From an uncultured Desulfosporosinus sp. (GTDB taxonomy: Bacteria; Bacillota; Desulfitobacteriia; Desulfitobacteriales; Desulfitobacteriaceae), in NCBI GenBank assembly GCA_927405585.1, contig CAKMJS010000032.1, positions 1 through 52,733 on the forward strand: a DNA stretch of 52,733 bases, written 5' to 3'. Position 1 is the first letter of the stretch; every line of letters begins with the position of its first letter. Of this stretch, positions 1 to 52,733 are shown in pieces. The notes beneath the pieces are model-generated. The model did not search any database and was not told the origin of the DNA. It saw nothing but the letters and a program-made list of their open reading frames with translations. The translations under genes were made by a program, and so were the position numbers.

Positions 1-1516
1 TTTTTGATTCATACAGGGGGTCAATGGCCCTCTGGTTGATACCGATCCAATAATGCCAATAGCTGGCCATGACATCCCAGTCTTCAAAATGGGTGGTTGC
101 GGGCAAGACGATATCAGACATCTCGACAGTTTTGTTGAAAAACGAGTCTACGGTAACGACAAATTCCATGGATGAGAACATTTTTTCAATGGCATGAGTG
201 TCAGGATCTTGAGCGGCAGGATTTCGGCACGCCAACCAGAGCATTTTTACTGGAGGGTCGCTTTGGGCGGAGACATCGTGGGCAAAATTATTCATGTTGA
301 TGGCGCGATCCCCTTCTTTTCCAGCTGGGCCAATAAACCCTTTAGACCCTTCTGGAGCGGAGTTGACCATAGCGTTATAGTTGAAACCCCAGGTTTCTAA
401 GTGACCGTAGTTAACGCCCCCACCGGATTTCCCGACATTGCCGGTCATAACTCCGAGCGCATCGATGATGCGTACGTTCTGACCGCCGTTCGTGTGACGT
501 TGCATGCCATAACCAACCCACATACTGGCAGGTTTTGCAGTGGCGTATTCGTGGGCAATTTCCATGATGATGTTTTTAGGCACACCCGTTTTTTCAGAAG
601 CCCAGTCTAAGGTAATGGATTTTTTGATATAGTCGACCCATTCATCGAACCCGATACTGTTGGCACGGGCATACTCCCAGTCGACTAAGTTATTATCGAT
701 GATATACCGCGCCATGCCCAAAGCGAGAGCACCATCCGTACTGGTGTTAACTTGAATGTAAAGATCGGCTTTTGAAGCGGTTGATGTTAAGATTGGATCG
801 ATCACCACGAGTTTGGCCCCTCGTTCCCGGGCCTTGTTAATGAAGGGGAAACTGTGAATCGCTGTCCAGGCGGCATTTTGTCCCCAGAGAATAATATACT
901 TTGCATTAACCATATCTTCGGGGTCGTTGCTATAAAGGGTACCAAAATCATAGGTTTGGGCATCAATGCCAGCGGGCCAGCAGGGTGTGCCGACGGCGCG
1001 AGTTGTGTAGCCGAGGCTTGACATAGTACCTTCTACGCCATAGTGAACAATACCAAAATTACCGGAATATTTATCTAGGCAGATCGGAAGTGTGGATCCG
1101 TAACGTTTTTTCAAATCTAGAATTTTCTTGGCAATCGTATCCATGGCTTCATCCCAGCTGATGCGGGTCCAGTTACCGGAACCACGAGGGGATTGCTTCA
1201 TGGGATATTTGATGCGATCCGGGCTATAGACTCGGCGCGGATATGCGTATCCCTTTAGGCAAAGTTTTCCGTTGGTATAGCCATGTTTAGGGTCTCCTTC
1301 AACCTTTTTGAGGATTCCGTCTTGCACATACGTAATCATGCCACACGTGTCGTAGCAGTTACGAGGACAGACATTTCGGAATGTTTTCATAGTCTCAGAG
1401 GGTTGATCCGCTGCAGAGGCAGAGGGAGAATTGGTTAACAAATTAAAGTTAAATAGGGTTAGACCAGAGACAGCAGCAGCTGTTCCCCCAAGGAATTTGC
1501 GTCGTGATAGTTTCAT
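1..1516 (-). CDS. Tat-exported molybdopterin oxidoreductase (DMSO reductase superfamily), C-terminus cut by window edge
   Basis: About 505 N-terminal residues are present; the gene runs off the left edge. The ATG at 1516 has a good ribosome site (GAAGGAGG). Residues 4-11 (SRRKFLGG) followed by a hydrophobic Ala-rich stretch form a Tat signal, so the folded, cofactor-loaded enzyme should act outside the membrane. The mature start carries CPRNCYDTC and a downstream LCLKG, giving the four cysteines of an N-terminal [4Fe-4S] cluster, then blocks typical of the bis-MGD fold (SWDEAM, AYP, GQNAAWT). A Cys in GTPCWPAG lies where this superfamily places its Mo ligand, suggesting Cys rather than Ser or Asp ligation. 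The chaperone gene lies 18 bp upstream on the same strand, so they form an operon; Fe-S and membrane partners would be outside the window. Substrate unknown. Confidence 0.93.
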   Translation of the reverse strand, partial: MKLSRRKFLGGTAAAVSGLTLFNFNLLTNSPSASAADQPSETMKTFRNVCPRNCYDTCGMITYVQDGILKKVEGDPKHGYTNGKLCLKGYAYPRRVYSPDRIKYPMKQSPRGSGNWTRISWDEAMDTIAKKILDLKKRYGSTLPICLDKYSGNFGIVHYGVEGTMSSLGYTTRAVGTPCWPAGIDAQTYDFGTLYSNDPEDMVNAKYIILWGQNAAWTAIHSFPFINKARERGAKLVVIDPILTSTASKADLYIQVNTSTDGALALGMARYIIDNNLVDWEYARANSIGFDEWVDYIKKSITLDWASEKTGVPKNIIMEIAHEYATAKPASMWVGYGMQRHTNGGQNVRIIDALGVMTGNVGKSGGGVNYGHLETWGFNYNAMVNSAPEGSKGFIGPAGKEGDRAINMNNFAHDVSAQSDPPVKMLWLACRNPAAQDPDTHAIEKMFSSMEFVVTVDSFFNKTVEMSDIVLPATTHFEDWDVMASYWHYWIGINQRAIDPLYESK

Positions 1517-1534
1517 AAAGAGCCTCCTTCGTGT

Positions 1535-2179
1535 TTAATGGGCATTAAGTGTTGTGAGTGTATCGAGAACTTCACTCACTGCAGAAAAGACAGGATGATG
1601 GGTTGACTGGCGAATCCTTTGGGCAAACACTCCTAACCAGAGGCTAGGGTGTTGTGTCCAAAATTGGCGGTATCGGGTCTTATAGTGTTGAATTTGAATA
1701 TCATTCTTGGCAACTTGTGATTCCATAATTCGATTTAGGAGATATGCTGCGAATTCAAGTTCAGTTGCTATGAAATCATCAGGTTCATGCCCTTGCCCTT
1801 CAGACTGTAAGTTTTCTTGCATGTAGATTTTGCGGACAGCTAATGTTTGTTTTCCCATCACTAAATGGTCGGGGGACAAATAAACAGATTCATAAGGGGG
1901 AGCCTCCGGTGTAGTTGGGCCAACGAAGAGGCGGTTAAACTCGTAGGTCATAAGAAGGTGCTCGTCACGTTCCCCTTTCGAGAAGTATGTCAAGGTTTCT
2001 ATGGCGAGAAGTAGCGTCTCAAGTTTATAGTGGTCGGCTATGGTCGAACACGATTTCGCAAGTGGGCTTAAAGTTTGGGGTAGTTTTTCTCCTCCATTTG
2101 CGAAGAGTAGGCTCAGCGCAAGTAGAAGGTCGCTATGAATTTTCAGAACTCGGGGAGGGCAGTCGTAAAATGTTGTCAA
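1535..2179 (-). CDS. TorD/DmsD-family redox enzyme maturation chaperone
   Basis: A 214-residue all-alpha protein, the usual TorD-family length. The family signature is clear: an LFVGPTTPEAPPYESVYL segment in the first half and HEPDDFIATELEF in the second. Proteins of this family bind the Tat signal of a molybdoenzyme and hold export back until the cofactor is inserted. The gene is directly upstream of the Tat-signal molybdoenzyme on the same strand (18 bp gap), so that enzyme is the likely client. Translation starts at TTG (2179) with a strong GAAAGGAG ribosome site; no better ATG is nearby. Confidence 0.9.
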   Translation of the reverse strand: MTTFYDCPPRVLKIHSDLLLALSLLFANGGEKLPQTLSPLAKSCSTIADHYKLETLLLAIETLTYFSKGERDEHLLMTYEFNRLFVGPTTPEAPPYESVYLSPDHLVMGKQTLAVRKIYMQENLQSEGQGHEPDDFIATELEFAAYLLNRIMESQVAKNDIQIQHYKTRYRQFWTQHPSLWLGVFAQRIRQSTHHPVFSAVSEVLDTLTTLNAH

Positions 2180-2308
2180 TAGGAGTTCTCCTTTCTTTCG
2201 AGATAAGGCAAATTCAAATTGTACTTAAATTCACTTTATGTCATATAGTTCGGCCTTCTCAGTTTTGTTCCTTTAGAAGAAAAAATGAAAAAAAGTGAGG
2301 TTCGTTGT

Positions 2309-2348
2309 AAAAAAAAACAAAAGCCCTTCTCTGCTAAGCGAGAAGGGC
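2309..2348 (-). terminator. Rho-independent terminator of the PucR-type regulator gene
   Basis: A perfect 9-bp stem (GCCCTTCTC at 2323-2331 with GAGAAGGGC at 2340-2348) with an 8-nt loop. Read on the minus strand it is followed by a long T run (the A-rich tract 2309-2322). It lies about 140 bp past the stop of the regulator at 2489 and ahead of the torD gene, separating the two minus-strand units. Confidence 0.85.
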
Positions 2349-2432
2349 ATGAAGACAAATTAAATAATTACTCAGGGGAGTTTTAACTTCCAATAAACGA
2401 TTAGCAGAACTTTCCAGGGCTAAATGCGCGAA

Positions 2433-2488
2433 GTTCGAACCTCGAACTTCGAACTTCGAACCTCGAACTTCGAACTTCGAACTTCGAC
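2433..2488. repeat. 7-bp tandem repeat, 8 units (CTTCGAA type)
   Basis: Eight uninterrupted heptamers: GTTCGAA, then CCTCGAA or CTTCGAA, ending CTTCGAC. The array ends exactly one base before the stop codon of the regulator at 2489. A related array sits at the 3' end of the gene ending at 47802, and both start after GCGAA. Confidence 0.95.
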
Positions 2489-4069
2489 TTAGTCAGGCCA
2501 TAACGATTTTAACCGACCGATCTTAAGCGCGAGAAATAAATTAACCTGGTTCTCTAGAGAGGATAAATCACGGCCTAGGATTTCTGAGGCTTTTTTAAGA
2601 CGGTAGCGGAGGGTATTCGGATGCAGATAAAGCTTTTCGCCCGCAGCATTTAGGTCTGTGTTGCACGCGAAATACGCCAATAAGGTTTCTTCGAGAGCTA
2701 GATTACTCTCCTTGTCAAATTTAAGTAGAGGACCGAGAACTTCAGAACGGTAATCTTCCAGTTCCTGACGATCTAACCGGTGTAATAATCGCATAATACC
2801 GAGGTCCTGAAAAGAGACTAAACGCAGGGGATTATTGAATAGTTGCCCTAATTCGAGCGCAGACCTTGCTTCTTGAAAGCTCCTGTGTAAATAGCGGGCA
2901 GAGTCGTACAAATTTCCAAGACCGTATTGGAACGGTTGTTTTCCGGGGATAGACTTGGTCTTCTTCATGATCGGCTCAAGAAGTTCGAAGGCTTTGCAAT
3001 GCCACTCTGATGGTGGAAGCATGTCTGGGAGTGGAATAAGGAAAACAACTTGACCATTACGTTCAAGGCAAATTGTTTTGGGGTGACGGTTATGCATAAT
3101 TGTTGTCATCTCAATAAATAATTCTTCGAAACGTTCCCGTTCTGCTGAATCGGGATCATAATCGGGTATTTCGCCAACTACAACAAAGTGAGGTTTAGCA
3201 AAATCCCATCCCCACAATTTGCCCCGTGAAATAATAATTTCAAGGGAATCGAAATTATTGTAAAGTAAGTCAAAGAGAAAGTCCCTATGGTGTTGACGTT
3301 CGCTTTCCTGAATGGACTGCGTTTTAACGAGTTCAAGTAAGATTAAAGTAGCAGTTTTATGGAGAAAGAATTGTTCAATACTTCCCATATCCGTGATATT
3401 GGCCGCGAGTCCCAAGAAGCCCAAGACTCCTTTTGGTCCTGAAAGCGGACACCAGATTAATGGAATAGTTTGGTAACCTTTCTCAGTCCATTGCCCAGTA
3501 TAGAGTGGAGCGGAGAGTGAGGACGTATCCGGAGGTAAGCTACGAATTTCTGGGGGTTTAAAGGAGATTGGAACGGTTGGAAGTGATTTTCCTCCAGCCC
3601 ATCCAAGAACTTGAAGTTGCTTATTCAGAAGGAAGATATCGCACCCGAAAATATCCAGTAAGCTATTTAGAAATGAAAATCCATCTCCGTTTGTCAAGTG
3701 TTCAGCGATCATCTGTGAATATCGCTCGCTTGCAGTGAGGATACGACCTAGTTCACGCTCCAACCAATCCGTTGCCTTTTCACAAAACAACGGCCAAGGA
3801 CAAGGATCTTTTTGTGCAAAAAATAAGGTACTCTTTTCATTTGAAATGACCAGAGTCAAAGAGATACTCCAGTTATCGGAAGGCTCTATAGTTATCATTT
3901 CACCAACAAAAGGTAAAGAGAAGGTTTTTATCCCTGTGAAGTAGAGCGTTCGAATGGACATTTGGGAGATACTTTGGGATAAGTCGTTCATGTCGCTAAG
4001 AGCCTGCAAGGATAAAGCATCTTGGAGTCGGCCGATTGTGATTGCTTGGGGTAGATTCAGGTAATCCAT
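2489..4069 (-). CDS. PucR/CdaR-family transcriptional regulator
   Basis: A 526-residue protein whose last 60 residues match the PucR C-terminal helix-turn-helix (LNAAGEKLYLHPNTLRYRLK, then LGRDL and LFLALKI). The middle (about 270-400) resembles the degenerate GGDEF-like region of CdaR/PucR regulators. The N-terminal 250 residues look like a sensory GAF/PucR-type region with no obvious cofactor motif. Members often activate purine, sugar-acid or amino-acid catabolism genes in response to a metabolite. The start ATG has GAGGTGG upstream. It is divergent from the sigma-54 activator at 4362 with about 290 bp between, so it may control either side; the target is not visible. Confidence 0.85.
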   Translation of the reverse strand: MDYLNLPQAITIGRLQDALSLQALSDMNDLSQSISQMSIRTLYFTGIKTFSLPFVGEMITIEPSDNWSISLTLVISNEKSTLFFAQKDPCPWPLFCEKATDWLERELGRILTASERYSQMIAEHLTNGDGFSFLNSLLDIFGCDIFLLNKQLQVLGWAGGKSLPTVPISFKPPEIRSLPPDTSSLSAPLYTGQWTEKGYQTIPLIWCPLSGPKGVLGFLGLAANITDMGSIEQFFLHKTATLILLELVKTQSIQESERQHHRDFLFDLLYNNFDSLEIIISRGKLWGWDFAKPHFVVVGEIPDYDPDSAERERFEELFIEMTTIMHNRHPKTICLERNGQVVFLIPLPDMLPPSEWHCKAFELLEPIMKKTKSIPGKQPFQYGLGNLYDSARYLHRSFQEARSALELGQLFNNPLRLVSFQDLGIMRLLHRLDRQELEDYRSEVLGPLLKFDKESNLALEETLLAYFACNTDLNAAGEKLYLHPNTLRYRLKKASEILGRDLSSLENQVNLFLALKIGRLKSLWPD

Positions 4070-4114
4070 AATACCACCTCGTCAGAATGTATAGGTTCAG
4101 ATTTGGACAAACAT

Positions 4115-4134
4115 GTTATATACTTGAGTATAAC
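4115..4134. promoter_or_regulatory. Small inverted repeat in a divergent promoter region
   Basis: GTTATA and TATAAC arms separated by 8 bp, 46 bp upstream of the PucR-type gene and 230 bp upstream of the sigma-54 activator gene. It could be an operator for the PucR-type regulator, but it is AT-rich and may be chance. Confidence 0.3.
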
Positions 4135-4361
4135 AAATTTTCACAAGATTGAAGCATTCAGATAATATTTTTCAAGATCAAAGAGGTGTACTCGTTTAAC
4201 TGAAATTGGACATCGAAACGGAGTATGGAGTACCACTTTCGCTTGAAGTGGGAGTCTCACTATTGGATAAAGTTTTGCAATTAATTAAACAGATTAGGGT
4301 TTACTTAAGCAGGGCGCTGCTCTAAGGGGAGCACGATGGTTGGATGGGAGGAGAAATAGTC

Positions 4362-6095
4362 ATGAAGTCAACTCCAGAGATAAAACTTGATCAGGTTTTT
4401 CAGGCGGTTAACGCTGGCATTATTGTGATTGATAGTCAGGATGCTGTCCGTTATTGTAACCCAGTTGCCGCTATCCTTATAGGGTTAGACTTGAAAGACA
4501 TTCTCGGCAAGAAAATTATTGATGTCATTCCGAATACTAAACTCAACAGGGTAGTAAGGGATGGAGAGGCCAACTCTGATCAATTATTCATTGGGGAACA
4601 GATGCTTATAACGAGCCGATCACCTATAAACCTAGATGGAGTAACAGTAGGTGCAGTTGCAGTTTTCCAAGATGGTAGTCAGTTACAAAGTCTATTGTCC
4701 CGTTTGGACACAACGCAAAATAGCCTTACAAGCTTGGAGAGCATTTTTGAACAGGCCTATGACGGCGTTATGGTCGTAGACTCTAAAGGTATCATAACTC
4801 GACTGACCAAAAGCTACTGTCGGTTCCTTAATATTGAACAAAAAGATGCGATTGGGCAATATTGTACGGATGTTCTACCCAACAGTCGCATGCATATTGT
4901 AGTGCAGACCGGAGAGGCGGAAATCGGAGAGGTCATGGACATTAATGGTAAAGAAGCCATGGTGATGCGTCTTCCTCTGAGAGAAGAGGGGAAAATTATC
5001 GGTGCCGTGGGTAAGGTAATGTTTCGAGATGTTCGGGACCTTCGCACCTTGGCAGAGAAGTTGGATTTATTGGAAAACAAGCTGAAATTTTATGAGAAAG
5101 AATTAAAACACTATCAGAAATTCCGCTATACCTTTAGTAATATTGTTGGCCAAAGCCCTGCTATTCTTCGGACCAAAGATTTGGCGGAGAAGGCGGCTCA
5201 AGGTAAGTCAACCGTACTATTGCGAGGAGAGAGTGGGACAGGTAAGGAGCTCTTTGCGCATGCCATTCATGCTGCAAGCACGCGACATGACCAGCCCTTT
5301 GTGCGGGTGAATTGTGGTGCAATCCCGACGGAGCTTTTGGAGGCAGAACTTTTTGGCTATGAGGAAGGGGCCTTTACCGGAGCTAAAAAAGGAGGTAAAC
5401 CGGGGAAATTTGAATTGGCTCATCGAGGGACCATTTTTTTAGACGAGATTGGTGACCTCCCGGTCGCTATGCAAGCCAAAGTATTACGGATCTTACAAGA
5501 AAAAGAAGTCGAACGAGTTGGTAGTAATCGGTTACAGCAACTAGACATAAGGGTCATCGCAGCCACTCATCGGAATTTGGAAAAAATGATCAGGGAAGGG
5601 GAATTTCGTCGCGATCTTTATTATCGACTCAATGTATTTACGGTGACGATACCGCCTTTACGAGAGAGGGAGGGGGATGTTTTACTTTTGTGCGAACATC
5701 TCTTGACGAAATTCCAACGAGAACTGGGATTATCTTTAAGAGAGCTCGATCGTTGGGTTGTTGAACTGTTTAAGCTTTACGCTTGGCCCGGAAACGTTCG
5801 TGAACTCCAAAATGCGCTTGAAAGAGCGATCAATGTGGCGGAAGGGGGCATTATTCTGCTAAAAGATCTCCCTTTATATCTTCAAGATTTAGAGGGAAGG
5901 AGAGGAAGCACGGCCTTGCAACCGTTAGCATTAGAACTGGCGGAGGCAGAGCGTAAAGCCATACTTAAGGCCCTTAAGACAACGGGTGGAAATAAAACAA
6001 ACGCCTCAGAACTTCTAGGAATCCATCGGACCAACCTTTACCGGAAAATGGAGAAATACGGTTTAGCAGGAGCTGACAGAGAAGGGCTAGTGTAG
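4362..6095 (+). CDS. Sigma-54-dependent activator, PAS-PAS-AAA+-Fis
   Basis: About 577 residues. Two PAS-type sensor modules occupy roughly 8-105 and 125-230, a short coiled coil follows, and then the sigma-54 interaction AAA+ domain: Walker A GESGTGKE near 289, the GAFTGA loop near 340 that contacts sigma-54, and Walker B FLDEIGDLP. A Fis-type helix-turn-helix (NASELLGIHRTNLYRKME) ends the protein. There is no receiver domain, so the signal is sensed directly or by the PAS modules. An in-frame ATG at 4344 exists, but the GGGAGGAG ribosome site lies between it and ATG 4362, so 4362 is the better start. The only clear -24/-12 promoter in the window lies about 175 bp after this gene, making the CoA-transferase operon the likely target. 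Confidence 0.93.
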   Translation: MKSTPEIKLDQVFQAVNAGIIVIDSQDAVRYCNPVAAILIGLDLKDILGKKIIDVIPNTKLNRVVRDGEANSDQLFIGEQMLITSRSPINLDGVTVGAVAVFQDGSQLQSLLSRLDTTQNSLTSLESIFEQAYDGVMVVDSKGIITRLTKSYCRFLNIEQKDAIGQYCTDVLPNSRMHIVVQTGEAEIGEVMDINGKEAMVMRLPLREEGKIIGAVGKVMFRDVRDLRTLAEKLDLLENKLKFYEKELKHYQKFRYTFSNIVGQSPAILRTKDLAEKAAQGKSTVLLRGESGTGKELFAHAIHAASTRHDQPFVRVNCGAIPTELLEAELFGYEEGAFTGAKKGGKPGKFELAHRGTIFLDEIGDLPVAMQAKVLRILQEKEVERVGSNRLQQLDIRVIAATHRNLEKMIREGEFRRDLYYRLNVFTVTIPPLREREGDVLLLCEHLLTKFQRELGLSLRELDRWVVELFKLYAWPGNVRELQNALERAINVAEGGIILLKDLPLYLQDLEGRRGSTALQPLALELAEAERKAILKALKTTGGNKTNASELLGIHRTNLYRKMEKYGLAGADREGLV

Positions 6096-6161
6096 CGATA
6101 TAGCGACACGTTGCAAAGTAGCTACACTCATGCTGGGATGAGATATAGGAGGGCTTTCACG

Positions 6162-6213
6162 TTCTACATCCTGTTTTGTGTAGCTATTGCGCTACACAAA
6201 ACAGGATGTAGAA
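6162..6213. promoter_or_regulatory. 23-bp perfect inverted repeat, candidate activator-binding site
   Basis: Arms at 6162-6184 and 6191-6213 pair without mismatch around a 6-nt centre; the core reads GTGTAGC-TATTGC-GCTACAC. Its centre lies about 85-110 bp before the -24/-12 promoter, the usual distance for an enhancer-type site of sigma-54 activators. A partial sequence (GTAGCTACAC) occurs at 6119-6127. It could instead be part of the 3' end of the upstream transcript. Confidence 0.5.
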
Positions 6214-6233
6214 TAATATTAGTTATTAGCAAC

Positions 6234-6264
6234 CCCCTGAAGAATAAGGACTTCAGGGGTTTTT
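6234..6264 (+). terminator. Rho-independent terminator of the sigma-54 activator gene
   Basis: CCCCTGAAG pairs with CTTCAGGGG across an 8-nt loop and is followed by TTTTT. It closes the activator transcript just before the sigma-54 promoter. Confidence 0.88.
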
Positions 6265-6270
6265 CTGTAC

Positions 6271-6288
6271 TTGGCATGAATCTTGCTT
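6271..6288 (+). promoter_or_regulatory. Sigma-54 (-24/-12) promoter
   Basis: TTGGCATGAATCTTGCTT carries TGGCAT, a 5-bp spacer and TTGCTT, a near-perfect match to TGGCAC-N5-TTGCW. It lies about 115 bp before the CoA-transferase start and downstream of an activator gene of the matching class. Confidence 0.88.
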
Positions 6289-6401
6289 AATAGTAAGTTG
6301 TGAGTAAATTATAGTATATTTAGACTCTTCTGTTAATAACACGTGAAGGCAGTGCCTAAGAGTCAACAATTACTGGAGATGGTAAGACAGGAGGGTGAGA
6401 A

Positions 6402-7952
6402 ATGAAGAAGGCAGTCTTGACAGCAGATGAAGCGATCGCCTTGATTAAAGACGGAAGTATGGTCGCCATTGATGGTTTTGTAAGCATTGGACACCCGGAA
6501 GAATTGACGACTGCTTTAGAAAAGAGATTTCTGGAGACGGGTACACCGAGGAATTTATCCTTGGTTTATGCGGCAGGGCAGGGAGATGCCAAGGATCGCG
6601 GCATGAATCATTTGGCGCATGAAGGTCTGATCAAACGAGTCGTGGGTGGACATTGGAATCTGGCACCTAAGCTTGGGAAGATGGCTGTGGAAAACAAAAT
6701 TGAAGCTTACAATCTTCCTCAAGGAGTAATTACCCATCTCTTCCGAGATATTGCTGCCGGTAAGCCAGGTACCTTAACCCATATTGGTCTGGAGACTTTT
6801 GTCGATCCTCGCAATGGCGGAGGTAAGCTTAATCAGATTACTCAGGAGGATTTAGTTGAGCTTACGAGTTTTCGAGGGAAGGAGTATCTCCTCTATCATG
6901 CCTTTCCGATTGACGTAGCCTTTCTACGTGGAACATCGGCGGATGAATTCGGAAATATCTCGTTTGAACGTGAAGCCCTCACCCTAGAAGGTCTCTCCAT
7001 TGCTCAAGCAGTTAGAAATAGTGGGGGAATTGTGATAGTGCAGGTGGAGCGTATGGTTCAAGGGGGAAGTATCAAGGCCAGAGATGTTAAAATTCCTGGG
7101 ATATTAGTGGATGCGATTGTAATCGCAAGCCGGCCAGAATTTCATATGATGTCCTTTAGCGAGCACTATAACCCCGCTTACAGTGGAGAACTAAGAATCC
7201 CCTTCACCGAGCTCAAGGCAATTCCTCTCGATGAACGAAAGATATTGGCCAGACGAGCTTTCTTGGAAGTCACTCCAGAAGCGATTGTTAATTTAGGAAT
7301 TGGAGTGCCTGAAGGAGTCGCGTCCGTTGCCGCGGAAGAAGGAGTTTTAGACCAATTTGTTCTGACGGTGGAATCGGGTCCGATTGGAGGAGTACCTGTC
7401 GGAGGGCAAGGCTTTGGGGCGAGTTTTAATCCGGACTGTGTCGTAGATCAGCCGTATCAGTTTGATTTTTATGATGGCGGGGGTTTGGATATCACGGTGT
7501 TAGGAATGGCTCAGTTGGATAGACAGGGTAATGTCAATGTAAGCAGGTTTGGTACACGTATTGCCGGAGCAGGCGGCTTTATCAATATTTCGCAAACCGC
7601 TAAAAAAGTAATTTTTTGTGGATCCTTTACTGCCAACGGATTAAAAGTCAAAGTTGAGGATGGTAAGCTCATCATCCTACAAGAGGGCGAGATTTCTAAG
7701 CTGATCCAAGACGTCGAGCATATCACGTTCAGTGGTAACTATGCCCGCAAGAAAGGGCAGAAGGTGTTGTATGTCACTGAAAGAGCTGTTTTCTCCTTAG
7801 GAGAACAAGGTCTTGTACTTGAAGAAATAGCGCCGGGCATCGATCTGCAAAAACACATCTTAGATCTGATGGAGTTTACCCCCATCATCTCGGAATCGCT
7901 GAAAATCATGAATCCCAAACTGTTTTATCCACAACTCATGAATGAGCGATAA
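6402..7952 (+). CDS. Propionate-CoA-transferase-type (class I) acyl-CoA:acetate CoA-transferase
   Basis: A 516-residue fused alpha-beta class I CoA-transferase, the length of the Pct/YdiF group. The glutamate that forms the glutamyl-CoA thioester is E324 in TVESGPIGG, which is, as I recall, the same number as in Clostridium propionicum Pct; GIGVPEG and GQGFG oxyanion-loop motifs surround it. The enzyme moves CoA from acetyl- or propionyl-CoA to a short-chain acid such as lactate, 3-hydroxybutyrate or acetoacetate. GGAGGG precedes the ATG. It is first in a sigma-54-driven set with a GntP permease, a dehydrogenase and a thiolase, suggesting its job is to activate the imported hydroxy or keto acid. 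Exact acid unknown. Confidence 0.9.
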
Positions 7953-8050
7953 TCACAATGATGAGCTGAAGGGGGGTGATGAAAACTAATATTAGTTTTC
8001 TAATGATGAAATGTGAGTAGCGAACATAATTAAATTGGAGGTGCATTTTA

Positions 8051-9448
8051 TTGGCGGTTCTTGGAATTATCTTGAGTTTGGTTTTGTTAATGTATATGGC
8101 CTATCGCGGGTTTTCTGTTATCTTTTTTGCGCCAGTCTTTGCTCTATTGGCAGCAGTATTCTCTGGCATGGCTTTAATGCCCACCTATACTGAAGTATTT
8201 CTCCCAAATATGGCGAATTACATTAAGATCTACTTCCCATTTTTCTTGCTTGGAGCCGTTTTCGGTAAAGTAATGGAAGAATCCGGAGCAGCTGAGTCAA
8301 TTGCTAAAGCAATTGTGAGTAAAGTTGGAGCTAAGCAGGCTATTTTGGCGGTTGTCTTATCAGCGGCGATTCTCACGTATGGAGGGGTTAGCCTTTTTGT
8401 GGTCGCCTTCGCTGTTTATCCCTTTGGTGCTTCTATGTTTAGAGAAGCAGATATCCCGAAACGACTGCTACCGGGAACGATTGCTTTAGGTGCCTTTACG
8501 TTCACCATGACAGCGATACCCGGTACCCCACAGATTCAAAATGCGATTCCCATGAAGTTTTTCAATACGGATTTGTATGCTGCGCCCGTGTTTGGTACAC
8601 TCGCCGCACTAATGATTTTTGGAGGCGGTATGTACTGGTTGGAATATCGTAAAAGGAAAGCACAAGCTGCAGGGGAAGGATATGGCCAGCATACCCTGCA
8701 GGAACCTGATACAGTTGAAGGCAGACACCTGCCTAGCCCCTATCTAGCGTTACTGCCTTTGCTTTCTGTCTTAGTGGTCACACTTATATTGCAAAAATTT
8801 GTTTTTCCAACATGGGATATAGCCAGTTGGGTAACTCAAGCTCCGTATAATATTGCTAAAACTGGAATAGTCGGAACCATGAATAATTGGGCCTTAATCA
8901 TTGCTCTCGTCGTAGGGATAACAATCGCCGTCCTTATCAATCCTAGAACCATGAAAGGAAATCTCGCCAAAGCGATCAATGCCGGAGCAATCGGCTCCTT
9001 GCTAGCTGTGATGAATACTGCTTCCGAAGTTGGCTATGGTAATGTTATCAAAACTCTGCCAGGGTTTAAATCAATTGCTAATTTCTTATTAGGCATAGGT
9101 CAAGGCGGCAGTCCACTTCCATCTGAAGCAGTCACAGTTAACGTCTTGGCTGGTATTACAGGTTCTGCCTCAGGTGGTATGAGTATTGCTCTAGATACCT
9201 TTGGAAAACAATATTTAGAATGGGCGACTAGGGTCAATATTAGTCCCGAGCTGTTGCACAGAGTTGCGAGTGTATCCTCGGGCGGGATGGATACTATGCC
9301 TCATAATGGTGCAGTCATCACCTTGTTGGGTATCGTTGGCCTCACGCATAAGGACTCTTATAAGGACATTTTCGTCACGTCACTGCTTATTCCAGTCGTT
9401 AGTTGCTTCATCCTTATATTCCTACAAGGCATCATAGGTTTCGTTTAA
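8051..9448 (+). CDS. GntP-family permease, likely short hydroxy-acid importer
   Basis: A 465-residue polytopic membrane protein with about 12 hydrophobic segments. It shows the GntP-family layout, including the AIPGTPQIQNAIP loop and an SGGMDTMPHNGA segment near the C-terminus. The family carries gluconate, and many members in butyrate or hydroxybutyrate clusters carry D-3-hydroxybutyrate or similar acids by proton symport. It starts at TTG (8051) with GGAGGT seven bases upstream. It lies 98 bp after the CoA-transferase and before a dehydrogenase and thiolase, so a 3-hydroxy acid is the favoured cargo; this is inferred from context. Confidence 0.85.
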   Translation: MAVLGIILSLVLLMYMAYRGFSVIFFAPVFALLAAVFSGMALMPTYTEVFLPNMANYIKIYFPFFLLGAVFGKVMEESGAAESIAKAIVSKVGAKQAILAVVLSAAILTYGGVSLFVVAFAVYPFGASMFREADIPKRLLPGTIALGAFTFTMTAIPGTPQIQNAIPMKFFNTDLYAAPVFGTLAALMIFGGGMYWLEYRKRKAQAAGEGYGQHTLQEPDTVEGRHLPSPYLALLPLLSVLVVTLILQKFVFPTWDIASWVTQAPYNIAKTGIVGTMNNWALIIALVVGITIAVLINPRTMKGNLAKAINAGAIGSLLAVMNTASEVGYGNVIKTLPGFKSIANFLLGIGQGGSPLPSEAVTVNVLAGITGSASGGMSIALDTFGKQYLEWATRVNISPELLHRVASVSSGGMDTMPHNGAVITLLGIVGLTHKDSYKDIFVTSLLIPVVSCFILIFLQGIIGFV

Positions 9449-9499
9449 ATATTGAGGGAATCGTTTAAAATTAAAGTTAAAAACGCTTTGAAACACACC

Positions 9500-9545
9500 A
9501 CCAAGATCCGGAGTGTCTTTAGACCTTTGGGTCTTGGTTAAATTT
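9500..9545 (+). terminator. Possible terminator/attenuator after the permease gene
   Basis: ACCAAGATCC (9500-9509) pairs with GGGTCTTGGT (9529-9538, one G-T pair) and is followed by a weak T-rich stretch. It may separate the permease from the dehydrogenase-thiolase genes or reduce read-through. Confidence 0.5.
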
Positions 9546-9610
9546 TTAAAACATTATAACCTAGCCAATAGCTAGAAAAGAAGAGCTCCGGTAAAAAGGG
9601 GAGAATAATA

Positions 9611-9667
9611 ATGCTGGAACAGTTGCTCCAGATGATGCCACTAGTGATCACCTTCAGTGGAAACTAG
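9611..9667 (+). CDS. Possible 18-residue leader peptide or gene remnant
   Basis: ATG with a well-placed AAGGGGAG ribosome site opens an 18-codon frame that begins MLEQLLQMMPLVITF and ends at TAG. It lies alone in the roughly 295-bp gap between the permease and dehydrogenase genes. It could be a leader, the rest of a lost membrane-protein gene, or chance; nothing else supports it. Confidence 0.25.
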   Translation: MLEQLLQMMPLVITFSGN

Positions 9668-9743
9668 CGCGTAAAAAGAGCAAACTGAATCACTAAAACG
9701 ATGTATTCAAAATTGTTTTATCTAGAATTAATGGAACTGAGCG

Positions 9744-10520
9744 ATGAACGTAATGAAAGGTGTGTACAGCAAAATGAAAATAAACGATAGAGTTGCCTTA
9801 ATCACAGGGAGCGGTCAAGGGATTGGGAAAGCCATAGCGCTCAACTTCGCGCGTGAAGGAGCAAAGATCGCGGTCAATGATATTTCCTTTAATGAAACCA
9901 AGGCTTTGGAAACCGTGGAAGAGCTTCGGAAACTAGGGGTGGAGGCTGAGCTTTTCCTCGCCGATGTCAGCAAAGAAGATGAAGTGAACAGCATGGTTGA
10001 AAAGATTATCGAGCGGTTCGGACGAGTGGATATTCTCGTGAATAACGCTGGAATCAATCGGGACGGCCTACTTCATAAAGGCAATCTTGCAAACTGGGAG
10101 GCTGTCATGGCGGTCAATCTGACAGGACCGTTTATCTGCACGAAAGCAGTGCTTCCGTCCATGCGAGCACAGGGATACGGAAGAATTGTGAATCTATCCT
10201 CACTGACAGCACGCATAGGAATCTTCGGGACAGGCTATTACGCAACGTCAAAGGCGGGGTTGATTGGCTTAACAAAAGTGACGGCGGTCGAAAATGTAAG
10301 TAAGGGTATAACCTGTAATGCCTTGGCCCCGGGATATATCAATACGGACATGATGAATAAATATCCTGAAGAGCAGTTAAAGGCTTTGATAGCCACGATT
10401 CCGGTTGGGCGATTTGCAGAACCAGAAGAAGTAGCAGATGCAGCCTTATTCTTAGCCTCAGACTCCTCTGCATACATTACGGGCGCGGTGCTGGATATTA
10501 ATGGCGGAAGTTTCATTTAA
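9744..10520 (+). CDS. Short-chain dehydrogenase/reductase, FabG/PhaB-like 3-hydroxyacyl(-CoA) dehydrogenase
   Basis: A classical SDR of about 250 residues: nucleotide-binding TGSGQGIG near the N-terminus, NNAG, the catalytic Ser in NLSSLT and the YATSK Tyr/Lys pair, and a family-typical GGSFI end. It interconverts a 3-hydroxy and a 3-keto acyl group with NAD(P)H. Set between permease and thiolase, it most likely oxidises 3-hydroxybutyrate or its CoA ester to the acetoacetyl level. Three in-frame ATGs compete (9744, 9753, 9774). The last gives the family-typical MKINDRVALITG start with AAAGG 13 bases upstream, so the true protein may be 248 residues. It ends 45 bp before the thiolase start and is probably cotranscribed with it. 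Confidence 0.88.
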   Translation: MNVMKGVYSKMKINDRVALITGSGQGIGKAIALNFAREGAKIAVNDISFNETKALETVEELRKLGVEAELFLADVSKEDEVNSMVEKIIERFGRVDILVNNAGINRDGLLHKGNLANWEAVMAVNLTGPFICTKAVLPSMRAQGYGRIVNLSSLTARIGIFGTGYYATSKAGLIGLTKVTAVENVSKGITCNALAPGYINTDMMNKYPEEQLKALIATIPVGRFAEPEEVADAALFLASDSSAYITGAVLDINGGSFI

Positions 10521-10565
10521 TATGAAATAATTAAATTGGAGGCAATAAACACAGGAGGTAGAGTT

Positions 10566-11744
10566 ATGAAAGAGATTGTTATTGTTAGTGCAGTTCGCAC
10601 GCCGATTGGATCCTTTGGAGGAGCTTTGGGCCAAATTCCAGCGGTTGAATTAGGTGCAATAGTTATCAAAGAGGCCATGAGACGGGCAGGCATAGCTCCC
10701 GAACAGGTTGATGAAGTGATTATGGGAAATGTCTTGCAAGCAGGCTTAGGGCAAAATCCTGCAAGGCAGGCTGCTATAAAAGCGGGTATTCCGCAGGAAG
10801 TGCCTTCGTGGACTCTAAATAAACTATGCGGATCCGGGCTGAAATCTGTCGAGAGTGCCGCGCAAGCCATTATTTCAGGAGATGCAGAGATCATTGTTGC
10901 CGGGGGAATGGAGAGTATGTCGATGGCTCCGTATGTCTTAGAAAAAGCTCGTACGGGTTATCGGTTAGGAAATGGCACGATGATTGATACGATTCTGCAA
11001 GATGGGCTTATTGATGCGTTTGATGAGATTCACATGGGAATTACGGCAGAGAATATCGCTGAACAGTTTAAAATCTCTCGTGCAGAGCAAGACGCGTATG
11101 CGCTGTTGAGTCAAAATCGTACCGAAGCAGCGATCAAGGCAGGTGTTTTTGATGACGAGATTGTTCCTGTCCTGATCCCTCAGCGTAAGGGAGAACCGAT
11201 TGTCTTCAGTAGAGATGAATTTCCTAAGCACGGCACGACGATTGACTCTCTGACCAAACTGCGTACAGCCTTTAAAAAGGAGGGAACAGTGACTGCGGGG
11301 AACGCCTCGGGTATTAATGATGGAGCCGCCGCAGTGGTCGTAATGTCTAAGGAAAAAGCTCTTGAATTGGGGTTGCAGCCGCTGGCTTCCATTGTATCGT
11401 TTGCTTCCGCGGGTGTGGATCCTAAAATTATGGGGACTGGTCCGATTCCAGCCAGCCGCAAAGCGCTTTCTAAAGCAGGTCTTACTTTTAAGGACATTGA
11501 TCTTGTGGAAGCCAATGAAGCCTTTGCTTCTCAAACGATTGCAGTCGCCCGAGAGCTTCAGCTTGATTCCGATAAAACCAACGTCAATGGCGGGGCCATT
11601 GCTCTGGGACATCCAATTGGCGCGAGCGGGACACGAGTCCTAGTCACACTCTTGTACGAAATGAAGCGTAGAGACGTTAAACGTGGACTTGCAACATTAT
11701 GTATTGGTGGAGGGCAAGGTACAGCTATGGTAGTCGAACGGTAG
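10566..11744 (+). CDS. Acetyl-CoA C-acetyltransferase (thiolase)
   Basis: A 392-residue biosynthetic/degradative thiolase. The nucleophilic cysteine is C88 in [10 protein letters not shown]. The C-terminal catalytic blocks are [15 protein letters not shown] (His) and LCIGGGQG (second Cys). It splits acetoacetyl-CoA to two acetyl-CoA, or runs in reverse. The start is set at the ATG behind AGGAGGTAGAGTT; an in-frame ATG at 10536 precedes that ribosome site and is unlikely. It completes a transport, CoA-transfer, oxidation and thiolysis set with the genes upstream. Confidence 0.93.
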
Positions 11745-11792
11745 AACACAAAAGAGAGAGTACCTAATCAAAGAAACTCAATAAATATTTGA

Positions 11793-11832
11793 AATATAAC
11801 TCCAAGGCGTAATAATGCCTTGGAGTTATATT
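11793..11832 (+). terminator. Hairpin after the thiolase gene
   Basis: Sixteen-bp perfect stem (11793-11808 with 11817-11832) with loop GTAATAAT, 48 bp past the thiolase stop. It has no long T run but sits where a terminator is expected. The rest of 11745-12135 is AT-rich, and I see no gene in it. Confidence 0.65.
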
Positions 11833-12135
11833 AGATCTAGCGTACTATTTGAAAAAAGCATCAATCATCTACGTAGTTGTTGGGTTAGAGAATATAATCA
11901 CAAAGCAGGCGAATTACAATATTCAAAGAATATATAGAATATTTTAATTAATAAAAATGAAGGCTATATTAACTTGTACAAAATGAAATCCAGAGATTTT
12001 TACAGTGAACTGGTTGTATCAGAGGTAAAACGGACAACGAAGAATAATAGAAAACATGTTTGAGTGTAAAGAAGCGTCACGAAAGAAAATAGCTTTGGAA
12101 AGATTAACTTATAATGAAAAAATGGAGGGAATAGT

Positions 12136-13317
12136 ATGGACTTTCAATTAACTTCAGAGCAAAAAATGCTGGTAGAACTGGCCGACAAACTGGGCAAGAA
12201 CGAATTTGCCTCTAAAGCAGCCCGCTGGGACAAAAATCATGAGTACCCATGGGAGAATGTTGAAATAATGCGCCAGGCCGGCCTCTTAGGTATGACTATC
12301 CCAAAAAGGTTTGGTGGTAGGGAGCGGCCATTAATTGACGTCGTGCTGGTAATTGAACAAATTGCCAAGTATTGTGGTGTCACTGCTCGAATTGTCGTGG
12401 AGACCAATATGGGAGCGCTTGGTTCAATTATGGCGTATGGAACGGAAGCGCAACAAAAGCTAGTCGCTAAACGAATTTTAGAGGAAGGGGATAAGCCAGC
12501 TATCGGGATGACCGAGCCCAATGCCGGGACGGATCTCACTGCCCTAAAGTCAACTGCAGTGCAAAAAGGCGACCACTATATTCTCAATGGTACAAAACAC
12601 TGGATTACTGGCGGCACCATTTCCAATACTCATCTTATTTTCGCCCGAATTATCGATAAGAACGGTGTTGATCAAGGTATTGGAGGTATATTGGTAGATA
12701 AAGGAACTCCCGGCTTTACGTTTGGTAAAATAGAGGACGCGATGGGTCTTAGAGGAATTCCAGAGTCCGAGCTGATCTTCGAAGATTGTGAAGTTTCCGA
12801 GGAAAATATAGTAGTTTGCGACCGCAAAGAGGGCTTCAAGAAGTTAATGAATGGTTATAATGCCCAACGTATCGGCGCTGGTACTGTATCCTTAGGCATA
12901 GCTCAGGGAGCACATGATCTCGCTATTGAATATATGAAACAACGTGAAGCTTTCGGCAAGAAAATCAGCGAATTCCAAGGATTGCAATGGATGGTAGCTG
13001 AGGCCGAAATGAAATTAAATGCTTCCCGTCTGTTGCTTTATCGCGCAGCTTGCAATGCCCAACATTTAGCCAATAATGTCATGCTACCGCAAATGATGGA
13101 AGCTTCTATTGCAAAGGCTTTTACTGCACATGCTTCTTTTGAAGTTGTCAGCGACTCGCTCCAAATGTTCGGTGCTGCCGGATATTCTCGCGACCTACCA
13201 CTTGAACGCATGCTGAGGGATGTCCGTATGTTCCAAATCGGTGGTGGTACTACCGAGGCGCAGATGAATATGATCTCTCGGGGCATTTTTAAAACGCGGT
13301 TTGATTATAAGAAATAA
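12136..13317 (+). CDS. Acyl-CoA-dehydrogenase-fold flavoprotein lacking the catalytic glutamates; candidate 3-sulfinopropionyl-CoA desulfinase
   Basis: A 393-residue protein with the full acyl-CoA dehydrogenase fold: MTEPNAGTD and KHWITGG FAD-contact segments, REAFGKKISEFQ and the C-terminal arm. The two places where dehydrogenases carry the catalytic base are both changed. The helix-G position is Gln244 (YNAQRIG instead of an ER pair), and the usual EGT position is Gly370 (IGGGTTEAQ). Arg85 (TARIVVE) is also present. As I recall it, the Advenella desulfinase structure has this same trio (Arg84, Gln246, Gly366); that enzyme has no dehydrogenase activity and cleaves 3-sulfinopropionyl-CoA to propionyl-CoA and sulfite. 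A class III CoA-transferase follows within 68 bp. The alternative is an ordinary or CaiA-like reductase with a shifted base. Fold certain; function inferred. Confidence 0.85.
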   Translation: MDFQLTSEQKMLVELADKLGKNEFASKAARWDKNHEYPWENVEIMRQAGLLGMTIPKRFGGRERPLIDVVLVIEQIAKYCGVTARIVVETNMGALGSIMAYGTEAQQKLVAKRILEEGDKPAIGMTEPNAGTDLTALKSTAVQKGDHYILNGTKHWITGGTISNTHLIFARIIDKNGVDQGIGGILVDKGTPGFTFGKIEDAMGLRGIPESELIFEDCEVSEENIVVCDRKEGFKKLMNGYNAQRIGAGTVSLGIAQGAHDLAIEYMKQREAFGKKISEFQGLQWMVAEAEMKLNASRLLLYRAACNAQHLANNVMLPQMMEASIAKAFTAHASFEVVSDSLQMFGAAGYSRDLPLERMLRDVRMFQIGGGTTEAQMNMISRGIFKTRFDYKK

Positions 13318-13385
13318 CTGGCCTTTAGTTGGACGAGCTGACTCCGTGCGCTTGGCAGTTCATATGGGATTTGGGGGAATTGTTA

Positions 13386-14576
13386 ATGGAAAAGCTACTT
13401 CAGAATATCAAAGTACTTGATTTTACACGGGTATTAGCAGGTCCATATGCCACAATGATTCTAGGCGATATGGGCGCAGAGATAATCAAAGTCGAGCCAT
13501 TAGAGGGTGATGAGAGCCGGAGTTGGCCACCGACGTTGGATCAAGGAGAAAGTGGATATTTCTGTGCGATTAACCGCAATAAAAAGGCAATAACACTTAA
13601 TTTGAAAGACCCTCTGGCCCCAAAAATAGTCGCTGATCTGGCCCGTAATGTAGACGTTGTGATCGAGAATTTTACTCCAGGAGTTGCAAAAAAGCTTCAT
13701 ATTGATTATGAAACGTTAAGCAAAGAGAATCCAGGACTTGTGTATTGTTCGTTATCTGGGTTTGGGCAAAATGGCCCTTACCGGGATAAGAAGGCTTATG
13801 ACCCTATTATTCAGGGTATGACGGGACTGATGTCTATTACCGGAGAAAAAGGTCGCTCACCTGTCAAGGTAGGTATTCCAATCACGGATTTAGTCGCTGC
13901 TCTTAATGCTGTTATTGCGGTGCAGTCCGCACTTTTATACCGCCAAGTAACGGGTCAAGGACAATATGTTGACGTGGCCTTGTATGACTCACTCGTTTCC
14001 CTACTAACTGTCATGGCTTCAGAGTATTTCGCAACGGACGTTGTGCCCGGTCGATATGGTATGAATCATATCCACCGCGTTCCTGCCCAAGCCTTTGAAA
14101 CGATGGACGGTAGCTATGTACAGGTGGTGGCCACGAATGAGTCGATGTATCCTAAGTTTTGTCAGGTGATTGGTATACCGGAGTTAATTGAGGATGAACG
14201 CTTTCTTACCAACAATATGCGAGTAGAAAACAGGGAAATAATAGTGCCTATTTTAGAAGAAAGAATGCGGACCAAATCTAGTGCCGAGTGGCTGGAACTT
14301 TTTGAAGCAGCTGGCTTGCCGTGTGGGCCAATCTTAAATATTAAGGAAGTTCTTGAAGATCCTCACGTGAAGGCCAGAGAAATGTGCCATGAAATTGAGC
14401 ATCCAATCGCTGGTGTCATTAAGCAATTGGGTTTTCCGTACAAATTTTCGTTAACCCCTGCTAGTATTGACAGTCGTCCACCATTACTTGGTGAACATAA
14501 TTATGAAATCCTAGCTAAGCATTTAGGGTATACCACGGCAGAAATAGACGCACTTAAAGCTGGAAAGGTTATTTAG
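13386..14576 (+). CDS. Class III (CaiB/BaiF, formyl-CoA-transferase family) CoA-transferase
   Basis: A 396-residue protein of the usual family length. The N-terminus has the LDFTRVLAGPYATMILGDMG block that binds CoA. The catalytic aspartate is D168 in GIPITDLVAA, against D169 in formyl-CoA transferase. The C-terminal ENR, GLPCGPI and DPHVKAREM segments also fit the family. The start is the ATG at 13386 behind TTGGGGGAA; a TTG at 13329 would add 19 residues without a ribosome site. It would pass CoA to the substrate of the preceding flavoprotein. Class III enzymes serve carnitine, oxalate, bile acid, aryl and, in Variovorax, 3-sulfinopropionate metabolism, so the acid is open. Confidence 0.9.
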   Translation: MEKLLQNIKVLDFTRVLAGPYATMILGDMGAEIIKVEPLEGDESRSWPPTLDQGESGYFCAINRNKKAITLNLKDPLAPKIVADLARNVDVVIENFTPGVAKKLHIDYETLSKENPGLVYCSLSGFGQNGPYRDKKAYDPIIQGMTGLMSITGEKGRSPVKVGIPITDLVAALNAVIAVQSALLYRQVTGQGQYVDVALYDSLVSLLTVMASEYFATDVVPGRYGMNHIHRVPAQAFETMDGSYVQVVATNESMYPKFCQVIGIPELIEDERFLTNNMRVENREIIVPILEERMRTKSSAEWLELFEAAGLPCGPILNIKEVLEDPHVKAREMCHEIEHPIAGVIKQLGFPYKFSLTPASIDSRPPLLGEHNYEILAKHLGYTTAEIDALKAGKVI

Positions 14577-14613
14577 CTTACACAATACGCGAGACAAAGG
14601 CAGGGATGGAGTT

Positions 14614-14784
14614 TTGAACAAAGAAGCACTGGATCAATGGTTAGCACGCCTCTTTGACCGAGATCGCAGGGCAACCGCCAAACTCATTTCTTGGGTGGAA
14701 GACGATATCGAGCGAGCGCATATTATGCGGTCTGTCCTAAAAAAACCGGACAGCAGACATATAAACCCGGTGGCACGGGGGTGA
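14614..14784 (+). pseudogene. Truncated MeaB/ArgK-type G-protein (N-terminal fragment)
   Basis: A TTG start with GGATGGAG upstream opens 56 codons that match the N-terminal helices of MeaB/ArgK (LARLFDRDRRATAKLISW, then VEDDIERAH and MRSVLKK). The frame stops just where the P-loop (GVTGPPGAGKS) should begin, and no further MeaB sequence follows. MeaB proteins guard coenzyme-B12-dependent methylmalonyl-CoA mutase. A remnant behind a possible propionyl-CoA-forming pair suggests a once longer operon that lost its 3' part. Confidence 0.6.
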
Positions 14785-14864
14785 ATTCTGATTTCTTGAC
14801 TTTGTCGGATTTAACCATGAAAGTATAAATAGTGAACAGATAAATTATAGTGACTAATTATTAA

Positions 14865-14896
14865 AACGGGCAGTCGTAGTGCGAACAGCCCGTTTC
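14865..14896. terminator. Hairpin between the CoA-transferase region and the AraC gene
   Basis: AAACGGGC pairs with GCCCGTTT over a 16-nt loop. The T-rich side is on the minus strand, so it is a weak plus-strand terminator. Nothing else is seen between 14785 and 14992 except a ribosome site. Confidence 0.5.
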
Positions 14897-14992
14897 AGTA
14901 TTCCTAAGGAGACGTAGCCTTTAATAAATTCATATTTTTCAGTTTGCCACTGGAGGTAGGCAATTATCCAGTCTTGCAGAGGAGGCATTTTA

Positions 14993-15817
14993 TTGTTGGA
15001 AAATAAAAATTTAAATTTCCATTCTAAAGGTTCTGAGACAAAACTGCGTCTTGAAGATGTTCAACGAGGACTATGTGATTTAGGAGATTCATTAGAGGAA
15101 AAAGAGGATCTCTTCTTCAAAATTATTGAATTTTTCCCTTATCCTATCCAAGTTCTTTCTTCCAATGGTACATCAGTAATGATTAATACTGCTTTTCTTA
15201 TGGAATTTGAAATTCAATCTAAAGATCAAGTTGAAGGAATATACAATATATTTTTGGATCCTTACATAGTAGAGAACGGCTATTTGGAAAGTGTTAAAAA
15301 TGTATTTAAAGGCCAAACTGAATTTCTTAGGGATTTAAAGGTTCCTTTTCAAGATATTATAAATCGTTATGAACTTAAGATTTATAATACTTATACGATG
15401 TATCATGATTTAACAGCATTTCCAATTATAAATAGTCAGGAAAAAGTATCATTTGTGGTAATTATCTTTATGAATAGAAGGATATATCGAGCTAAAAAAA
15501 GCATTATACAAGCAATAGAATACATGACAACCAATTGGCAGAATGAGTTTAAGATTAGTGAAGTAGCGAAAGCTGCAAATCTTAGTCCCTATTATTTTTC
15601 TAGGCTTTTTAAGAATAATATTGGCATTACTCCTTATAATTACTATCTTAACTTAAAAATTAATCATTTAAAGGAAAAATTATGTGATATCAACCTTTCA
15701 ATATCGGAGGCGTTTACAGCTTGTGGTGTGGATTATCACGGACATTTTGCCAAGATGTTTAAAAAAAATGTAGGAGTTACCCCTTCAAAATATCGTGAAA
15801 CAAATAACCATAAATAA
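14993..15817 (+). CDS. AraC-family regulator with N-terminal PAS-like sensor
   Basis: A 274-residue protein. Residues about 45-165 look like a PAS-type sensor (FFPYPIQVLSSNGTSVMINT). The last 100 residues are the double helix-turn-helix AraC domain, with KISEVAKAANLSPYYFSRLF and the closing GVTPSKYRE. It starts at TTG (14993) or the adjacent TTG, with AGAGGAGG upstream. It lies between the CoA-transferase region and the giant surface-protein gene, all on one strand, and either could be its target. Its AT-rich codon use resembles the surface gene more than the upstream operon. Confidence 0.88.
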   Translation: MLENKNLNFHSKGSETKLRLEDVQRGLCDLGDSLEEKEDLFFKIIEFFPYPIQVLSSNGTSVMINTAFLMEFEIQSKDQVEGIYNIFLDPYIVENGYLESVKNVFKGQTEFLRDLKVPFQDIINRYELKIYNTYTMYHDLTAFPIINSQEKVSFVVIIFMNRRIYRAKKSIIQAIEYMTTNWQNEFKISEVAKAANLSPYYFSRLFKNNIGITPYNYYLNLKINHLKEKLCDINLSISEAFTACGVDYHGHFAKMFKKNVGVTPSKYRETNNHK

Positions 15818-15852
15818 CGATAGATAAGAATTAAATAGTTTCACTAATATTG

Positions 15853-15881
15853 GCTTTCAGACCATTCTCTGAAAGCTTTTT
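15853..15881 (+). terminator. Rho-independent terminator of the AraC-type gene
   Basis: GCTTTCAG pairs with CTGAAAGC over an 8-nt loop and is followed by TTTTT. The rest of 15882-16142 is AT-rich leader of the surface-protein gene with no visible gene. Confidence 0.88.
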
Positions 15882-16142
15882 GCGTTTCATCCCATTTATA
15901 TTTTCAACTTCGATGGTAAAATCTCTTCGCACCAAATTATCCCTTTTAAGATAACCAAGCCAATTCTAACTATAAATAAGAAATTATAGCAATATTTGGA
16001 CTGATCACAGCATTTAATTCCTATCTATGAAGGAGTATATAAAATAAAGTTTATTGAGTGGAAATCTGAACTAAAATTAACTTCCAATTTCAATGAAAAA
16101 GAGATAAATGACCCCTGAAAATTATATAAGGAGGGAAAATAA

Positions 16143-19100
16143 ATGCCTAATCCGCATCTTAGCGAAGAGTTGAGATTTGCAAAGGTGAATTGGCGATTTC
16201 GTGCAGTATATCTTACCTTTGTTTTCTTGCTCACGATTGTGTTTGTTTTTATACCAGATATTGTAAAGGCAAAGGAATCTTCAGACACGCCTTGGAATTA
16301 TAGAAGCCCTTTGCCTACGGCTAACACGCTGTTCAGAGCCGACTACATACATGGCAAATTCTTTGCTTCAGGAATGAATGGTACCATGTTATCCTCAACC
16401 GATGGAGAAAACTGGGACACCTACGATTTGGGAAATACAGACTCCTTAAGGGGATTTGCCTATGGAAACAATACCTATGTTATAGTTGGCTATGCAAGCG
16501 GTGTTCTAGGGACGATTTATACATCGGTGGATGGTATCAACTGGAACCAAGCAGCAACCACGCCAGACCATCAACTGATGGATATTGTTTACGGAGATAA
16601 TAAATTTGTTGCTGTTGGGCAAAGCGGCAAGATTTTTACCTCTAGTGATGGATCTATATGGGAAAAAAAGCTAGTTTCAGAAATAGAAAATAACCTAAAT
16701 TCAATCACCTATGCCAATGGTATTTATGTGGCAGTGGGGTCTAACGGATGTATATTCACGTCTCTTGATGGGGAAAGTTGGACTGCGCGAGGATCTACTT
16801 CTTATGATTTGTGGGATGTAACTTACGGGGACGGCAAGTTTGTTGCTGTCGGTGGTAAATACGGCACCTATGAGCCATCTCGTATCTACACATCGCTCAA
16901 TGGAGAGGCTTGGACAGCGTGTAGTCTGCCTTCTGACTATTCCCGGCTTAATGGTGTTACCTACGACGGCAACCAATTTGTGGCTGTAGGTTATTCAAGT
17001 TTAGGGACAAATGCTTACGTCTTAAAATCAGCAAATGGAACAACCTGGTCGGTGGTTAATACAGGAATCAAAGGTTCTTTCAATGGAATTGCCGCCGGCA
17101 ATGGGATTTTGGCTGCAGTTGGTGCTTTTGGTAACCTATATACATCGACCGATGCCCAGAACTGGATTTCCTTAAATTCGGGCACGAAGCACACCTTGAA
17201 TGGTATTGCTTATCATGACAATACTTTTGTCTCAGTTGGAGAAGATGGAGCAGTTCAGACTTCCCCTGATGGAGTTGCGTGGACTATACAAAATTCAGGT
17301 ACCGCAAAAGACCTGAAAGCCATAAACTACCTAGATGATGGATTTATTGCAGTAGGAGAGAAAGGTGAAATTCTTACATCAAATAACGGTTTAGCTTGGA
17401 TTAGAAAAAGCTTAGGATTTTCTGTTCCTTTGCTGGATATTGCTTACGGTAACGAGATGTATGTAGCCGTAGGGGGAAGCGGATATTCCGCAGTAATCGT
17501 CACATCAACGGACGGCGTTACTTGGAACACAGTTAGCCACGGGTACTCCGTACCGCTCATGTCTGTTGCTTATGGGAATGGCGTTTTTGTGGCCTTGGGA
17601 AAAAACGGTCAAGTATACAGATCAAGTGATGGGTCAAGTTGGCCGCAAACTATGTTGCCGGGATCGGGTCACTATCCAACCGATATTATTTATGCAGACG
17701 GTAAGTTTTTTGGCGTGGGATATGGTGAAGTTTATTCTTCTGTCGATGATGGGGTAACCTGGACTGTGACAGATAGTAGTATCGATTATTCTCTGAATTC
17801 CATAGCTTATAGTGGTGGAAATCTAGTGGCAGTAGGTCAATTTGGAAAGATAGTGGCATCCAATGATAATGGGGAAAGTTGGGTTGAGCAGTCCTCTGGA
17901 CTATGGGGTGAGTATACTGAATTATTTGATGTTGTTGCAAGTACAAACAGTGTGGGGAATAACACCTTTGTTGTAGTAGGTAAAAACGGAATTCTATTAC
18001 AGTCCGACCCGATTGTTAATCAGGGGGAAGTTGACAATCTCCCGCCAACCTGGCCGGAGAACAGCAATCTGACTGTAGCCGACGTAACGGATACCAGTTT
18101 GGTTCTGTCTTGGGACGCTGCGAATGACAATGTTGGGGTAATCGGATATAAAGTATTCAAAAATGGTGAAGAATTAATTATTCTTGCCGGAGATATTTCA
18201 AGCTATACGGTCACTGGTTTGGCTTCAGAGACGAATTATACATTTAAAATAGAAGCTGGAGATGCTGCAGGAAACTGGAGTACAAATGGTCCTGAGAAAG
18301 CGGTTTCACAATCTCCCTTGGCAATTTGGACATCAAGAGATGCAGGCAGAACAGAAGACTTATTTGATATAACCTGGAGCAACGGAACATTTATGGTGGT
18401 AGGACAGGATGGAACAGTACTGAAATCACCGGATGGAGTAAACTGGAGTAGCCAGACCTTACAAGTAAGTGGAGAGAGTAGGGACTTACTGGGTGTGGCT
18501 TACGGAAACAACAGGTTTGTCACAGTGGGACCTCAATTTTATGCTATGACAGAAGATGAGCAGAACTGGAATAGCAGCCTGGCAATCAATATGGTTGACT
18601 TTAAGAGTGTAGCTTATGGTATTGAAGGTACACAAAACAATCAGCGGCAGGTTTTCATTGCATCAGGGATGACTAACGGAGCAGATGGAAATGAAGAGGG
18701 ATGGGGCAGATTCAGTGCTTCAGAAAACGGAATCAACTGGGGAGTCATGGAGGTAAATAACCGCGAGAGTATAAACGATATATCTTACAATACGAATAAC
18801 GGCTTTTTTGCAGGAGTAACTGATACAAAAATTATAATATTCAACTCACTTGGTATTTATACAACACAAGTCTTTACAGATAGCCTAACAGGTATAGCCT
18901 GTAATAATGAAACATACGTTGCCATTGGTGTAGGAGGAAAATTAAGTGAAAGTGGTATCATCTATACTTCGACAGATAGGGTAACCTGGAACAAAGTTAA
19001 GACGACCACCGATCCCCTTTTGGGAGTATCCTATGGTGAAGGCATGTTCATTGCGGTAGGGAAATTCGGTACTGTGCTATCCTCTATAGACGGTACGAAT

Positions 19101-22100
19101 TGGATACAGTTCAACAGCGGAGTAACTGAAGACCTTTATGGGGTTGCCTTCGGAAATGACAGCGTAGTACTCGTAGGTCAAGGGGGAACGATACTTCAGT
19201 CCCAGGCGTTGACACAACCATCTATATCTCAAAAACTATCTAAGGTCAAAACTCCGACTTGGAATCAGAATACAACAGAATGGGAAGCAGTAGCAAATGC
19301 AGAGGCTTATGATGTAAAACTATATAAAGGTGGTAATGTGGTTGATACTCATACAGTCAATGAAGGTATTGGGCAATATGATTTTACCCAGATAATAACT
19401 GACCTAGGAGCAGGAACCTATAGTGTAACCGTGCAGGCTAAAGGAAACGGAGCACCTTATTATGACGGAGCTGTATCTTATCCTAGAATAAGAGTTGTGC
19501 TGGTTAGGGTGACAGGAGTAACCTTACAACCTAGCGAACTGAGAATGAGTTTGGGGCAAACAGTTCAGCTCAACGCAATTATTGAACCTGCAAATGCAAC
19601 AAATAAGAATGTCGCCTGGTTATTATTGGATGAACAAGAACAATTATCGGTAGATGTTGATGGTAATGTAACCGCCCTAACCCCTGGTCAAGCTACTATC
19701 ACGGTCAGAACTGAAGATGGAGAATATGAAGCTGCCTGTCAGGTAGAGGTTACAAGCGGCGATACATTAATTCCGATTATTACGGTTTTGCCAGAAGGAA
19801 ATGCAGTCATCGGTCAAGAGATACAGGTAAGTGGAGCAAGTTCATACGCCAATGAGGAAGGCCAGGAGATTGTATTATATGAGTGGGATTTTGATGAAGA
19901 CGGAAATTTCGAGGCACAGGGAGTAAATCAGACCCATACGTATCATAGTACAGGTCAATATTCTATTGAACTTAGAATCACAGACAACTTTGGTGTAACC
20001 AAAGAAACGAGCGTTAGTGTAGAAGTTCAAGAAGCAGGTCTTCCGCCGGTAGCGTCATTTACCATCATTCAGCAAACAGCGGAAGGAACAGTTTCAGTCG
20101 ATGCCTACTCATCCTCTCATCCTGATGTAAACCGTCATATCGTGTTATTTGAATGGGACTGGAACCCTGAGTATGTTTCAATTGATAGCTTTATATTCAC
20201 CATCGATGATACCGGAGAAACGCAACAACATTTATTCTCTCAGATTGGCAGCTATAAAGTTGCCCTGAGAGTTACTGATGATGCTGGACTACAGTCCATT
20301 GCAGTAAAGACAGTAATAATAAAAGCATTGCGGGGTCCGACAGCGGATGCAGGCGGTCCTTATGAAATCCTATGGGAACAAGACGCAAGCCTTGATGGCA
20401 GAGCTTCTACTGACCCGGATAGAAGCATGGGCGATTCCATTGTCAAGTATGAATGGGATTTCAATGGTAACGGACTGTATTTAGCATTAGGTGATTCTCC
20501 TACCGTACTTTGGAGTGATATACACTCATTATTAATGCAGAAATATTCCTCAGTGATTGATACGAATACGACATTTATTTTGCAGATAAGAATTAAAGTT
20601 ACAGACACGACTGGAAGATTTCATACAGATGTTACAACATTAACAATTCGTAGAGACCCTGGTCAAAATCAAGGCGATGATACATTAATTCCATTAATCA
20701 CAGTTTCGCCAGAAGGAAATGTAGTCATCGGTCAGGAGATACAGCTAAGTGGAGCAAGTTCATACGTCATCAATGATGAAGGCGGGACCATTGTATTATA
20801 TGAATGGGATTTTGATGGAGATGGAATCTACGAAGCTCAGGGGATCAACCAGACCCATACTTTCCAAAGCACAGGTCAATATGATATTGAACTTAGAATA
20901 ACCGATAACTTGGGAATAACCAATAAAACGAGTGTCAGAGTAGAGGTTCAAGAAGTCGCTCTTCCGCCGGCAGCAATATTTAGGATCATATCGCAAACGG
21001 CAGGGACAGTCTCAGTCGATGCCTCCTTATCCTACCATCCTGATTCACGTCAGATCGTGTTATATGAATGGGACTGGAACCTAGAGTATGGTTCAAATAA
21101 TATGTTTACACCCGAGGCTGTAGGAGTAACTCAACAACACTCGTATTCGCAAATGGGCAGTTATCAAGTTGCATTGAGGGTAACTGACGATGTAGGATTA
21201 CAGTGCATTGCACTAAAATCCGTAACAATAGAAGCAAACAATTCTCCGCTGGCGAATGCAGGTGGTCCTTATGAGATTCTTTGGGGACAAGACGCTAGCT
21301 TTGATGGCAGTACTTCTACTGACCCTGATATCAGCATGGGCGATTCCATTGTCAAGTACGAATGGGACATGAATCATAATGGGCTTTATTCAGATGCGAC
21401 AGGTCCTAATCCTACTTTACTTTGGGGTGCTATACATTCATTGTTGATCCAGAATTACTCGTCAGTCATTGATACTCAAACGACATTTGTGCTGCCAATA
21501 AGAATTAGAGTTACAGATAGGACAGGAAGATCTCATGCAGATGGCACATCATTAACAATTCGTAAAAGCCAGAATCAAAATTCAGGTGACGGGGGATCAT
21601 CAGATAGTGGCGGCAGCACTTCCACAAGTACAACCGATATAGTTGCTGGGGATGTCATCGATAGTAAAACTGGGCAAATAGTAAAAGGAATGGAAGCAAA
21701 GGTTACAACAGAAACTAACGGGATGAAAACCGTTGAAGTAAAATCTCAGGAAGCAATTTTAATGCAACAGTCCAATGGCCAACAAAGCCCGGTAAGTGAT
21801 TTAAGTAAATTGGGATTTTCAGCCACCCCCAACTCAGCAGTCCAGATCACATTGGCTACGGATGGAACCATTCAAATTACTAACCTAGCCAACGCAACAG
21901 AATCTACCTTTGCTGTCACCTATGATTTAGGTAACGGTCAAATCATCACTATCGGTACGATTGAAGTCGAAGTCGACTCCAATGGGGAAGTCAGCATAAG
22001 CAGTACTTTAATTGACCCCTATGGCATTATTACCGATCCAACGACAGGCAAGGTGATTGCTGGCACTCATGTCACCTTGTACTATGCCGATACGGAAAGA

Positions 22101-23273
22101 AACAGAAGTACAGGCAAAACCCCGGATACCGTGGTGGATCTTCCTATCTTGGACGGCTTTCAACCCAATGACAACCGAAATCCTCAAGAGAGTGATGAAT
22201 ACGGAGCCTATGCCTTCATGGTCTTTCCTACTTCAGATTATTACTTGCAAGCCACCAAAGATGGCTATGAAACCTACAAGAGTATCACTATTTCCGTAGA
22301 ACAGGAAATCGTCAAATGGGACTTCAAAATGAACAAGCCTTTAACAGGAATAACCAGATTGGCTGGAATGAGTAGAGTGGATACAGCCTTGGCTATAGCC
22401 AAAGCCAATTACACCGACAAACTGAGCAATGTTGTCCTGGCCACAGCAGCCAATTATCCTGATGCTTTAAGCGGAAGCGTTCTGGCCTATAAACTTAATG
22501 CTCCCATTCTACTGGTTGGAAGTTCAATAGTTGATCAGGAAAAGATCTTGGATTATCTCAAAACCAGTCTAAATACAGACGGAACCGTTTATATTCTGGG
22601 AGGAACCGGAGCTGTTGGCAGTGAGATGGAAACGAAAATTAGCGCAGCCGGATTCTCCAAGATCAACAGAATAGGCGGTGCAGATCGAAGTAGCACAGCA
22701 CTTATGATTGCCGATCAACTGGAAATAAGGACAGGAACGCCCCTCGTCCTGGTCAATGAAGCAAGCTACGCCGACGCCTTGGCTATCGGTAGCAGTGCGG
22801 CAGCCATGCAAAGCCCTATTCTGTTGATAGGGAAAGATGGCCTAAGTCAGAACGTAAAGAAAAAGATTACTCAAATCAAGCCAATTAAAGTCTATATCAT
22901 CGGTCTAGAAGCAGTGATCAGCGAAGAAGCTGAAAGTCAAGTAGCAGAAATCACCTCTTTAGAACAAGGCAACATCGTAAGAATTGGTGGGCAAGATCGA
23001 TATGCCACGGCACTGGCAGTAGCTAAATACTTTAACCTCTCGGGGAAAAATGCCTGTGTGGCAACAGGTAGTAACTTCCCGGATGGCCTGTCCGGCAGTG
23101 TCTATGCCGCTAATTACAATTCTCCGATTATCTTAGTAAATGAAAGATTGTCGAATGAAACAAAGGATTATCTCAAGACAAGAGAGATGACAGGAGTAAC
23201 CATCTTCGGAGGTGAAGGCGCAATGAGTGTAGTTGTGGAACAAGAATTGTCAGCGCTGTTAATAGAGGAGTGA
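16143..23273 (+). CDS. Giant cell-surface protein: propeller repeats, Fn3, Big2, PKD modules and CWB2 anchor
   Basis: A 2376-residue exported protein. A signal peptide ends near residue 42 (hydrophobic LTFVFLLTIVFVFIP, then KAKE). About 50-620 and 720-1025 hold degenerate roughly 40-residue repeats (FVAVGxxGxIxTSxDGxxW), like BNR/HCF136-type beta-propellers. Between them (about 630-715) lies a fibronectin III domain. A second beta-sandwich (1035-1120) and a Big2 domain (1122-1205) follow, then six PKD-like modules as two copies of a three-module block (1207-1500, 1512-1803), a Ser/Gly/Thr linker, a carboxypeptidase-regulatory-like domain (1958-2056) and three CWB2 repeats (about 2065-2372; TRLAGMSRVDTA, NRIGGADRSSTA, VRIGGQDRYATA). 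CWB2 repeats bind wall polymers in clostridia, so this is likely a wall-anchored adhesin or S-layer-associated protein. AAGGAGGG precedes the ATG. No catalytic motif recognised. Confidence 0.9.
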   Translation: MPNPHLSEELRFAKVNWRFRAVYLTFVFLLTIVFVFIPDIVKAKESSDTPWNYRSPLPTANTLFRADYIHGKFFASGMNGTMLSSTDGENWDTYDLGNTDSLRGFAYGNNTYVIVGYASGVLGTIYTSVDGINWNQAATTPDHQLMDIVYGDNKFVAVGQSGKIFTSSDGSIWEKKLVSEIENNLNSITYANGIYVAVGSNGCIFTSLDGESWTARGSTSYDLWDVTYGDGKFVAVGGKYGTYEPSRIYTSLNGEAWTACSLPSDYSRLNGVTYDGNQFVAVGYSSLGTNAYVLKSANGTTWSVVNTGIKGSFNGIAAGNGILAAVGAFGNLYTSTDAQNWISLNSGTKHTLNGIAYHDNTFVSVGEDGAVQTSPDGVAWTIQNSGTAKDLKAINYLDDGFIAVGEKGEILTSNNGLAWIRKSLGFSVPLLDIAYGNEMYVAVGGSGYSAVIVTSTDGVTWNTVSHGYSVPLMSVAYGNGVFVALGKNGQVYRSSDGSSWPQTMLPGSGHYPTDIIYADGKFFGVGYGEVYSSVDDGVTWTVTDSSIDYSLNSIAYSGGNLVAVGQFGKIVASNDNGESWVEQSSGLWGEYTELFDVVASTNSVGNNTFVVVGKNGILLQSDPIVNQGEVDNLPPTWPENSNLTVADVTDTSLVLSWDAANDNVGVIGYKVFKNGEELIILAGDISSYTVTGLASETNYTFKIEAGDAAGNWSTNGPEKAVSQSPLAIWTSRDAGRTEDLFDITWSNGTFMVVGQDGTVLKSPDGVNWSSQTLQVSGESRDLLGVAYGNNRFVTVGPQFYAMTEDEQNWNSSLAINMVDFKSVAYGIEGTQNNQRQVFIASGMTNGADGNEEGWGRFSASENGINWGVMEVNNRESINDISYNTNNGFFAGVTDTKIIIFNSLGIYTTQVFTDSLTGIACNNETYVAIGVGGKLSESGIIYTSTDRVTWNKVKTTTDPLLGVSYGEGMFIAVGKFGTVLSSIDGTNWIQFNSGVTEDLYGVAFGNDSVVLVGQGGTILQSQALTQPSISQKLSKVKTPTWNQNTTEWEAVANAEAYDVKLYKGGNVVDTHTVNEGIGQYDFTQIITDLGAGTYSVTVQAKGNGAPYYDGAVSYPRIRVVLVRVTGVTLQPSELRMSLGQTVQLNAIIEPANATNKNVAWLLLDEQEQLSVDVDGNVTALTPGQATITVRTEDGEYEAACQVEVTSGDTLIPIITVLPEGNAVIGQEIQVSGASSYANEEGQEIVLYEWDFDEDGNFEAQGVNQTHTYHSTGQYSIELRITDNFGVTKETSVSVEVQEAGLPPVASFTIIQQTAEGTVSVDAYSSSHPDVNRHIVLFEWDWNPEYVSIDSFIFTIDDTGETQQHLFSQIGSYKVALRVTDDAGLQSIAVKTVIIKALRGPTADAGGPYEILWEQDASLDGRASTDPDRSMGDSIVKYEWDFNGNGLYLALGDSPTVLWSDIHSLLMQKYSSVIDTNTTFILQIRIKVTDTTGRFHTDVTTLTIRRDPGQNQGDDTLIPLITVSPEGNVVIGQEIQLSGASSYVINDEGGTIVLYEWDFDGDGIYEAQGINQTHTFQSTGQYDIELRITDNLGITNKTSVRVEVQEVALPPAAIFRIISQTAGTVSVDASLSYHPDSRQIVLYEWDWNLEYGSNNMFTPEAVGVTQQHSYSQMGSYQVALRVTDDVGLQCIALKSVTIEANNSPLANAGGPYEILWGQDASFDGSTSTDPDISMGDSIVKYEWDMNHNGLYSDATGPNPTLLWGAIHSLLIQNYSSVIDTQTTFVLPIRIRVTDRTGRSHADGTSLTIRKSQNQNSGDGGSSDSGGSTSTSTTDIVAGDVIDSKTGQIVKGMEAKVTTETNGMKTVEVKSQEAILMQQSNGQQSPVSDLSKLGFSATPNSAVQITLATDGTIQITNLANATESTFAVTYDLGNGQIITIGTIEVEVDSNGEVSISSTLIDPYGIITDPTTGKVIAGTHVTLYYADTERNRSTGKTPDTVVDLPILDGFQPNDNRNPQESDEYGAYAFMVFPTSDYYLQATKDGYETYKSITISVEQEIVKWDFKMNKPLTGITRLAGMSRVDTALAIAKANYTDKLSNVVLATAANYPDALSGSVLAYKLNAPILLVGSSIVDQEKILDYLKTSLNTDGTVYILGGTGAVGSEMETKISAAGFSKINRIGGADRSSTALMIADQLEIRTGTPLVLVNEASYADALAIGSSAAAMQSPILLIGKDGLSQNVKKKITQIKPIKVYIIGLEAVISEEAESQVAEITSLEQGNIVRIGGQDRYATALAVAKYFNLSGKNACVATGSNFPDGLSGSVYAANYNSPIILVNERLSNETKDYLKTREMTGVTIFGGEGAMSVVVEQELSALLIEE
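19762..21560 (+). repeat. Tandem duplication of about 890 bp inside the surface-protein gene
   Basis: Roughly 19762-20650 and 20676-21560 encode the same order of three PKD-like modules. Near-identical phrases recur (GQEIQ-SGASSY, VLYEWDFD, SMGDSIVKYEWD), with scattered differences and small indels. This is the mark of an older in-frame duplication. Confidence 0.85.
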
Positions 23274-23374
23274 ACTCGTTCAGCTAAGTCTTCACCTTCT
23301 TTTCAATGAGAGATTAGATGCAGTACTTATCATCGAAGAAAAGGCTAGAAGGGTAATACAGTTTTAATCAATGA

Positions 23375-23457
23375 TGCCCCCGACGATAAGCGCAGGTTGA
23401 CCCGCTCATAACGTATGAAACGTTGAAGCGTTAACTACTGACTTAACGTCAGGGGCT
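23375..23457 (+). other. Candidate structured RNA or hairpin element
   Basis: Outer arms GCCCCCGACG (23376-23385) and CGTCAGGGGC (23447-23456) pair with one mismatch. Inside lie AACGT/ACGTT (23410-23424) and CGTTAA/TTAACG (23429-23448) hairpins and a GGT/ACC one. It sits between the surface-protein gene and the TetR promoter. It matches no riboswitch I can name and could also be a terminator region. Confidence 0.35.
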
Positions 23458-23504
23458 AATATTTGGGTTCACGCAACTGAACAATTGGTTACTTAACATT
23501 AGGA

Positions 23505-23532
23505 TTGACAGAAATTCTATAACTGTTAGAAT
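23505..23532 (+). promoter_or_regulatory. Sigma-A promoter of the TetR-exporter operon
   Basis: TTGACA (23505-23510), a 16-bp spacer and TAGAAT (23527-23532), 45 bp upstream of the TetR start codon. Confidence 0.75.
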
Positions 23533-23535
23533 AAG

Positions 23536-23549
23536 TGAGTAATCACTCA
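23536..23549. promoter_or_regulatory. Probable TetR operator
   Basis: TGAGT-AATC-ACTCA is a short palindrome just after the -10 box, over the expected transcription start. That is the usual place for autorepression by the TetR protein encoded next to it. Confidence 0.6.
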
Positions 23550-23576
23550 TATGAAATATTTATTTTGGAGGACCTC

Positions 23577-24215
23577 ATGAAGTCAAATCAAGAAACTCAA
23601 CTACGGGAAATCCGTAGCAAGAAAACACCGGAACAACGCAGACAGGACATTATTGATGCCAGTCTTAAAATCTTTGCTCTCAAAGGGTATAGTGGCTCGA
23701 GTACGGCTGAGATAGCACATGCTGCTGGGGTAGCAGAAGGGACCATTTTCCGACATTTCACTACAAAGAAGGACTTGCTGATTGCCGTGTTAGAGCCTAA
23801 AGTCCTTGATGGGTTGATCCAGCTCGACCAAGAATACCGAGTGGATACACCAACGGACTTCTTCCGGCGCTTTCTGAGGAACCGCTTGGAGCTACTTAAA
23901 GAAAATGCCTCTCTCGTGCGTTTCATGTTTGCGGAAGCTCAGTATCATCCTGAGGTCAAGGAAGCTCTGTTTAAAGAGATTTTAGGGCAGGGTATTGGCA
24001 TTATTAGGCCGTGGTTTGAAAAGGGTGTTGAGCAGGGGGATTTTAGAGACCTACCGTTTCTGCCCACCATGCGAAGTTTTATGGGGATGGTCATGTTTTA
24101 TGGATTAATGGGTAATGTTTTTCAAGGCTTCTCTCCGGAGAAAACAATCGAAGAGGCCGCCGATCATATTTTGGACCTCTTTTTACATGGTCTAGCGCTG
24201 GAAGATAAGAAATGA
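23577..24215 (+). CDS. TetR/AcrR-family repressor
   Basis: About 212 residues. The N-terminal helix-turn-helix is typical (RRQDIIDASLKIFALKGYSG, STAEIAHAAGVAEGTIFRHF); the C-terminal part is the usual ligand-binding helical bundle. The start is the ATG behind TTTTGGAGG; an upstream in-frame ATG at 23535 lies inside the promoter and operator and is not used. It is followed by a HlyD-type adaptor and a two-gene ABC exporter, so it should repress the exporter until a drug or toxic ligand binds. Confidence 0.9.
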   Translation: MKSNQETQLREIRSKKTPEQRRQDIIDASLKIFALKGYSGSSTAEIAHAAGVAEGTIFRHFTTKKDLLIAVLEPKVLDGLIQLDQEYRVDTPTDFFRRFLRNRLELLKENASLVRFMFAEAQYHPEVKEALFKEILGQGIGIIRPWFEKGVEQGDFRDLPFLPTMRSFMGMVMFYGLMGNVFQGFSPEKTIEEAADHILDLFLHGLALEDKK

Positions 24216-24386
24216 GGTAAGAGTGTCAGGATAGATATTAAAGAATGCGAGTGAGGAAACTAAAGAGAGTAAGAGATTATAAGAGAAAAGAAAATTTAAG
24301 AGAGTTCATGTAAAGAATAACATAGCGAAAGAAAAAGAAATGATATAGAGGAACAGTCTAGAGTCTAAAGGAGCAGGAGGAGAAAC

Positions 24387-25406
24387 ATGAAAAAGAAAAT
24401 TGCTGGTATCGTCATTGTTCTATTCGTAATCACCCTGTCAATCTTTGGTTACAGGGAGTATTCAAACAAACCTGCTGCCCCCATCACTTATTCTGGTACG
24501 ATTGAAGGAACCGATTTGCCTGTTCAGCCAGAGTTAGGTGGACGGATCATTGACTTACCAGTGCAGCAGGGTCAAATCATCAAAGCTGGTGACATCGTTG
24601 CCAAACTCGATGACAGTCAGGCTAAAATTTCTCTGGATTCGGCGAAGAGCCAGCAGACTCAAGCTCAAGCCAAACTCAACGATCTCTTAGGCGGGGCGCG
24701 AGCGGAGGAAATTCGGCGTCTGGAGTACGTAGTGACGCAGGCGAAAGCAAATTTAGCCGCTCTAGAACCAAATCTTAAATTTGAGGAAGAGAATCTGGCC
24801 ACAAATCAAAAACTGTATGAAGGTGGCGCAATTAGTAAACAGCTCGTGGATGCTCAACAAAATAAACTCGATACTCTAAAAGCCCAATATCAGAGTGTTC
24901 AAGCGAGTGTCAATGTAGCCCAAGCGAGCGTCAATCAAGCTCACGCAGGGAACACACAACCTACGATTCAGGCTCAGAAGGCGGCAGTGGACATCGCAGC
25001 TCAGTCTGTGAAGATGGCTGAACTGAGCTTGAGCAAATTAATCATCAAAAGTCCAGCTGCTGGTCAGGTTCTCTATAAGCATGTTGAGCTAGGTCAAGTC
25101 GTCACCCCAGGTGCAACCTTGGTGACGATTCTGAATCCGAATGATTTGTGGATAAAAATCTATATTCCTGAAGCCAAGTTGAATGAGGTGAAAGTGGGCG
25201 GGACAGCTTCAATCGTTGTCAGTTCTTACCCTGGCAAAACGTTCAAAGGTCAAATTCAATACGTTAGTAACCAAGCAGAATTTACACCTAAAAACGTACA
25301 GACCAAAGAAGAACGAGCGACCACCGTCTATGCAGTTAAGCTGAGTATTACGGAAGGTAAGGAACAGTTGAAAGCGGGTATGCCAGCGGATGTGACCTTG
25401 GAGTAG
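24387..25406 (+). CDS. HlyD-family membrane fusion/adaptor protein
   Basis: A 339-residue protein with one N-terminal membrane anchor (IAGIVIVLFVITLSIFGY), a split biotinyl-lipoyl domain, a long coiled-coil hairpin (about 75-205, rich in Gln/Ala with NQKLYEGGAISKQ) and a beta-barrel (LWIKIYIPE). It resembles YbhG/YhiI adaptors of ABC exporters. The strong GGAGGAG ribosome site is eight bases before the ATG. The ABC ATPase follows after 14 bp, so they work as one exporter in the envelope. The 171-bp gap before it shows nothing but a purine-rich leader. Confidence 0.9.
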   Translation: MKKKIAGIVIVLFVITLSIFGYREYSNKPAAPITYSGTIEGTDLPVQPELGGRIIDLPVQQGQIIKAGDIVAKLDDSQAKISLDSAKSQQTQAQAKLNDLLGGARAEEIRRLEYVVTQAKANLAALEPNLKFEEENLATNQKLYEGGAISKQLVDAQQNKLDTLKAQYQSVQASVNVAQASVNQAHAGNTQPTIQAQKAAVDIAAQSVKMAELSLSKLIIKSPAAGQVLYKHVELGQVVTPGATLVTILNPNDLWIKIYIPEAKLNEVKVGGTASIVVSSYPGKTFKGQIQYVSNQAEFTPKNVQTKEERATTVYAVKLSITEGKEQLKAGMPADVTLE

Positions 25407-25420
25407 AGGAGTGAGGAAAA

Positions 25421-26194
25421 ATGAAGCTGGCCATTGATTGTCAGGGCCTAGTCAAACGGTTTGGCACGTACACGGCGGTTCAAGGGGTAACCTTTCAGAT
25501 CCCTCCTGGGACAATCATGGGTTTTGTCGGACCGAACGGGGCGGGTAAGACGACCATCATTCGTATGTTGTGCGGTGTCTTAGTACCGACAGAGGGTCAA
25601 GCAACCGTGCTCGGATTTGATGTCCGGACTCAGCCTGAGGAAATCAAACAACGTATTGGGTATATGTCACAAAAATTTAGCCTTTACGAGGATCTAACAG
25701 TGGGTGAAAATCTTGATTTTTATGCAGGGGTCTACAGTCTGAGGGGGGAAATTGCTCGCGCTGAGAAAACGCGGGTGATTGAGCTGATTGGCTTGGGTGA
25801 CAGAACCTCGCAACTGGTCGCTTCTCTTTCCGGCGGTTGGAAGCAACGGGTGGCCTTAGGTTGTGCTTTACTGCATAATCCACAACTACTCATCTTAGAT
25901 GAACCGACAGCTGGGGTTGATCCCGTTACTCGACGTATTTTCTGGGATTTGATTCATCAGTTGGCTAAAGGGGGGATGACCGTTTTGGTTAGTACCCACT
26001 ACATGGATGAAGCGGATACGTGTGATTATCTGGGCTTCGTTTTTTACGGGCGCTTAATTGCCTTTGGCTCCCCCGATGATATGAAGAAACAAGAAACAAA
26101 AGCTAATTTAGATGATCTCTTCATCTATTATGTCAAACATGAAGCCTCGGACGACCCTCGCAACTTAGTCAAAAGAAAGGGAGGGCTAAGTTGA
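25421..26194 (+). CDS. ABC exporter ATPase (drug/efflux type)
   Basis: A 257-residue single nucleotide-binding domain: Walker A GPNGAGKTT, Q-loop YMSQKFSLY, signature LSGGWKQRVALG, Walker B LLILDEPTAGVDP and the H-loop STHYMDEAD. It powers the ABC-2 permease whose gene overlaps its stop codon. Its signature sequence and the gene order (adaptor, ATPase, permease) fit the YbhF/YhiH multidrug or polymer exporter class. Confidence 0.93.
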   Translation: MKLAIDCQGLVKRFGTYTAVQGVTFQIPPGTIMGFVGPNGAGKTTIIRMLCGVLVPTEGQATVLGFDVRTQPEEIKQRIGYMSQKFSLYEDLTVGENLDFYAGVYSLRGEIARAEKTRVIELIGLGDRTSQLVASLSGGWKQRVALGCALLHNPQLLILDEPTAGVDPVTRRIFWDLIHQLAKGGMTVLVSTHYMDEADTCDYLGFVFYGRLIAFGSPDDMKKQETKANLDDLFIYYVKHEASDDPRNLVKRKGGLS

Positions 26195-27336
26195 TGCAAC
26201 GTTTCGCCTGGGTGCGTTTTATAGCGGTCTTAAAAAAAGAATTCATTCATATCCGTCGGGACCGTCCCAGCTTAATCATGGCCATTGCCATGCCGATCGC
26301 GATGCTGCTCATATTTGGCTATGCTATCAACACGAATGTAGAGCACCTGCCCACGGTGGTTTGGGACCAAGCCCAAACTGTCGATAGCCGGGAATTGGTT
26401 ACCTCAATTCGCAATACTCAATATATGGATCCTGATAATTTCGTCCAAGGTTATCAGGAGATTGAAGGCTATATGGACAGCGGTAAAGCGCGAGCCGCAG
26501 TCATTATTCCTCCAGATTTCGGTAAGAAAATTCAGGGCATGGAATCAGCAAGCGTTCAAGTTTTGGTCGATGGGTCCGATCCCACGGTGGCTCGAGCGGT
26601 GATGTCAGCGGTTCAAATGCTGGGCTTGAATAAATCGCTGCAACTCCAGAGTGAGCGTATTGTGGCTATGGGCACTGCTCCGGGTCTGGAAATGCCGCTC
26701 AATTTTGAGACACGGGTTTGGTACAACCCGGACATGAAATCCATGGTCTTCAACATTCCAGCATTAATAGGCTTGATCCTGCAAAATGTAATTGCTATGT
26801 TGACCTCATTTTCCATTGTGCGGGAAAAGGAACGCGGTACAATGGAGCAATTGGTCGTGACACCGATCCGCCCACTAGAATTAATGTTAGGAAAGCTTAT
26901 CCCCTTCGTGTTTATCGGCTTTGTGTCACTATGCCTGATTTTGGCAACCGGTATTTTCTGGTTCGGTGTGGTACCGATTGGAAGTATTCCACTCCTTTTC
27001 GTGCTGTCGACTCTCTTTCTGATTACCATCCTGGCCATCGGACTATTGATCTCTAGCATTGCTAAGACACAGTTGCAAGCCATGCAAATGACCTTCATTT
27101 TGCTTTTGCCCTCCATCCTCTTGTCGGGCTTTATCTTTCCAAGGGAAACAATGCCCACACTGTTGCAACTTCTGGGCGGGTTATTTCCACTGACTTATTT
27201 TTTGAGAATTGTGCGAGGTATCTTCCTCAAAGGGGTCGGAATGGAGTACCTTTGGCAGGACACCTTGATATTGTGTGCTTTTGCGGTTCTCTTGTTAGCG
27301 ATCGCAGCGAAGAAGTTTAAGAAGACTCTCGATTAG
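26194..27336 (+). CDS. ABC-2-type exporter permease
   Basis: A 380-residue ABC-2 permease: one N-terminal membrane helix (IMAIAMPIAMLLIFGYAI), a large extracytoplasmic domain (about 45-180), then five membrane helices, with the family motif EKERGTMEQL between. Its ATG overlaps the last base of the ATPase stop codon (TGATG), so translation is coupled. A TTG three bases earlier is a weaker option. It is the last gene of the exporter operon. Confidence 0.92.
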   Translation: MQRFAWVRFIAVLKKEFIHIRRDRPSLIMAIAMPIAMLLIFGYAINTNVEHLPTVVWDQAQTVDSRELVTSIRNTQYMDPDNFVQGYQEIEGYMDSGKARAAVIIPPDFGKKIQGMESASVQVLVDGSDPTVARAVMSAVQMLGLNKSLQLQSERIVAMGTAPGLEMPLNFETRVWYNPDMKSMVFNIPALIGLILQNVIAMLTSFSIVREKERGTMEQLVVTPIRPLELMLGKLIPFVFIGFVSLCLILATGIFWFGVVPIGSIPLLFVLSTLFLITILAIGLLISSIAKTQLQAMQMTFILLLPSILLSGFIFPRETMPTLLQLLGGLFPLTYFLRIVRGIFLKGVGMEYLWQDTLILCAFAVLLLAIAAKKFKKTLD

Positions 27337-27353
27337 GAGGGCATGAAGTTAGG

Positions 27354-27692
27354 GAGGGTGTGAAGTTGCTCCGCTCACCCACGTCGTCGTCGCTACCATG
27401 CTTAATGACTCGGCGAGAACGGCAAAACCTCTGGGTTTTCTGCAAGTGCGTCGCTCCTTGCCATCCTTGGCACCGCGACATCAGTCCATCACGGCGCCTT
27501 GCCGTCACGACACCTTGCCATCCATGGCGGTGTTCTAATCTCGAACGTCCTTGTTCGAGTCATGGCGGCGCTCTAACCTCGAACGTCCTTGTTCGAGTCA
27601 TGGACAAGCCAAATGCCGTTCTGGCCCCGAGTCTTTGAAGCATGATTTATCGCGACTCTGCATAAAGGGTTCGCTCGCAATATCACACCCTC
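27354..27692. repeat. 339-bp non-coding element folding as one long imperfect hairpin
   Basis: The ends are inverted copies: GAGGGTGTGA at 27354 matches TCACACCCTC ending at 27692. The match continues inward, with CATGCTT, GACTCGG and GAGAACGGCA on the left facing their complements on the right. At the exact centre (about 27522) GCC-ATCCAT-GGC closes the loop. GC content and codon pattern differ from the flanking genes, and no gene is credible inside. It starts 17 bp after the exporter stop codon. A MITE-like mobile element or long hairpin RNA is likely. Confidence 0.75.
27527..27602. repeat. Two tandem 38-bp units, each with a small palindrome
   Basis: Units at 27527-27564 and 27565-27602 differ at only three positions. 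Each contains CTCGAAC-GTCCTT-GTTCGAG, a 7-bp stem. They lie in the right arm of the long hairpin element. Confidence 0.9.
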
Positions 27693-27725
27693 TAGGTAAG
27701 GGACGGAGAAGGGTCATAATGATTG

Positions 27726-27753
27726 TTGAACCCAGAGCTAAAAATGGTATACT
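27726..27753 (+). promoter_or_regulatory. Sigma-A promoter for the cyclophilin-aminotransferase pair
   Basis: TTGAAC (27726-27731), 16-bp spacer, TATACT (27748-27753), 79 bp before the chosen start codon. Confidence 0.65.
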
Positions 27754-27831
27754 GTGATAGGTGGATCGAAGGTCTATAGCAATAGCCCATAAAAGTTTTT
27801 GCAGTTTAGATTATTGGAGGATGCGAAAGGA

Positions 27832-28536
27832 ATGTTTATTATCATGAAGAAGTTTAAACTGGGTTTATTATTGGTGACGATCGTTATGATACTAGCGACC
27901 ATAGGATGTGGTGCAAAGGCTCCCAACACTCCAAGTTCAGAACCGCCAAAAAAAGATGATACTCAAACTCAACCACAAAGTACCGTGGATACACCAACGG
28001 ACAAAAATAACCCCATTGTCACAATTACCATGGAGAGTGGGGAACAGATAAAAGTTGAGCTTTACCCTAAGGTAGCTCCGAATACGGTGAAAAGCTTTAT
28101 TTCATTGGCGAATAAGGGCTTTTACAACGGCGTAATCTTTCATCGAGTGATTCCCGGATTTATGATTCAGGGAGGAGATCCTAAAGGTAACGGCACTGGA
28201 GGACCGGACTATAGCATAAAGGGAGAATTTACGAATAACGGTTTTGTCAATGAGCTGAAACATGAACGTGGCGTAATTTCGATGGGCAGAACCTCACAAA
28301 GCATGGATTCAGCAGGTTCCCAATTCTTCATTGTGGTCAAGAATTCGCCTTTCCTGGACAAGGACTATGCTTCCTTTGGTAAAGTCATTAGCGGCATGGA
28401 GGCTGTCGATAAAATTGTTAATTCTCCGAGCGGTCAAAAGGGAAAGGATAAACCTAACCAAGACCAGGTTATGAAAAGCGTAACCGTCGACACCTTCGGC
28501 GTGAACTATGGCGAGCCGGAGGTGACTAAGAAGTAA
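27832..28536 (+). CDS. Lipoprotein peptidyl-prolyl cis-trans isomerase (cyclophilin type)
   Basis: About 234 residues. A lysine-rich start and hydrophobic stretch end in a lipobox-like ATIGC, followed by a Pro/Ser/Thr-rich linker. The cyclophilin domain follows, with FHRVIPGFMIQGGDP, GRTSQSMDSAGSQFFIV and FGKVISGMEAVDKI. It catalyses proline isomerisation of proteins folding outside the membrane. The ATG at 27832 is 11 bases after GGAGG; an ATG at 27844 (MKKFKLG) is a second candidate. Its stop codon overlaps the start of the aminotransferase by one base. Confidence 0.9.
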   Translation: MFIIMKKFKLGLLLVTIVMILATIGCGAKAPNTPSSEPPKKDDTQTQPQSTVDTPTDKNNPIVTITMESGEQIKVELYPKVAPNTVKSFISLANKGFYNGVIFHRVIPGFMIQGGDPKGNGTGGPDYSIKGEFTNNGFVNELKHERGVISMGRTSQSMDSAGSQFFIVVKNSPFLDKDYASFGKVISGMEAVDKIVNSPSGQKGKDKPNQDQVMKSVTVDTFGVNYGEPEVTKK

Positions 28537-29708
28537 TGCACAGACCATCAAAACGCCTGGACAGTTTAGGGGCGTCTGTCTTTAGTGAAATGGACAATTT
28601 GAGACGGGAATTAGAAAAAGCGGGAAACCAATTAATTAATCTGAGCATTGGCAGTCCAGACCGAGCACCAGCCTTAGAAATTCGGAAGATTCTTAGTGGA
28701 GCGGCTCTGGAGGAATCTCAATATGGCTATACCCTGACTCGCGGAACGGCGAAATTTCGAAGCGTTTGTGCTGAGTGGTATCTTAATCGATTTGGGGTGA
28801 CCCTAGATCCTGAAACGGAGGTATTGCCTCTGATGGGCTCTCAGGATGGATTGGCCCATATTTTCCTAGCGTACATTGATCCTGGTGATTTAGCACTGAT
28901 TCCGGACCCAGGCTATCCAATTTATACTGCCGGCTTAATGCTAGCGGGTGGAGAGAAGGTCGCCATGCCGCTGTTGAAGGAGAACGGATTTTTACCGGAC
29001 CTGCGGCAAATTGATCCGAATCTAGCTCGCAAGGCAAAACTGATGTTCTTGAACTATCCGAATAACCCTACGGCAGCTGTGGCGAGTCTTTCGTTTTTTG
29101 AGGACGTTGTTGAGTTTGCTAAGAAGTATGAGCTGCTCATCTGTCATGATGCAGCATACTCTGAACTAGCCTTTGAGGGATATAAACCGGTCAGTTTCTT
29201 AGAAGCGCGGGGGGCAAAAGAGGTGGGAATTGAATTCCATTCTGTCTCCAAGACGTATAATTTGGCGGGAGCGCGCTTAGGGTTTGTCGTCGGTAATGCT
29301 GATGTCATTCGAAATCTCTCGCAACTTAAAGCAAATATCGATTATGGAGTATTCCGTCCGGTATTGACCGCTGGAGCTTATGCGCTCAGCTCTGCCCAAG
29401 ACTCGATTGCAGAAAATAAGCTCGCATACGAGAGGCGTCGAGATCTCTTAATCAAAGGGTGTGCTGACGCTGGCTGGAACATGCCAATCCCACAGGGTTC
29501 TATGTTCATCTGGGCACCTATACCGACCGGACAGGATTCGGTAACCTTTGCGATTGAGCTGGCTCGTGATGCTGGCGTGATCGTAGTACCAGGGCTGGGT
29601 TTCGGGGATCACGGTGAAGGGTATGTGCGAATAGCTATGGTTCAAGAGGAAAGTGTTCTTCAGGAAGCTGTTCGGAGGATTCAGGGATTTTTAGGGAGAA
29701 AAATTTAG
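28536..29708 (+). CDS. Class I/II PLP-dependent aminotransferase (DapL-like)
   Basis: A 390-residue fold-type I aminotransferase. The PLP lysine lies in SVSKTYNLAGARLGF; NYPNNPTA supplies the conserved Asn, DAAYSEL the Asp and Tyr, and a C-terminal YVRIAM block the Arg. LL-diaminopimelate aminotransferases of clostridia look like this in length and motifs, but so do alanine/aspartate-type enzymes, so I give no symbol. It overlaps the cyclophilin gene by one base, so the two are translated together, although their functions look unrelated. Confidence 0.88.
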   Translation: MHRPSKRLDSLGASVFSEMDNLRRELEKAGNQLINLSIGSPDRAPALEIRKILSGAALEESQYGYTLTRGTAKFRSVCAEWYLNRFGVTLDPETEVLPLMGSQDGLAHIFLAYIDPGDLALIPDPGYPIYTAGLMLAGGEKVAMPLLKENGFLPDLRQIDPNLARKAKLMFLNYPNNPTAAVASLSFFEDVVEFAKKYELLICHDAAYSELAFEGYKPVSFLEARGAKEVGIEFHSVSKTYNLAGARLGFVVGNADVIRNLSQLKANIDYGVFRPVLTAGAYALSSAQDSIAENKLAYERRRDLLIKGCADAGWNMPIPQGSMFIWAPIPTGQDSVTFAIELARDAGVIVVPGLGFGDHGEGYVRIAMVQEESVLQEAVRRIQGFLGRKI

Positions 29709-29738
29709 GATGATTACGAAAGCGCGAAGTTAGAACTA

Positions 29739-29789
29739 AAAGGCAAGAGTCTGGAAAGATCAGATTTCTTGCCTTTCAATTTTGTTTTT
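29739..29789 (+). terminator. Rho-independent terminator after the aminotransferase gene
   Basis: AAAGGCAAGA (29739-29748) pairs with TCTTGCCTTT (29767-29776), and a T-rich run follows. Just before it, AAGCGCGAAGTTAGAAC matches the start of the 7-bp array at 2427 at all but one position, possibly a relic unit of that repeat. Confidence 0.85.
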
Positions 29790-29902
29790 ATATATCCACT
29801 TTGCTTTTGGAGCAATTTTCTTATTTACTAGGACGACTACCTGGTTTATGATTGAGGCTGTGATCTTATAAGAGTCAGATGAAGTAATGAAGGGGCGATC
29901 CT

Positions 29903-30826
29903 ATGTCAAGAGTGTTACGGCAAGAGATTGAACACCCGAGGTTTGGACCTTGCATTCAATTGACCAATCGCGATGTTGAGCTATTAGTGCCGAGAAATTT
30001 CGGACCGAGGATTTTGTACTACGGTTTATGTGGCGGTGCTAATGAGCTTTGCGACAATGCACCGAGGCAAGCAAAGGTTGGAGAAGAGATCTGGCAGATG
30101 GTAGGAGGGCATCGTTTTTGGCACAGTCCTGAAGCCTTTCCTCGTACATACATGCCCGACAACGAGTCCGTTCAAATTACCTTGCTTGAGAATGGTTTAC
30201 TCGTTACTCAGAAAGAAGAAAGATGGGTGCAGGTTGAGAAGGAATTAGAGATAACTTTGGCCCAATCCGGAGGTCAGGTTAGAATCATTCATAAGCTAAC
30301 TAATAAAAATGCCTGGGACATTAACTTGGCATCATGGGGAATTACCTTATTAGAACAAGGGGGAGAAGCATGGATCCCACTACCTAAAAGGGATACAGGA
30401 TATCTTAGCAACTGCCATCTCTCTTTGTGGCCTTATTCGAAAATGGATGATAAAAGGCTCAAGTGGGGGGACCGTTATATACGGGTGCAGCAGGATCCTA
30501 GGATAGAAGCGCCTTGTAAATTGGGACTTAATAATGAAGCGGGCTGGGCTGCTTATTTCAATCGAGGGAATATGTTTGTAAAAGGGTTTAATTATCTCCA
30601 TGATAAAACGTATCCCGATGGGGGATGCTCGTATGAGACCTATTTAAATGATTTCATGTTAGAAATGGAGTCGCTGTCCCCCATGACGACTGTTAAGGTT
30701 GGTGAAACCCATTCTCATACCGAATATTGGGATCTTATTCCAGGGGTTGAGGCTCCAAATAATGAGCAGGATATGTATGATCTAGTCCAAAAGAAAGCCT
30801 CAAAAATTTTTTTCCAGACTTCATAA
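29903..30826 (+). CDS. Unknown protein resembling DUF4380/aldose-1-epimerase fold, first of the pentose cluster
   Basis: A 307-residue soluble protein without signal peptide. The pattern (RNFGPRILYYGLCGG at 30-45, GGHRFWHSPE near 70, EMESLSPM and GETHSHTEYWDL near the end) resembles galactose-mutarotase-like and DUF4380 proteins that bind sugars. Catalytic residues cannot be assigned with confidence. The start ATG has AAGGGG upstream. It lies 97 bp before xylose isomerase on the same strand. It may convert anomers of, or act on, the imported sugar; function not known. Confidence 0.65.
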   Translation: MSRVLRQEIEHPRFGPCIQLTNRDVELLVPRNFGPRILYYGLCGGANELCDNAPRQAKVGEEIWQMVGGHRFWHSPEAFPRTYMPDNESVQITLLENGLLVTQKEERWVQVEKELEITLAQSGGQVRIIHKLTNKNAWDINLASWGITLLEQGGEAWIPLPKRDTGYLSNCHLSLWPYSKMDDKRLKWGDRYIRVQQDPRIEAPCKLGLNNEAGWAAYFNRGNMFVKGFNYLHDKTYPDGGCSYETYLNDFMLEMESLSPMTTVKVGETHSHTEYWDLIPGVEAPNNEQDMYDLVQKKASKIFFQTS

Positions 30827-30845
30827 AGGTACTTTATAAAATGGA

Positions 30846-30874
30846 TTGAAAAAGTTTTATTTATATTGTAGAAT
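30846..30874 (+). promoter_or_regulatory. Sigma-A promoter of the xylose isomerase operon
   Basis: TTGAAA (30846-30851), an ideal 17-bp spacer and TAGAAT (30869-30874), 49 bp before the xylA start. It lies between the mutarotase-like gene and xylA, so the operon can be started here. Confidence 0.8.
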
Positions 30875-30922
30875 AGGGGCAAGAGAAAAATCTAAATTAT
30901 TTGAATATAAGGGGTGGAGAGC

Positions 30923-32242
30923 ATGAGTGAAGTATTCATGGGTATTCCAAAGATTTCTTATGAGGGTCGTCAATCAAGGAATCCTTTGGCTTTCAAATAT
31001 TATAATCCAAGCGAAATGATCGGCGATAAGTCAATGGAGGAACATCTTCGTTTTTCAGTCGCTATTTGGCACACATTTACAGGAACTGGTTCGGATCCAT
31101 TCGGCAGTGCTACGATTACTCGTTCGTGGGATAACTATCCAGACCCTATAGATCAAGCAAAAGCCAGAATGACTGCGGCTTTTGAGTTTATTACTAAATT
31201 AGGAATACCATATTTTTGTTTCCATGATCGGGACATTGCGCCAGAAGGGAAGACGTTAGCAGAGAGCCATAAATATTTACAAGAGATTGCAGATTATACG
31301 AAGGGCTTAATGAAAGGGTCCCCGGTTAAAGTCTTATGGGGTACGGCCAATCTTTTTTCTCATCCGCGTTACGTACATGGAGCGGCAACCTCTCCCAATG
31401 CGGATGTCTATGCCCATGCAGCAGCTCAGGTTAAAAAAGCAATGGAAGTAACTCAGCAATTAGGTGGAGAAAATTATGTTTTTTGGGGTGGACGCGAGGG
31501 ATATGAGACTCTCCTCAACACGAACATGGAATTAGAATCAGATAATATGGCCCGTTTTCTGCATATGGCAGTTGATTATGCCCGAGAAATCGGTTTTAAG
31601 GGACAATTGCTGATTGAGCCCAAGCCGAAGGAACCGACCAAACACCAATACGATTTTGATGTGGCTTCAGTCTTAGCATTCCTGCGCAAATATAGTTTAG
31701 ACAAAGATTTTAAAGTGAATATCGAAGCAAACCACGCCACCCTGGCAGGGCATACCTTTAATCATGAATTGCACTTAGCCAGAATTAATGGGGTTTTAGG
31801 AAGTGTGGATGCCAACCAAGGAGATGAACTGCTCGGTTGGGATACAGACCAGTTTCCCACGAATGTTTACACGACAACCTTGGCTATGTATGAAATTTTG
31901 AAAAATGGTGGGTTGCACAGAGGGGGTCTGAATTTTGATGCAAAGGTGAGAAGAGGTTCGTTCAGTGAATTGGACTTATTCCAAGCTCACATTGCCGGAA
32001 TGGATGCTTTTGCTGTAGGCCTAAAAGCGGCCTTTAGTTTACTTGAAACTAGGGAACTGGAGGAAGTGATCGAACTAAGGTATAGCAGTTATTCCTCGGG
32101 AATCGGGAAGGACATCGTTGATGGTAAGGTTGGACTTAGGGCGCTTGAGCAATATGCTCTGGCGGAACCCTTGATTAAGAATACTTCAGGCCAACAAGAA
32201 CGGTTGGAGGCTATTTTAAATCAGTATATTTTGCGAGGGTGA
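30923..32242 (+). CDS. xylA: Xylose isomerase
   Basis: A 439-residue class II xylose isomerase, which converts D-xylose to D-xylulose. The active-site His101 lies in CFHDRD. Metal ligands lie in [41 protein letters not shown] and LNFDAKVRR. The ATG follows GGGGTGGAG; a GTG at 30914 lies inside that ribosome site and is rejected. A ROK repressor, an ABC importer and xylulokinase follow in line, so the core pentose route is present. These enzymes need Mg, Co or Mn. Confidence 0.96.
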
Positions 32243-32262
32243 TCGTTAGTTTCTAAAAGGAG

Positions 32263-33450
32263 GTGTTTACTTCGCTATTACCAGAGACTATAGGGCAGGA
32301 TACGATCAAGGATTCTAATGCTAAGCGGATTCTTAATTTGCTCTACAAAGAGAGACAATTGACGAAACATGAAATTGCCCAAAGGTTGGGGCTAAGCATC
32401 CCTACTGTGATTAGTAATGCAAACGATTTGATGGCCGAAGGGTTGCTGGAAGAGGCCGGAGTTGGCGATTCTACTGGGGGAAGGAAACCAGTAATTATTA
32501 GCTTTCGACCAGAGGCACGGTTTTCATTTGGCGTCGATATCGCGCCTAATGAGGGCAGGGTGATCATGACAGATCTAGACAGCAAGATTCTGGAAGATGA
32601 ACGATTTCCCATCTTAGAATTGCGTAAGTCGAAGCACATTGCAGAGCAAGTTTCGAGGATCATCGAAGAAATGATTACTCGGCGTGACGTTCCCAGAAAT
32701 AAGATTTTAGGTGTAGGTTTCTCTTTGCCAGGTACAGTCAATGAATTAGAGTTAGTCTTGGAAAATGCTCCTAATTTAGGGATTGCCAATGTAAGCTTTC
32801 GAGGCTTTGCGGAAACACTTGGGTTGCCAATCTTCGTGGAAAATGAGGCTAACGCTGCGGCCTATGGTGAATCAGTCCTTGGTAGGGTGAAGGAAATGAA
32901 TAATCTGGTTTATGTTTCAATTACCAAAGGGATTGGAACGGGTATCGTGATTAAGAATCATCTATATAAGGGCATGAATAAACGGGCTGGAGAATTCGGG
33001 CATATGACGGTTGTTGCTCATGGTAAAGTCTGTAATTGTGGTCGAGAAGGGTGCTGGGAGGTTTATGCTTCGGAAAGAGGGCTTGTAGATAGTTACTTCG
33101 ACCTTACAGCTCAGACTCTTCCGAGTATCGACGAGGTGTTTCGACGCGTGAGGCTGGGTGAATCTGCTGCCTTACTTGCTTTAGAGACTTACCTCGACTT
33201 TCTAGCCATTGGAATTCAAAATATTATTCTTCTTCTTGATCCGGATTATATCGTTTTGGGTGGAAACTTAGCTAAATATCAGGACGACTTTTTTCCGAGT
33301 CTACTTGACAAAGTATTCGTTGTTAATAACTTCTTCCAGAAAGGGGATACGAAAATTCTCTTCTCTAAATTGGAGGATGATGCCTCAATATTGGGGGTTT
33401 CACTGCTCCCGATGCGAACACTTTTTTTTCTCGATGAGAAGGTTGTTTAA
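32263..33450 (+). CDS. ROK-family repressor (XylR type)
   Basis: A 395-residue protein: N-terminal winged helix-turn-helix (LTKHEIAQRLGLSIPTVI, S, then a wing) and a ROK sugar-kinase-like domain, with GRKP, the glycine-rich nucleotide loop near GVDIA, EFGHMTVV and the zinc motif CNCGREGCWE. By family it represses xylose genes and lets go when sugar binds. The only usable start is GTG at 32263, which lies inside the AGGAGGTG ribosome site; an in-frame TAA sits just upstream and no other start codon is near. Initiation is thus unusual, perhaps helped by coupling to xylA, 20 bp upstream. Confidence 0.88.
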   Translation: MFTSLLPETIGQDTIKDSNAKRILNLLYKERQLTKHEIAQRLGLSIPTVISNANDLMAEGLLEEAGVGDSTGGRKPVIISFRPEARFSFGVDIAPNEGRVIMTDLDSKILEDERFPILELRKSKHIAEQVSRIIEEMITRRDVPRNKILGVGFSLPGTVNELELVLENAPNLGIANVSFRGFAETLGLPIFVENEANAAAYGESVLGRVKEMNNLVYVSITKGIGTGIVIKNHLYKGMNKRAGEFGHMTVVAHGKVCNCGREGCWEVYASERGLVDSYFDLTAQTLPSIDEVFRRVRLGESAALLALETYLDFLAIGIQNIILLLDPDYIVLGGNLAKYQDDFFPSLLDKVFVVNNFFQKGDTKILFSKLEDDASILGVSLLPMRTLFFLDEKVV

Positions 33451-33491
33451 AGGAACTTGTGACGAAGAAAAAGGAGCGGAGGTAAACTCAT

Positions 33492-34448
33492 ATGGGTTCA
33501 GAGATTATGAATAAGGCAAAATACAGGTCTCCTTTTAAGATGTTTAAAGAACTTGGCATTTTACTGGCACTTCTAGCACTCTGCGCAGGACTATCAATTG
33601 CCAGTCCGTATTTTCTAGAAGGAACAAACTTGATCAATATTCTTCGCCAGATATCCGTAATCGGGATTTTAGCAGTTGGACAAGCGTTTATTATTATTAG
33701 CGGTGAAATTGATTTGTCAGTTGGTTCGGTGCTCGCTTTAGGCGGGGTCGTGGCTGCTGAGGTTACAGCTAAAGGAGTAGATCCGATTTTAGCTGTCTTA
33801 ATTGCTTTGTTGGTCGGCGGATTGGCTGGATTCACCAATGGGATTTTGGTGACCAAATTCAGAATTAATTCTTTCATTGTAACGCTCGGAATGCTGAGCG
33901 TGGCCAGAGGGATTACCTTGCTTATAACTGGTGGCATGCCAATCAGCTTTAACTCGGTAGCGTCTTTTCTGGGAGGAGGATACATCAGTGTAATACCGGT
34001 CTCCGTCATCATTATGTTCGCTATTGTGATGCTTGGGCATTTCTTTGCCACACGGACAGTGATGGGGCGTAATATTTTTGCTGTGGGTAGTAATAAGAGA
34101 GCCGCAGAGTTGTCGGGAATTAATGTTGTAAAAGTAAAACTTATCAACTTTACGGTTATGGGCATTTTAGCAGCGTTGTCAGGTGTCATTCTAGCGGGTA
34201 ATTTATTGAGTGCATCTCCTTCTTCAGGTAGCGGCTACGAATTAGATGTTATTGCTGCAGTAGTTATTGGAGGCGCAAGTCTGGCTGGTGGGGAAGGTTC
34301 GATCATCGGAGTTCTTATTGGTGCTGCCTTATTGGGAGTTTTACGCAATGGTTTTGTCCTCTTAAATATTTCTGCCTACTGGCAAGTGGTTGCGATTGGA
34401 GTCGTGATTGTGGCTGCCGTCGGTCTTGATCAATTGCGTAAACACTAG
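33492..34448 (+). CDS. RbsC/XylH-type sugar ABC permease
   Basis: A 318-residue permease with about 8-10 membrane helices and the family blocks AFIIISGEIDLSVGSVLALGG and TVMGRNIFAVGSNKRAAELSGI, and the C-terminal VIGGASLAGGEGSIIG. It forms the channel of a CUT2-class sugar importer together with the next two genes. GGAGGT lies nine bases ahead of the ATG. It is 41 bp after the ROK gene, in one run with ATPase and binding protein. Confidence 0.93.
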   Translation: MGSEIMNKAKYRSPFKMFKELGILLALLALCAGLSIASPYFLEGTNLINILRQISVIGILAVGQAFIIISGEIDLSVGSVLALGGVVAAEVTAKGVDPILAVLIALLVGGLAGFTNGILVTKFRINSFIVTLGMLSVARGITLLITGGMPISFNSVASFLGGGYISVIPVSVIIMFAIVMLGHFFATRTVMGRNIFAVGSNKRAAELSGINVVKVKLINFTVMGILAALSGVILAGNLLSASPSSGSGYELDVIAAVVIGGASLAGGEGSIIGVLIGAALLGVLRNGFVLLNISAYWQVVAIGVVIVAAVGLDQLRKH

Positions 34449-34466
34449 AGAAAGGATTGAACAGCA

Positions 34467-35975
34467 ATGGCAGAGGGTACTATTGATGCCAGATTGGACC
34501 TGCAAGGTATCTCGAAATCGTTTTCTAACGTTCAAGTTCTAAATAAAATAACTTTTAAATGCCTACATGGAGAAGTTCATGCTTTAGTCGGGGAAAATGG
34601 GGCAGGAAAATCCACTCTTATGAAAATTATATCCGGAGTATATCGTCTGGATGAGGGGAAACTAATGATGGACGGGGAGGACAGACTTTTTAACTCCCCT
34701 CGTGAAGCGCAGGCCGCTGGGATTGCAATGATTCACCAGGAGCTTTCTCTGGCACAAGGGATCAGCGTCATGGAAAACATTTTCATGGGCCACTTAACAA
34801 ACCATCCTTTGGGACTTATCAATTATAAAGATCTTGCCTCACGAACGCTGAAGTTATTGGCTGAGGTCGGCCTAAAAGGGGTTCGCCCGGAAGATATAGT
34901 AAGTGATTTAAGCGTCTCCCAAAAGCAACTCGTGGAAATCGCCAAGGCATTATCCCTAGATGCTAAAGTTATCATTATGGATGAACCCACCTCTTCATTG
35001 TCGATGATTGAGACTGAAAATCTGCTAAGTATGGTTCAAAAGTTGAAACAACAAGGTATCAGTATTATTTATATTTCTCATCGTTTAGAAGAAGTCTTTC
35101 AAATCTCTGATCGGATTACGGTTTTGAGAGATGGAATTTCGGTGGGAACCTGGCGCCCGGAGGAAGTGACCCCTGCGAAGATTGTCGCGTTGATGGTTGG
35201 ACGCGAGGCAAGCGAAACCCTTCCCGTCTTCCACGAATGTCAAAAAGACTTGCTGTTAGAAATTAACGATCTTTCTAGGCCAGGCAAATTTGCTAATATA
35301 AATCTTTCCTTATGTAAAGGAGAAATTTTAGGTATTTCTGGATTGGTGGGAGCAGGTCGCAGCGATTTGGCGTTGGCGATCTTTGGTGTGGAATCTAAAG
35401 TTCAGGGCTCAATCAAGGTCCAAGGGCGTTTGATTACCATAAAGTCACCGGCAGATGCTATTAAAGCCGGAATTGCTCTGGTCCCGGAAGACCGTAAATT
35501 ACAGTCGCTATTTTTAGGGATGACTGTCGGTGAGAATATTGTAATAGCTGAGACAGAAAAGAATCATTCGTTTGCAACGATCGACCGGAAAAAGGAGTTG
35601 GCAGTTTCTAACGGATTTATCGAGAAATTGAAAATAAGAACTCAGTCGTCCCAACAAAAAATTGAGTATTTAAGTGGTGGGAATCAACAAAAAGCTGTTT
35701 TAGCTAAGTGGCTGCTTTGTAACCCACAAATTCTTATCTTAGATGAGCCTACTCGAGGAATTGACGTGGGAGCTAAAGAAGAAATATACCTCTTGATTCA
35801 AGATTTAGCCAAACAAGGGGTAGGCGTCATTTTGATTTCTTCTGAATTACCCGAAGTTTTAAGGTTAAGCCACCGGATTCTCGTAATGCGAGAAGGGCGG
35901 ATGGCTGGAGAATTAGAGAGGAGTGATGCAACGCCAGAAAAAGTGATGCTACTGGCTACGGGTCAGAACGAGTGA
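34467..35975 (+). CDS. RbsA/XylG-type sugar ABC ATPase (two cassettes)
   Basis: A 502-residue tandem ATPase. Cassette 1 has GENGAGKST, signature LSVSQKQLVEIAKAL and IIMDEPTSSL. Cassette 2 has the usual degenerate P-loop GLVGAGRSD, signature LSGGNQQKAVLAKWL and LILDEPTRGID. This split is normal for CUT2 importers, where only the first site is fully active. It follows the permease by 18 bp. Confidence 0.94.
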   Translation: MAEGTIDARLDLQGISKSFSNVQVLNKITFKCLHGEVHALVGENGAGKSTLMKIISGVYRLDEGKLMMDGEDRLFNSPREAQAAGIAMIHQELSLAQGISVMENIFMGHLTNHPLGLINYKDLASRTLKLLAEVGLKGVRPEDIVSDLSVSQKQLVEIAKALSLDAKVIIMDEPTSSLSMIETENLLSMVQKLKQQGISIIYISHRLEEVFQISDRITVLRDGISVGTWRPEEVTPAKIVALMVGREASETLPVFHECQKDLLLEINDLSRPGKFANINLSLCKGEILGISGLVGAGRSDLALAIFGVESKVQGSIKVQGRLITIKSPADAIKAGIALVPEDRKLQSLFLGMTVGENIVIAETEKNHSFATIDRKKELAVSNGFIEKLKIRTQSSQQKIEYLSGGNQQKAVLAKWLLCNPQILILDEPTRGIDVGAKEEIYLLIQDLAKQGVGVILISSELPEVLRLSHRILVMREGRMAGELERSDATPEKVMLLATGQNE

Positions 35976-36021
35976 AATCCGAACGTAAGAAGAGAATTTA
36001 TGAAAGAAGGGGAAATGGATA

Positions 36022-37059
36022 ATGACTAGAAAGAATTTATCGTTGATTTTCGTAATCCTTATGATTGGTACCCTAATATTAGGAGGGTGTGGTCAAAAAG
36101 CTCCTCAGCCAACTGCACCTCAAACCCAAACACCACCGACTGTAGAATTACCACAAGGCGGGCATGTTAAAGCAGTAGCTCAAATGCCAACTAAGCCTTT
36201 AAGACTTGCCTTTTTAAGCTTCCAAAACAATCCATTTTGGTATCCAGTTCGTGATGGTGCGACTGCAGCTAAGGAGTATTTGAAAAACTATAATACGACG
36301 GTTGATTATATTGTAATGGGTGATGATTTAACTGCCGAAAAAGTTGTCAGTGCTATGGAAACAGCAATTGCTAAAAAGTACGATGGAATCGTGCTTGTGC
36401 CTATTTTTGACGGAACTGAAACCATAATCAATAAGGCTGTCGATGCTGGAATTCCAGTATTTAATATTATTGCTCAAGGATCTAAACCTTCGAAAGCGAT
36501 TTCTTTCATGGGGCAAGATGCTACTGCAGCTGGTAAAGTTGCAGGGGAGTGGATAGAAAAATTAACCGGTGGTGAAGGTAAGTATGGGATTATCACTGGA
36601 GTTTTAGGCGCAACACAACATGAATTGCGTAAAAACGGTGCTGTCGATTATCTCAAAAAAGCTCCAAACCTTAAATTGGTAGGAGTCTATGAAAACAAAG
36701 ACAAAGCAGAGACTGCGTACAGCCTAACCAAAGATATGCTTACTGCCCACCCTGATCTTAAAGTGGTTTATGTAACTGCTGGAGGCCCATTCGGAGCAGC
36801 TAAGGCCATTAAAGATCTAGGGAAAACAGCACAAGTTAAGGTTGTTTGCTATGACTGGATTCCTGAGAATGTAGAGTATGTTCGCTCTGGGGAAATTGCA
36901 GCAGCTGTCAGCCAAGATCCATTCGGTCAAGGCTTTGATTCTCTCGTATCGTTATACAACAATGTTGTAGGCAAGCAGACTCCGGATAAAGTAATTCCTG
37001 TATTGAATGATGTGCTTACTCCAGAAAACGTAGATAAACTACTCGGACCTAAGAAGTAA
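36022..37059 (+). CDS. RbsB/XylF-type sugar-binding lipoprotein
   Basis: A 345-residue lipoprotein. The signal peptide ends in LILGGC (lipid Cys23), followed by a Pro/Thr/Gln-rich linker and a type 1 periplasmic-binding fold (FLSFQNNPFWYPVRDGA, DGIVLVP, GQDATAAGKVAGEWI, SQDPFGQGFD). It catches the sugar outside the cell and hands it to the permease. By context the ligand is a pentose or modified pentose; the binding residues do not let me name it. Gene order permease-ATPase-binding protein is less common than the reverse. Confidence 0.92.
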   Translation: MTRKNLSLIFVILMIGTLILGGCGQKAPQPTAPQTQTPPTVELPQGGHVKAVAQMPTKPLRLAFLSFQNNPFWYPVRDGATAAKEYLKNYNTTVDYIVMGDDLTAEKVVSAMETAIAKKYDGIVLVPIFDGTETIINKAVDAGIPVFNIIAQGSKPSKAISFMGQDATAAGKVAGEWIEKLTGGEGKYGIITGVLGATQHELRKNGAVDYLKKAPNLKLVGVYENKDKAETAYSLTKDMLTAHPDLKVVYVTAGGPFGAAKAIKDLGKTAQVKVVCYDWIPENVEYVRSGEIAAAVSQDPFGQGFDSLVSLYNNVVGKQTPDKVIPVLNDVLTPENVDKLLGPKK

Positions 37060-37078
37060 ACTACTCGGACCTACGAAG
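37035..37078 (+). repeat. 22-bp tandem duplication across the stop of the binding-protein gene
   Basis: 37035-37056 and 37057-37078 are identical except for one base. The stop codon falls at the junction, so the copy lies outside the protein. Confidence 0.9.
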
Positions 37079-37094
37079 GAACTACTGGGAGATG

Positions 37095-37125
37095 GGTGCT
37101 GCTTCATATAAAAGGTTGCAGCACC
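37095..37125 (+). terminator. Hairpin between importer and methyltransferase genes
   Basis: GGTGCTGC (37095-37102) pairs with GCAGCACC (37118-37125); there is no T run. Such hairpins behind binding-protein genes usually protect the upstream mRNA and lower expression downstream. Confidence 0.6.
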
Positions 37126-37156
37126 TACCCAACACTAGAACGAGGGGTGAATATAA

Positions 37157-38302
37157 ATGAATGCAAGAGAACGATTAATAACATCCCTAGAACATCGGGA
37201 GCCAGATAGAGTACCGTTTGATCTCGGAGCCTCACTGATTACCGGAATCCATAAAACTGCCTATAAGAACTTCACGGATTTACTGAATATGCCAGAAAAA
37301 GAAGTGAAAATTTTTGATGTGGTTCAGCAAATATCTACTCCAAGTGAAGAACTATTGAGAAAAATTGGGGTAGATACACGTAACCTTTCTCCACTATCGT
37401 CTTCTCAGTGGACTCTAAACTACAGTGAAGATGCGGAATATCGGTACTTTACAGATGAATGGGGTATCGTTTGGCGGATGCCTCTAGATAACGGTTTCTA
37501 TTTTGATATGTATAAGAATCCTATGGCTGAAATAGACACTCTCGAAGGTTTGGCTAATTACCAATTCCCAGATCCTACGGACGATGCCCGTTTTGTTGGC
37601 TTACGTCAACGCGCACTTGTTGAGCATGAAAAAGGGAATGCCATCGTACTGTCGAGCATGTCTGCGGGAATCATGGAGTTAGGAGCGTGGCTAAGAGGGT
37701 TCGAAAACTTTTTTATGGATCTTGCTTTACGCCCAGAGTTCACGCGTGCCCTGTTGAACAAGGTTTATGAAATTAAACGACAATATTGGGAAAAAGCCTT
37801 GAACGAGGTGGGAGATTTAATCCAAGTAGTCCAAGAAGCGGATGATCTAGGAGCTCAAAACAGTCTGCTTATCTCGCCTAAAATGTACCGCAAATTCATA
37901 AAACCACTTCATAAAGACTTATTCGAGTTTATTCATAGTAAAACAAAGGCCAAGGTTTTTATCCATTCTTGCGGAGCTGTGTCAGACTTAATCCCGGATT
38001 TGATTGACAGTGGGGTCGATATTCTGAATCCTGTTCAGCTGAGTGCTCGGAATATGGATCCAGTTAAACTAAAACAGGAATTTGGTAAAGATATCGTATT
38101 TTGGGGTGGAGGAATTGATACACAGAGTATTCTTCCTAAAGGAAGTCTAACACAAGTAAGAGAAGCTGTAAAAAGACAGATTGAGATTTTAGCACCAGGT
38201 GGCGGATTTGTGTTTAATACTGTGCACAATATCCAGCCAGATGTTCCTCCAGAAAATCTTATGGCAATGGTCGAGGCACTTCATGAATTCGGAAACTACT
38301 AA
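37157..38302 (+). CDS. UroD/MtaA-family corrinoid-dependent methyltransferase
   Basis: A 381-residue protein of the uroporphyrinogen-decarboxylase superfamily, methyltransferase branch (MNARERLITSLEHREPDRVPFDLG start; VFIHSCGAV; FWGGGIDTQ). Zinc ligands for activating a methyl acceptor are likely His270 and Cys272, with His357 (VHNIQPDVPPENL) as a possible third. The last has replaced the Cys usual in methanol and methylamine enzymes. The next gene is a corrinoid protein, the normal partner. Placement between a pentose importer and xylulokinase suggests the methyl group comes from, or goes to, something linked to the imported sugar. Not a true heme-pathway UroD, because the N-terminal heme-enzyme motifs are missing. 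Confidence 0.87.
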   Translation: MNARERLITSLEHREPDRVPFDLGASLITGIHKTAYKNFTDLLNMPEKEVKIFDVVQQISTPSEELLRKIGVDTRNLSPLSSSQWTLNYSEDAEYRYFTDEWGIVWRMPLDNGFYFDMYKNPMAEIDTLEGLANYQFPDPTDDARFVGLRQRALVEHEKGNAIVLSSMSAGIMELGAWLRGFENFFMDLALRPEFTRALLNKVYEIKRQYWEKALNEVGDLIQVVQEADDLGAQNSLLISPKMYRKFIKPLHKDLFEFIHSKTKAKVFIHSCGAVSDLIPDLIDSGVDILNPVQLSARNMDPVKLKQEFGKDIVFWGGGIDTQSILPKGSLTQVREAVKRQIEILAPGGGFVFNTVHNIQPDVPPENLMAMVEALHEFGNY

Positions 38303-38333
38303 AAAACTTTAGTTGAAATAGGGGGTCAATGAA

Positions 38334-38978
38334 ATGGCAGTTTTGGACGAAATTAAGGAATCGTTAATGGAAGGAGATGCAGAAGGCGTCAAGGCTGGAG
38401 TCCAACAGGCATTAGCAGAGGGGATTGCCGCTGTCAAGATTATCAATGAGAGCTTGATCGCCGGTATGCAGGTTGTAGGTGTACTTTTTAAAGCAAATGA
38501 AATTTATGTTCCTGAGGTCCTGATTGCTGCAAGGGCAATGCATGCTGGACTTGACATCGTCAAACCGTTATTGGCTGAGAGTGACGTCCAGGATAAAGGT
38601 ACGATCTTGTTAGGAACCGTCAAGGGTGACCTCCATGATATTGGCAAGAATCTAGTCGGTATGATGTTAGAAGGTGCCGGGTATAAAGTAGTCGATCTAG
38701 GGGTTGATATTTCTCCCGATAAATTCGTCAAAGCAGTCGAGGAATATAAACCTCAGCTTGTTGCACTCTCAGCCCTTCTCACCACCACGATGGTGGCTAT
38801 GAAAACGACTGTTGAAATGCTGGAACCCTATCGGGGTCAAATCAAAATTTTCATTGGCGGAGCTCCGGTAACGCAAGAATTCGCGGATGAAATTGGGGCA
38901 GATGCCTTTGGGGCAGATGCTGGCAACGCAGTTGAAAAGGCTAATGAGCTGATTGCTAAATTAACTTTGCATAATTAA
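38334..38978 (+). CDS. Corrinoid (B12-binding) methyl-carrier protein, MtbC/MttC-like
   Basis: A 214-residue two-domain protein. The N-terminal helical cap spans about 1-90 and the B12-binding Rossmann domain follows. The cobalt-binding signature is GDLHDIGKN, with His101 as lower ligand, Asp99 and Gly104. SALLTTTM and FIGGAPV/GADAFGADA complete the fold. It carries a methyl group on cobalt between two methyltransferases. One partner lies 31 bp upstream; the second methyltransferase (to tetrahydrofolate or CoM) and the reductive activator are not in the window. Confidence 0.93.
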   Translation: MAVLDEIKESLMEGDAEGVKAGVQQALAEGIAAVKIINESLIAGMQVVGVLFKANEIYVPEVLIAARAMHAGLDIVKPLLAESDVQDKGTILLGTVKGDLHDIGKNLVGMMLEGAGYKVVDLGVDISPDKFVKAVEEYKPQLVALSALLTTTMVAMKTTVEMLEPYRGQIKIFIGGAPVTQEFADEIGADAFGADAGNAVEKANELIAKLTLHN

Positions 38979-39037
38979 GAATATACTATTTTGCTATAGG
39001 ACGAGAGTACCTAAATTCAGTTGCACTTATCCAGAGG

Positions 39038-39087
39038 CTAAGCGCCATTTATTCTCCACTTGTCCGTGAGAGTATAGTGGCGTTTAG
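39038..39087 (+). other. Hairpin between corrinoid-protein and xylulokinase genes
   Basis: CTAAGCGCCA (39038-39047) pairs with TGGCGTTTAG (39078-39087, one G-T pair). No T run follows; it may be a processing or attenuation site. Confidence 0.5.
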
Positions 39088-39160
39088 TCATAGTTTATGC
39101 CATATTTTATTCGATTTGAAAGATACGAAACTACTGTATTATAAGAGAGGGGGGAGCGTC

Positions 39161-40672
39161 ATGGCACATCTACTCGGGATCGACGTAGGTACTTCCGGAA
39201 CAAAAGTGGTTTTGATGGCTGAGAATGGCCAGATTAAGGCTTCAGCCTATGCAGAATATCCCTTGGCTCAGCCTCGATCAGGCTGGGCTGAGCAAGATCC
39301 AGAGCAATGGTGGCAGGCCACTGTGACAGGGATTAAACAGGTCTTGGCTGAAAGCGGATTCGATGGAGCGCGAGTTGTTGGCGTGGGACTATCTGGGCAA
39401 ATGCACGGAGCAGTCCTACTCGATGAGAATTTTAAGGTAATACGGCCAGCTATTTTATGGTGTGATCAGCGAACTGGCGCCGAATGTGATCGGATCACGT
39501 CAGAGATCGGGGTAGAAAAGCTTTATGAATGGACTGGTAATCCGGCTCTACCTGGGTTCACAGCACCGAAACTTCTCTGGCTACGCCAGCATGAACCAGA
39601 TGGTTACGCACAGATTAGGCATGTGTTGCTGCCCAAAGACTATATTCGCTACTGTCTGACGGGGGAACTGGCCACGGATGTCTCAGATGCTTCAGGTACT
39701 TTGCTCTTTGACGTAGCTAAAAGGTGTTGGTCGAGGGAGATGCTTACCGCTTTGGATATCGATGATGCCTGGCTTCCAAAAGTGTATGAATCGGCAGACG
39801 TTAGTGGATATATTACAGTAAAGGCTGCAGAGGGTACTACCCTTGCGGCGGGTACACCAGTGGTGGGAGGTGCAGGAGATCAGGCGGCTGGCGCAGTAGG
39901 AGCAGGTATAGTGCAAGGTGGTGTTTTGTCTGCAGCTTTGGGCACTTCTGGTGTGGTCTTCGCTTCCACCGACCAGCCACAAATTAAATCAGGTAGCGGT
40001 TTGCATGCATTCTGTCATGCAGTTCCAGGTAAGTGGCATCTGATGGGAGTTATGTTATCGGCAGCAGCTTCCTTGCAGTGGTTTCGCAATAGTTTTGCAG
40101 TCTCAGATTCTTATGAGACCTTAACAGAACTTGCTGCTGGTATTGAACCTGGATCTGAAGGCTTACTATTTCTCCCCTATCTGATGGGAGAAAGGACACC
40201 GTATCCCGATCCTGACGCTCGTGGTGCTTTTATAGGCCTTAATATTCGTCATAAGAAAGACCATCTTGTCAGAGCAATTCTGGAAGGGGTAGCATATGGT
40301 CTGCGCGATTCACTGGAGCTTATCAAAGAACTTGGCGTGGAAGCAGCAGAAATACGCGTGTCTGGTGGCGGTGCGAAAAGTGTTTTATGGCAGCAAATTT
40401 TAGCTAGTGTTTTCAAAATTCCTGTTACGGTGGTCAATAGCAGTGAGGGTCCCGCCTATGGAGCTGCACTGTTGGCAGGGGTTGGAGTAGGGATATATCC
40501 CACTGTTGAAGAGGCGTGTCAAAGGACAATCAACGTTGAAAGTCGTCGGGAACCGATAGTCCACGAAGTGGAACTGTATAATCGGCTCTATGGGCTTTAT
40601 CAGGCGCTGTATCCAATGTTGAAAGGGACTATGCACGATTTGACGGCAATTGCGAACGGAAGCACACGGTAG
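39161..40672 (+). CDS. xylB: Xylulokinase
   Basis: A 503-residue FGGY kinase, which phosphorylates D-xylulose for the pentose phosphate pathway. N-terminal GIDVGTSGTKVV binds phosphate. GLSGQMHGAVLLD and WCDQRTGAEC are xylulokinase-typical, with PKDYIRYCLTGE and the second ATP block SGGGAKSVLWQQILA. The ATG at 39161 follows GAGGGGGGAG; an in-frame ATG at 39077 would add 28 unlike residues. It closes the pentose cluster. Confidence 0.94.
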   Translation: MAHLLGIDVGTSGTKVVLMAENGQIKASAYAEYPLAQPRSGWAEQDPEQWWQATVTGIKQVLAESGFDGARVVGVGLSGQMHGAVLLDENFKVIRPAILWCDQRTGAECDRITSEIGVEKLYEWTGNPALPGFTAPKLLWLRQHEPDGYAQIRHVLLPKDYIRYCLTGELATDVSDASGTLLFDVAKRCWSREMLTALDIDDAWLPKVYESADVSGYITVKAAEGTTLAAGTPVVGGAGDQAAGAVGAGIVQGGVLSAALGTSGVVFASTDQPQIKSGSGLHAFCHAVPGKWHLMGVMLSAAASLQWFRNSFAVSDSYETLTELAAGIEPGSEGLLFLPYLMGERTPYPDPDARGAFIGLNIRHKKDHLVRAILEGVAYGLRDSLELIKELGVEAAEIRVSGGGAKSVLWQQILASVFKIPVTVVNSSEGPAYGAALLAGVGVGIYPTVEEACQRTINVESRREPIVHEVELYNRLYGLYQALYPMLKGTMHDLTAIANGSTR

Positions 40673-40718
40673 TAAATAAACGCACGACGAGCTTACAAAT
40701 GTAAGTCTTGCTTAGAGA

Positions 40719-40750
40719 TATAACCACAGCTTTGAAGAGCTGTGGTTATA
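40719..40750 (+). terminator. Terminator of the pentose cluster
   Basis: A 13-bp perfect stem TATAACCACAGCT / AGCTGTGGTTATA with loop TTGAAG, followed by CCTTTTAT. Confidence 0.85.
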
Positions 40751-40834
40751 CCTTTTATCAAGCTGCACTGGTTAAATGACTAGATTCTGATATAATAACT
40801 AAGCACTGAGAAGATAAAGAAGAAGGAGATCTCT

Positions 40835-42196
40835 ATGGACCGCTCTCAACAACTTGGAGAAGAAAAGATTGGTAAGCTCTTACTTAGGTTTTCCATACCG
40901 GCAATTATTGGTATGCTGGTCAATGGCCTTTATAATATAGTGGATCGGATTTTTGTGGGTCGAGGAGTCGGCTCATTGGCCCTATCAGGGATTGCGATCA
41001 GCTTTCCGATTACTTTAGCCATCATGGCGTTTGGAATGCTAATTGGAATTGGGGCAACTGCTGTAATTTCCATACGCTTAGGTCAGCAGAAAAAGGAAGA
41101 GGCAGAACGAATTGTAGGGAATGCGTTTGTTCTACTGGTTGGGATTACGCTACTTATCTCCCTCCTAGGTTACCTGTTTATCGATCCGCTGTTGGTTAGC
41201 TTTGGGGCAAGCGTAGACGTTCTACCCTATGCCAAGGATTATATTAGAATCATTTTAATTGGCGCTGTTTTCCAATCGATCGGATTTGGTATGAATAACT
41301 TTATCCGAGCGGAAGGAAACCCGAACGCAGCCATGTATACGATGATTCTGGGTGCGGTCTTGAACATTATTCTAAATCCTATTTTTATTTTTGGGTTACA
41401 TCTCGGCGTTGCGGGCTCAGCTTTAGCAACCGTTATCTCCCAGTTTGTCACTTCCGTTTGGGTATTGTATTATTTCTTGGGAAATAAGTCGATGCTTAAA
41501 CTCCGGCTTAGAAACCTCAAACTTGAATGGATTTTCGTTAAAGACATTTTGGCAATTGGGATTTCACCGTTCTCGATGCAGCTGGTCGGCAGTTTTGTGA
41601 CAGTCTTCTTGAATAAGAGTTTGGCAAACTATGGCGGAGACATACCTATTGCAGCGATTGGCATTATCACAAGTGTCGCTATGCTTATTTTCATGCTTAT
41701 TTTTGGGATTGGACAAGGGGCACAGCCGATATTAGGATACAATTATGGAGCTAGGAACTACGATAGGGTAAAACAAACGTTAAAGTTATCGGTGTTGGCT
41801 GCCACAGGTGTCATGACTTTGGGTTTCTTAATGGTGGAATTGTTTCCCGTTGTTATAATGTCCCTTTTTAGTAAAGATCCTGAACTCATCCGAGTAGGGG
41901 CAAATGGAATGCGCTTATATTTGCTGATGTTACCGATTATCGGTTTCCAAGTGACGGTTGTGGGGTATTTTCAAGCAACAGGCAAACCGAGAAAGTCACT
42001 GTTTTTGAGTTTATCTCGTCAACTCATTTTTTTGGTACCAATGATTTGGATTTTACCTAAGTTTTTAGGCCTGAACGGAGTTTGGTTAGCAGCTCCCGTT
42101 TCCGATTTAGCCTCTGCTGCTTTAACGGCGGTATGGTTAACAAGGGACTTAAAACAACTAGGTCTCACACAAAATCACCCAAAAGAAAAAGTTTAA
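40835..42196 (+). CDS. MATE-family efflux transporter (MepA/NorM-like)
   Basis: A 453-residue protein with 12 hydrophobic segments and the duplicated MATE layout (IPAIIGMLVNGLYNIVDRIF; GIGQGAQPILGYNYGARNYD). It exports cationic drugs or metabolites driven by Na+ or H+. The AAGGAGA ribosome site is close. Its own -10-like TATAAT lies about 40 bp upstream, so it is probably separate from the pentose cluster. Confidence 0.92.
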   Translation: MDRSQQLGEEKIGKLLLRFSIPAIIGMLVNGLYNIVDRIFVGRGVGSLALSGIAISFPITLAIMAFGMLIGIGATAVISIRLGQQKKEEAERIVGNAFVLLVGITLLISLLGYLFIDPLLVSFGASVDVLPYAKDYIRIILIGAVFQSIGFGMNNFIRAEGNPNAAMYTMILGAVLNIILNPIFIFGLHLGVAGSALATVISQFVTSVWVLYYFLGNKSMLKLRLRNLKLEWIFVKDILAIGISPFSMQLVGSFVTVFLNKSLANYGGDIPIAAIGIITSVAMLIFMLIFGIGQGAQPILGYNYGARNYDRVKQTLKLSVLAATGVMTLGFLMVELFPVVIMSLFSKDPELIRVGANGMRLYLLMLPIIGFQVTVVGYFQATGKPRKSLFLSLSRQLIFLVPMIWILPKFLGLNGVWLAAPVSDLASAALTAVWLTRDLKQLGLTQNHPKEKV

Positions 42197-42230
42197 ACAG
42201 GAAAAATCTTGCGAATAAGGGGTCTCTTAT

Positions 42231-42932
42231 ATGATTGCGTTAGAAGCGTTTTACGAAAAGAAACTGACCTGTATTTATTGTGCCAAGCCCTTCAGTTCGC
42301 TTAGGGTGCGTTCGCGCTCGGCGATCGCCTATAAAACTGACAGTGATTTTTGCCCTCATTATCGCACAGGTAATTATAATCCGCATTTCTACTATGTGAA
42401 TGTCTGCCCAGAGTGTGGATTTGCCTTTTCGGAAGAGTTTTCAGATCAATTTCCGAAAGGGACTCAGGAAATTATTCGTGTGCAAATCACAGGGCATTGG
42501 ATAAAAAGGGACTTTGGTCAGGTCAGGAGCATTCAACAAGCCTTAGAAGCCTATAAGCTGGCAATACTAGCAGGGACTCTTAAAAAAGAAAAAAAGGCTG
42601 TCCTAGCGGGTCTTTGTCTACGTTTAGCCTGGCTCTACCGGGCAGAGAACAATGCGGAGCAAGAAAAGCGTTTTATGGGCATGGCTCTAAATGCGTACGA
42701 AGAATCCTTCGTTCTTTCAGATTTTGGAGGCACCTCGATGTCCGAGGTAAAAGTGCTATTTATGATTGGCGAGCTAAGTCGCCGTTTAGAACAATACCCA
42801 AAGGCTATTTCTTACTTCTCTAAGGTAATACAACATAAAGATGCTAAAGACGAACAAAAAATGGTTAACATAGCCCGAGAACAATGGAGAGTGACCGTGG
42901 AAGAGAAGCGTCAAGGAACAGATCAAGATTAG
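42231..42932 (+). CDS. DUF2225 protein (zinc-motif, TPR-like)
   Basis: A 233-residue cytosolic protein. The N-terminal part holds two CxxC pairs (LTCIYCAKPF, NVCPECGFAF), a likely structural zinc site. The rest is helical and TPR-like (AYKLAILAG, LRLAWLYRAE, YPKAISYFSKVI). The family is common in Firmicutes, and I know of no proven function. It ends one base before an ATG of the tex frame, so the two are translationally linked. Confidence 0.85.
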   Translation: MIALEAFYEKKLTCIYCAKPFSSLRVRSRSAIAYKTDSDFCPHYRTGNYNPHFYYVNVCPECGFAFSEEFSDQFPKGTQEIIRVQITGHWIKRDFGQVRSIQQALEAYKLAILAGTLKKEKKAVLAGLCLRLAWLYRAENNAEQEKRFMGMALNAYEESFVLSDFGGTSMSEVKVLFMIGELSRRLEQYPKAISYFSKVIQHKDAKDEQKMVNIAREQWRVTVEEKRQGTDQD

Positions 42933-42951
42933 GATGCGGGAGGGATCAACC

Positions 42952-45120
42952 TTGGATTTTAATCAAGTCATAGCCAAGGAGCTGGGTCTAAAGATGACTC
43001 AAGTCAAAGAGGCAGTCAACTTATTAGATGGGGGAAATACAATTCCCTTTATTGCTCGTTATCGCAAAGAGGCAACTGAGGAACTGGATGAAAATGTCCT
43101 GCGTGATATCGTGGAGCGTTTGGATTATTTGCGTCGCCTGGACCAGAGAAAAACAGAAGTCCTGCGTTTGATTGGCGAGCAGGGTAAGCTTACTGAGGAA
43201 TTGTCGGCTCAAATTACAGCAGCAACCGTGCTTCAAGACGTCGAAGATCTTTACAGGCCATATAAACAAAAACGCCGCACCCGGGCAACAATTGCCAAAG
43301 AGAAGGGGCTGGAGCCCTTGGCTACTTGGTTATTAATTCAATATATTCGGGCAGATCCTCAAGTAGAGGCAGAAAAGTATTTGAACGCTGAGTTAGAGGT
43401 GAATTCAACGGAGGAAGCGTTGGCCGGTGCCATGGATATTATCGCGGAAACCATTGCGGACGATGCTGCTCTACGTAAACGAATCAGGGAAGAAACGTTT
43501 CGCATTGCAGATGTCGTGGCGATTGCGGTGGCTAAGAAAGCCAAAGAACGCTCCCCTTTTGAAATGTATTATGATTACAGGGAACCTGTGCGTAAGATTC
43601 CTCCCCATCGGATATTAGCCCTAAACCGCGGGGAAAAAGAAGAGTTTTTATCCGTGAAGATCGAAGCACCGTTAGAAACTCTCCATCGCTTAATTGAGTT
43701 ACGATATGTCAAGACGGGACCGTGTGCTTCCTGGGTCCAAAAAGCTTCACTTGATGCTTATAAACGGTTGATCGAGCCTTCAATTGAACGAGAAGTTCGT
43801 GCTGAACTTTCTGATCGTGCCGAAGAACAAGCGATAAAAGTATTTGCGGCTAATCTCCGACAGCTTTTACTTCAACCTCCCGTTCGAGGGAAAATGGTTC
43901 TAGGACTTGATCCAGGCTTTCGAACAGGGTGTAAGTGGGCGGTTGTCGATGAGACGGGAAAGCTTCTCAAGGTTGGCGTAATTTATCCTCATTCTGGGCA
44001 GGGCAAACGTGAAGAAGCAAAAGCTATTTTGCGCAAGGCGATTGCTGAGTATAATGCCAATATCATCGCCATCGGAAATGGGACAGCTTCGAGGGAAACA
44101 GAAGAAGTCGTAGCTGAACTTATTCGAGAAGACAAAATTTCTACAGAATTTATCTTGGTGAGTGAAGCGGGGGCCTCTGTGTATTCGGCTTCGAAATTAG
44201 CGGGCGAAGAATTTCCGGAATTTGATCTTTCCTTACGGAGTGCAGTGTCGATTGCCAGACGGCTACAAGATCCCCTCGCAGAGCTCGTGAAGATTGAGCC
44301 AAAAGCTGTTGGTGTAGGACAATATCAACACGATGTCCAGCCTAAACGCTTGGAGGAATCGTTGCACGGCGTTGTGGAGTCCTGTGTCAATGTAGTTGGC
44401 GTGGATTTGAATACTGCCTCGGCCTCGTTGCTCCAATACGTAGCGGGCTTAAAGCCTGCCGTTGCTAAGAATATCGTGGCCTGGCGTGATGAACATGGGA
44501 AATTCAGCCGTCGTGACCAGCTTAAAAAAATTCCACGCCTAGGAGCGCAAACTTATATCCAGTGTGCTGGTTTTATTCGTCTGCCTGATGGGGCCAATCC
44601 CCTCGAAAACACGCCGGTTCACCCAGAATCCTATCAGCTGGCAGAGGACATTTTGAAAAAGATCGGTCACACCTCCGGAGATTTGCGGGAACAGCTTTCA
44701 GCAGTGCGTAAAAAACTAGCCCTCTTAGAACCTAAAGAGCTAGCAGACGAGTTCGGGGCAGGAGTTCCGACCATTCGTGATATTTTGGATGCACTTCAAC
44801 GGCCTGGCCGAGATCCCCGGGAGGATTTGCCGCGACCGTTACTACGGCGGGATGTCACCCATATGGAAGATCTCAGCGAAGGGATGGTCTTAGAAGGGAC
44901 CGTGCGTAATGTGGTGGACTTCGGAGCGTTTGTGGATATCGGTGTTAAGCATGATGGGCTTGTGCATATTTCTCAGCTATGCGATAAGTTCATCAAACAT
45001 CCGATGGAAGCAGTAGCTGTGGGGGATATTGTCAAAGTACGTGTGATCGGAATAGATAAGGGGAGAGAGCGAGTGAGTCTTTCCATGCGGGATCTTTCGA
45101 CTCATGTTACAACTGCATGA
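42952..45120 (+). CDS. tex: Tex-family RNA-binding/transcription-associated protein
   Basis: About 722 residues. N-terminal helical domain with the Tex hallmark IPFIARYRKEATEELDE; YqgF-like nuclease fold (MVLGLDPGFRTGCKWAVVD); helix-hairpin-helix pair (LNTASASLLQYVAGLK, VAWRDEHGKF); and a C-terminal S1 domain (EGMVLEGTVRNVVDFGAFVDIGV). Tex binds nucleic acids and influences transcription. I prefer the TTG at 42952, which has GGGAGGG seven bases upstream and gives the common MDFNQVIAKELG start; an ATG at 42934 has no clear ribosome site. Confidence 0.94.
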   Translation: MDFNQVIAKELGLKMTQVKEAVNLLDGGNTIPFIARYRKEATEELDENVLRDIVERLDYLRRLDQRKTEVLRLIGEQGKLTEELSAQITAATVLQDVEDLYRPYKQKRRTRATIAKEKGLEPLATWLLIQYIRADPQVEAEKYLNAELEVNSTEEALAGAMDIIAETIADDAALRKRIREETFRIADVVAIAVAKKAKERSPFEMYYDYREPVRKIPPHRILALNRGEKEEFLSVKIEAPLETLHRLIELRYVKTGPCASWVQKASLDAYKRLIEPSIEREVRAELSDRAEEQAIKVFAANLRQLLLQPPVRGKMVLGLDPGFRTGCKWAVVDETGKLLKVGVIYPHSGQGKREEAKAILRKAIAEYNANIIAIGNGTASRETEEVVAELIREDKISTEFILVSEAGASVYSASKLAGEEFPEFDLSLRSAVSIARRLQDPLAELVKIEPKAVGVGQYQHDVQPKRLEESLHGVVESCVNVVGVDLNTASASLLQYVAGLKPAVAKNIVAWRDEHGKFSRRDQLKKIPRLGAQTYIQCAGFIRLPDGANPLENTPVHPESYQLAEDILKKIGHTSGDLREQLSAVRKKLALLEPKELADEFGAGVPTIRDILDALQRPGRDPREDLPRPLLRRDVTHMEDLSEGMVLEGTVRNVVDFGAFVDIGVKHDGLVHISQLCDKFIKHPMEAVAVGDIVKVRVIGIDKGRERVSLSMRDLSTHVTTA

Positions 45121-45148
45121 TTTGAATTCGGGATATCATGGTTTCTAT

Positions 45149-45183
45149 ATAGCCGCGGCTTGATAGTCGTGGTTATTCTTTTT
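45149..45183 (+). terminator. Terminator of tex
   Basis: ATAGCCGCGGCT pairs (with G-T pairs) with AGTCGTGGTTAT over a 4-nt loop, and TCTTTTT follows. Confidence 0.8.
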
Positions 45184-45267
45184 ACAACACTATAGGCACA
45201 ATATTGATCAGGGCAACGCTGTTCTATTGGCAAGAGTCTGTTATAATGACTAAATGGGATCATAGTA

Positions 45268-45663
45268 TTGGCTAAGGTATCACCTTTAGTTGCTATGTGT
45301 TTTACTCAATGGATTTGTGGAATATCATTACTAGTGATCTTGAAGGGAGATATCATGAGTATCCCTTGGCAGAATGCTAAAACCTGGGAAGTAGGACTCC
45401 TGCTCGCCACGGTGGCCTCAATTATACCGTTTTATATGATTTTGGTAGGTATAGAACGCTTAGGGGCGGATCAAGCGGCCATTCTAAGTACATTTGAGTT
45501 ACCAATGACGTTTATCTTGGCAGCTGTTTTCCTGAACGAGTTTCCCACAGGGGGTCAATGGGTCGGTGGAGGCTTAGTTTTGGCTGGAATTTTATTATTA
45601 AACTGGAGGAGTAAGGGTGAACAAGGGAATGGAAAAAATATTTATAAAGAACGGGCAGATTAA
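45268..45663 (+). pseudogene. Truncated EamA/DMT transporter (C-terminal half only)
   Basis: 131 codons from a TTG without clear ribosome site. The sequence is the second EamA repeat (about four membrane helices; LGADQAAILSTFELPMTFIL, AGILLLNWRSK). A working DMT protein has ten helices in two repeats, and no first half exists upstream (45184-45267). The 3' end overlaps the amidohydrolase start by 47 bp. Probably a relic; a small half-size transporter is possible but less likely. Confidence 0.7.
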
Positions 45664-46825
45664 AACGATGGCCGGTCGTGAATTTACTGGGTGTCTTCTG
45701 GTCGAAGGAACAAAAATTACGGCGCTCGGGGAAACGTTGGACGTAGATGATTTATCGGATGCAGTGGTAATTGATGCCACGGGGTGTCTCGTCTTACCAG
45801 GGTTTATTGATGCGCATTGCCATGTGGGTATAGGCGAAGAGATTTACCGGTGGGAAGGGGAAGACATTAACGAAATGACCGACCCTGTGACACCCGACAT
45901 GCGGGCGATTGATGGGATTAATCCTGAAGATGAGGGCTTTCGTGATGCCCGTCTAGGTGGGATTACCGCTGTCTTTACCGGTCCTGGCAGTGCGAACGTA
46001 ATAGGGGGAACTGGAGTTGTCATGAAGACGGTTGGAAAAATCGTTGATAAGATGGTTTTGCGCGATCCCGCTGGTTTAAAAATAGCGTTCGGTGAAAACC
46101 CCAAGATGGTTTACGGCGAACAAAAGAAAATGCCGATGACCAGAATGGGAACGGCTGCTCTCCTTCGTCAGGCCTTAGTGGATGCTCAGACCTATCAGGA
46201 CAAACTAATCCAAGGTAAGACAGATCCGGATAAAATCCCAGAGCGAGATTTAGGTTTAGAAGTTCTGGTCAAGGTGATAAACCGTGAAATTCCTATGCGA
46301 GCTCATGCCCATCGTGCCGATGATATTATGACAGCGATACGGATCGCTCGAGAATTTAACGTGGATCTTGTGATTGAACATTGTACGGAAGGACACAAGA
46401 TTGCCAAGGAAATGGCGGAACTGGGTTATCCTGCAGTAGTGGGGCCATTAATGGCGAACCGCTCAAAAGTTGAGCTTAAGGATAAATCCTTTAAAACACC
46501 TGGCATATTAGCCAAAGCGGGGGTTAAGGTAGCTATCATGACAGACCACTCGGTGACCCCGATTGAACAGCTTCCGCTCTGTGCAGCCTTAGCTTGCAAA
46601 GCAGGAATGGAAATAGAGGATGCTTTACGGGCCATTACGATTAATCCGGCTGAAATCTTAGGTGTGTCCGATCGAATAGGATCTTTAGAAGTAGGGAAAG
46701 ATGCGGACATTGTCATATGGAGTGAACATCCGTTTATTATCTCCTCTCGTCCTCTCTATGTCATCATTGATGGCGAGATGGTTTGCCCAGAGTCTTCAGA
46801 AGATAGTCGTAGGGGCAATTCATGA
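45617..46825 (+). CDS. Imidazolonepropionase-like metal-dependent amidohydrolase
   Basis: A 402-residue amidohydrolase-superfamily protein: metal-binding DAHCHVG, then HAHRADD, IEHCTEG and TDHSVTP, and the closing beta-sandwich (GSLEVGKDADIVIW). It hydrolyses a ring or amide bond of an unknown small molecule in the cytoplasm. It starts at GTG (45617) with GGAGGA upstream. Its last codons (RRGNS) lie in the first copy of the 30-bp palindromic repeat, which also supplies the next gene's start. Confidence 0.88.
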   Translation: MNKGMEKIFIKNGQIKTMAGREFTGCLLVEGTKITALGETLDVDDLSDAVVIDATGCLVLPGFIDAHCHVGIGEEIYRWEGEDINEMTDPVTPDMRAIDGINPEDEGFRDARLGGITAVFTGPGSANVIGGTGVVMKTVGKIVDKMVLRDPAGLKIAFGENPKMVYGEQKKMPMTRMGTAALLRQALVDAQTYQDKLIQGKTDPDKIPERDLGLEVLVKVINREIPMRAHAHRADDIMTAIRIAREFNVDLVIEHCTEGHKIAKEMAELGYPAVVGPLMANRSKVELKDKSFKTPGILAKAGVKVAIMTDHSVTPIEQLPLCAALACKAGMEIEDALRAITINPAEILGVSDRIGSLEVGKDADIVIWSEHPFIISSRPLYVIIDGEMVCPESSEDSRRGNS

Positions 46826-46838
46826 ATTGCCCGTACAG
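46808..46838. repeat. Palindromic repeat, copy 1
   Basis: The core GGGCAATTCATGAATTGCCC (46813-46832) is a perfect 20-bp palindrome flanked by CGTAG and GTACAG. AGGGG plus the central ATG form a ribosome site and start, used by the next gene. Confidence 0.92.
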
Positions 46839-47802
46839 AGAAATGATTTCCAAATCCTCTTCTGGACTTCCGATTCTTGCAGGAATCGGGATGGCAGTCA
46901 TCTGGGGCTTCTCCTTTCTATTCACCAAAGAAACCTTGGATCATACCTTTCCGCTTCAGCTGCTGGGCTTTCGATTTGCGGCCGCTGCACTCCTTCTGAC
47001 TGTTTTAAGGTTGGTTGGTGTGATTCAGATAAATCTAAAAGGAAAACCGATTTCCTCCCTGCTGCTTCTAGCTCTCTTTCAACCAGGACTTTATTTCATA
47101 GGGGAGACTTGGGGCGTTAAATGGACTTCTGCATCAGAGGCTGGGATGGTTATCGCCTTAGTTCCGGTTGCGATTGCAGCCATGGCTGCAATATTTCTTA
47201 AGGAGAAACTCAATGCCAAACAGATACTTTCGATTGGGGCTTCTGTTGTGGGCGTAATGGTTATCGTGGCTATTCAAGGGACACTCGAGTTTGGAGAGCA
47301 TCTATGGGGAATTCTAGCACTTCTCGTAGCGGTATTGGCGGCAGGCGCGTACAGTATCTTATCAAGGCATTCCTCCTCTAGTTTCAATTCCTTGGAGATC
47401 ACCTTTGTCATGATGTGGGCGGGAACCGCGATCTTCAATGTACTAGGTGTCGGACAAAGCGTAATTCAAGGGGAATTGATGTCTTATCTTAAACCGCTTC
47501 AATTGACAAGTGTTCTATGGGCAATTTTTTACCTGAGCGTGATTTCGTCTGTGTTGGCATTCTTTCTATCAAACTATATGTTTGCCGCGTTACCTGTGTC
47601 TCAAACTGCACCAATTTTCAACCTCATTACGGTCGTCGCGGTTTTTTCTGGAGTGGTTTTTCGGGGAGAACAGTTTAGTTGGATTCATGCAGTGGGGATA
47701 ACGCTAATCATTTTGGGAGTTTGGGGCACGAATGTCTTTGGAAGGACAGCCCCAAAGCGAAGTTCGAAGTTCGAGGTTCGAGGTTCGAATTCCGAAGTCT
47801 GA
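46822..47802 (+). CDS. EamA/DMT-family transporter
   Basis: A 326-residue protein with ten membrane helices in two EamA repeats (GMAVIWGFSFLFTKETLD; ASEAGMVIALVPVAIA), probably exporting an amino acid or other metabolite. The start ATG lies in palindromic repeat copy 1 and overlaps the amidohydrolase stop (ATGA). An ATG at 46843 would drop seven repeat-derived residues. The C-terminal tail (about 13 residues, SSKFEVRGSNSEV) is read from the 7-bp repeat array. So both ends of the frame are made of repeat DNA. Confidence 0.88.
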   Translation: MNCPYREMISKSSSGLPILAGIGMAVIWGFSFLFTKETLDHTFPLQLLGFRFAAAALLLTVLRLVGVIQINLKGKPISSLLLLALFQPGLYFIGETWGVKWTSASEAGMVIALVPVAIAAMAAIFLKEKLNAKQILSIGASVVGVMVIVAIQGTLEFGEHLWGILALLVAVLAAGAYSILSRHSSSSFNSLEITFVMMWAGTAIFNVLGVGQSVIQGELMSYLKPLQLTSVLWAIFYLSVISSVLAFFLSNYMFAALPVSQTAPIFNLITVVAVFSGVVFRGEQFSWIHAVGITLIILGVWGTNVFGRTAPKRSSKFEVRGSNSEV

Positions 47803-47810
47803 AGTCCGAT
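47762..47810. repeat. 7-bp tandem repeat, 7 units (GTTCGAR type)
   Basis: GTTCGAA, GTTCGAG, GTTCGAG, GTTCGAA, then TTCCGAA, GTCTGAA and GTCCGAT as drifting units. It encodes the EamA tail and contains its stop codon, and it touches palindromic repeat copy 2. Confidence 0.93.
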
Positions 47811-47838
47811 TAGGGGCAATACATGAATTGCCCTTACA
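47811..47838. repeat. Palindromic repeat, copy 2
   Basis: The core at 47814-47833 differs from copy 1 by one base (T to A), so the palindrome is imperfect. AGGGGC and an ATG are kept, but no long frame follows. Confidence 0.9.
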
Positions 47839-47898
47839 GGTTTAATTCCTTAGCCAAACAGGATACAATAAAAGCGTTGGATGAGGAGGAAGAAACGC

Positions 47899-48369
47899 AT
47901 GGAGTATCGAGTTACGAGCGCAACGGTTGAGCAAACTCGCGAGTTGGGAAAACAGCTGGGCGGGTATTTACGGGGTGGAGATGTTGTTGCTCTGATCGGG
48001 GATCTGGGTGCAGGGAAGACGGCTTTTGCACAAGGTGTCGGCGAGGCGTTCTGTGTAAAAGGCCCCATGACTAGTCCAACCTTCACTTTAATACATGAAT
48101 ATCAAGGACGAATTTCGGGATCAGAAATGCGTTTAGTTCATATGGATCTGTACCGGTTAGAACACTCAGAAGAGGCAGAAGTGATTGGTGTAGAAGACGC
48201 CTTCCAAGAGGATGCTGTTTGTCTCATTGAATGGCCGGAAATTATAGAAGACTACTTGCCATTTGATCGCTTAATCGTTGAGATCCAAGGAAGTGGAGAA
48301 CAGCCACGTGAGGTCATCTTTCGAGCTGACGATTCGGCCTGGGTGCAACGTCTCAAAAATATGACTTAA
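47899..48369 (+). CDS. tsaE: tRNA t6A synthesis ATPase TsaE
   Basis: A 156-residue P-loop ATPase: Walker A GDLGAGKT, SPTFTLIHEY, HMDLYRLE and EWPE, all TsaE hallmarks. It works with TsaB and TsaD in threonylcarbamoyl-adenosine formation on tRNA, here encoded in the same run. The ATG at 47899 follows GAGGAGGAAG; the in-frame ATG at 47881 precedes that site. Confidence 0.93.
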   Translation: MEYRVTSATVEQTRELGKQLGGYLRGGDVVALIGDLGAGKTAFAQGVGEAFCVKGPMTSPTFTLIHEYQGRISGSEMRLVHMDLYRLEHSEEAEVIGVEDAFQEDAVCLIEWPEIIEDYLPFDRLIVEIQGSGEQPREVIFRADDSAWVQRLKNMT

Positions 48370-48418
48370 TTCATTTTTGATGATTTAGGTCTTACTCCGT
48401 ACAGGGAAATTACGGTTA

Positions 48419-48449
48419 CGTAGGGGCAATTCATGAATTGCCCGTACAA
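48419..48449. repeat. Palindromic repeat, copy 3
   Basis: A perfect core at 48424-48443 flanked by CGTAG and GTACA, in the 191-bp gap between tsaE and tsaB. A fragment (CCGTACAGGG) lies about 25 bp upstream, hinting at a second, broken copy. The rest of the gap is AT-rich with no gene. Confidence 0.92.
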
Positions 48450-48560
48450 GTGTGGACACGAGTTTTGTTGGACTTACAGTTAATTAATAAAATTGCATCG
48501 AAATGCATAACGATTAATTGTTGAAAAATAATGTGAAAAAGAAAAGGCTCGGAGGACCCG

Positions 48561-49286
48561 ATGAAATATTTAACGATCGATACGACAACGAAGGTTACAG
48601 CAGTCTCCTTAGCAGAAGACGGGGGTCTTATTGCTGAAGGTTTTTTACATACTTCCAAAACACATTCGGAGCGTCTCATACCGATGCTTGATCAACTACT
48701 AGTTGCTGCCTCTTGGACACTTCAGGAGTTAGAGATGATCGGGGTGGTACGAGGTCCTGGTTCGTTTACTGGAATTCGGATCGGAATTGCGACTGCCCAA
48801 GGATTGGCTCAAGTTTTAAAAATTCCGCTCACCAGTGTGTTGTCTCTGGATGCTTTAGCCTGGGCAGGTTTAGGGAGAAGGGAAGATATTGTCCCTATTT
48901 TAGATGCGCGCAAGAACGAATGGTACACGGCACGTTATCGTTGGGCAAAGGGGCAAGAGAAAGCCGAGTGTTTAACGCCCCCTCAAGCCATTCCGACAGA
49001 CCTTTGGTTGGAACAGTTGAAGGGTCTAGACCGTCCGATTTGTTTTGTGGGAGATGCCACTGTAAAGTATAAAACACGAATTGAAGAGGTCTTGGGAGAT
49101 AACGCTGTGATCATGCCAGAGTTTGTGAGTTTACCTCGTGGTGCATATGCGGCTCGAGCAATCTGGCAACATTGGCAAGAGACGGGCATCGGGGAATTAG
49201 TGGAACCCTTCTACATTCGGTTCTCTGAAGCAGAGGTCAATTGGGCGAAGAAAGAGGAAGCTCGTAGGAGAACGGAGCATGAATAA
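48561..49286 (+). CDS. tsaB: tRNA t6A synthesis protein TsaB
   Basis: A 241-residue inactive TsaD-like ASKHA protein that scaffolds TsaD and TsaE. The N-terminal MKYLTIDTTTKVTAVSLAED and GPGSFTGIRIGIATAQGLAQ blocks are family-typical. GGAGG precedes the ATG. It overlaps rimI by eight bases. Confidence 0.93.
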   Translation: MKYLTIDTTTKVTAVSLAEDGGLIAEGFLHTSKTHSERLIPMLDQLLVAASWTLQELEMIGVVRGPGSFTGIRIGIATAQGLAQVLKIPLTSVLSLDALAWAGLGRREDIVPILDARKNEWYTARYRWAKGQEKAECLTPPQAIPTDLWLEQLKGLDRPICFVGDATVKYKTRIEEVLGDNAVIMPEFVSLPRGAYAARAIWQHWQETGIGELVEPFYIRFSEAEVNWAKKEEARRRTEHE

Positions 49287-49749
49287 AGGGCTTGTACGTC
49301 CCATGCATTTAGGTGATCTCCAAGCGATTATAACTATTGAGCGGGCTTCTTTTTCGACACCCTGGTCTTTGGAGGCCTTCAAAACGGAGCTTAAAGATAA
49401 TGAATATGCGCGTTACCTCTGTTTAGAGTTAGAGGGTCAAGTGATCGGGTACATGGGACTTTGGTTCATCCTTGATGAAGGGCATATTACGAATATTGCC
49501 ATTACTCCGAACCACCGGGGGCAACATTGGGGGGAACTCTTGATGCGGTCAGTGATGGAAGAAATGGTGGAGCAGGGAATGGAGCGGATGACTTTAGAAG
49601 TTCGTGCCTCCAACTACCCAGCTCAATCGTTATATAAGCGCTTAGGCTTTGCGATCGCTGGAGTTCGCAAAGGGTATTATGTAGATACTGGTGAGGACGC
49701 GATGATTATGTGGGCGGAGTTGGGAAGGGAAGTGAAGGGCACGCGATGA
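49279..49749 (+). CDS. rimI: GNAT N-acetyltransferase, RimI type
   Basis: A 156-residue GNAT enzyme: acetyl-CoA motif ITPNHRGQHWGELLMRSVM, LEVRASNYPAQSLYKRLGF and VRKGYY. RimI acetylates the N-terminus of ribosomal protein bS18; in Firmicutes it is regularly found between tsaB and tsaD. In the usual RGxGxG CoA loop the middle residues read QHW, a mild deviation. Confidence 0.9.
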   Translation: MNKGLVRPMHLGDLQAIITIERASFSTPWSLEAFKTELKDNEYARYLCLELEGQVIGYMGLWFILDEGHITNIAITPNHRGQHWGELLMRSVMEEMVEQGMERMTLEVRASNYPAQSLYKRLGFAIAGVRKGYYVDTGEDAMIMWAELGREVKGTR

Positions 49750-50780
49750 GCAGTCAAACAAACGATATTGTCATTTTAGGGATCGAAACAAGCTGTGATG
49801 AGACATCAGCAGCCGTTCTCGTTAACGGAACAGATTTGCGCAGTCATGTCATCTCTTCTCAAATAGTAACTCATCAGAGGTATGGTGGAGTTGTGCCAGA
49901 GATTGCCTCACGAGAACACAGTCTTCACATTCAACCCGTCGTCCAGCAAGCAATGGACGCGGCAAAGGTTGGCTTTGAAGATTTATCGGCTATTGCGGTG
50001 ACTTATGGACCGGGACTTGTAGGATCGCTCCTAGTAGGGGTTTCAGGGGCGAAAGCTATGGCTTATGCTGCTGGAATCCCGCTAATCGGCATTAATCATT
50101 TAGAAGCGCATATCTATGCAAATTTCCTGGATCATCCGAAGCTGGAATTCCCATTTCTTGCTCTGCTGGTTTCCGGAGGGCATACCCATCTTATTTACTT
50201 TGCAGCCCACGGTCAGTACCAAGTTTTGGGGCACACACGAGATGATGCGGCAGGTGAGGCGCTTGATAAAGTGGCTCGGACTTTAGGGTTAGGCTATCCG
50301 GGCGGACCTCAGATCCAAAAGATTGCTATGGATGGAGACGCGCAAGCGTTCAAGTTTCCTAGGGCCATGTTAGAACCAGATAGTTTAGATTTTAGCTTTA
50401 GTGGTATGAAATCGGCGGTATTAAATACCTTGAATTCTGCGCGTATGCGGGGTGAGACCTTGAATGTTCCGGATCTTGCCGCTTCTTTTCAGCAAGCAGT
50501 TGTCGATGTGTTGGTCGGAAAAGCCTTGAGGGCTCTTGAGCGGACAGGAGCTAAAACCCTGCTGCTCGCGGGTGGTGTAGCGGCTAATAACTTACTGCGT
50601 GAAACCTTAGATAAAGAGTTGTCGGAGCGGAAAGTGCACTTCGTTTACCCACCCCCCATTTATTGCACGGACAATGGGGCGATGATCGCCATCACAGGAT
50701 ATTATCACTATTTAGCCGGAGACTTCGCACCTTGGACCCTGAATGCAGCGCCAGGGCTGGGACTTGAGGGACTTGTGTGA
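49746..50780 (+). CDS. tsaD: tRNA N6-adenosine threonylcarbamoyltransferase TsaD
   Basis: 344 residues. ILGIETSCDETSAAVL start, GPGLVGSLLVG, the metal-binding HLEAHIYAN (HxxxH), LVSGGHTHL and the closing CTDNGAMIA are all diagnostic. It transfers the threonylcarbamoyl group to A37 of ANN-decoding tRNAs. The ATG overlaps the rimI stop by four bases (ATGA). The last codons and stop lie inside the left end of the 400-bp hairpin element. Confidence 0.96.
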   Translation: MSSQTNDIVILGIETSCDETSAAVLVNGTDLRSHVISSQIVTHQRYGGVVPEIASREHSLHIQPVVQQAMDAAKVGFEDLSAIAVTYGPGLVGSLLVGVSGAKAMAYAAGIPLIGINHLEAHIYANFLDHPKLEFPFLALLVSGGHTHLIYFAAHGQYQVLGHTRDDAAGEALDKVARTLGLGYPGGPQIQKIAMDGDAQAFKFPRAMLEPDSLDFSFSGMKSAVLNTLNSARMRGETLNVPDLAASFQQAVVDVLVGKALRALERTGAKTLLLAGGVAANNLLRETLDKELSERKVHFVYPPPIYCTDNGAMIAITGYYHYLAGDFAPWTLNAAPGLGLEGLV

Positions 50781-51174
50781 CACAGCGCTCAGTACTTATC
50801 ACGCAGAGCAAACTAACCGTGTAAGCTCCTAAAGGGAGAACGGGGTTCATCCTTCGGCGATTAGTATTATCTTAAAGGAACACGCCTACGGCGATAATCT
50901 ATCCTCCGCCGGTATGTATTCCTTTAGGGATCACGGCTTCGGCGATACTCTCCACCGGAGACTATCGTACTGGAGACTATCGTGCCATAAGCGCCGTCCA
51001 TGGCGCTATGGCGGCTTCGCACACGAAAGCCTCCGGTGGAGGGTTTCGCCGAAAGCGCACAACCCTTAACGAATACTTTCGCGCTGAAGGTCCTGTGTTC
51101 AGCCCCGTATCTGGGGTCGCTTACACGGAAGTTTGCTGATCTGCTTACGTAAAGACGTCGCGCTCGTGTCACAC
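50775..51174. repeat. 400-bp non-coding element folding as one long nested hairpin
   Basis: GTGTGACAC at 50775 faces GTGTCACAC ending at 51174. Inward, GCAAACT and CCGTGTAAGC on the left match their complements on the right, then ACGGGG, then GGCTTCGGCGA against its TTTCGGCGA partner, then an exact CTCCACCGGAG/CTCCGGTGGAG pair (50950-50960, 51031-51041). The tip at 50984-51012 is GCCATA-GCGCC/GGCGC-TATGGC. Weaker matches continue outside (AGGGAC/GTCCCT). No gene is credible inside. It begins in the tsaD stop region and ends 19 bp before the 7-bp array. MITE-like element or long hairpin RNA. Confidence 0.78.
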
Positions 51175-51193
51175 TGCGTCCCTGCTTGGGTCG

Positions 51194-51298
51194 GAGAACG
51201 GAGAACGGAGAACAGAGAACAGAGAACAGAGAACAGAGAACAGAGAACAGAGAACAGAGAACAGAGAACAGAGAACAGAGAACAGAGAACAGAGAACG
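51194..51298. repeat. 7-bp tandem repeat, 15 units (GAGAACR)
   Basis: Fifteen exact units: two GAGAACG, twelve GAGAACA and a final GAGAACG. Both strands stay open across it because 7 is not a multiple of 3; those frames are artefacts. The following 51299-51471 holds a TCT-rich tract and no visible gene. Confidence 0.97.
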
Positions 51299-51471
51299 GT
51301 GTTGTGGAAGACGGCAACTGGCAACCGTTAGTAGTCAAATTATGATAGGATTGTGGGCCTCTTCTTCTTCTTCCTCTTTCTGAGGAATGGCTTTAATAAC
51401 CGCTGTAGCAGGTTTATATTTTTTATTAAATAGTGAACCCTTCGAAGAAGTTAGGTGAAATAGCCCGTCAA

Positions 51472-51508
51472 AATGCCCTCTCACGTTTTGTATACGTGGG
51501 AGGGCATT
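51472..51508 (-). terminator. Terminator of the cytochrome gene
   Basis: AATGCCCTCTCACG pairs with CGTGGGAGGGCATT (one G-T pair). On the minus strand TTTTG follows, 19 bp past the cytochrome stop. Confidence 0.8.
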
Positions 51509-51526
51509 CACTTAATACCAGAAGTG

Positions 51527-52000
51527 TTATTTGGCGCTTTTTAGATTATGGCTTAAATTAATATCAGTTGCATGTCCAGTTTCCCTATGACATTCAAGAC
51601 ATGATTGGGATTTTTTAATAGTTTCATAATGATTAACTTTAGATGTGTTTGTTAGCCTTAGCGTTGGATATGCTTTATTATCGCCTAAATGACACTGGAC
51701 ACAATTTTGTTCAAAGATAGGAGCTCTGGTTGGTATAGTATAGTCACCGCTAAAATGTTGGAAAACATAATTTAACCCCCTTGCTTTAGCATGAAATTTA
51801 CCTAATTCTCCACTAGGTTGATGGCATTCTAAACAATTAAAATTCTTATGTGCCGAAGTCTGCCACGATGCTACATATTGGTCTACCTCGTGGCAGGAAG
51901 CACAGAACGAGGGAGCGGATGTGGCATAATAACCAGCCTGGAATAGCACATATAAGCCTACAATTGATATTCCAACAATTATTACTCCTTTTTTCCACAT
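51527..52000 (-). CDS. NapC/NirT-family membrane tetraheme cytochrome c
   Basis: A 157-residue protein: N-terminal membrane anchor (VIIVGISIVGLYVLFQAGYY) and four heme c motifs, CASCH, CLECH, CVQCH and CLECH. The size and the SAPSFCASCHEVD opening fit NapC/NrfH quinol dehydrogenases, which pass electrons from menaquinol to an outer enzyme. The ATG at 52000 follows TGGAGG; an upstream in-frame ATG at 52033 lacks a ribosome site. It appears single: no partner reductase lies beside it and a terminator follows. The Tat-exported molybdoenzyme at the other end of the window is a conceivable but unproven client. Confidence 0.92.
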   Translation of the reverse strand: MWKKGVIIVGISIVGLYVLFQAGYYATSAPSFCASCHEVDQYVASWQTSAHKNFNCLECHQPSGELGKFHAKARGLNYVFQHFSGDYTIPTRAPIFEQNCVQCHLGDNKAYPTLRLTNTSKVNHYETIKKSQSCLECHRETGHATDINLSHNLKSAK

Positions 52001-52121
52001 TAATAATTTGCCTCCATTTGACCTGATTAACAATTCTTTTTTATGTAAGTAAGTTTGGCATATCAGTAGGACAGTTCTAAAGGAAAATTGTCTCGTTTTG
52101 GTCGTGATTAGTTTTCCCTTA

Positions 52122-52147
52122 AATTGGAGTAGATTATCCCTCCAATT
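52122..52147. promoter_or_regulatory. Inverted repeat upstream of the cytochrome gene
   Basis: AATTGGAG and CTCCAATT with a 10-bp spacer, about 120 bp ahead of the cytochrome start. It could be an operator or a leftover hairpin. The rest of 52148-52358 shows no gene. Confidence 0.35.
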
Positions 52148-52358
52148 AAAGCAGATACGATATTAAGGGTCTGCTAAATTCTGGGACAACGCTTGGCATC
52201 CCTAAAGCTAAGATATTAGAGATTCGTCTCATTAGGTTAAGTGGGAAGAAGTATCCAAGCATATGGTTGGAGGCATTTGTGCTTTCAGCCTAAAGAACAA
52301 GGCCGTGACATAAGGTTTGGTTTGAGGATGCTAGGAATGCCAGCAATTAGATATAACC

Positions 52359-52407
52359 AAAGCCAGTAACGCTCCTTCAGCAAACGTTGAAAGAGGTTAC
52401 TGGCTTT
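52359..52407. terminator. Hairpin terminator, probably bidirectional
   Basis: AAAGCCAGTAAC (52359-52370) pairs perfectly with GTTACTGGCTTT (52396-52407). It lies 54 bp past the stop of the minus-strand ROK gene, whose transcript it would end. Confidence 0.75.
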
Positions 52408-52461
52408 TATGCTTTTCCTAACAAAAATCAGAAAGGTATACGGGTACCAAAAAGTTATTAA

Positions 52462-52733
52462 TTATTTAAACGATGAAACTAGTTCATGATATGCGTTTAT
52501 TGCTGCACCAATGGCGGCAGAATTTGGGGAGAGTTGACTCCTTTCGAATCTAAGCTTTTCTAATCCGTATCTCCAAGTTCTTTCGCCGATGCTCTCGCGT
52601 ATTTGCGGATAAAAACGGTCATAGAAAGCGTCAGCATTATGCCCTGTTAGCACTATAAGTTCAGGATTAAGAAGATTGATTATGTAGCTTAAGCTTTTGC
52701 CGATGATAGTACCTGAGTATTCATAGACTTTAT
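52462..52733 (-). CDS. ROK-family protein, C-terminal part (start outside window)
   Basis: About 90 C-terminal residues. The frame is open to the right edge. GKSLSYIINLLNPELIVLTG is the hallmark of ROK sugar kinases and repressors, and LSPNSAAIGAAINAYHEL is a typical end. The DNA-binding or kinase part is not visible, so kinase and repressor cannot be told apart. Confidence 0.85.
   Translation of the reverse strand, partial: KVYEYSGTIIGKSLSYIINLLNPELIVLTGHNADAFYDRFYPQIRESIGERTWRYGLEKLRFERSQLSPNSAAIGAAINAYHELVSSFK

Follow-up and report, generated by a model that had tools for sequence, protein, structure and literature searches.

The window, the whole 52,733-nucleotide stretch of Desulfosporosinus DNA that was analysed, contains two adjoining genes on its forward strand. 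The first, an open reading frame at positions 12136-13317, encodes a desulfinase-like protein of 393 amino acids with an acyl-CoA dehydrogenase fold, an assignment based on reading frame, sequence, fold and tree. A likely ribosome-binding site (GGAGGG, 12124-12129) precedes it on the same strand, and the codons at 12388-12390, 12865-12867 and 13243-13245 specify Arg85, Gln244 and Gly370, respectively. The second gene lies within a forward-strand reading frame (13329-14576) that opens at a TTG (13329); its likelier start is the ATG at 13386, which leaves 68 bases between the two genes and gives a product of 396 amino acids (13386-14576). As the first-pass annotation had proposed, this product is a class III CoA-transferase, matching the Pfam family CoA_transf_3 (PF02515) with 422 bits against a cut-off of 23. 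Its ITD motif contains a putative catalytic aspartate, Asp168, whose role we take to be that of its counterpart in Frc, Asp169. The nearest PDB entry by sequence is succinate-hydroxymethylglutarate CoA-transferase, which makes succinyl-CoA a plausible CoA donor.

Upstream of the pair are genes for a FadX-type CoA-transferase, a GntP-like permease, an SDR and a thiolase, followed by a 391-bp gap with a G+C content of 30%. Between the thiolase gene and the pair there is also a perfect 16-nt inverted repeat with an 8-nt loop (11793-11832), which was not picked by the terminator scan. The low-G+C gap and the inverted repeat suggest that the pair forms its own transcription unit. A single operon comprising the pair and the four upstream genes was considered and rejected on account of the gap, the hairpin and the lack of common DNA in a second Desulfosporosinus: the window and the 13-kb locus from that organism (L009) share only 12134-14576, at 85% identity (blastn, E values up to 1e-5). 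This restriction of the common DNA to the pair suggests that the two genes move together. A foreign composition was likewise discarded, since the two genes have G+C contents of 46% and 44%, close to the 44% of the window, and composition thus shows no recent transfer.

Downstream of the transferase gene lies a second, truncated copy of the 5′ end of meaB (14591-14757, forward strand; frame 14614-14781, 56 amino acids), 85.7% identical in DNA over 168 bp to the start of the intact meaB in the same genome (L093). This fragment had been read as fitting propionyl-CoA metabolism. It is real, but because it is a truncated duplicate and was not found in the other Desulfosporosinus locus, it was set aside as pathway evidence and probably lies outside the system. 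An adjoining gene for an AraC-type regulator (14993-15817, forward strand; Pfam HTH_18; G+C 29%) is a candidate member of the unit. Sigma-54 control of the pair was dropped from consideration: in bases 1-16500, a simple pattern search found matches at 6272, 9175 and, on the minus strand, 13452, and none between the thiolase gene and the pair.

Arg85, Gln244 and Gly370 of the desulfinase-like protein align to Arg84, Gln246 and Gly366 of the Advenella 3-sulfinopropionyl-CoA (3SP-CoA) desulfinase (PDB 5af7), residues with putative roles in that active site, and the first-pass annotation named all three correctly. All 12 full-length members of the clade to which the protein belongs (the query clade) have the same three residues, as do all nine desulfinase rows of the alignment, and not one of the ten YEG dehydrogenases compared shows Arg, Gln or Gly at these sites. 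Neither of the usual sites of a catalytic glutamate is filled in the query, in which Gly370 occupies the YEG site and Gln244 the second site, which we take to be the isovaleryl-CoA-dehydrogenase-type position. Butyryl-CoA and other YEG dehydrogenases belong to the same superfamily and have the same fold, but they keep the catalytic glutamate and lack Arg85, Gln244 and Gly370. The glutamate of YEG is also missing in desulfinase, which eliminates sulfite instead, according to the available portion of one account (PMC8360864).

Similar comparisons can be extended to signature positions. Positions counted as desulfinase-specific, 44 in all, do not vary among the nine desulfinase rows and occur in no more than 10% of the ten dehydrogenases. 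Of these, 29 are common to all 12 clade members, and the query has 30; an outgroup protein from Chloroflexota (L057) keeps 25, and six other relatives keep 4 to 11. Dehydrogenase-specific positions, which are invariant in dehydrogenases and rare in desulfinases, number 21, and the query clade keeps position 376 in 12 of 12 members, position 133 in 10 and position 109 in one, with the remainder kept by no member. Judged from the alignment, the agreement at signature positions exceeds chance. The query clade and the desulfinase clade are fixed differently at 13 positions.

The phylogenetic placement of the protein follows the same pattern. A maximum-likelihood tree of 38 rows unites the 12 query-clade and nine desulfinase rows at 99/98 and leaves the sampled dehydrogenases outside, so that the protein joins the desulfinases; a place among active dehydrogenases would have counted against the initial proposal. 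Each of the two clades is supported at 100, and the query clade is sister to the desulfinase clade, not nested inside it, with a long stem of 0.46 changes per column below it. The desulfinase rows comprise one biochemically characterised enzyme (Advenella 5af7), five plasmid genes annotated as desulfinase and three unannotated close relatives; second copies of included loci (L001, L020, L035, L036, L037, L050, L051 and L056) and one partial locus (L017) were left out of the tree. Members of the query clade are 41-51% identical to the desulfinase rows, and the query is 33-41% identical to the ten YEG acyl-CoA dehydrogenase rows. Its best PDB match by sequence is the desulfinase 5af7, with 354 bits against 283 for the next entry. 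A structure model (pLDDT 84.9, falling below 50 in the loop at 370-372) matches 5ahs/5af7 best in both Foldseek and VIA-align 2, at a TM of 0.92 and with a fold Z of 54.4, compared with 49.7 for the next different protein. Residues, signature positions, tree and predicted fold therefore agree on an active site that is desulfinase-like and not dehydrogenase-like, as had been claimed at the outset.

The proposed identification as a 3SP-CoA desulfinase is supported only in part. The NCBI equivalog model for this enzyme (NF042439) has a cut-off of 600 bits; the query reaches 502 and three other members of its clade reach 481-508, whereas two controls from the desulfinase clade exceed the cut-off (L022 with 677 bits, L054 with 625). 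Given its separate sister clade and a score below the curated cut-off, the protein is, on tree and profile evidence, a sister subfamily of the 3SP-CoA desulfinases; the type of active site, tree and fold speak for the original identification, and the clade, the score and a substrate deduced from homology limit it. The Acd/AcdA desulfinase of Advenella mimigardefordensis DPN7 and Variovorax paradoxus TBEA6 (PDB 5af7 and 5ahs; NF042439) has the WITGG, YNxQR and MFxI(A/G)GGT motifs in common with the query, in addition to the fold, the three residues and the pairing with a class III CoA-transferase gene. The pathway to which Acd/AcdA belongs differs in that no thiol dioxygenase Mdo was found in the five anaerobic-lineage carriers of the query clade that were tested.

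Pairing with a class III CoA-transferase gene is described for acd in Advenella (PMC5373536) and for act/acdA in Variovorax (PMC6370202), in the sections of these papers that were available, and was found in four plasmid loci (L021, L022, L023 and L026) from Paraburkholderia, Mesorhizobium, Diaphorobacter and Cupriavidus. The order of the genes differs, the acd-like gene coming before the transferase in the query and after it in L021-L023. Act resembles the query transferase in its family, its conserved aspartate and its place beside acd, but the query transferase falls outside the clade of the four plasmid acd-flanking transferases, which stood in for Act in a transferase tree with weak deeper forks. 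In the query clade, an adjacent transferase is present in four of the 12 full-length members (the window, L009, and L015 and L016 from two further MAGs), and their transferases fall into a single clade at 100/99 in which the two Desulfosporosinus rows stand together. With the partners in separate clades, desulfinase-type proteins may have acquired a class III transferase partner more than once. The pairing is not universal among plasmid desulfinases either: of the plasmid genes with a desulfinase annotation, L024 and L025 stand beside no annotated CoA-transferase.

A scan of 84,980 species genomes, which depends on exact matches to short peptides and detects only close relatives, gave 11 loci, namely ten close relatives (one partial) and one distant protein. 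The ten are 70-90% identical and come from Desulfosporosinus, Chloroflexi, Betaproteobacteria, Desulfobacteraceae and Desulfuromonadales MAGs. Identity falls to 46-50% in six homologues on plasmids, five of which carry a desulfinase annotation. No viral carrier was confirmed in one search of viral contigs for exact short patterns. Within the family of the host, two of 45 genomes carry the gene, the query included. In counts that scored at most four candidates per genome and may include misses, nine of 398 genomes of the phylum matched at 1e-85, with the clade residues in the query only; seven of the eight other matches (L027-L034) have YEG, and L028 has a glutamate at 244. Corresponding searches at 1e-95 matched one of 395 genomes in the phylum of another carrier (G440), four of 399 in Burkholderiales (two in the query clade, two in the desulfinase clade) and two of 400 in Chloroflexota (one in the query clade). 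The own-genus carrier G027 and the genome that bears L009 (G443) appear to be one genome, as they have the same contig number and hit.

The genes around the relatives are varied. Upstream of the pair in L009 are part of a fumarase gene, genes for SdhC, SdhB, SdhA and a TauE/SafE-family protein (a sulfite exporter family), and genes for a cytochrome c (a weak match) and for Rieske and cytochrome b proteins. Downstream in L015 are TRAP transporter parts and a PrpR-type sigma-54 regulator. No class III CoA-transferase was found next to the gene in the Chloroflexi locus or in the seven full-length betaproteobacterial loci, one of which (L011) extends only about 280 bases downstream. In five of these seven, TetR and FadE genes follow directly, and FadB follows as well in four (L018 ends first). 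A second copy of the gene in the betaproteobacterial genome G1166 has genes for AcuI, TctC, an AMP-binding enzyme and an enoyl-CoA hydratase upstream.

The host had been described as a sulfite-using type of organism with a use for propionyl-CoA, and its genome (G000; 4.48 Mb, 98.6% complete) agrees with both points. DsrA scores 554 bits (cut-off 393) and DsrB 493 bits (cut-off 342). For propionyl-CoA, contig C3 carries a methylmalonyl-CoA mutase-type large part and MeaB (307 bits, cut-off 241), and contig C92 carries a second mutase large part, an ORF that looks epimerase-like by eye, a biotin-carrier-like ORF and an mmdA-like subunit whose 852 bits lie below the cut-off of 999. These are candidate genes of a methylmalonyl-CoA pathway for propionyl-CoA use. 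Among the other carriers, dsr genes score above cut-off in G437 (dsrA and dsrB), G440 (dsrB), G438 and G1166 (dsrA); no dsr-like pair was found in G441 or G442, and only a nirB/NirA-like protein in G443. In the Betaproteobacteria, dsrA is present in three of four carriers (above cut-off in G438 and G1166, as two adjacent NIR_SIR ORFs in G439, and none in G442); across the order as sampled, 61 of 300 genomes score above cut-off. Since the carriers are related, this association is suggestive only, and it was not retained as a strong statistical link.

Taken together, these features make it probable, with appreciable room for doubt, that the two-gene unit is catabolic and cleaves the C-S bond in an organosulfur acid with three carbons: 3-sulfinopropionate, or a closely similar compound, would be activated with succinyl-CoA, and sulfite and propionyl-CoA would then be released. 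The class III CoA-transferase would transfer CoA from succinyl-CoA to 3-sulfinopropionate, or to a closely similar compound whose C3 bears an acid group, by way of an acyl-Asp168 intermediate. Arg85 of the desulfinase-like protein would then bind the acid group, a step proposed from homology, fold and the invariant active-site residues. Since Gln244 and Gly370 stand where the two possible catalytic glutamates would be, α,β-dehydrogenation should not start, and sulfite would be released to leave propionyl-CoA, with no net redox change. DsrAB, for which candidate genes are present, could reduce the sulfite, and the methylmalonyl-CoA pathway could take up the propionyl-CoA and regenerate succinyl-CoA for the first step, closing the cycle. 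Candidate genes are present for every step of such a cycle except the supply of the sulfinate.

This supply in an anaerobe is the main weakness of the 3-sulfinopropionate reading. A thiol dioxygenase makes the sulfinate in the desulfinase pathways as set out in the available parts of PMC5373536 and PMC6370202, and oxygen is therefore needed. No cysteine or 3-mercaptopropionate (thiol) dioxygenase was found in five anaerobic-lineage carriers, G000, G443 (probably about 79% complete), G440, G441 and G437, which are drafts and in some cases incomplete, and so these genomes offer no known oxygen-free source of the sulfinate. All four betaproteobacterial carriers tested have thiol dioxygenase homologues, which are 53-57% identical to the Diaphorobacter dioxygenase that adjoins acd. 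A sister enzyme with a likely source of CoA in sulfite-reducing anaerobes would point to an unknown anoxic supply of sulfinate or to a new substrate. In either case organic sulfur would gain a further route to sulfite and sulfide, one that uses CoA and no radical chemistry, and the unit may feed sulfite to anaerobic respiration. Among the matches listed in the open-access literature, there was no report of a desulfinase-type protein and CoA-transferase pair in anaerobes.

Conceivably, the substrate could instead be a sulfonate, 3-sulfopropionate, activated to 3-sulfopropionyl-CoA and cleaved to sulfite and acryloyl- or propionyl-CoA. Its formation would need no oxygen, which suits the failure to detect a thiol dioxygenase in the five anaerobic-lineage carriers. 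According to the accessible text of PMC11489063, the compound is made by Enterococcus gilvus and is an electron acceptor for Bilophila, and a 2026 review, in the portion available, calls the degradation route of Bilophila unclear (PMC12890257). The second copy in G1166 has a context that fits C3-acid breakdown, with an AMP-binding enzyme, a TctC receptor and the acryloyl-CoA reductase AcuI (534 bits against a cut-off of 440) encoded nearby, but AcuI lies within the available flanks of just one of the 12 members. More directly, the three catalytic positions hold the same residues as in the sulfinate-cleaving enzyme. Elimination from a sulfonate would presumably need a base at C2, both usual glutamates are gone, and the sulfonate is consequently an unlikely substrate, there being no obvious base for elimination in the active site. 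Were it the substrate, the query clade would be an oxygen-independent C-S lyase for 3-sulfopropionate in sulfate and sulfite reducers, and an end product of anaerobic sulfoquinovose breakdown would be respired through activation by succinyl-CoA and cleavage to sulfite and a C3-CoA ester. The beta-oxidation context of the betaproteobacterial copies fits neither the sulfinate nor the sulfonate well and counts against a simple story.

That context is what a dehydrogenase for dicarboxylic acyl-CoA would predict, one that works in beta-oxidation with another base such as the conserved acid at position 89, a glutamate in 12 of 12 query-clade members. Such an enzyme could account for the TetR-FadE genes directly after five of the seven full-length betaproteobacterial copies, with FadB in four, and for the thiolase and SDR reductase genes upstream in the window. 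Nevertheless, position 89 is also Asp or Glu in all nine desulfinase rows, the tree excludes the sampled dehydrogenases, and the upstream genes of the window end 391 bp before the pair, beyond a hairpin and with no DNA common to L009, all of which makes this function quite improbable. Still harder to credit is an oxidative decarboxylase acting on a malonyl-type CoA ester, as does the benzylmalonyl-CoA dehydrogenase IaaF. IaaF has GGG in place of YEG, as does the query, and works in a pathway with a phenylsuccinyl-CoA transferase and a mutase (PMC8360864, in the part available); the transferase is a family III enzyme, as stated in the accessible part of PMC11659651, so that a class III CoA-transferase is common to both settings. 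The same portion of PMC8360864 describes IaaF as a redox enzyme on an isolated branch, with desulfinase labelled as another, and all enzymes of the IaaF branch as encoded in iaa operons; the comparison with IaaF is by this description. Among the neighbours scanned here there is no mutase or ETF gene and no iaa operon. The GGG at 369-371 is present in 12 of 12 query-clade members, but it also occurs in three of the nine desulfinase rows, including a Mesorhizobium protein that, at 677 bits, stands above the desulfinase cut-off.

A homologue of the desulfinase-like protein is also encoded in Chloroflexota (the gene of L057, at L060 7632-8804; 42% identity), and its product shows the signature made up of the Arg, the Asn, the Trp, YNxQR and GGG. 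By branching, this protein is placed outside both the query-type clade and the sister 3SP-CoA desulfinase clade, and it is a third group sharing the same altered active site.

In one betaproteobacterial genome, the region L058 1533-8615 contains a second copy of the desulfinase-like gene; AcuI and TctC are encoded near it, as are an enzyme of the AMP-binding type and an enoyl-CoA hydratase. In L009, the second Desulfosporosinus locus with the pair, the region upstream of the pair (128-7919) contains part of a fumarase, succinate dehydrogenase, one TauE-family gene and genes for Rieske/cytochrome b proteins.

Beside the pair in the window, positions 14591-14757 duplicate the 5′ end of meaB in truncated form, with 85.7% identity to the intact meaB that the same genome carries on contig C3. 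Elsewhere in the window, a sigma-54 activator gene (4344-6095) precedes a sigma-54-like site (6272) upstream of a FadX-type CoA-transferase, and positions 16143-23273 encode a putative surface protein of 2376 residues rich in repeats, an assessment made by eye on the translation.
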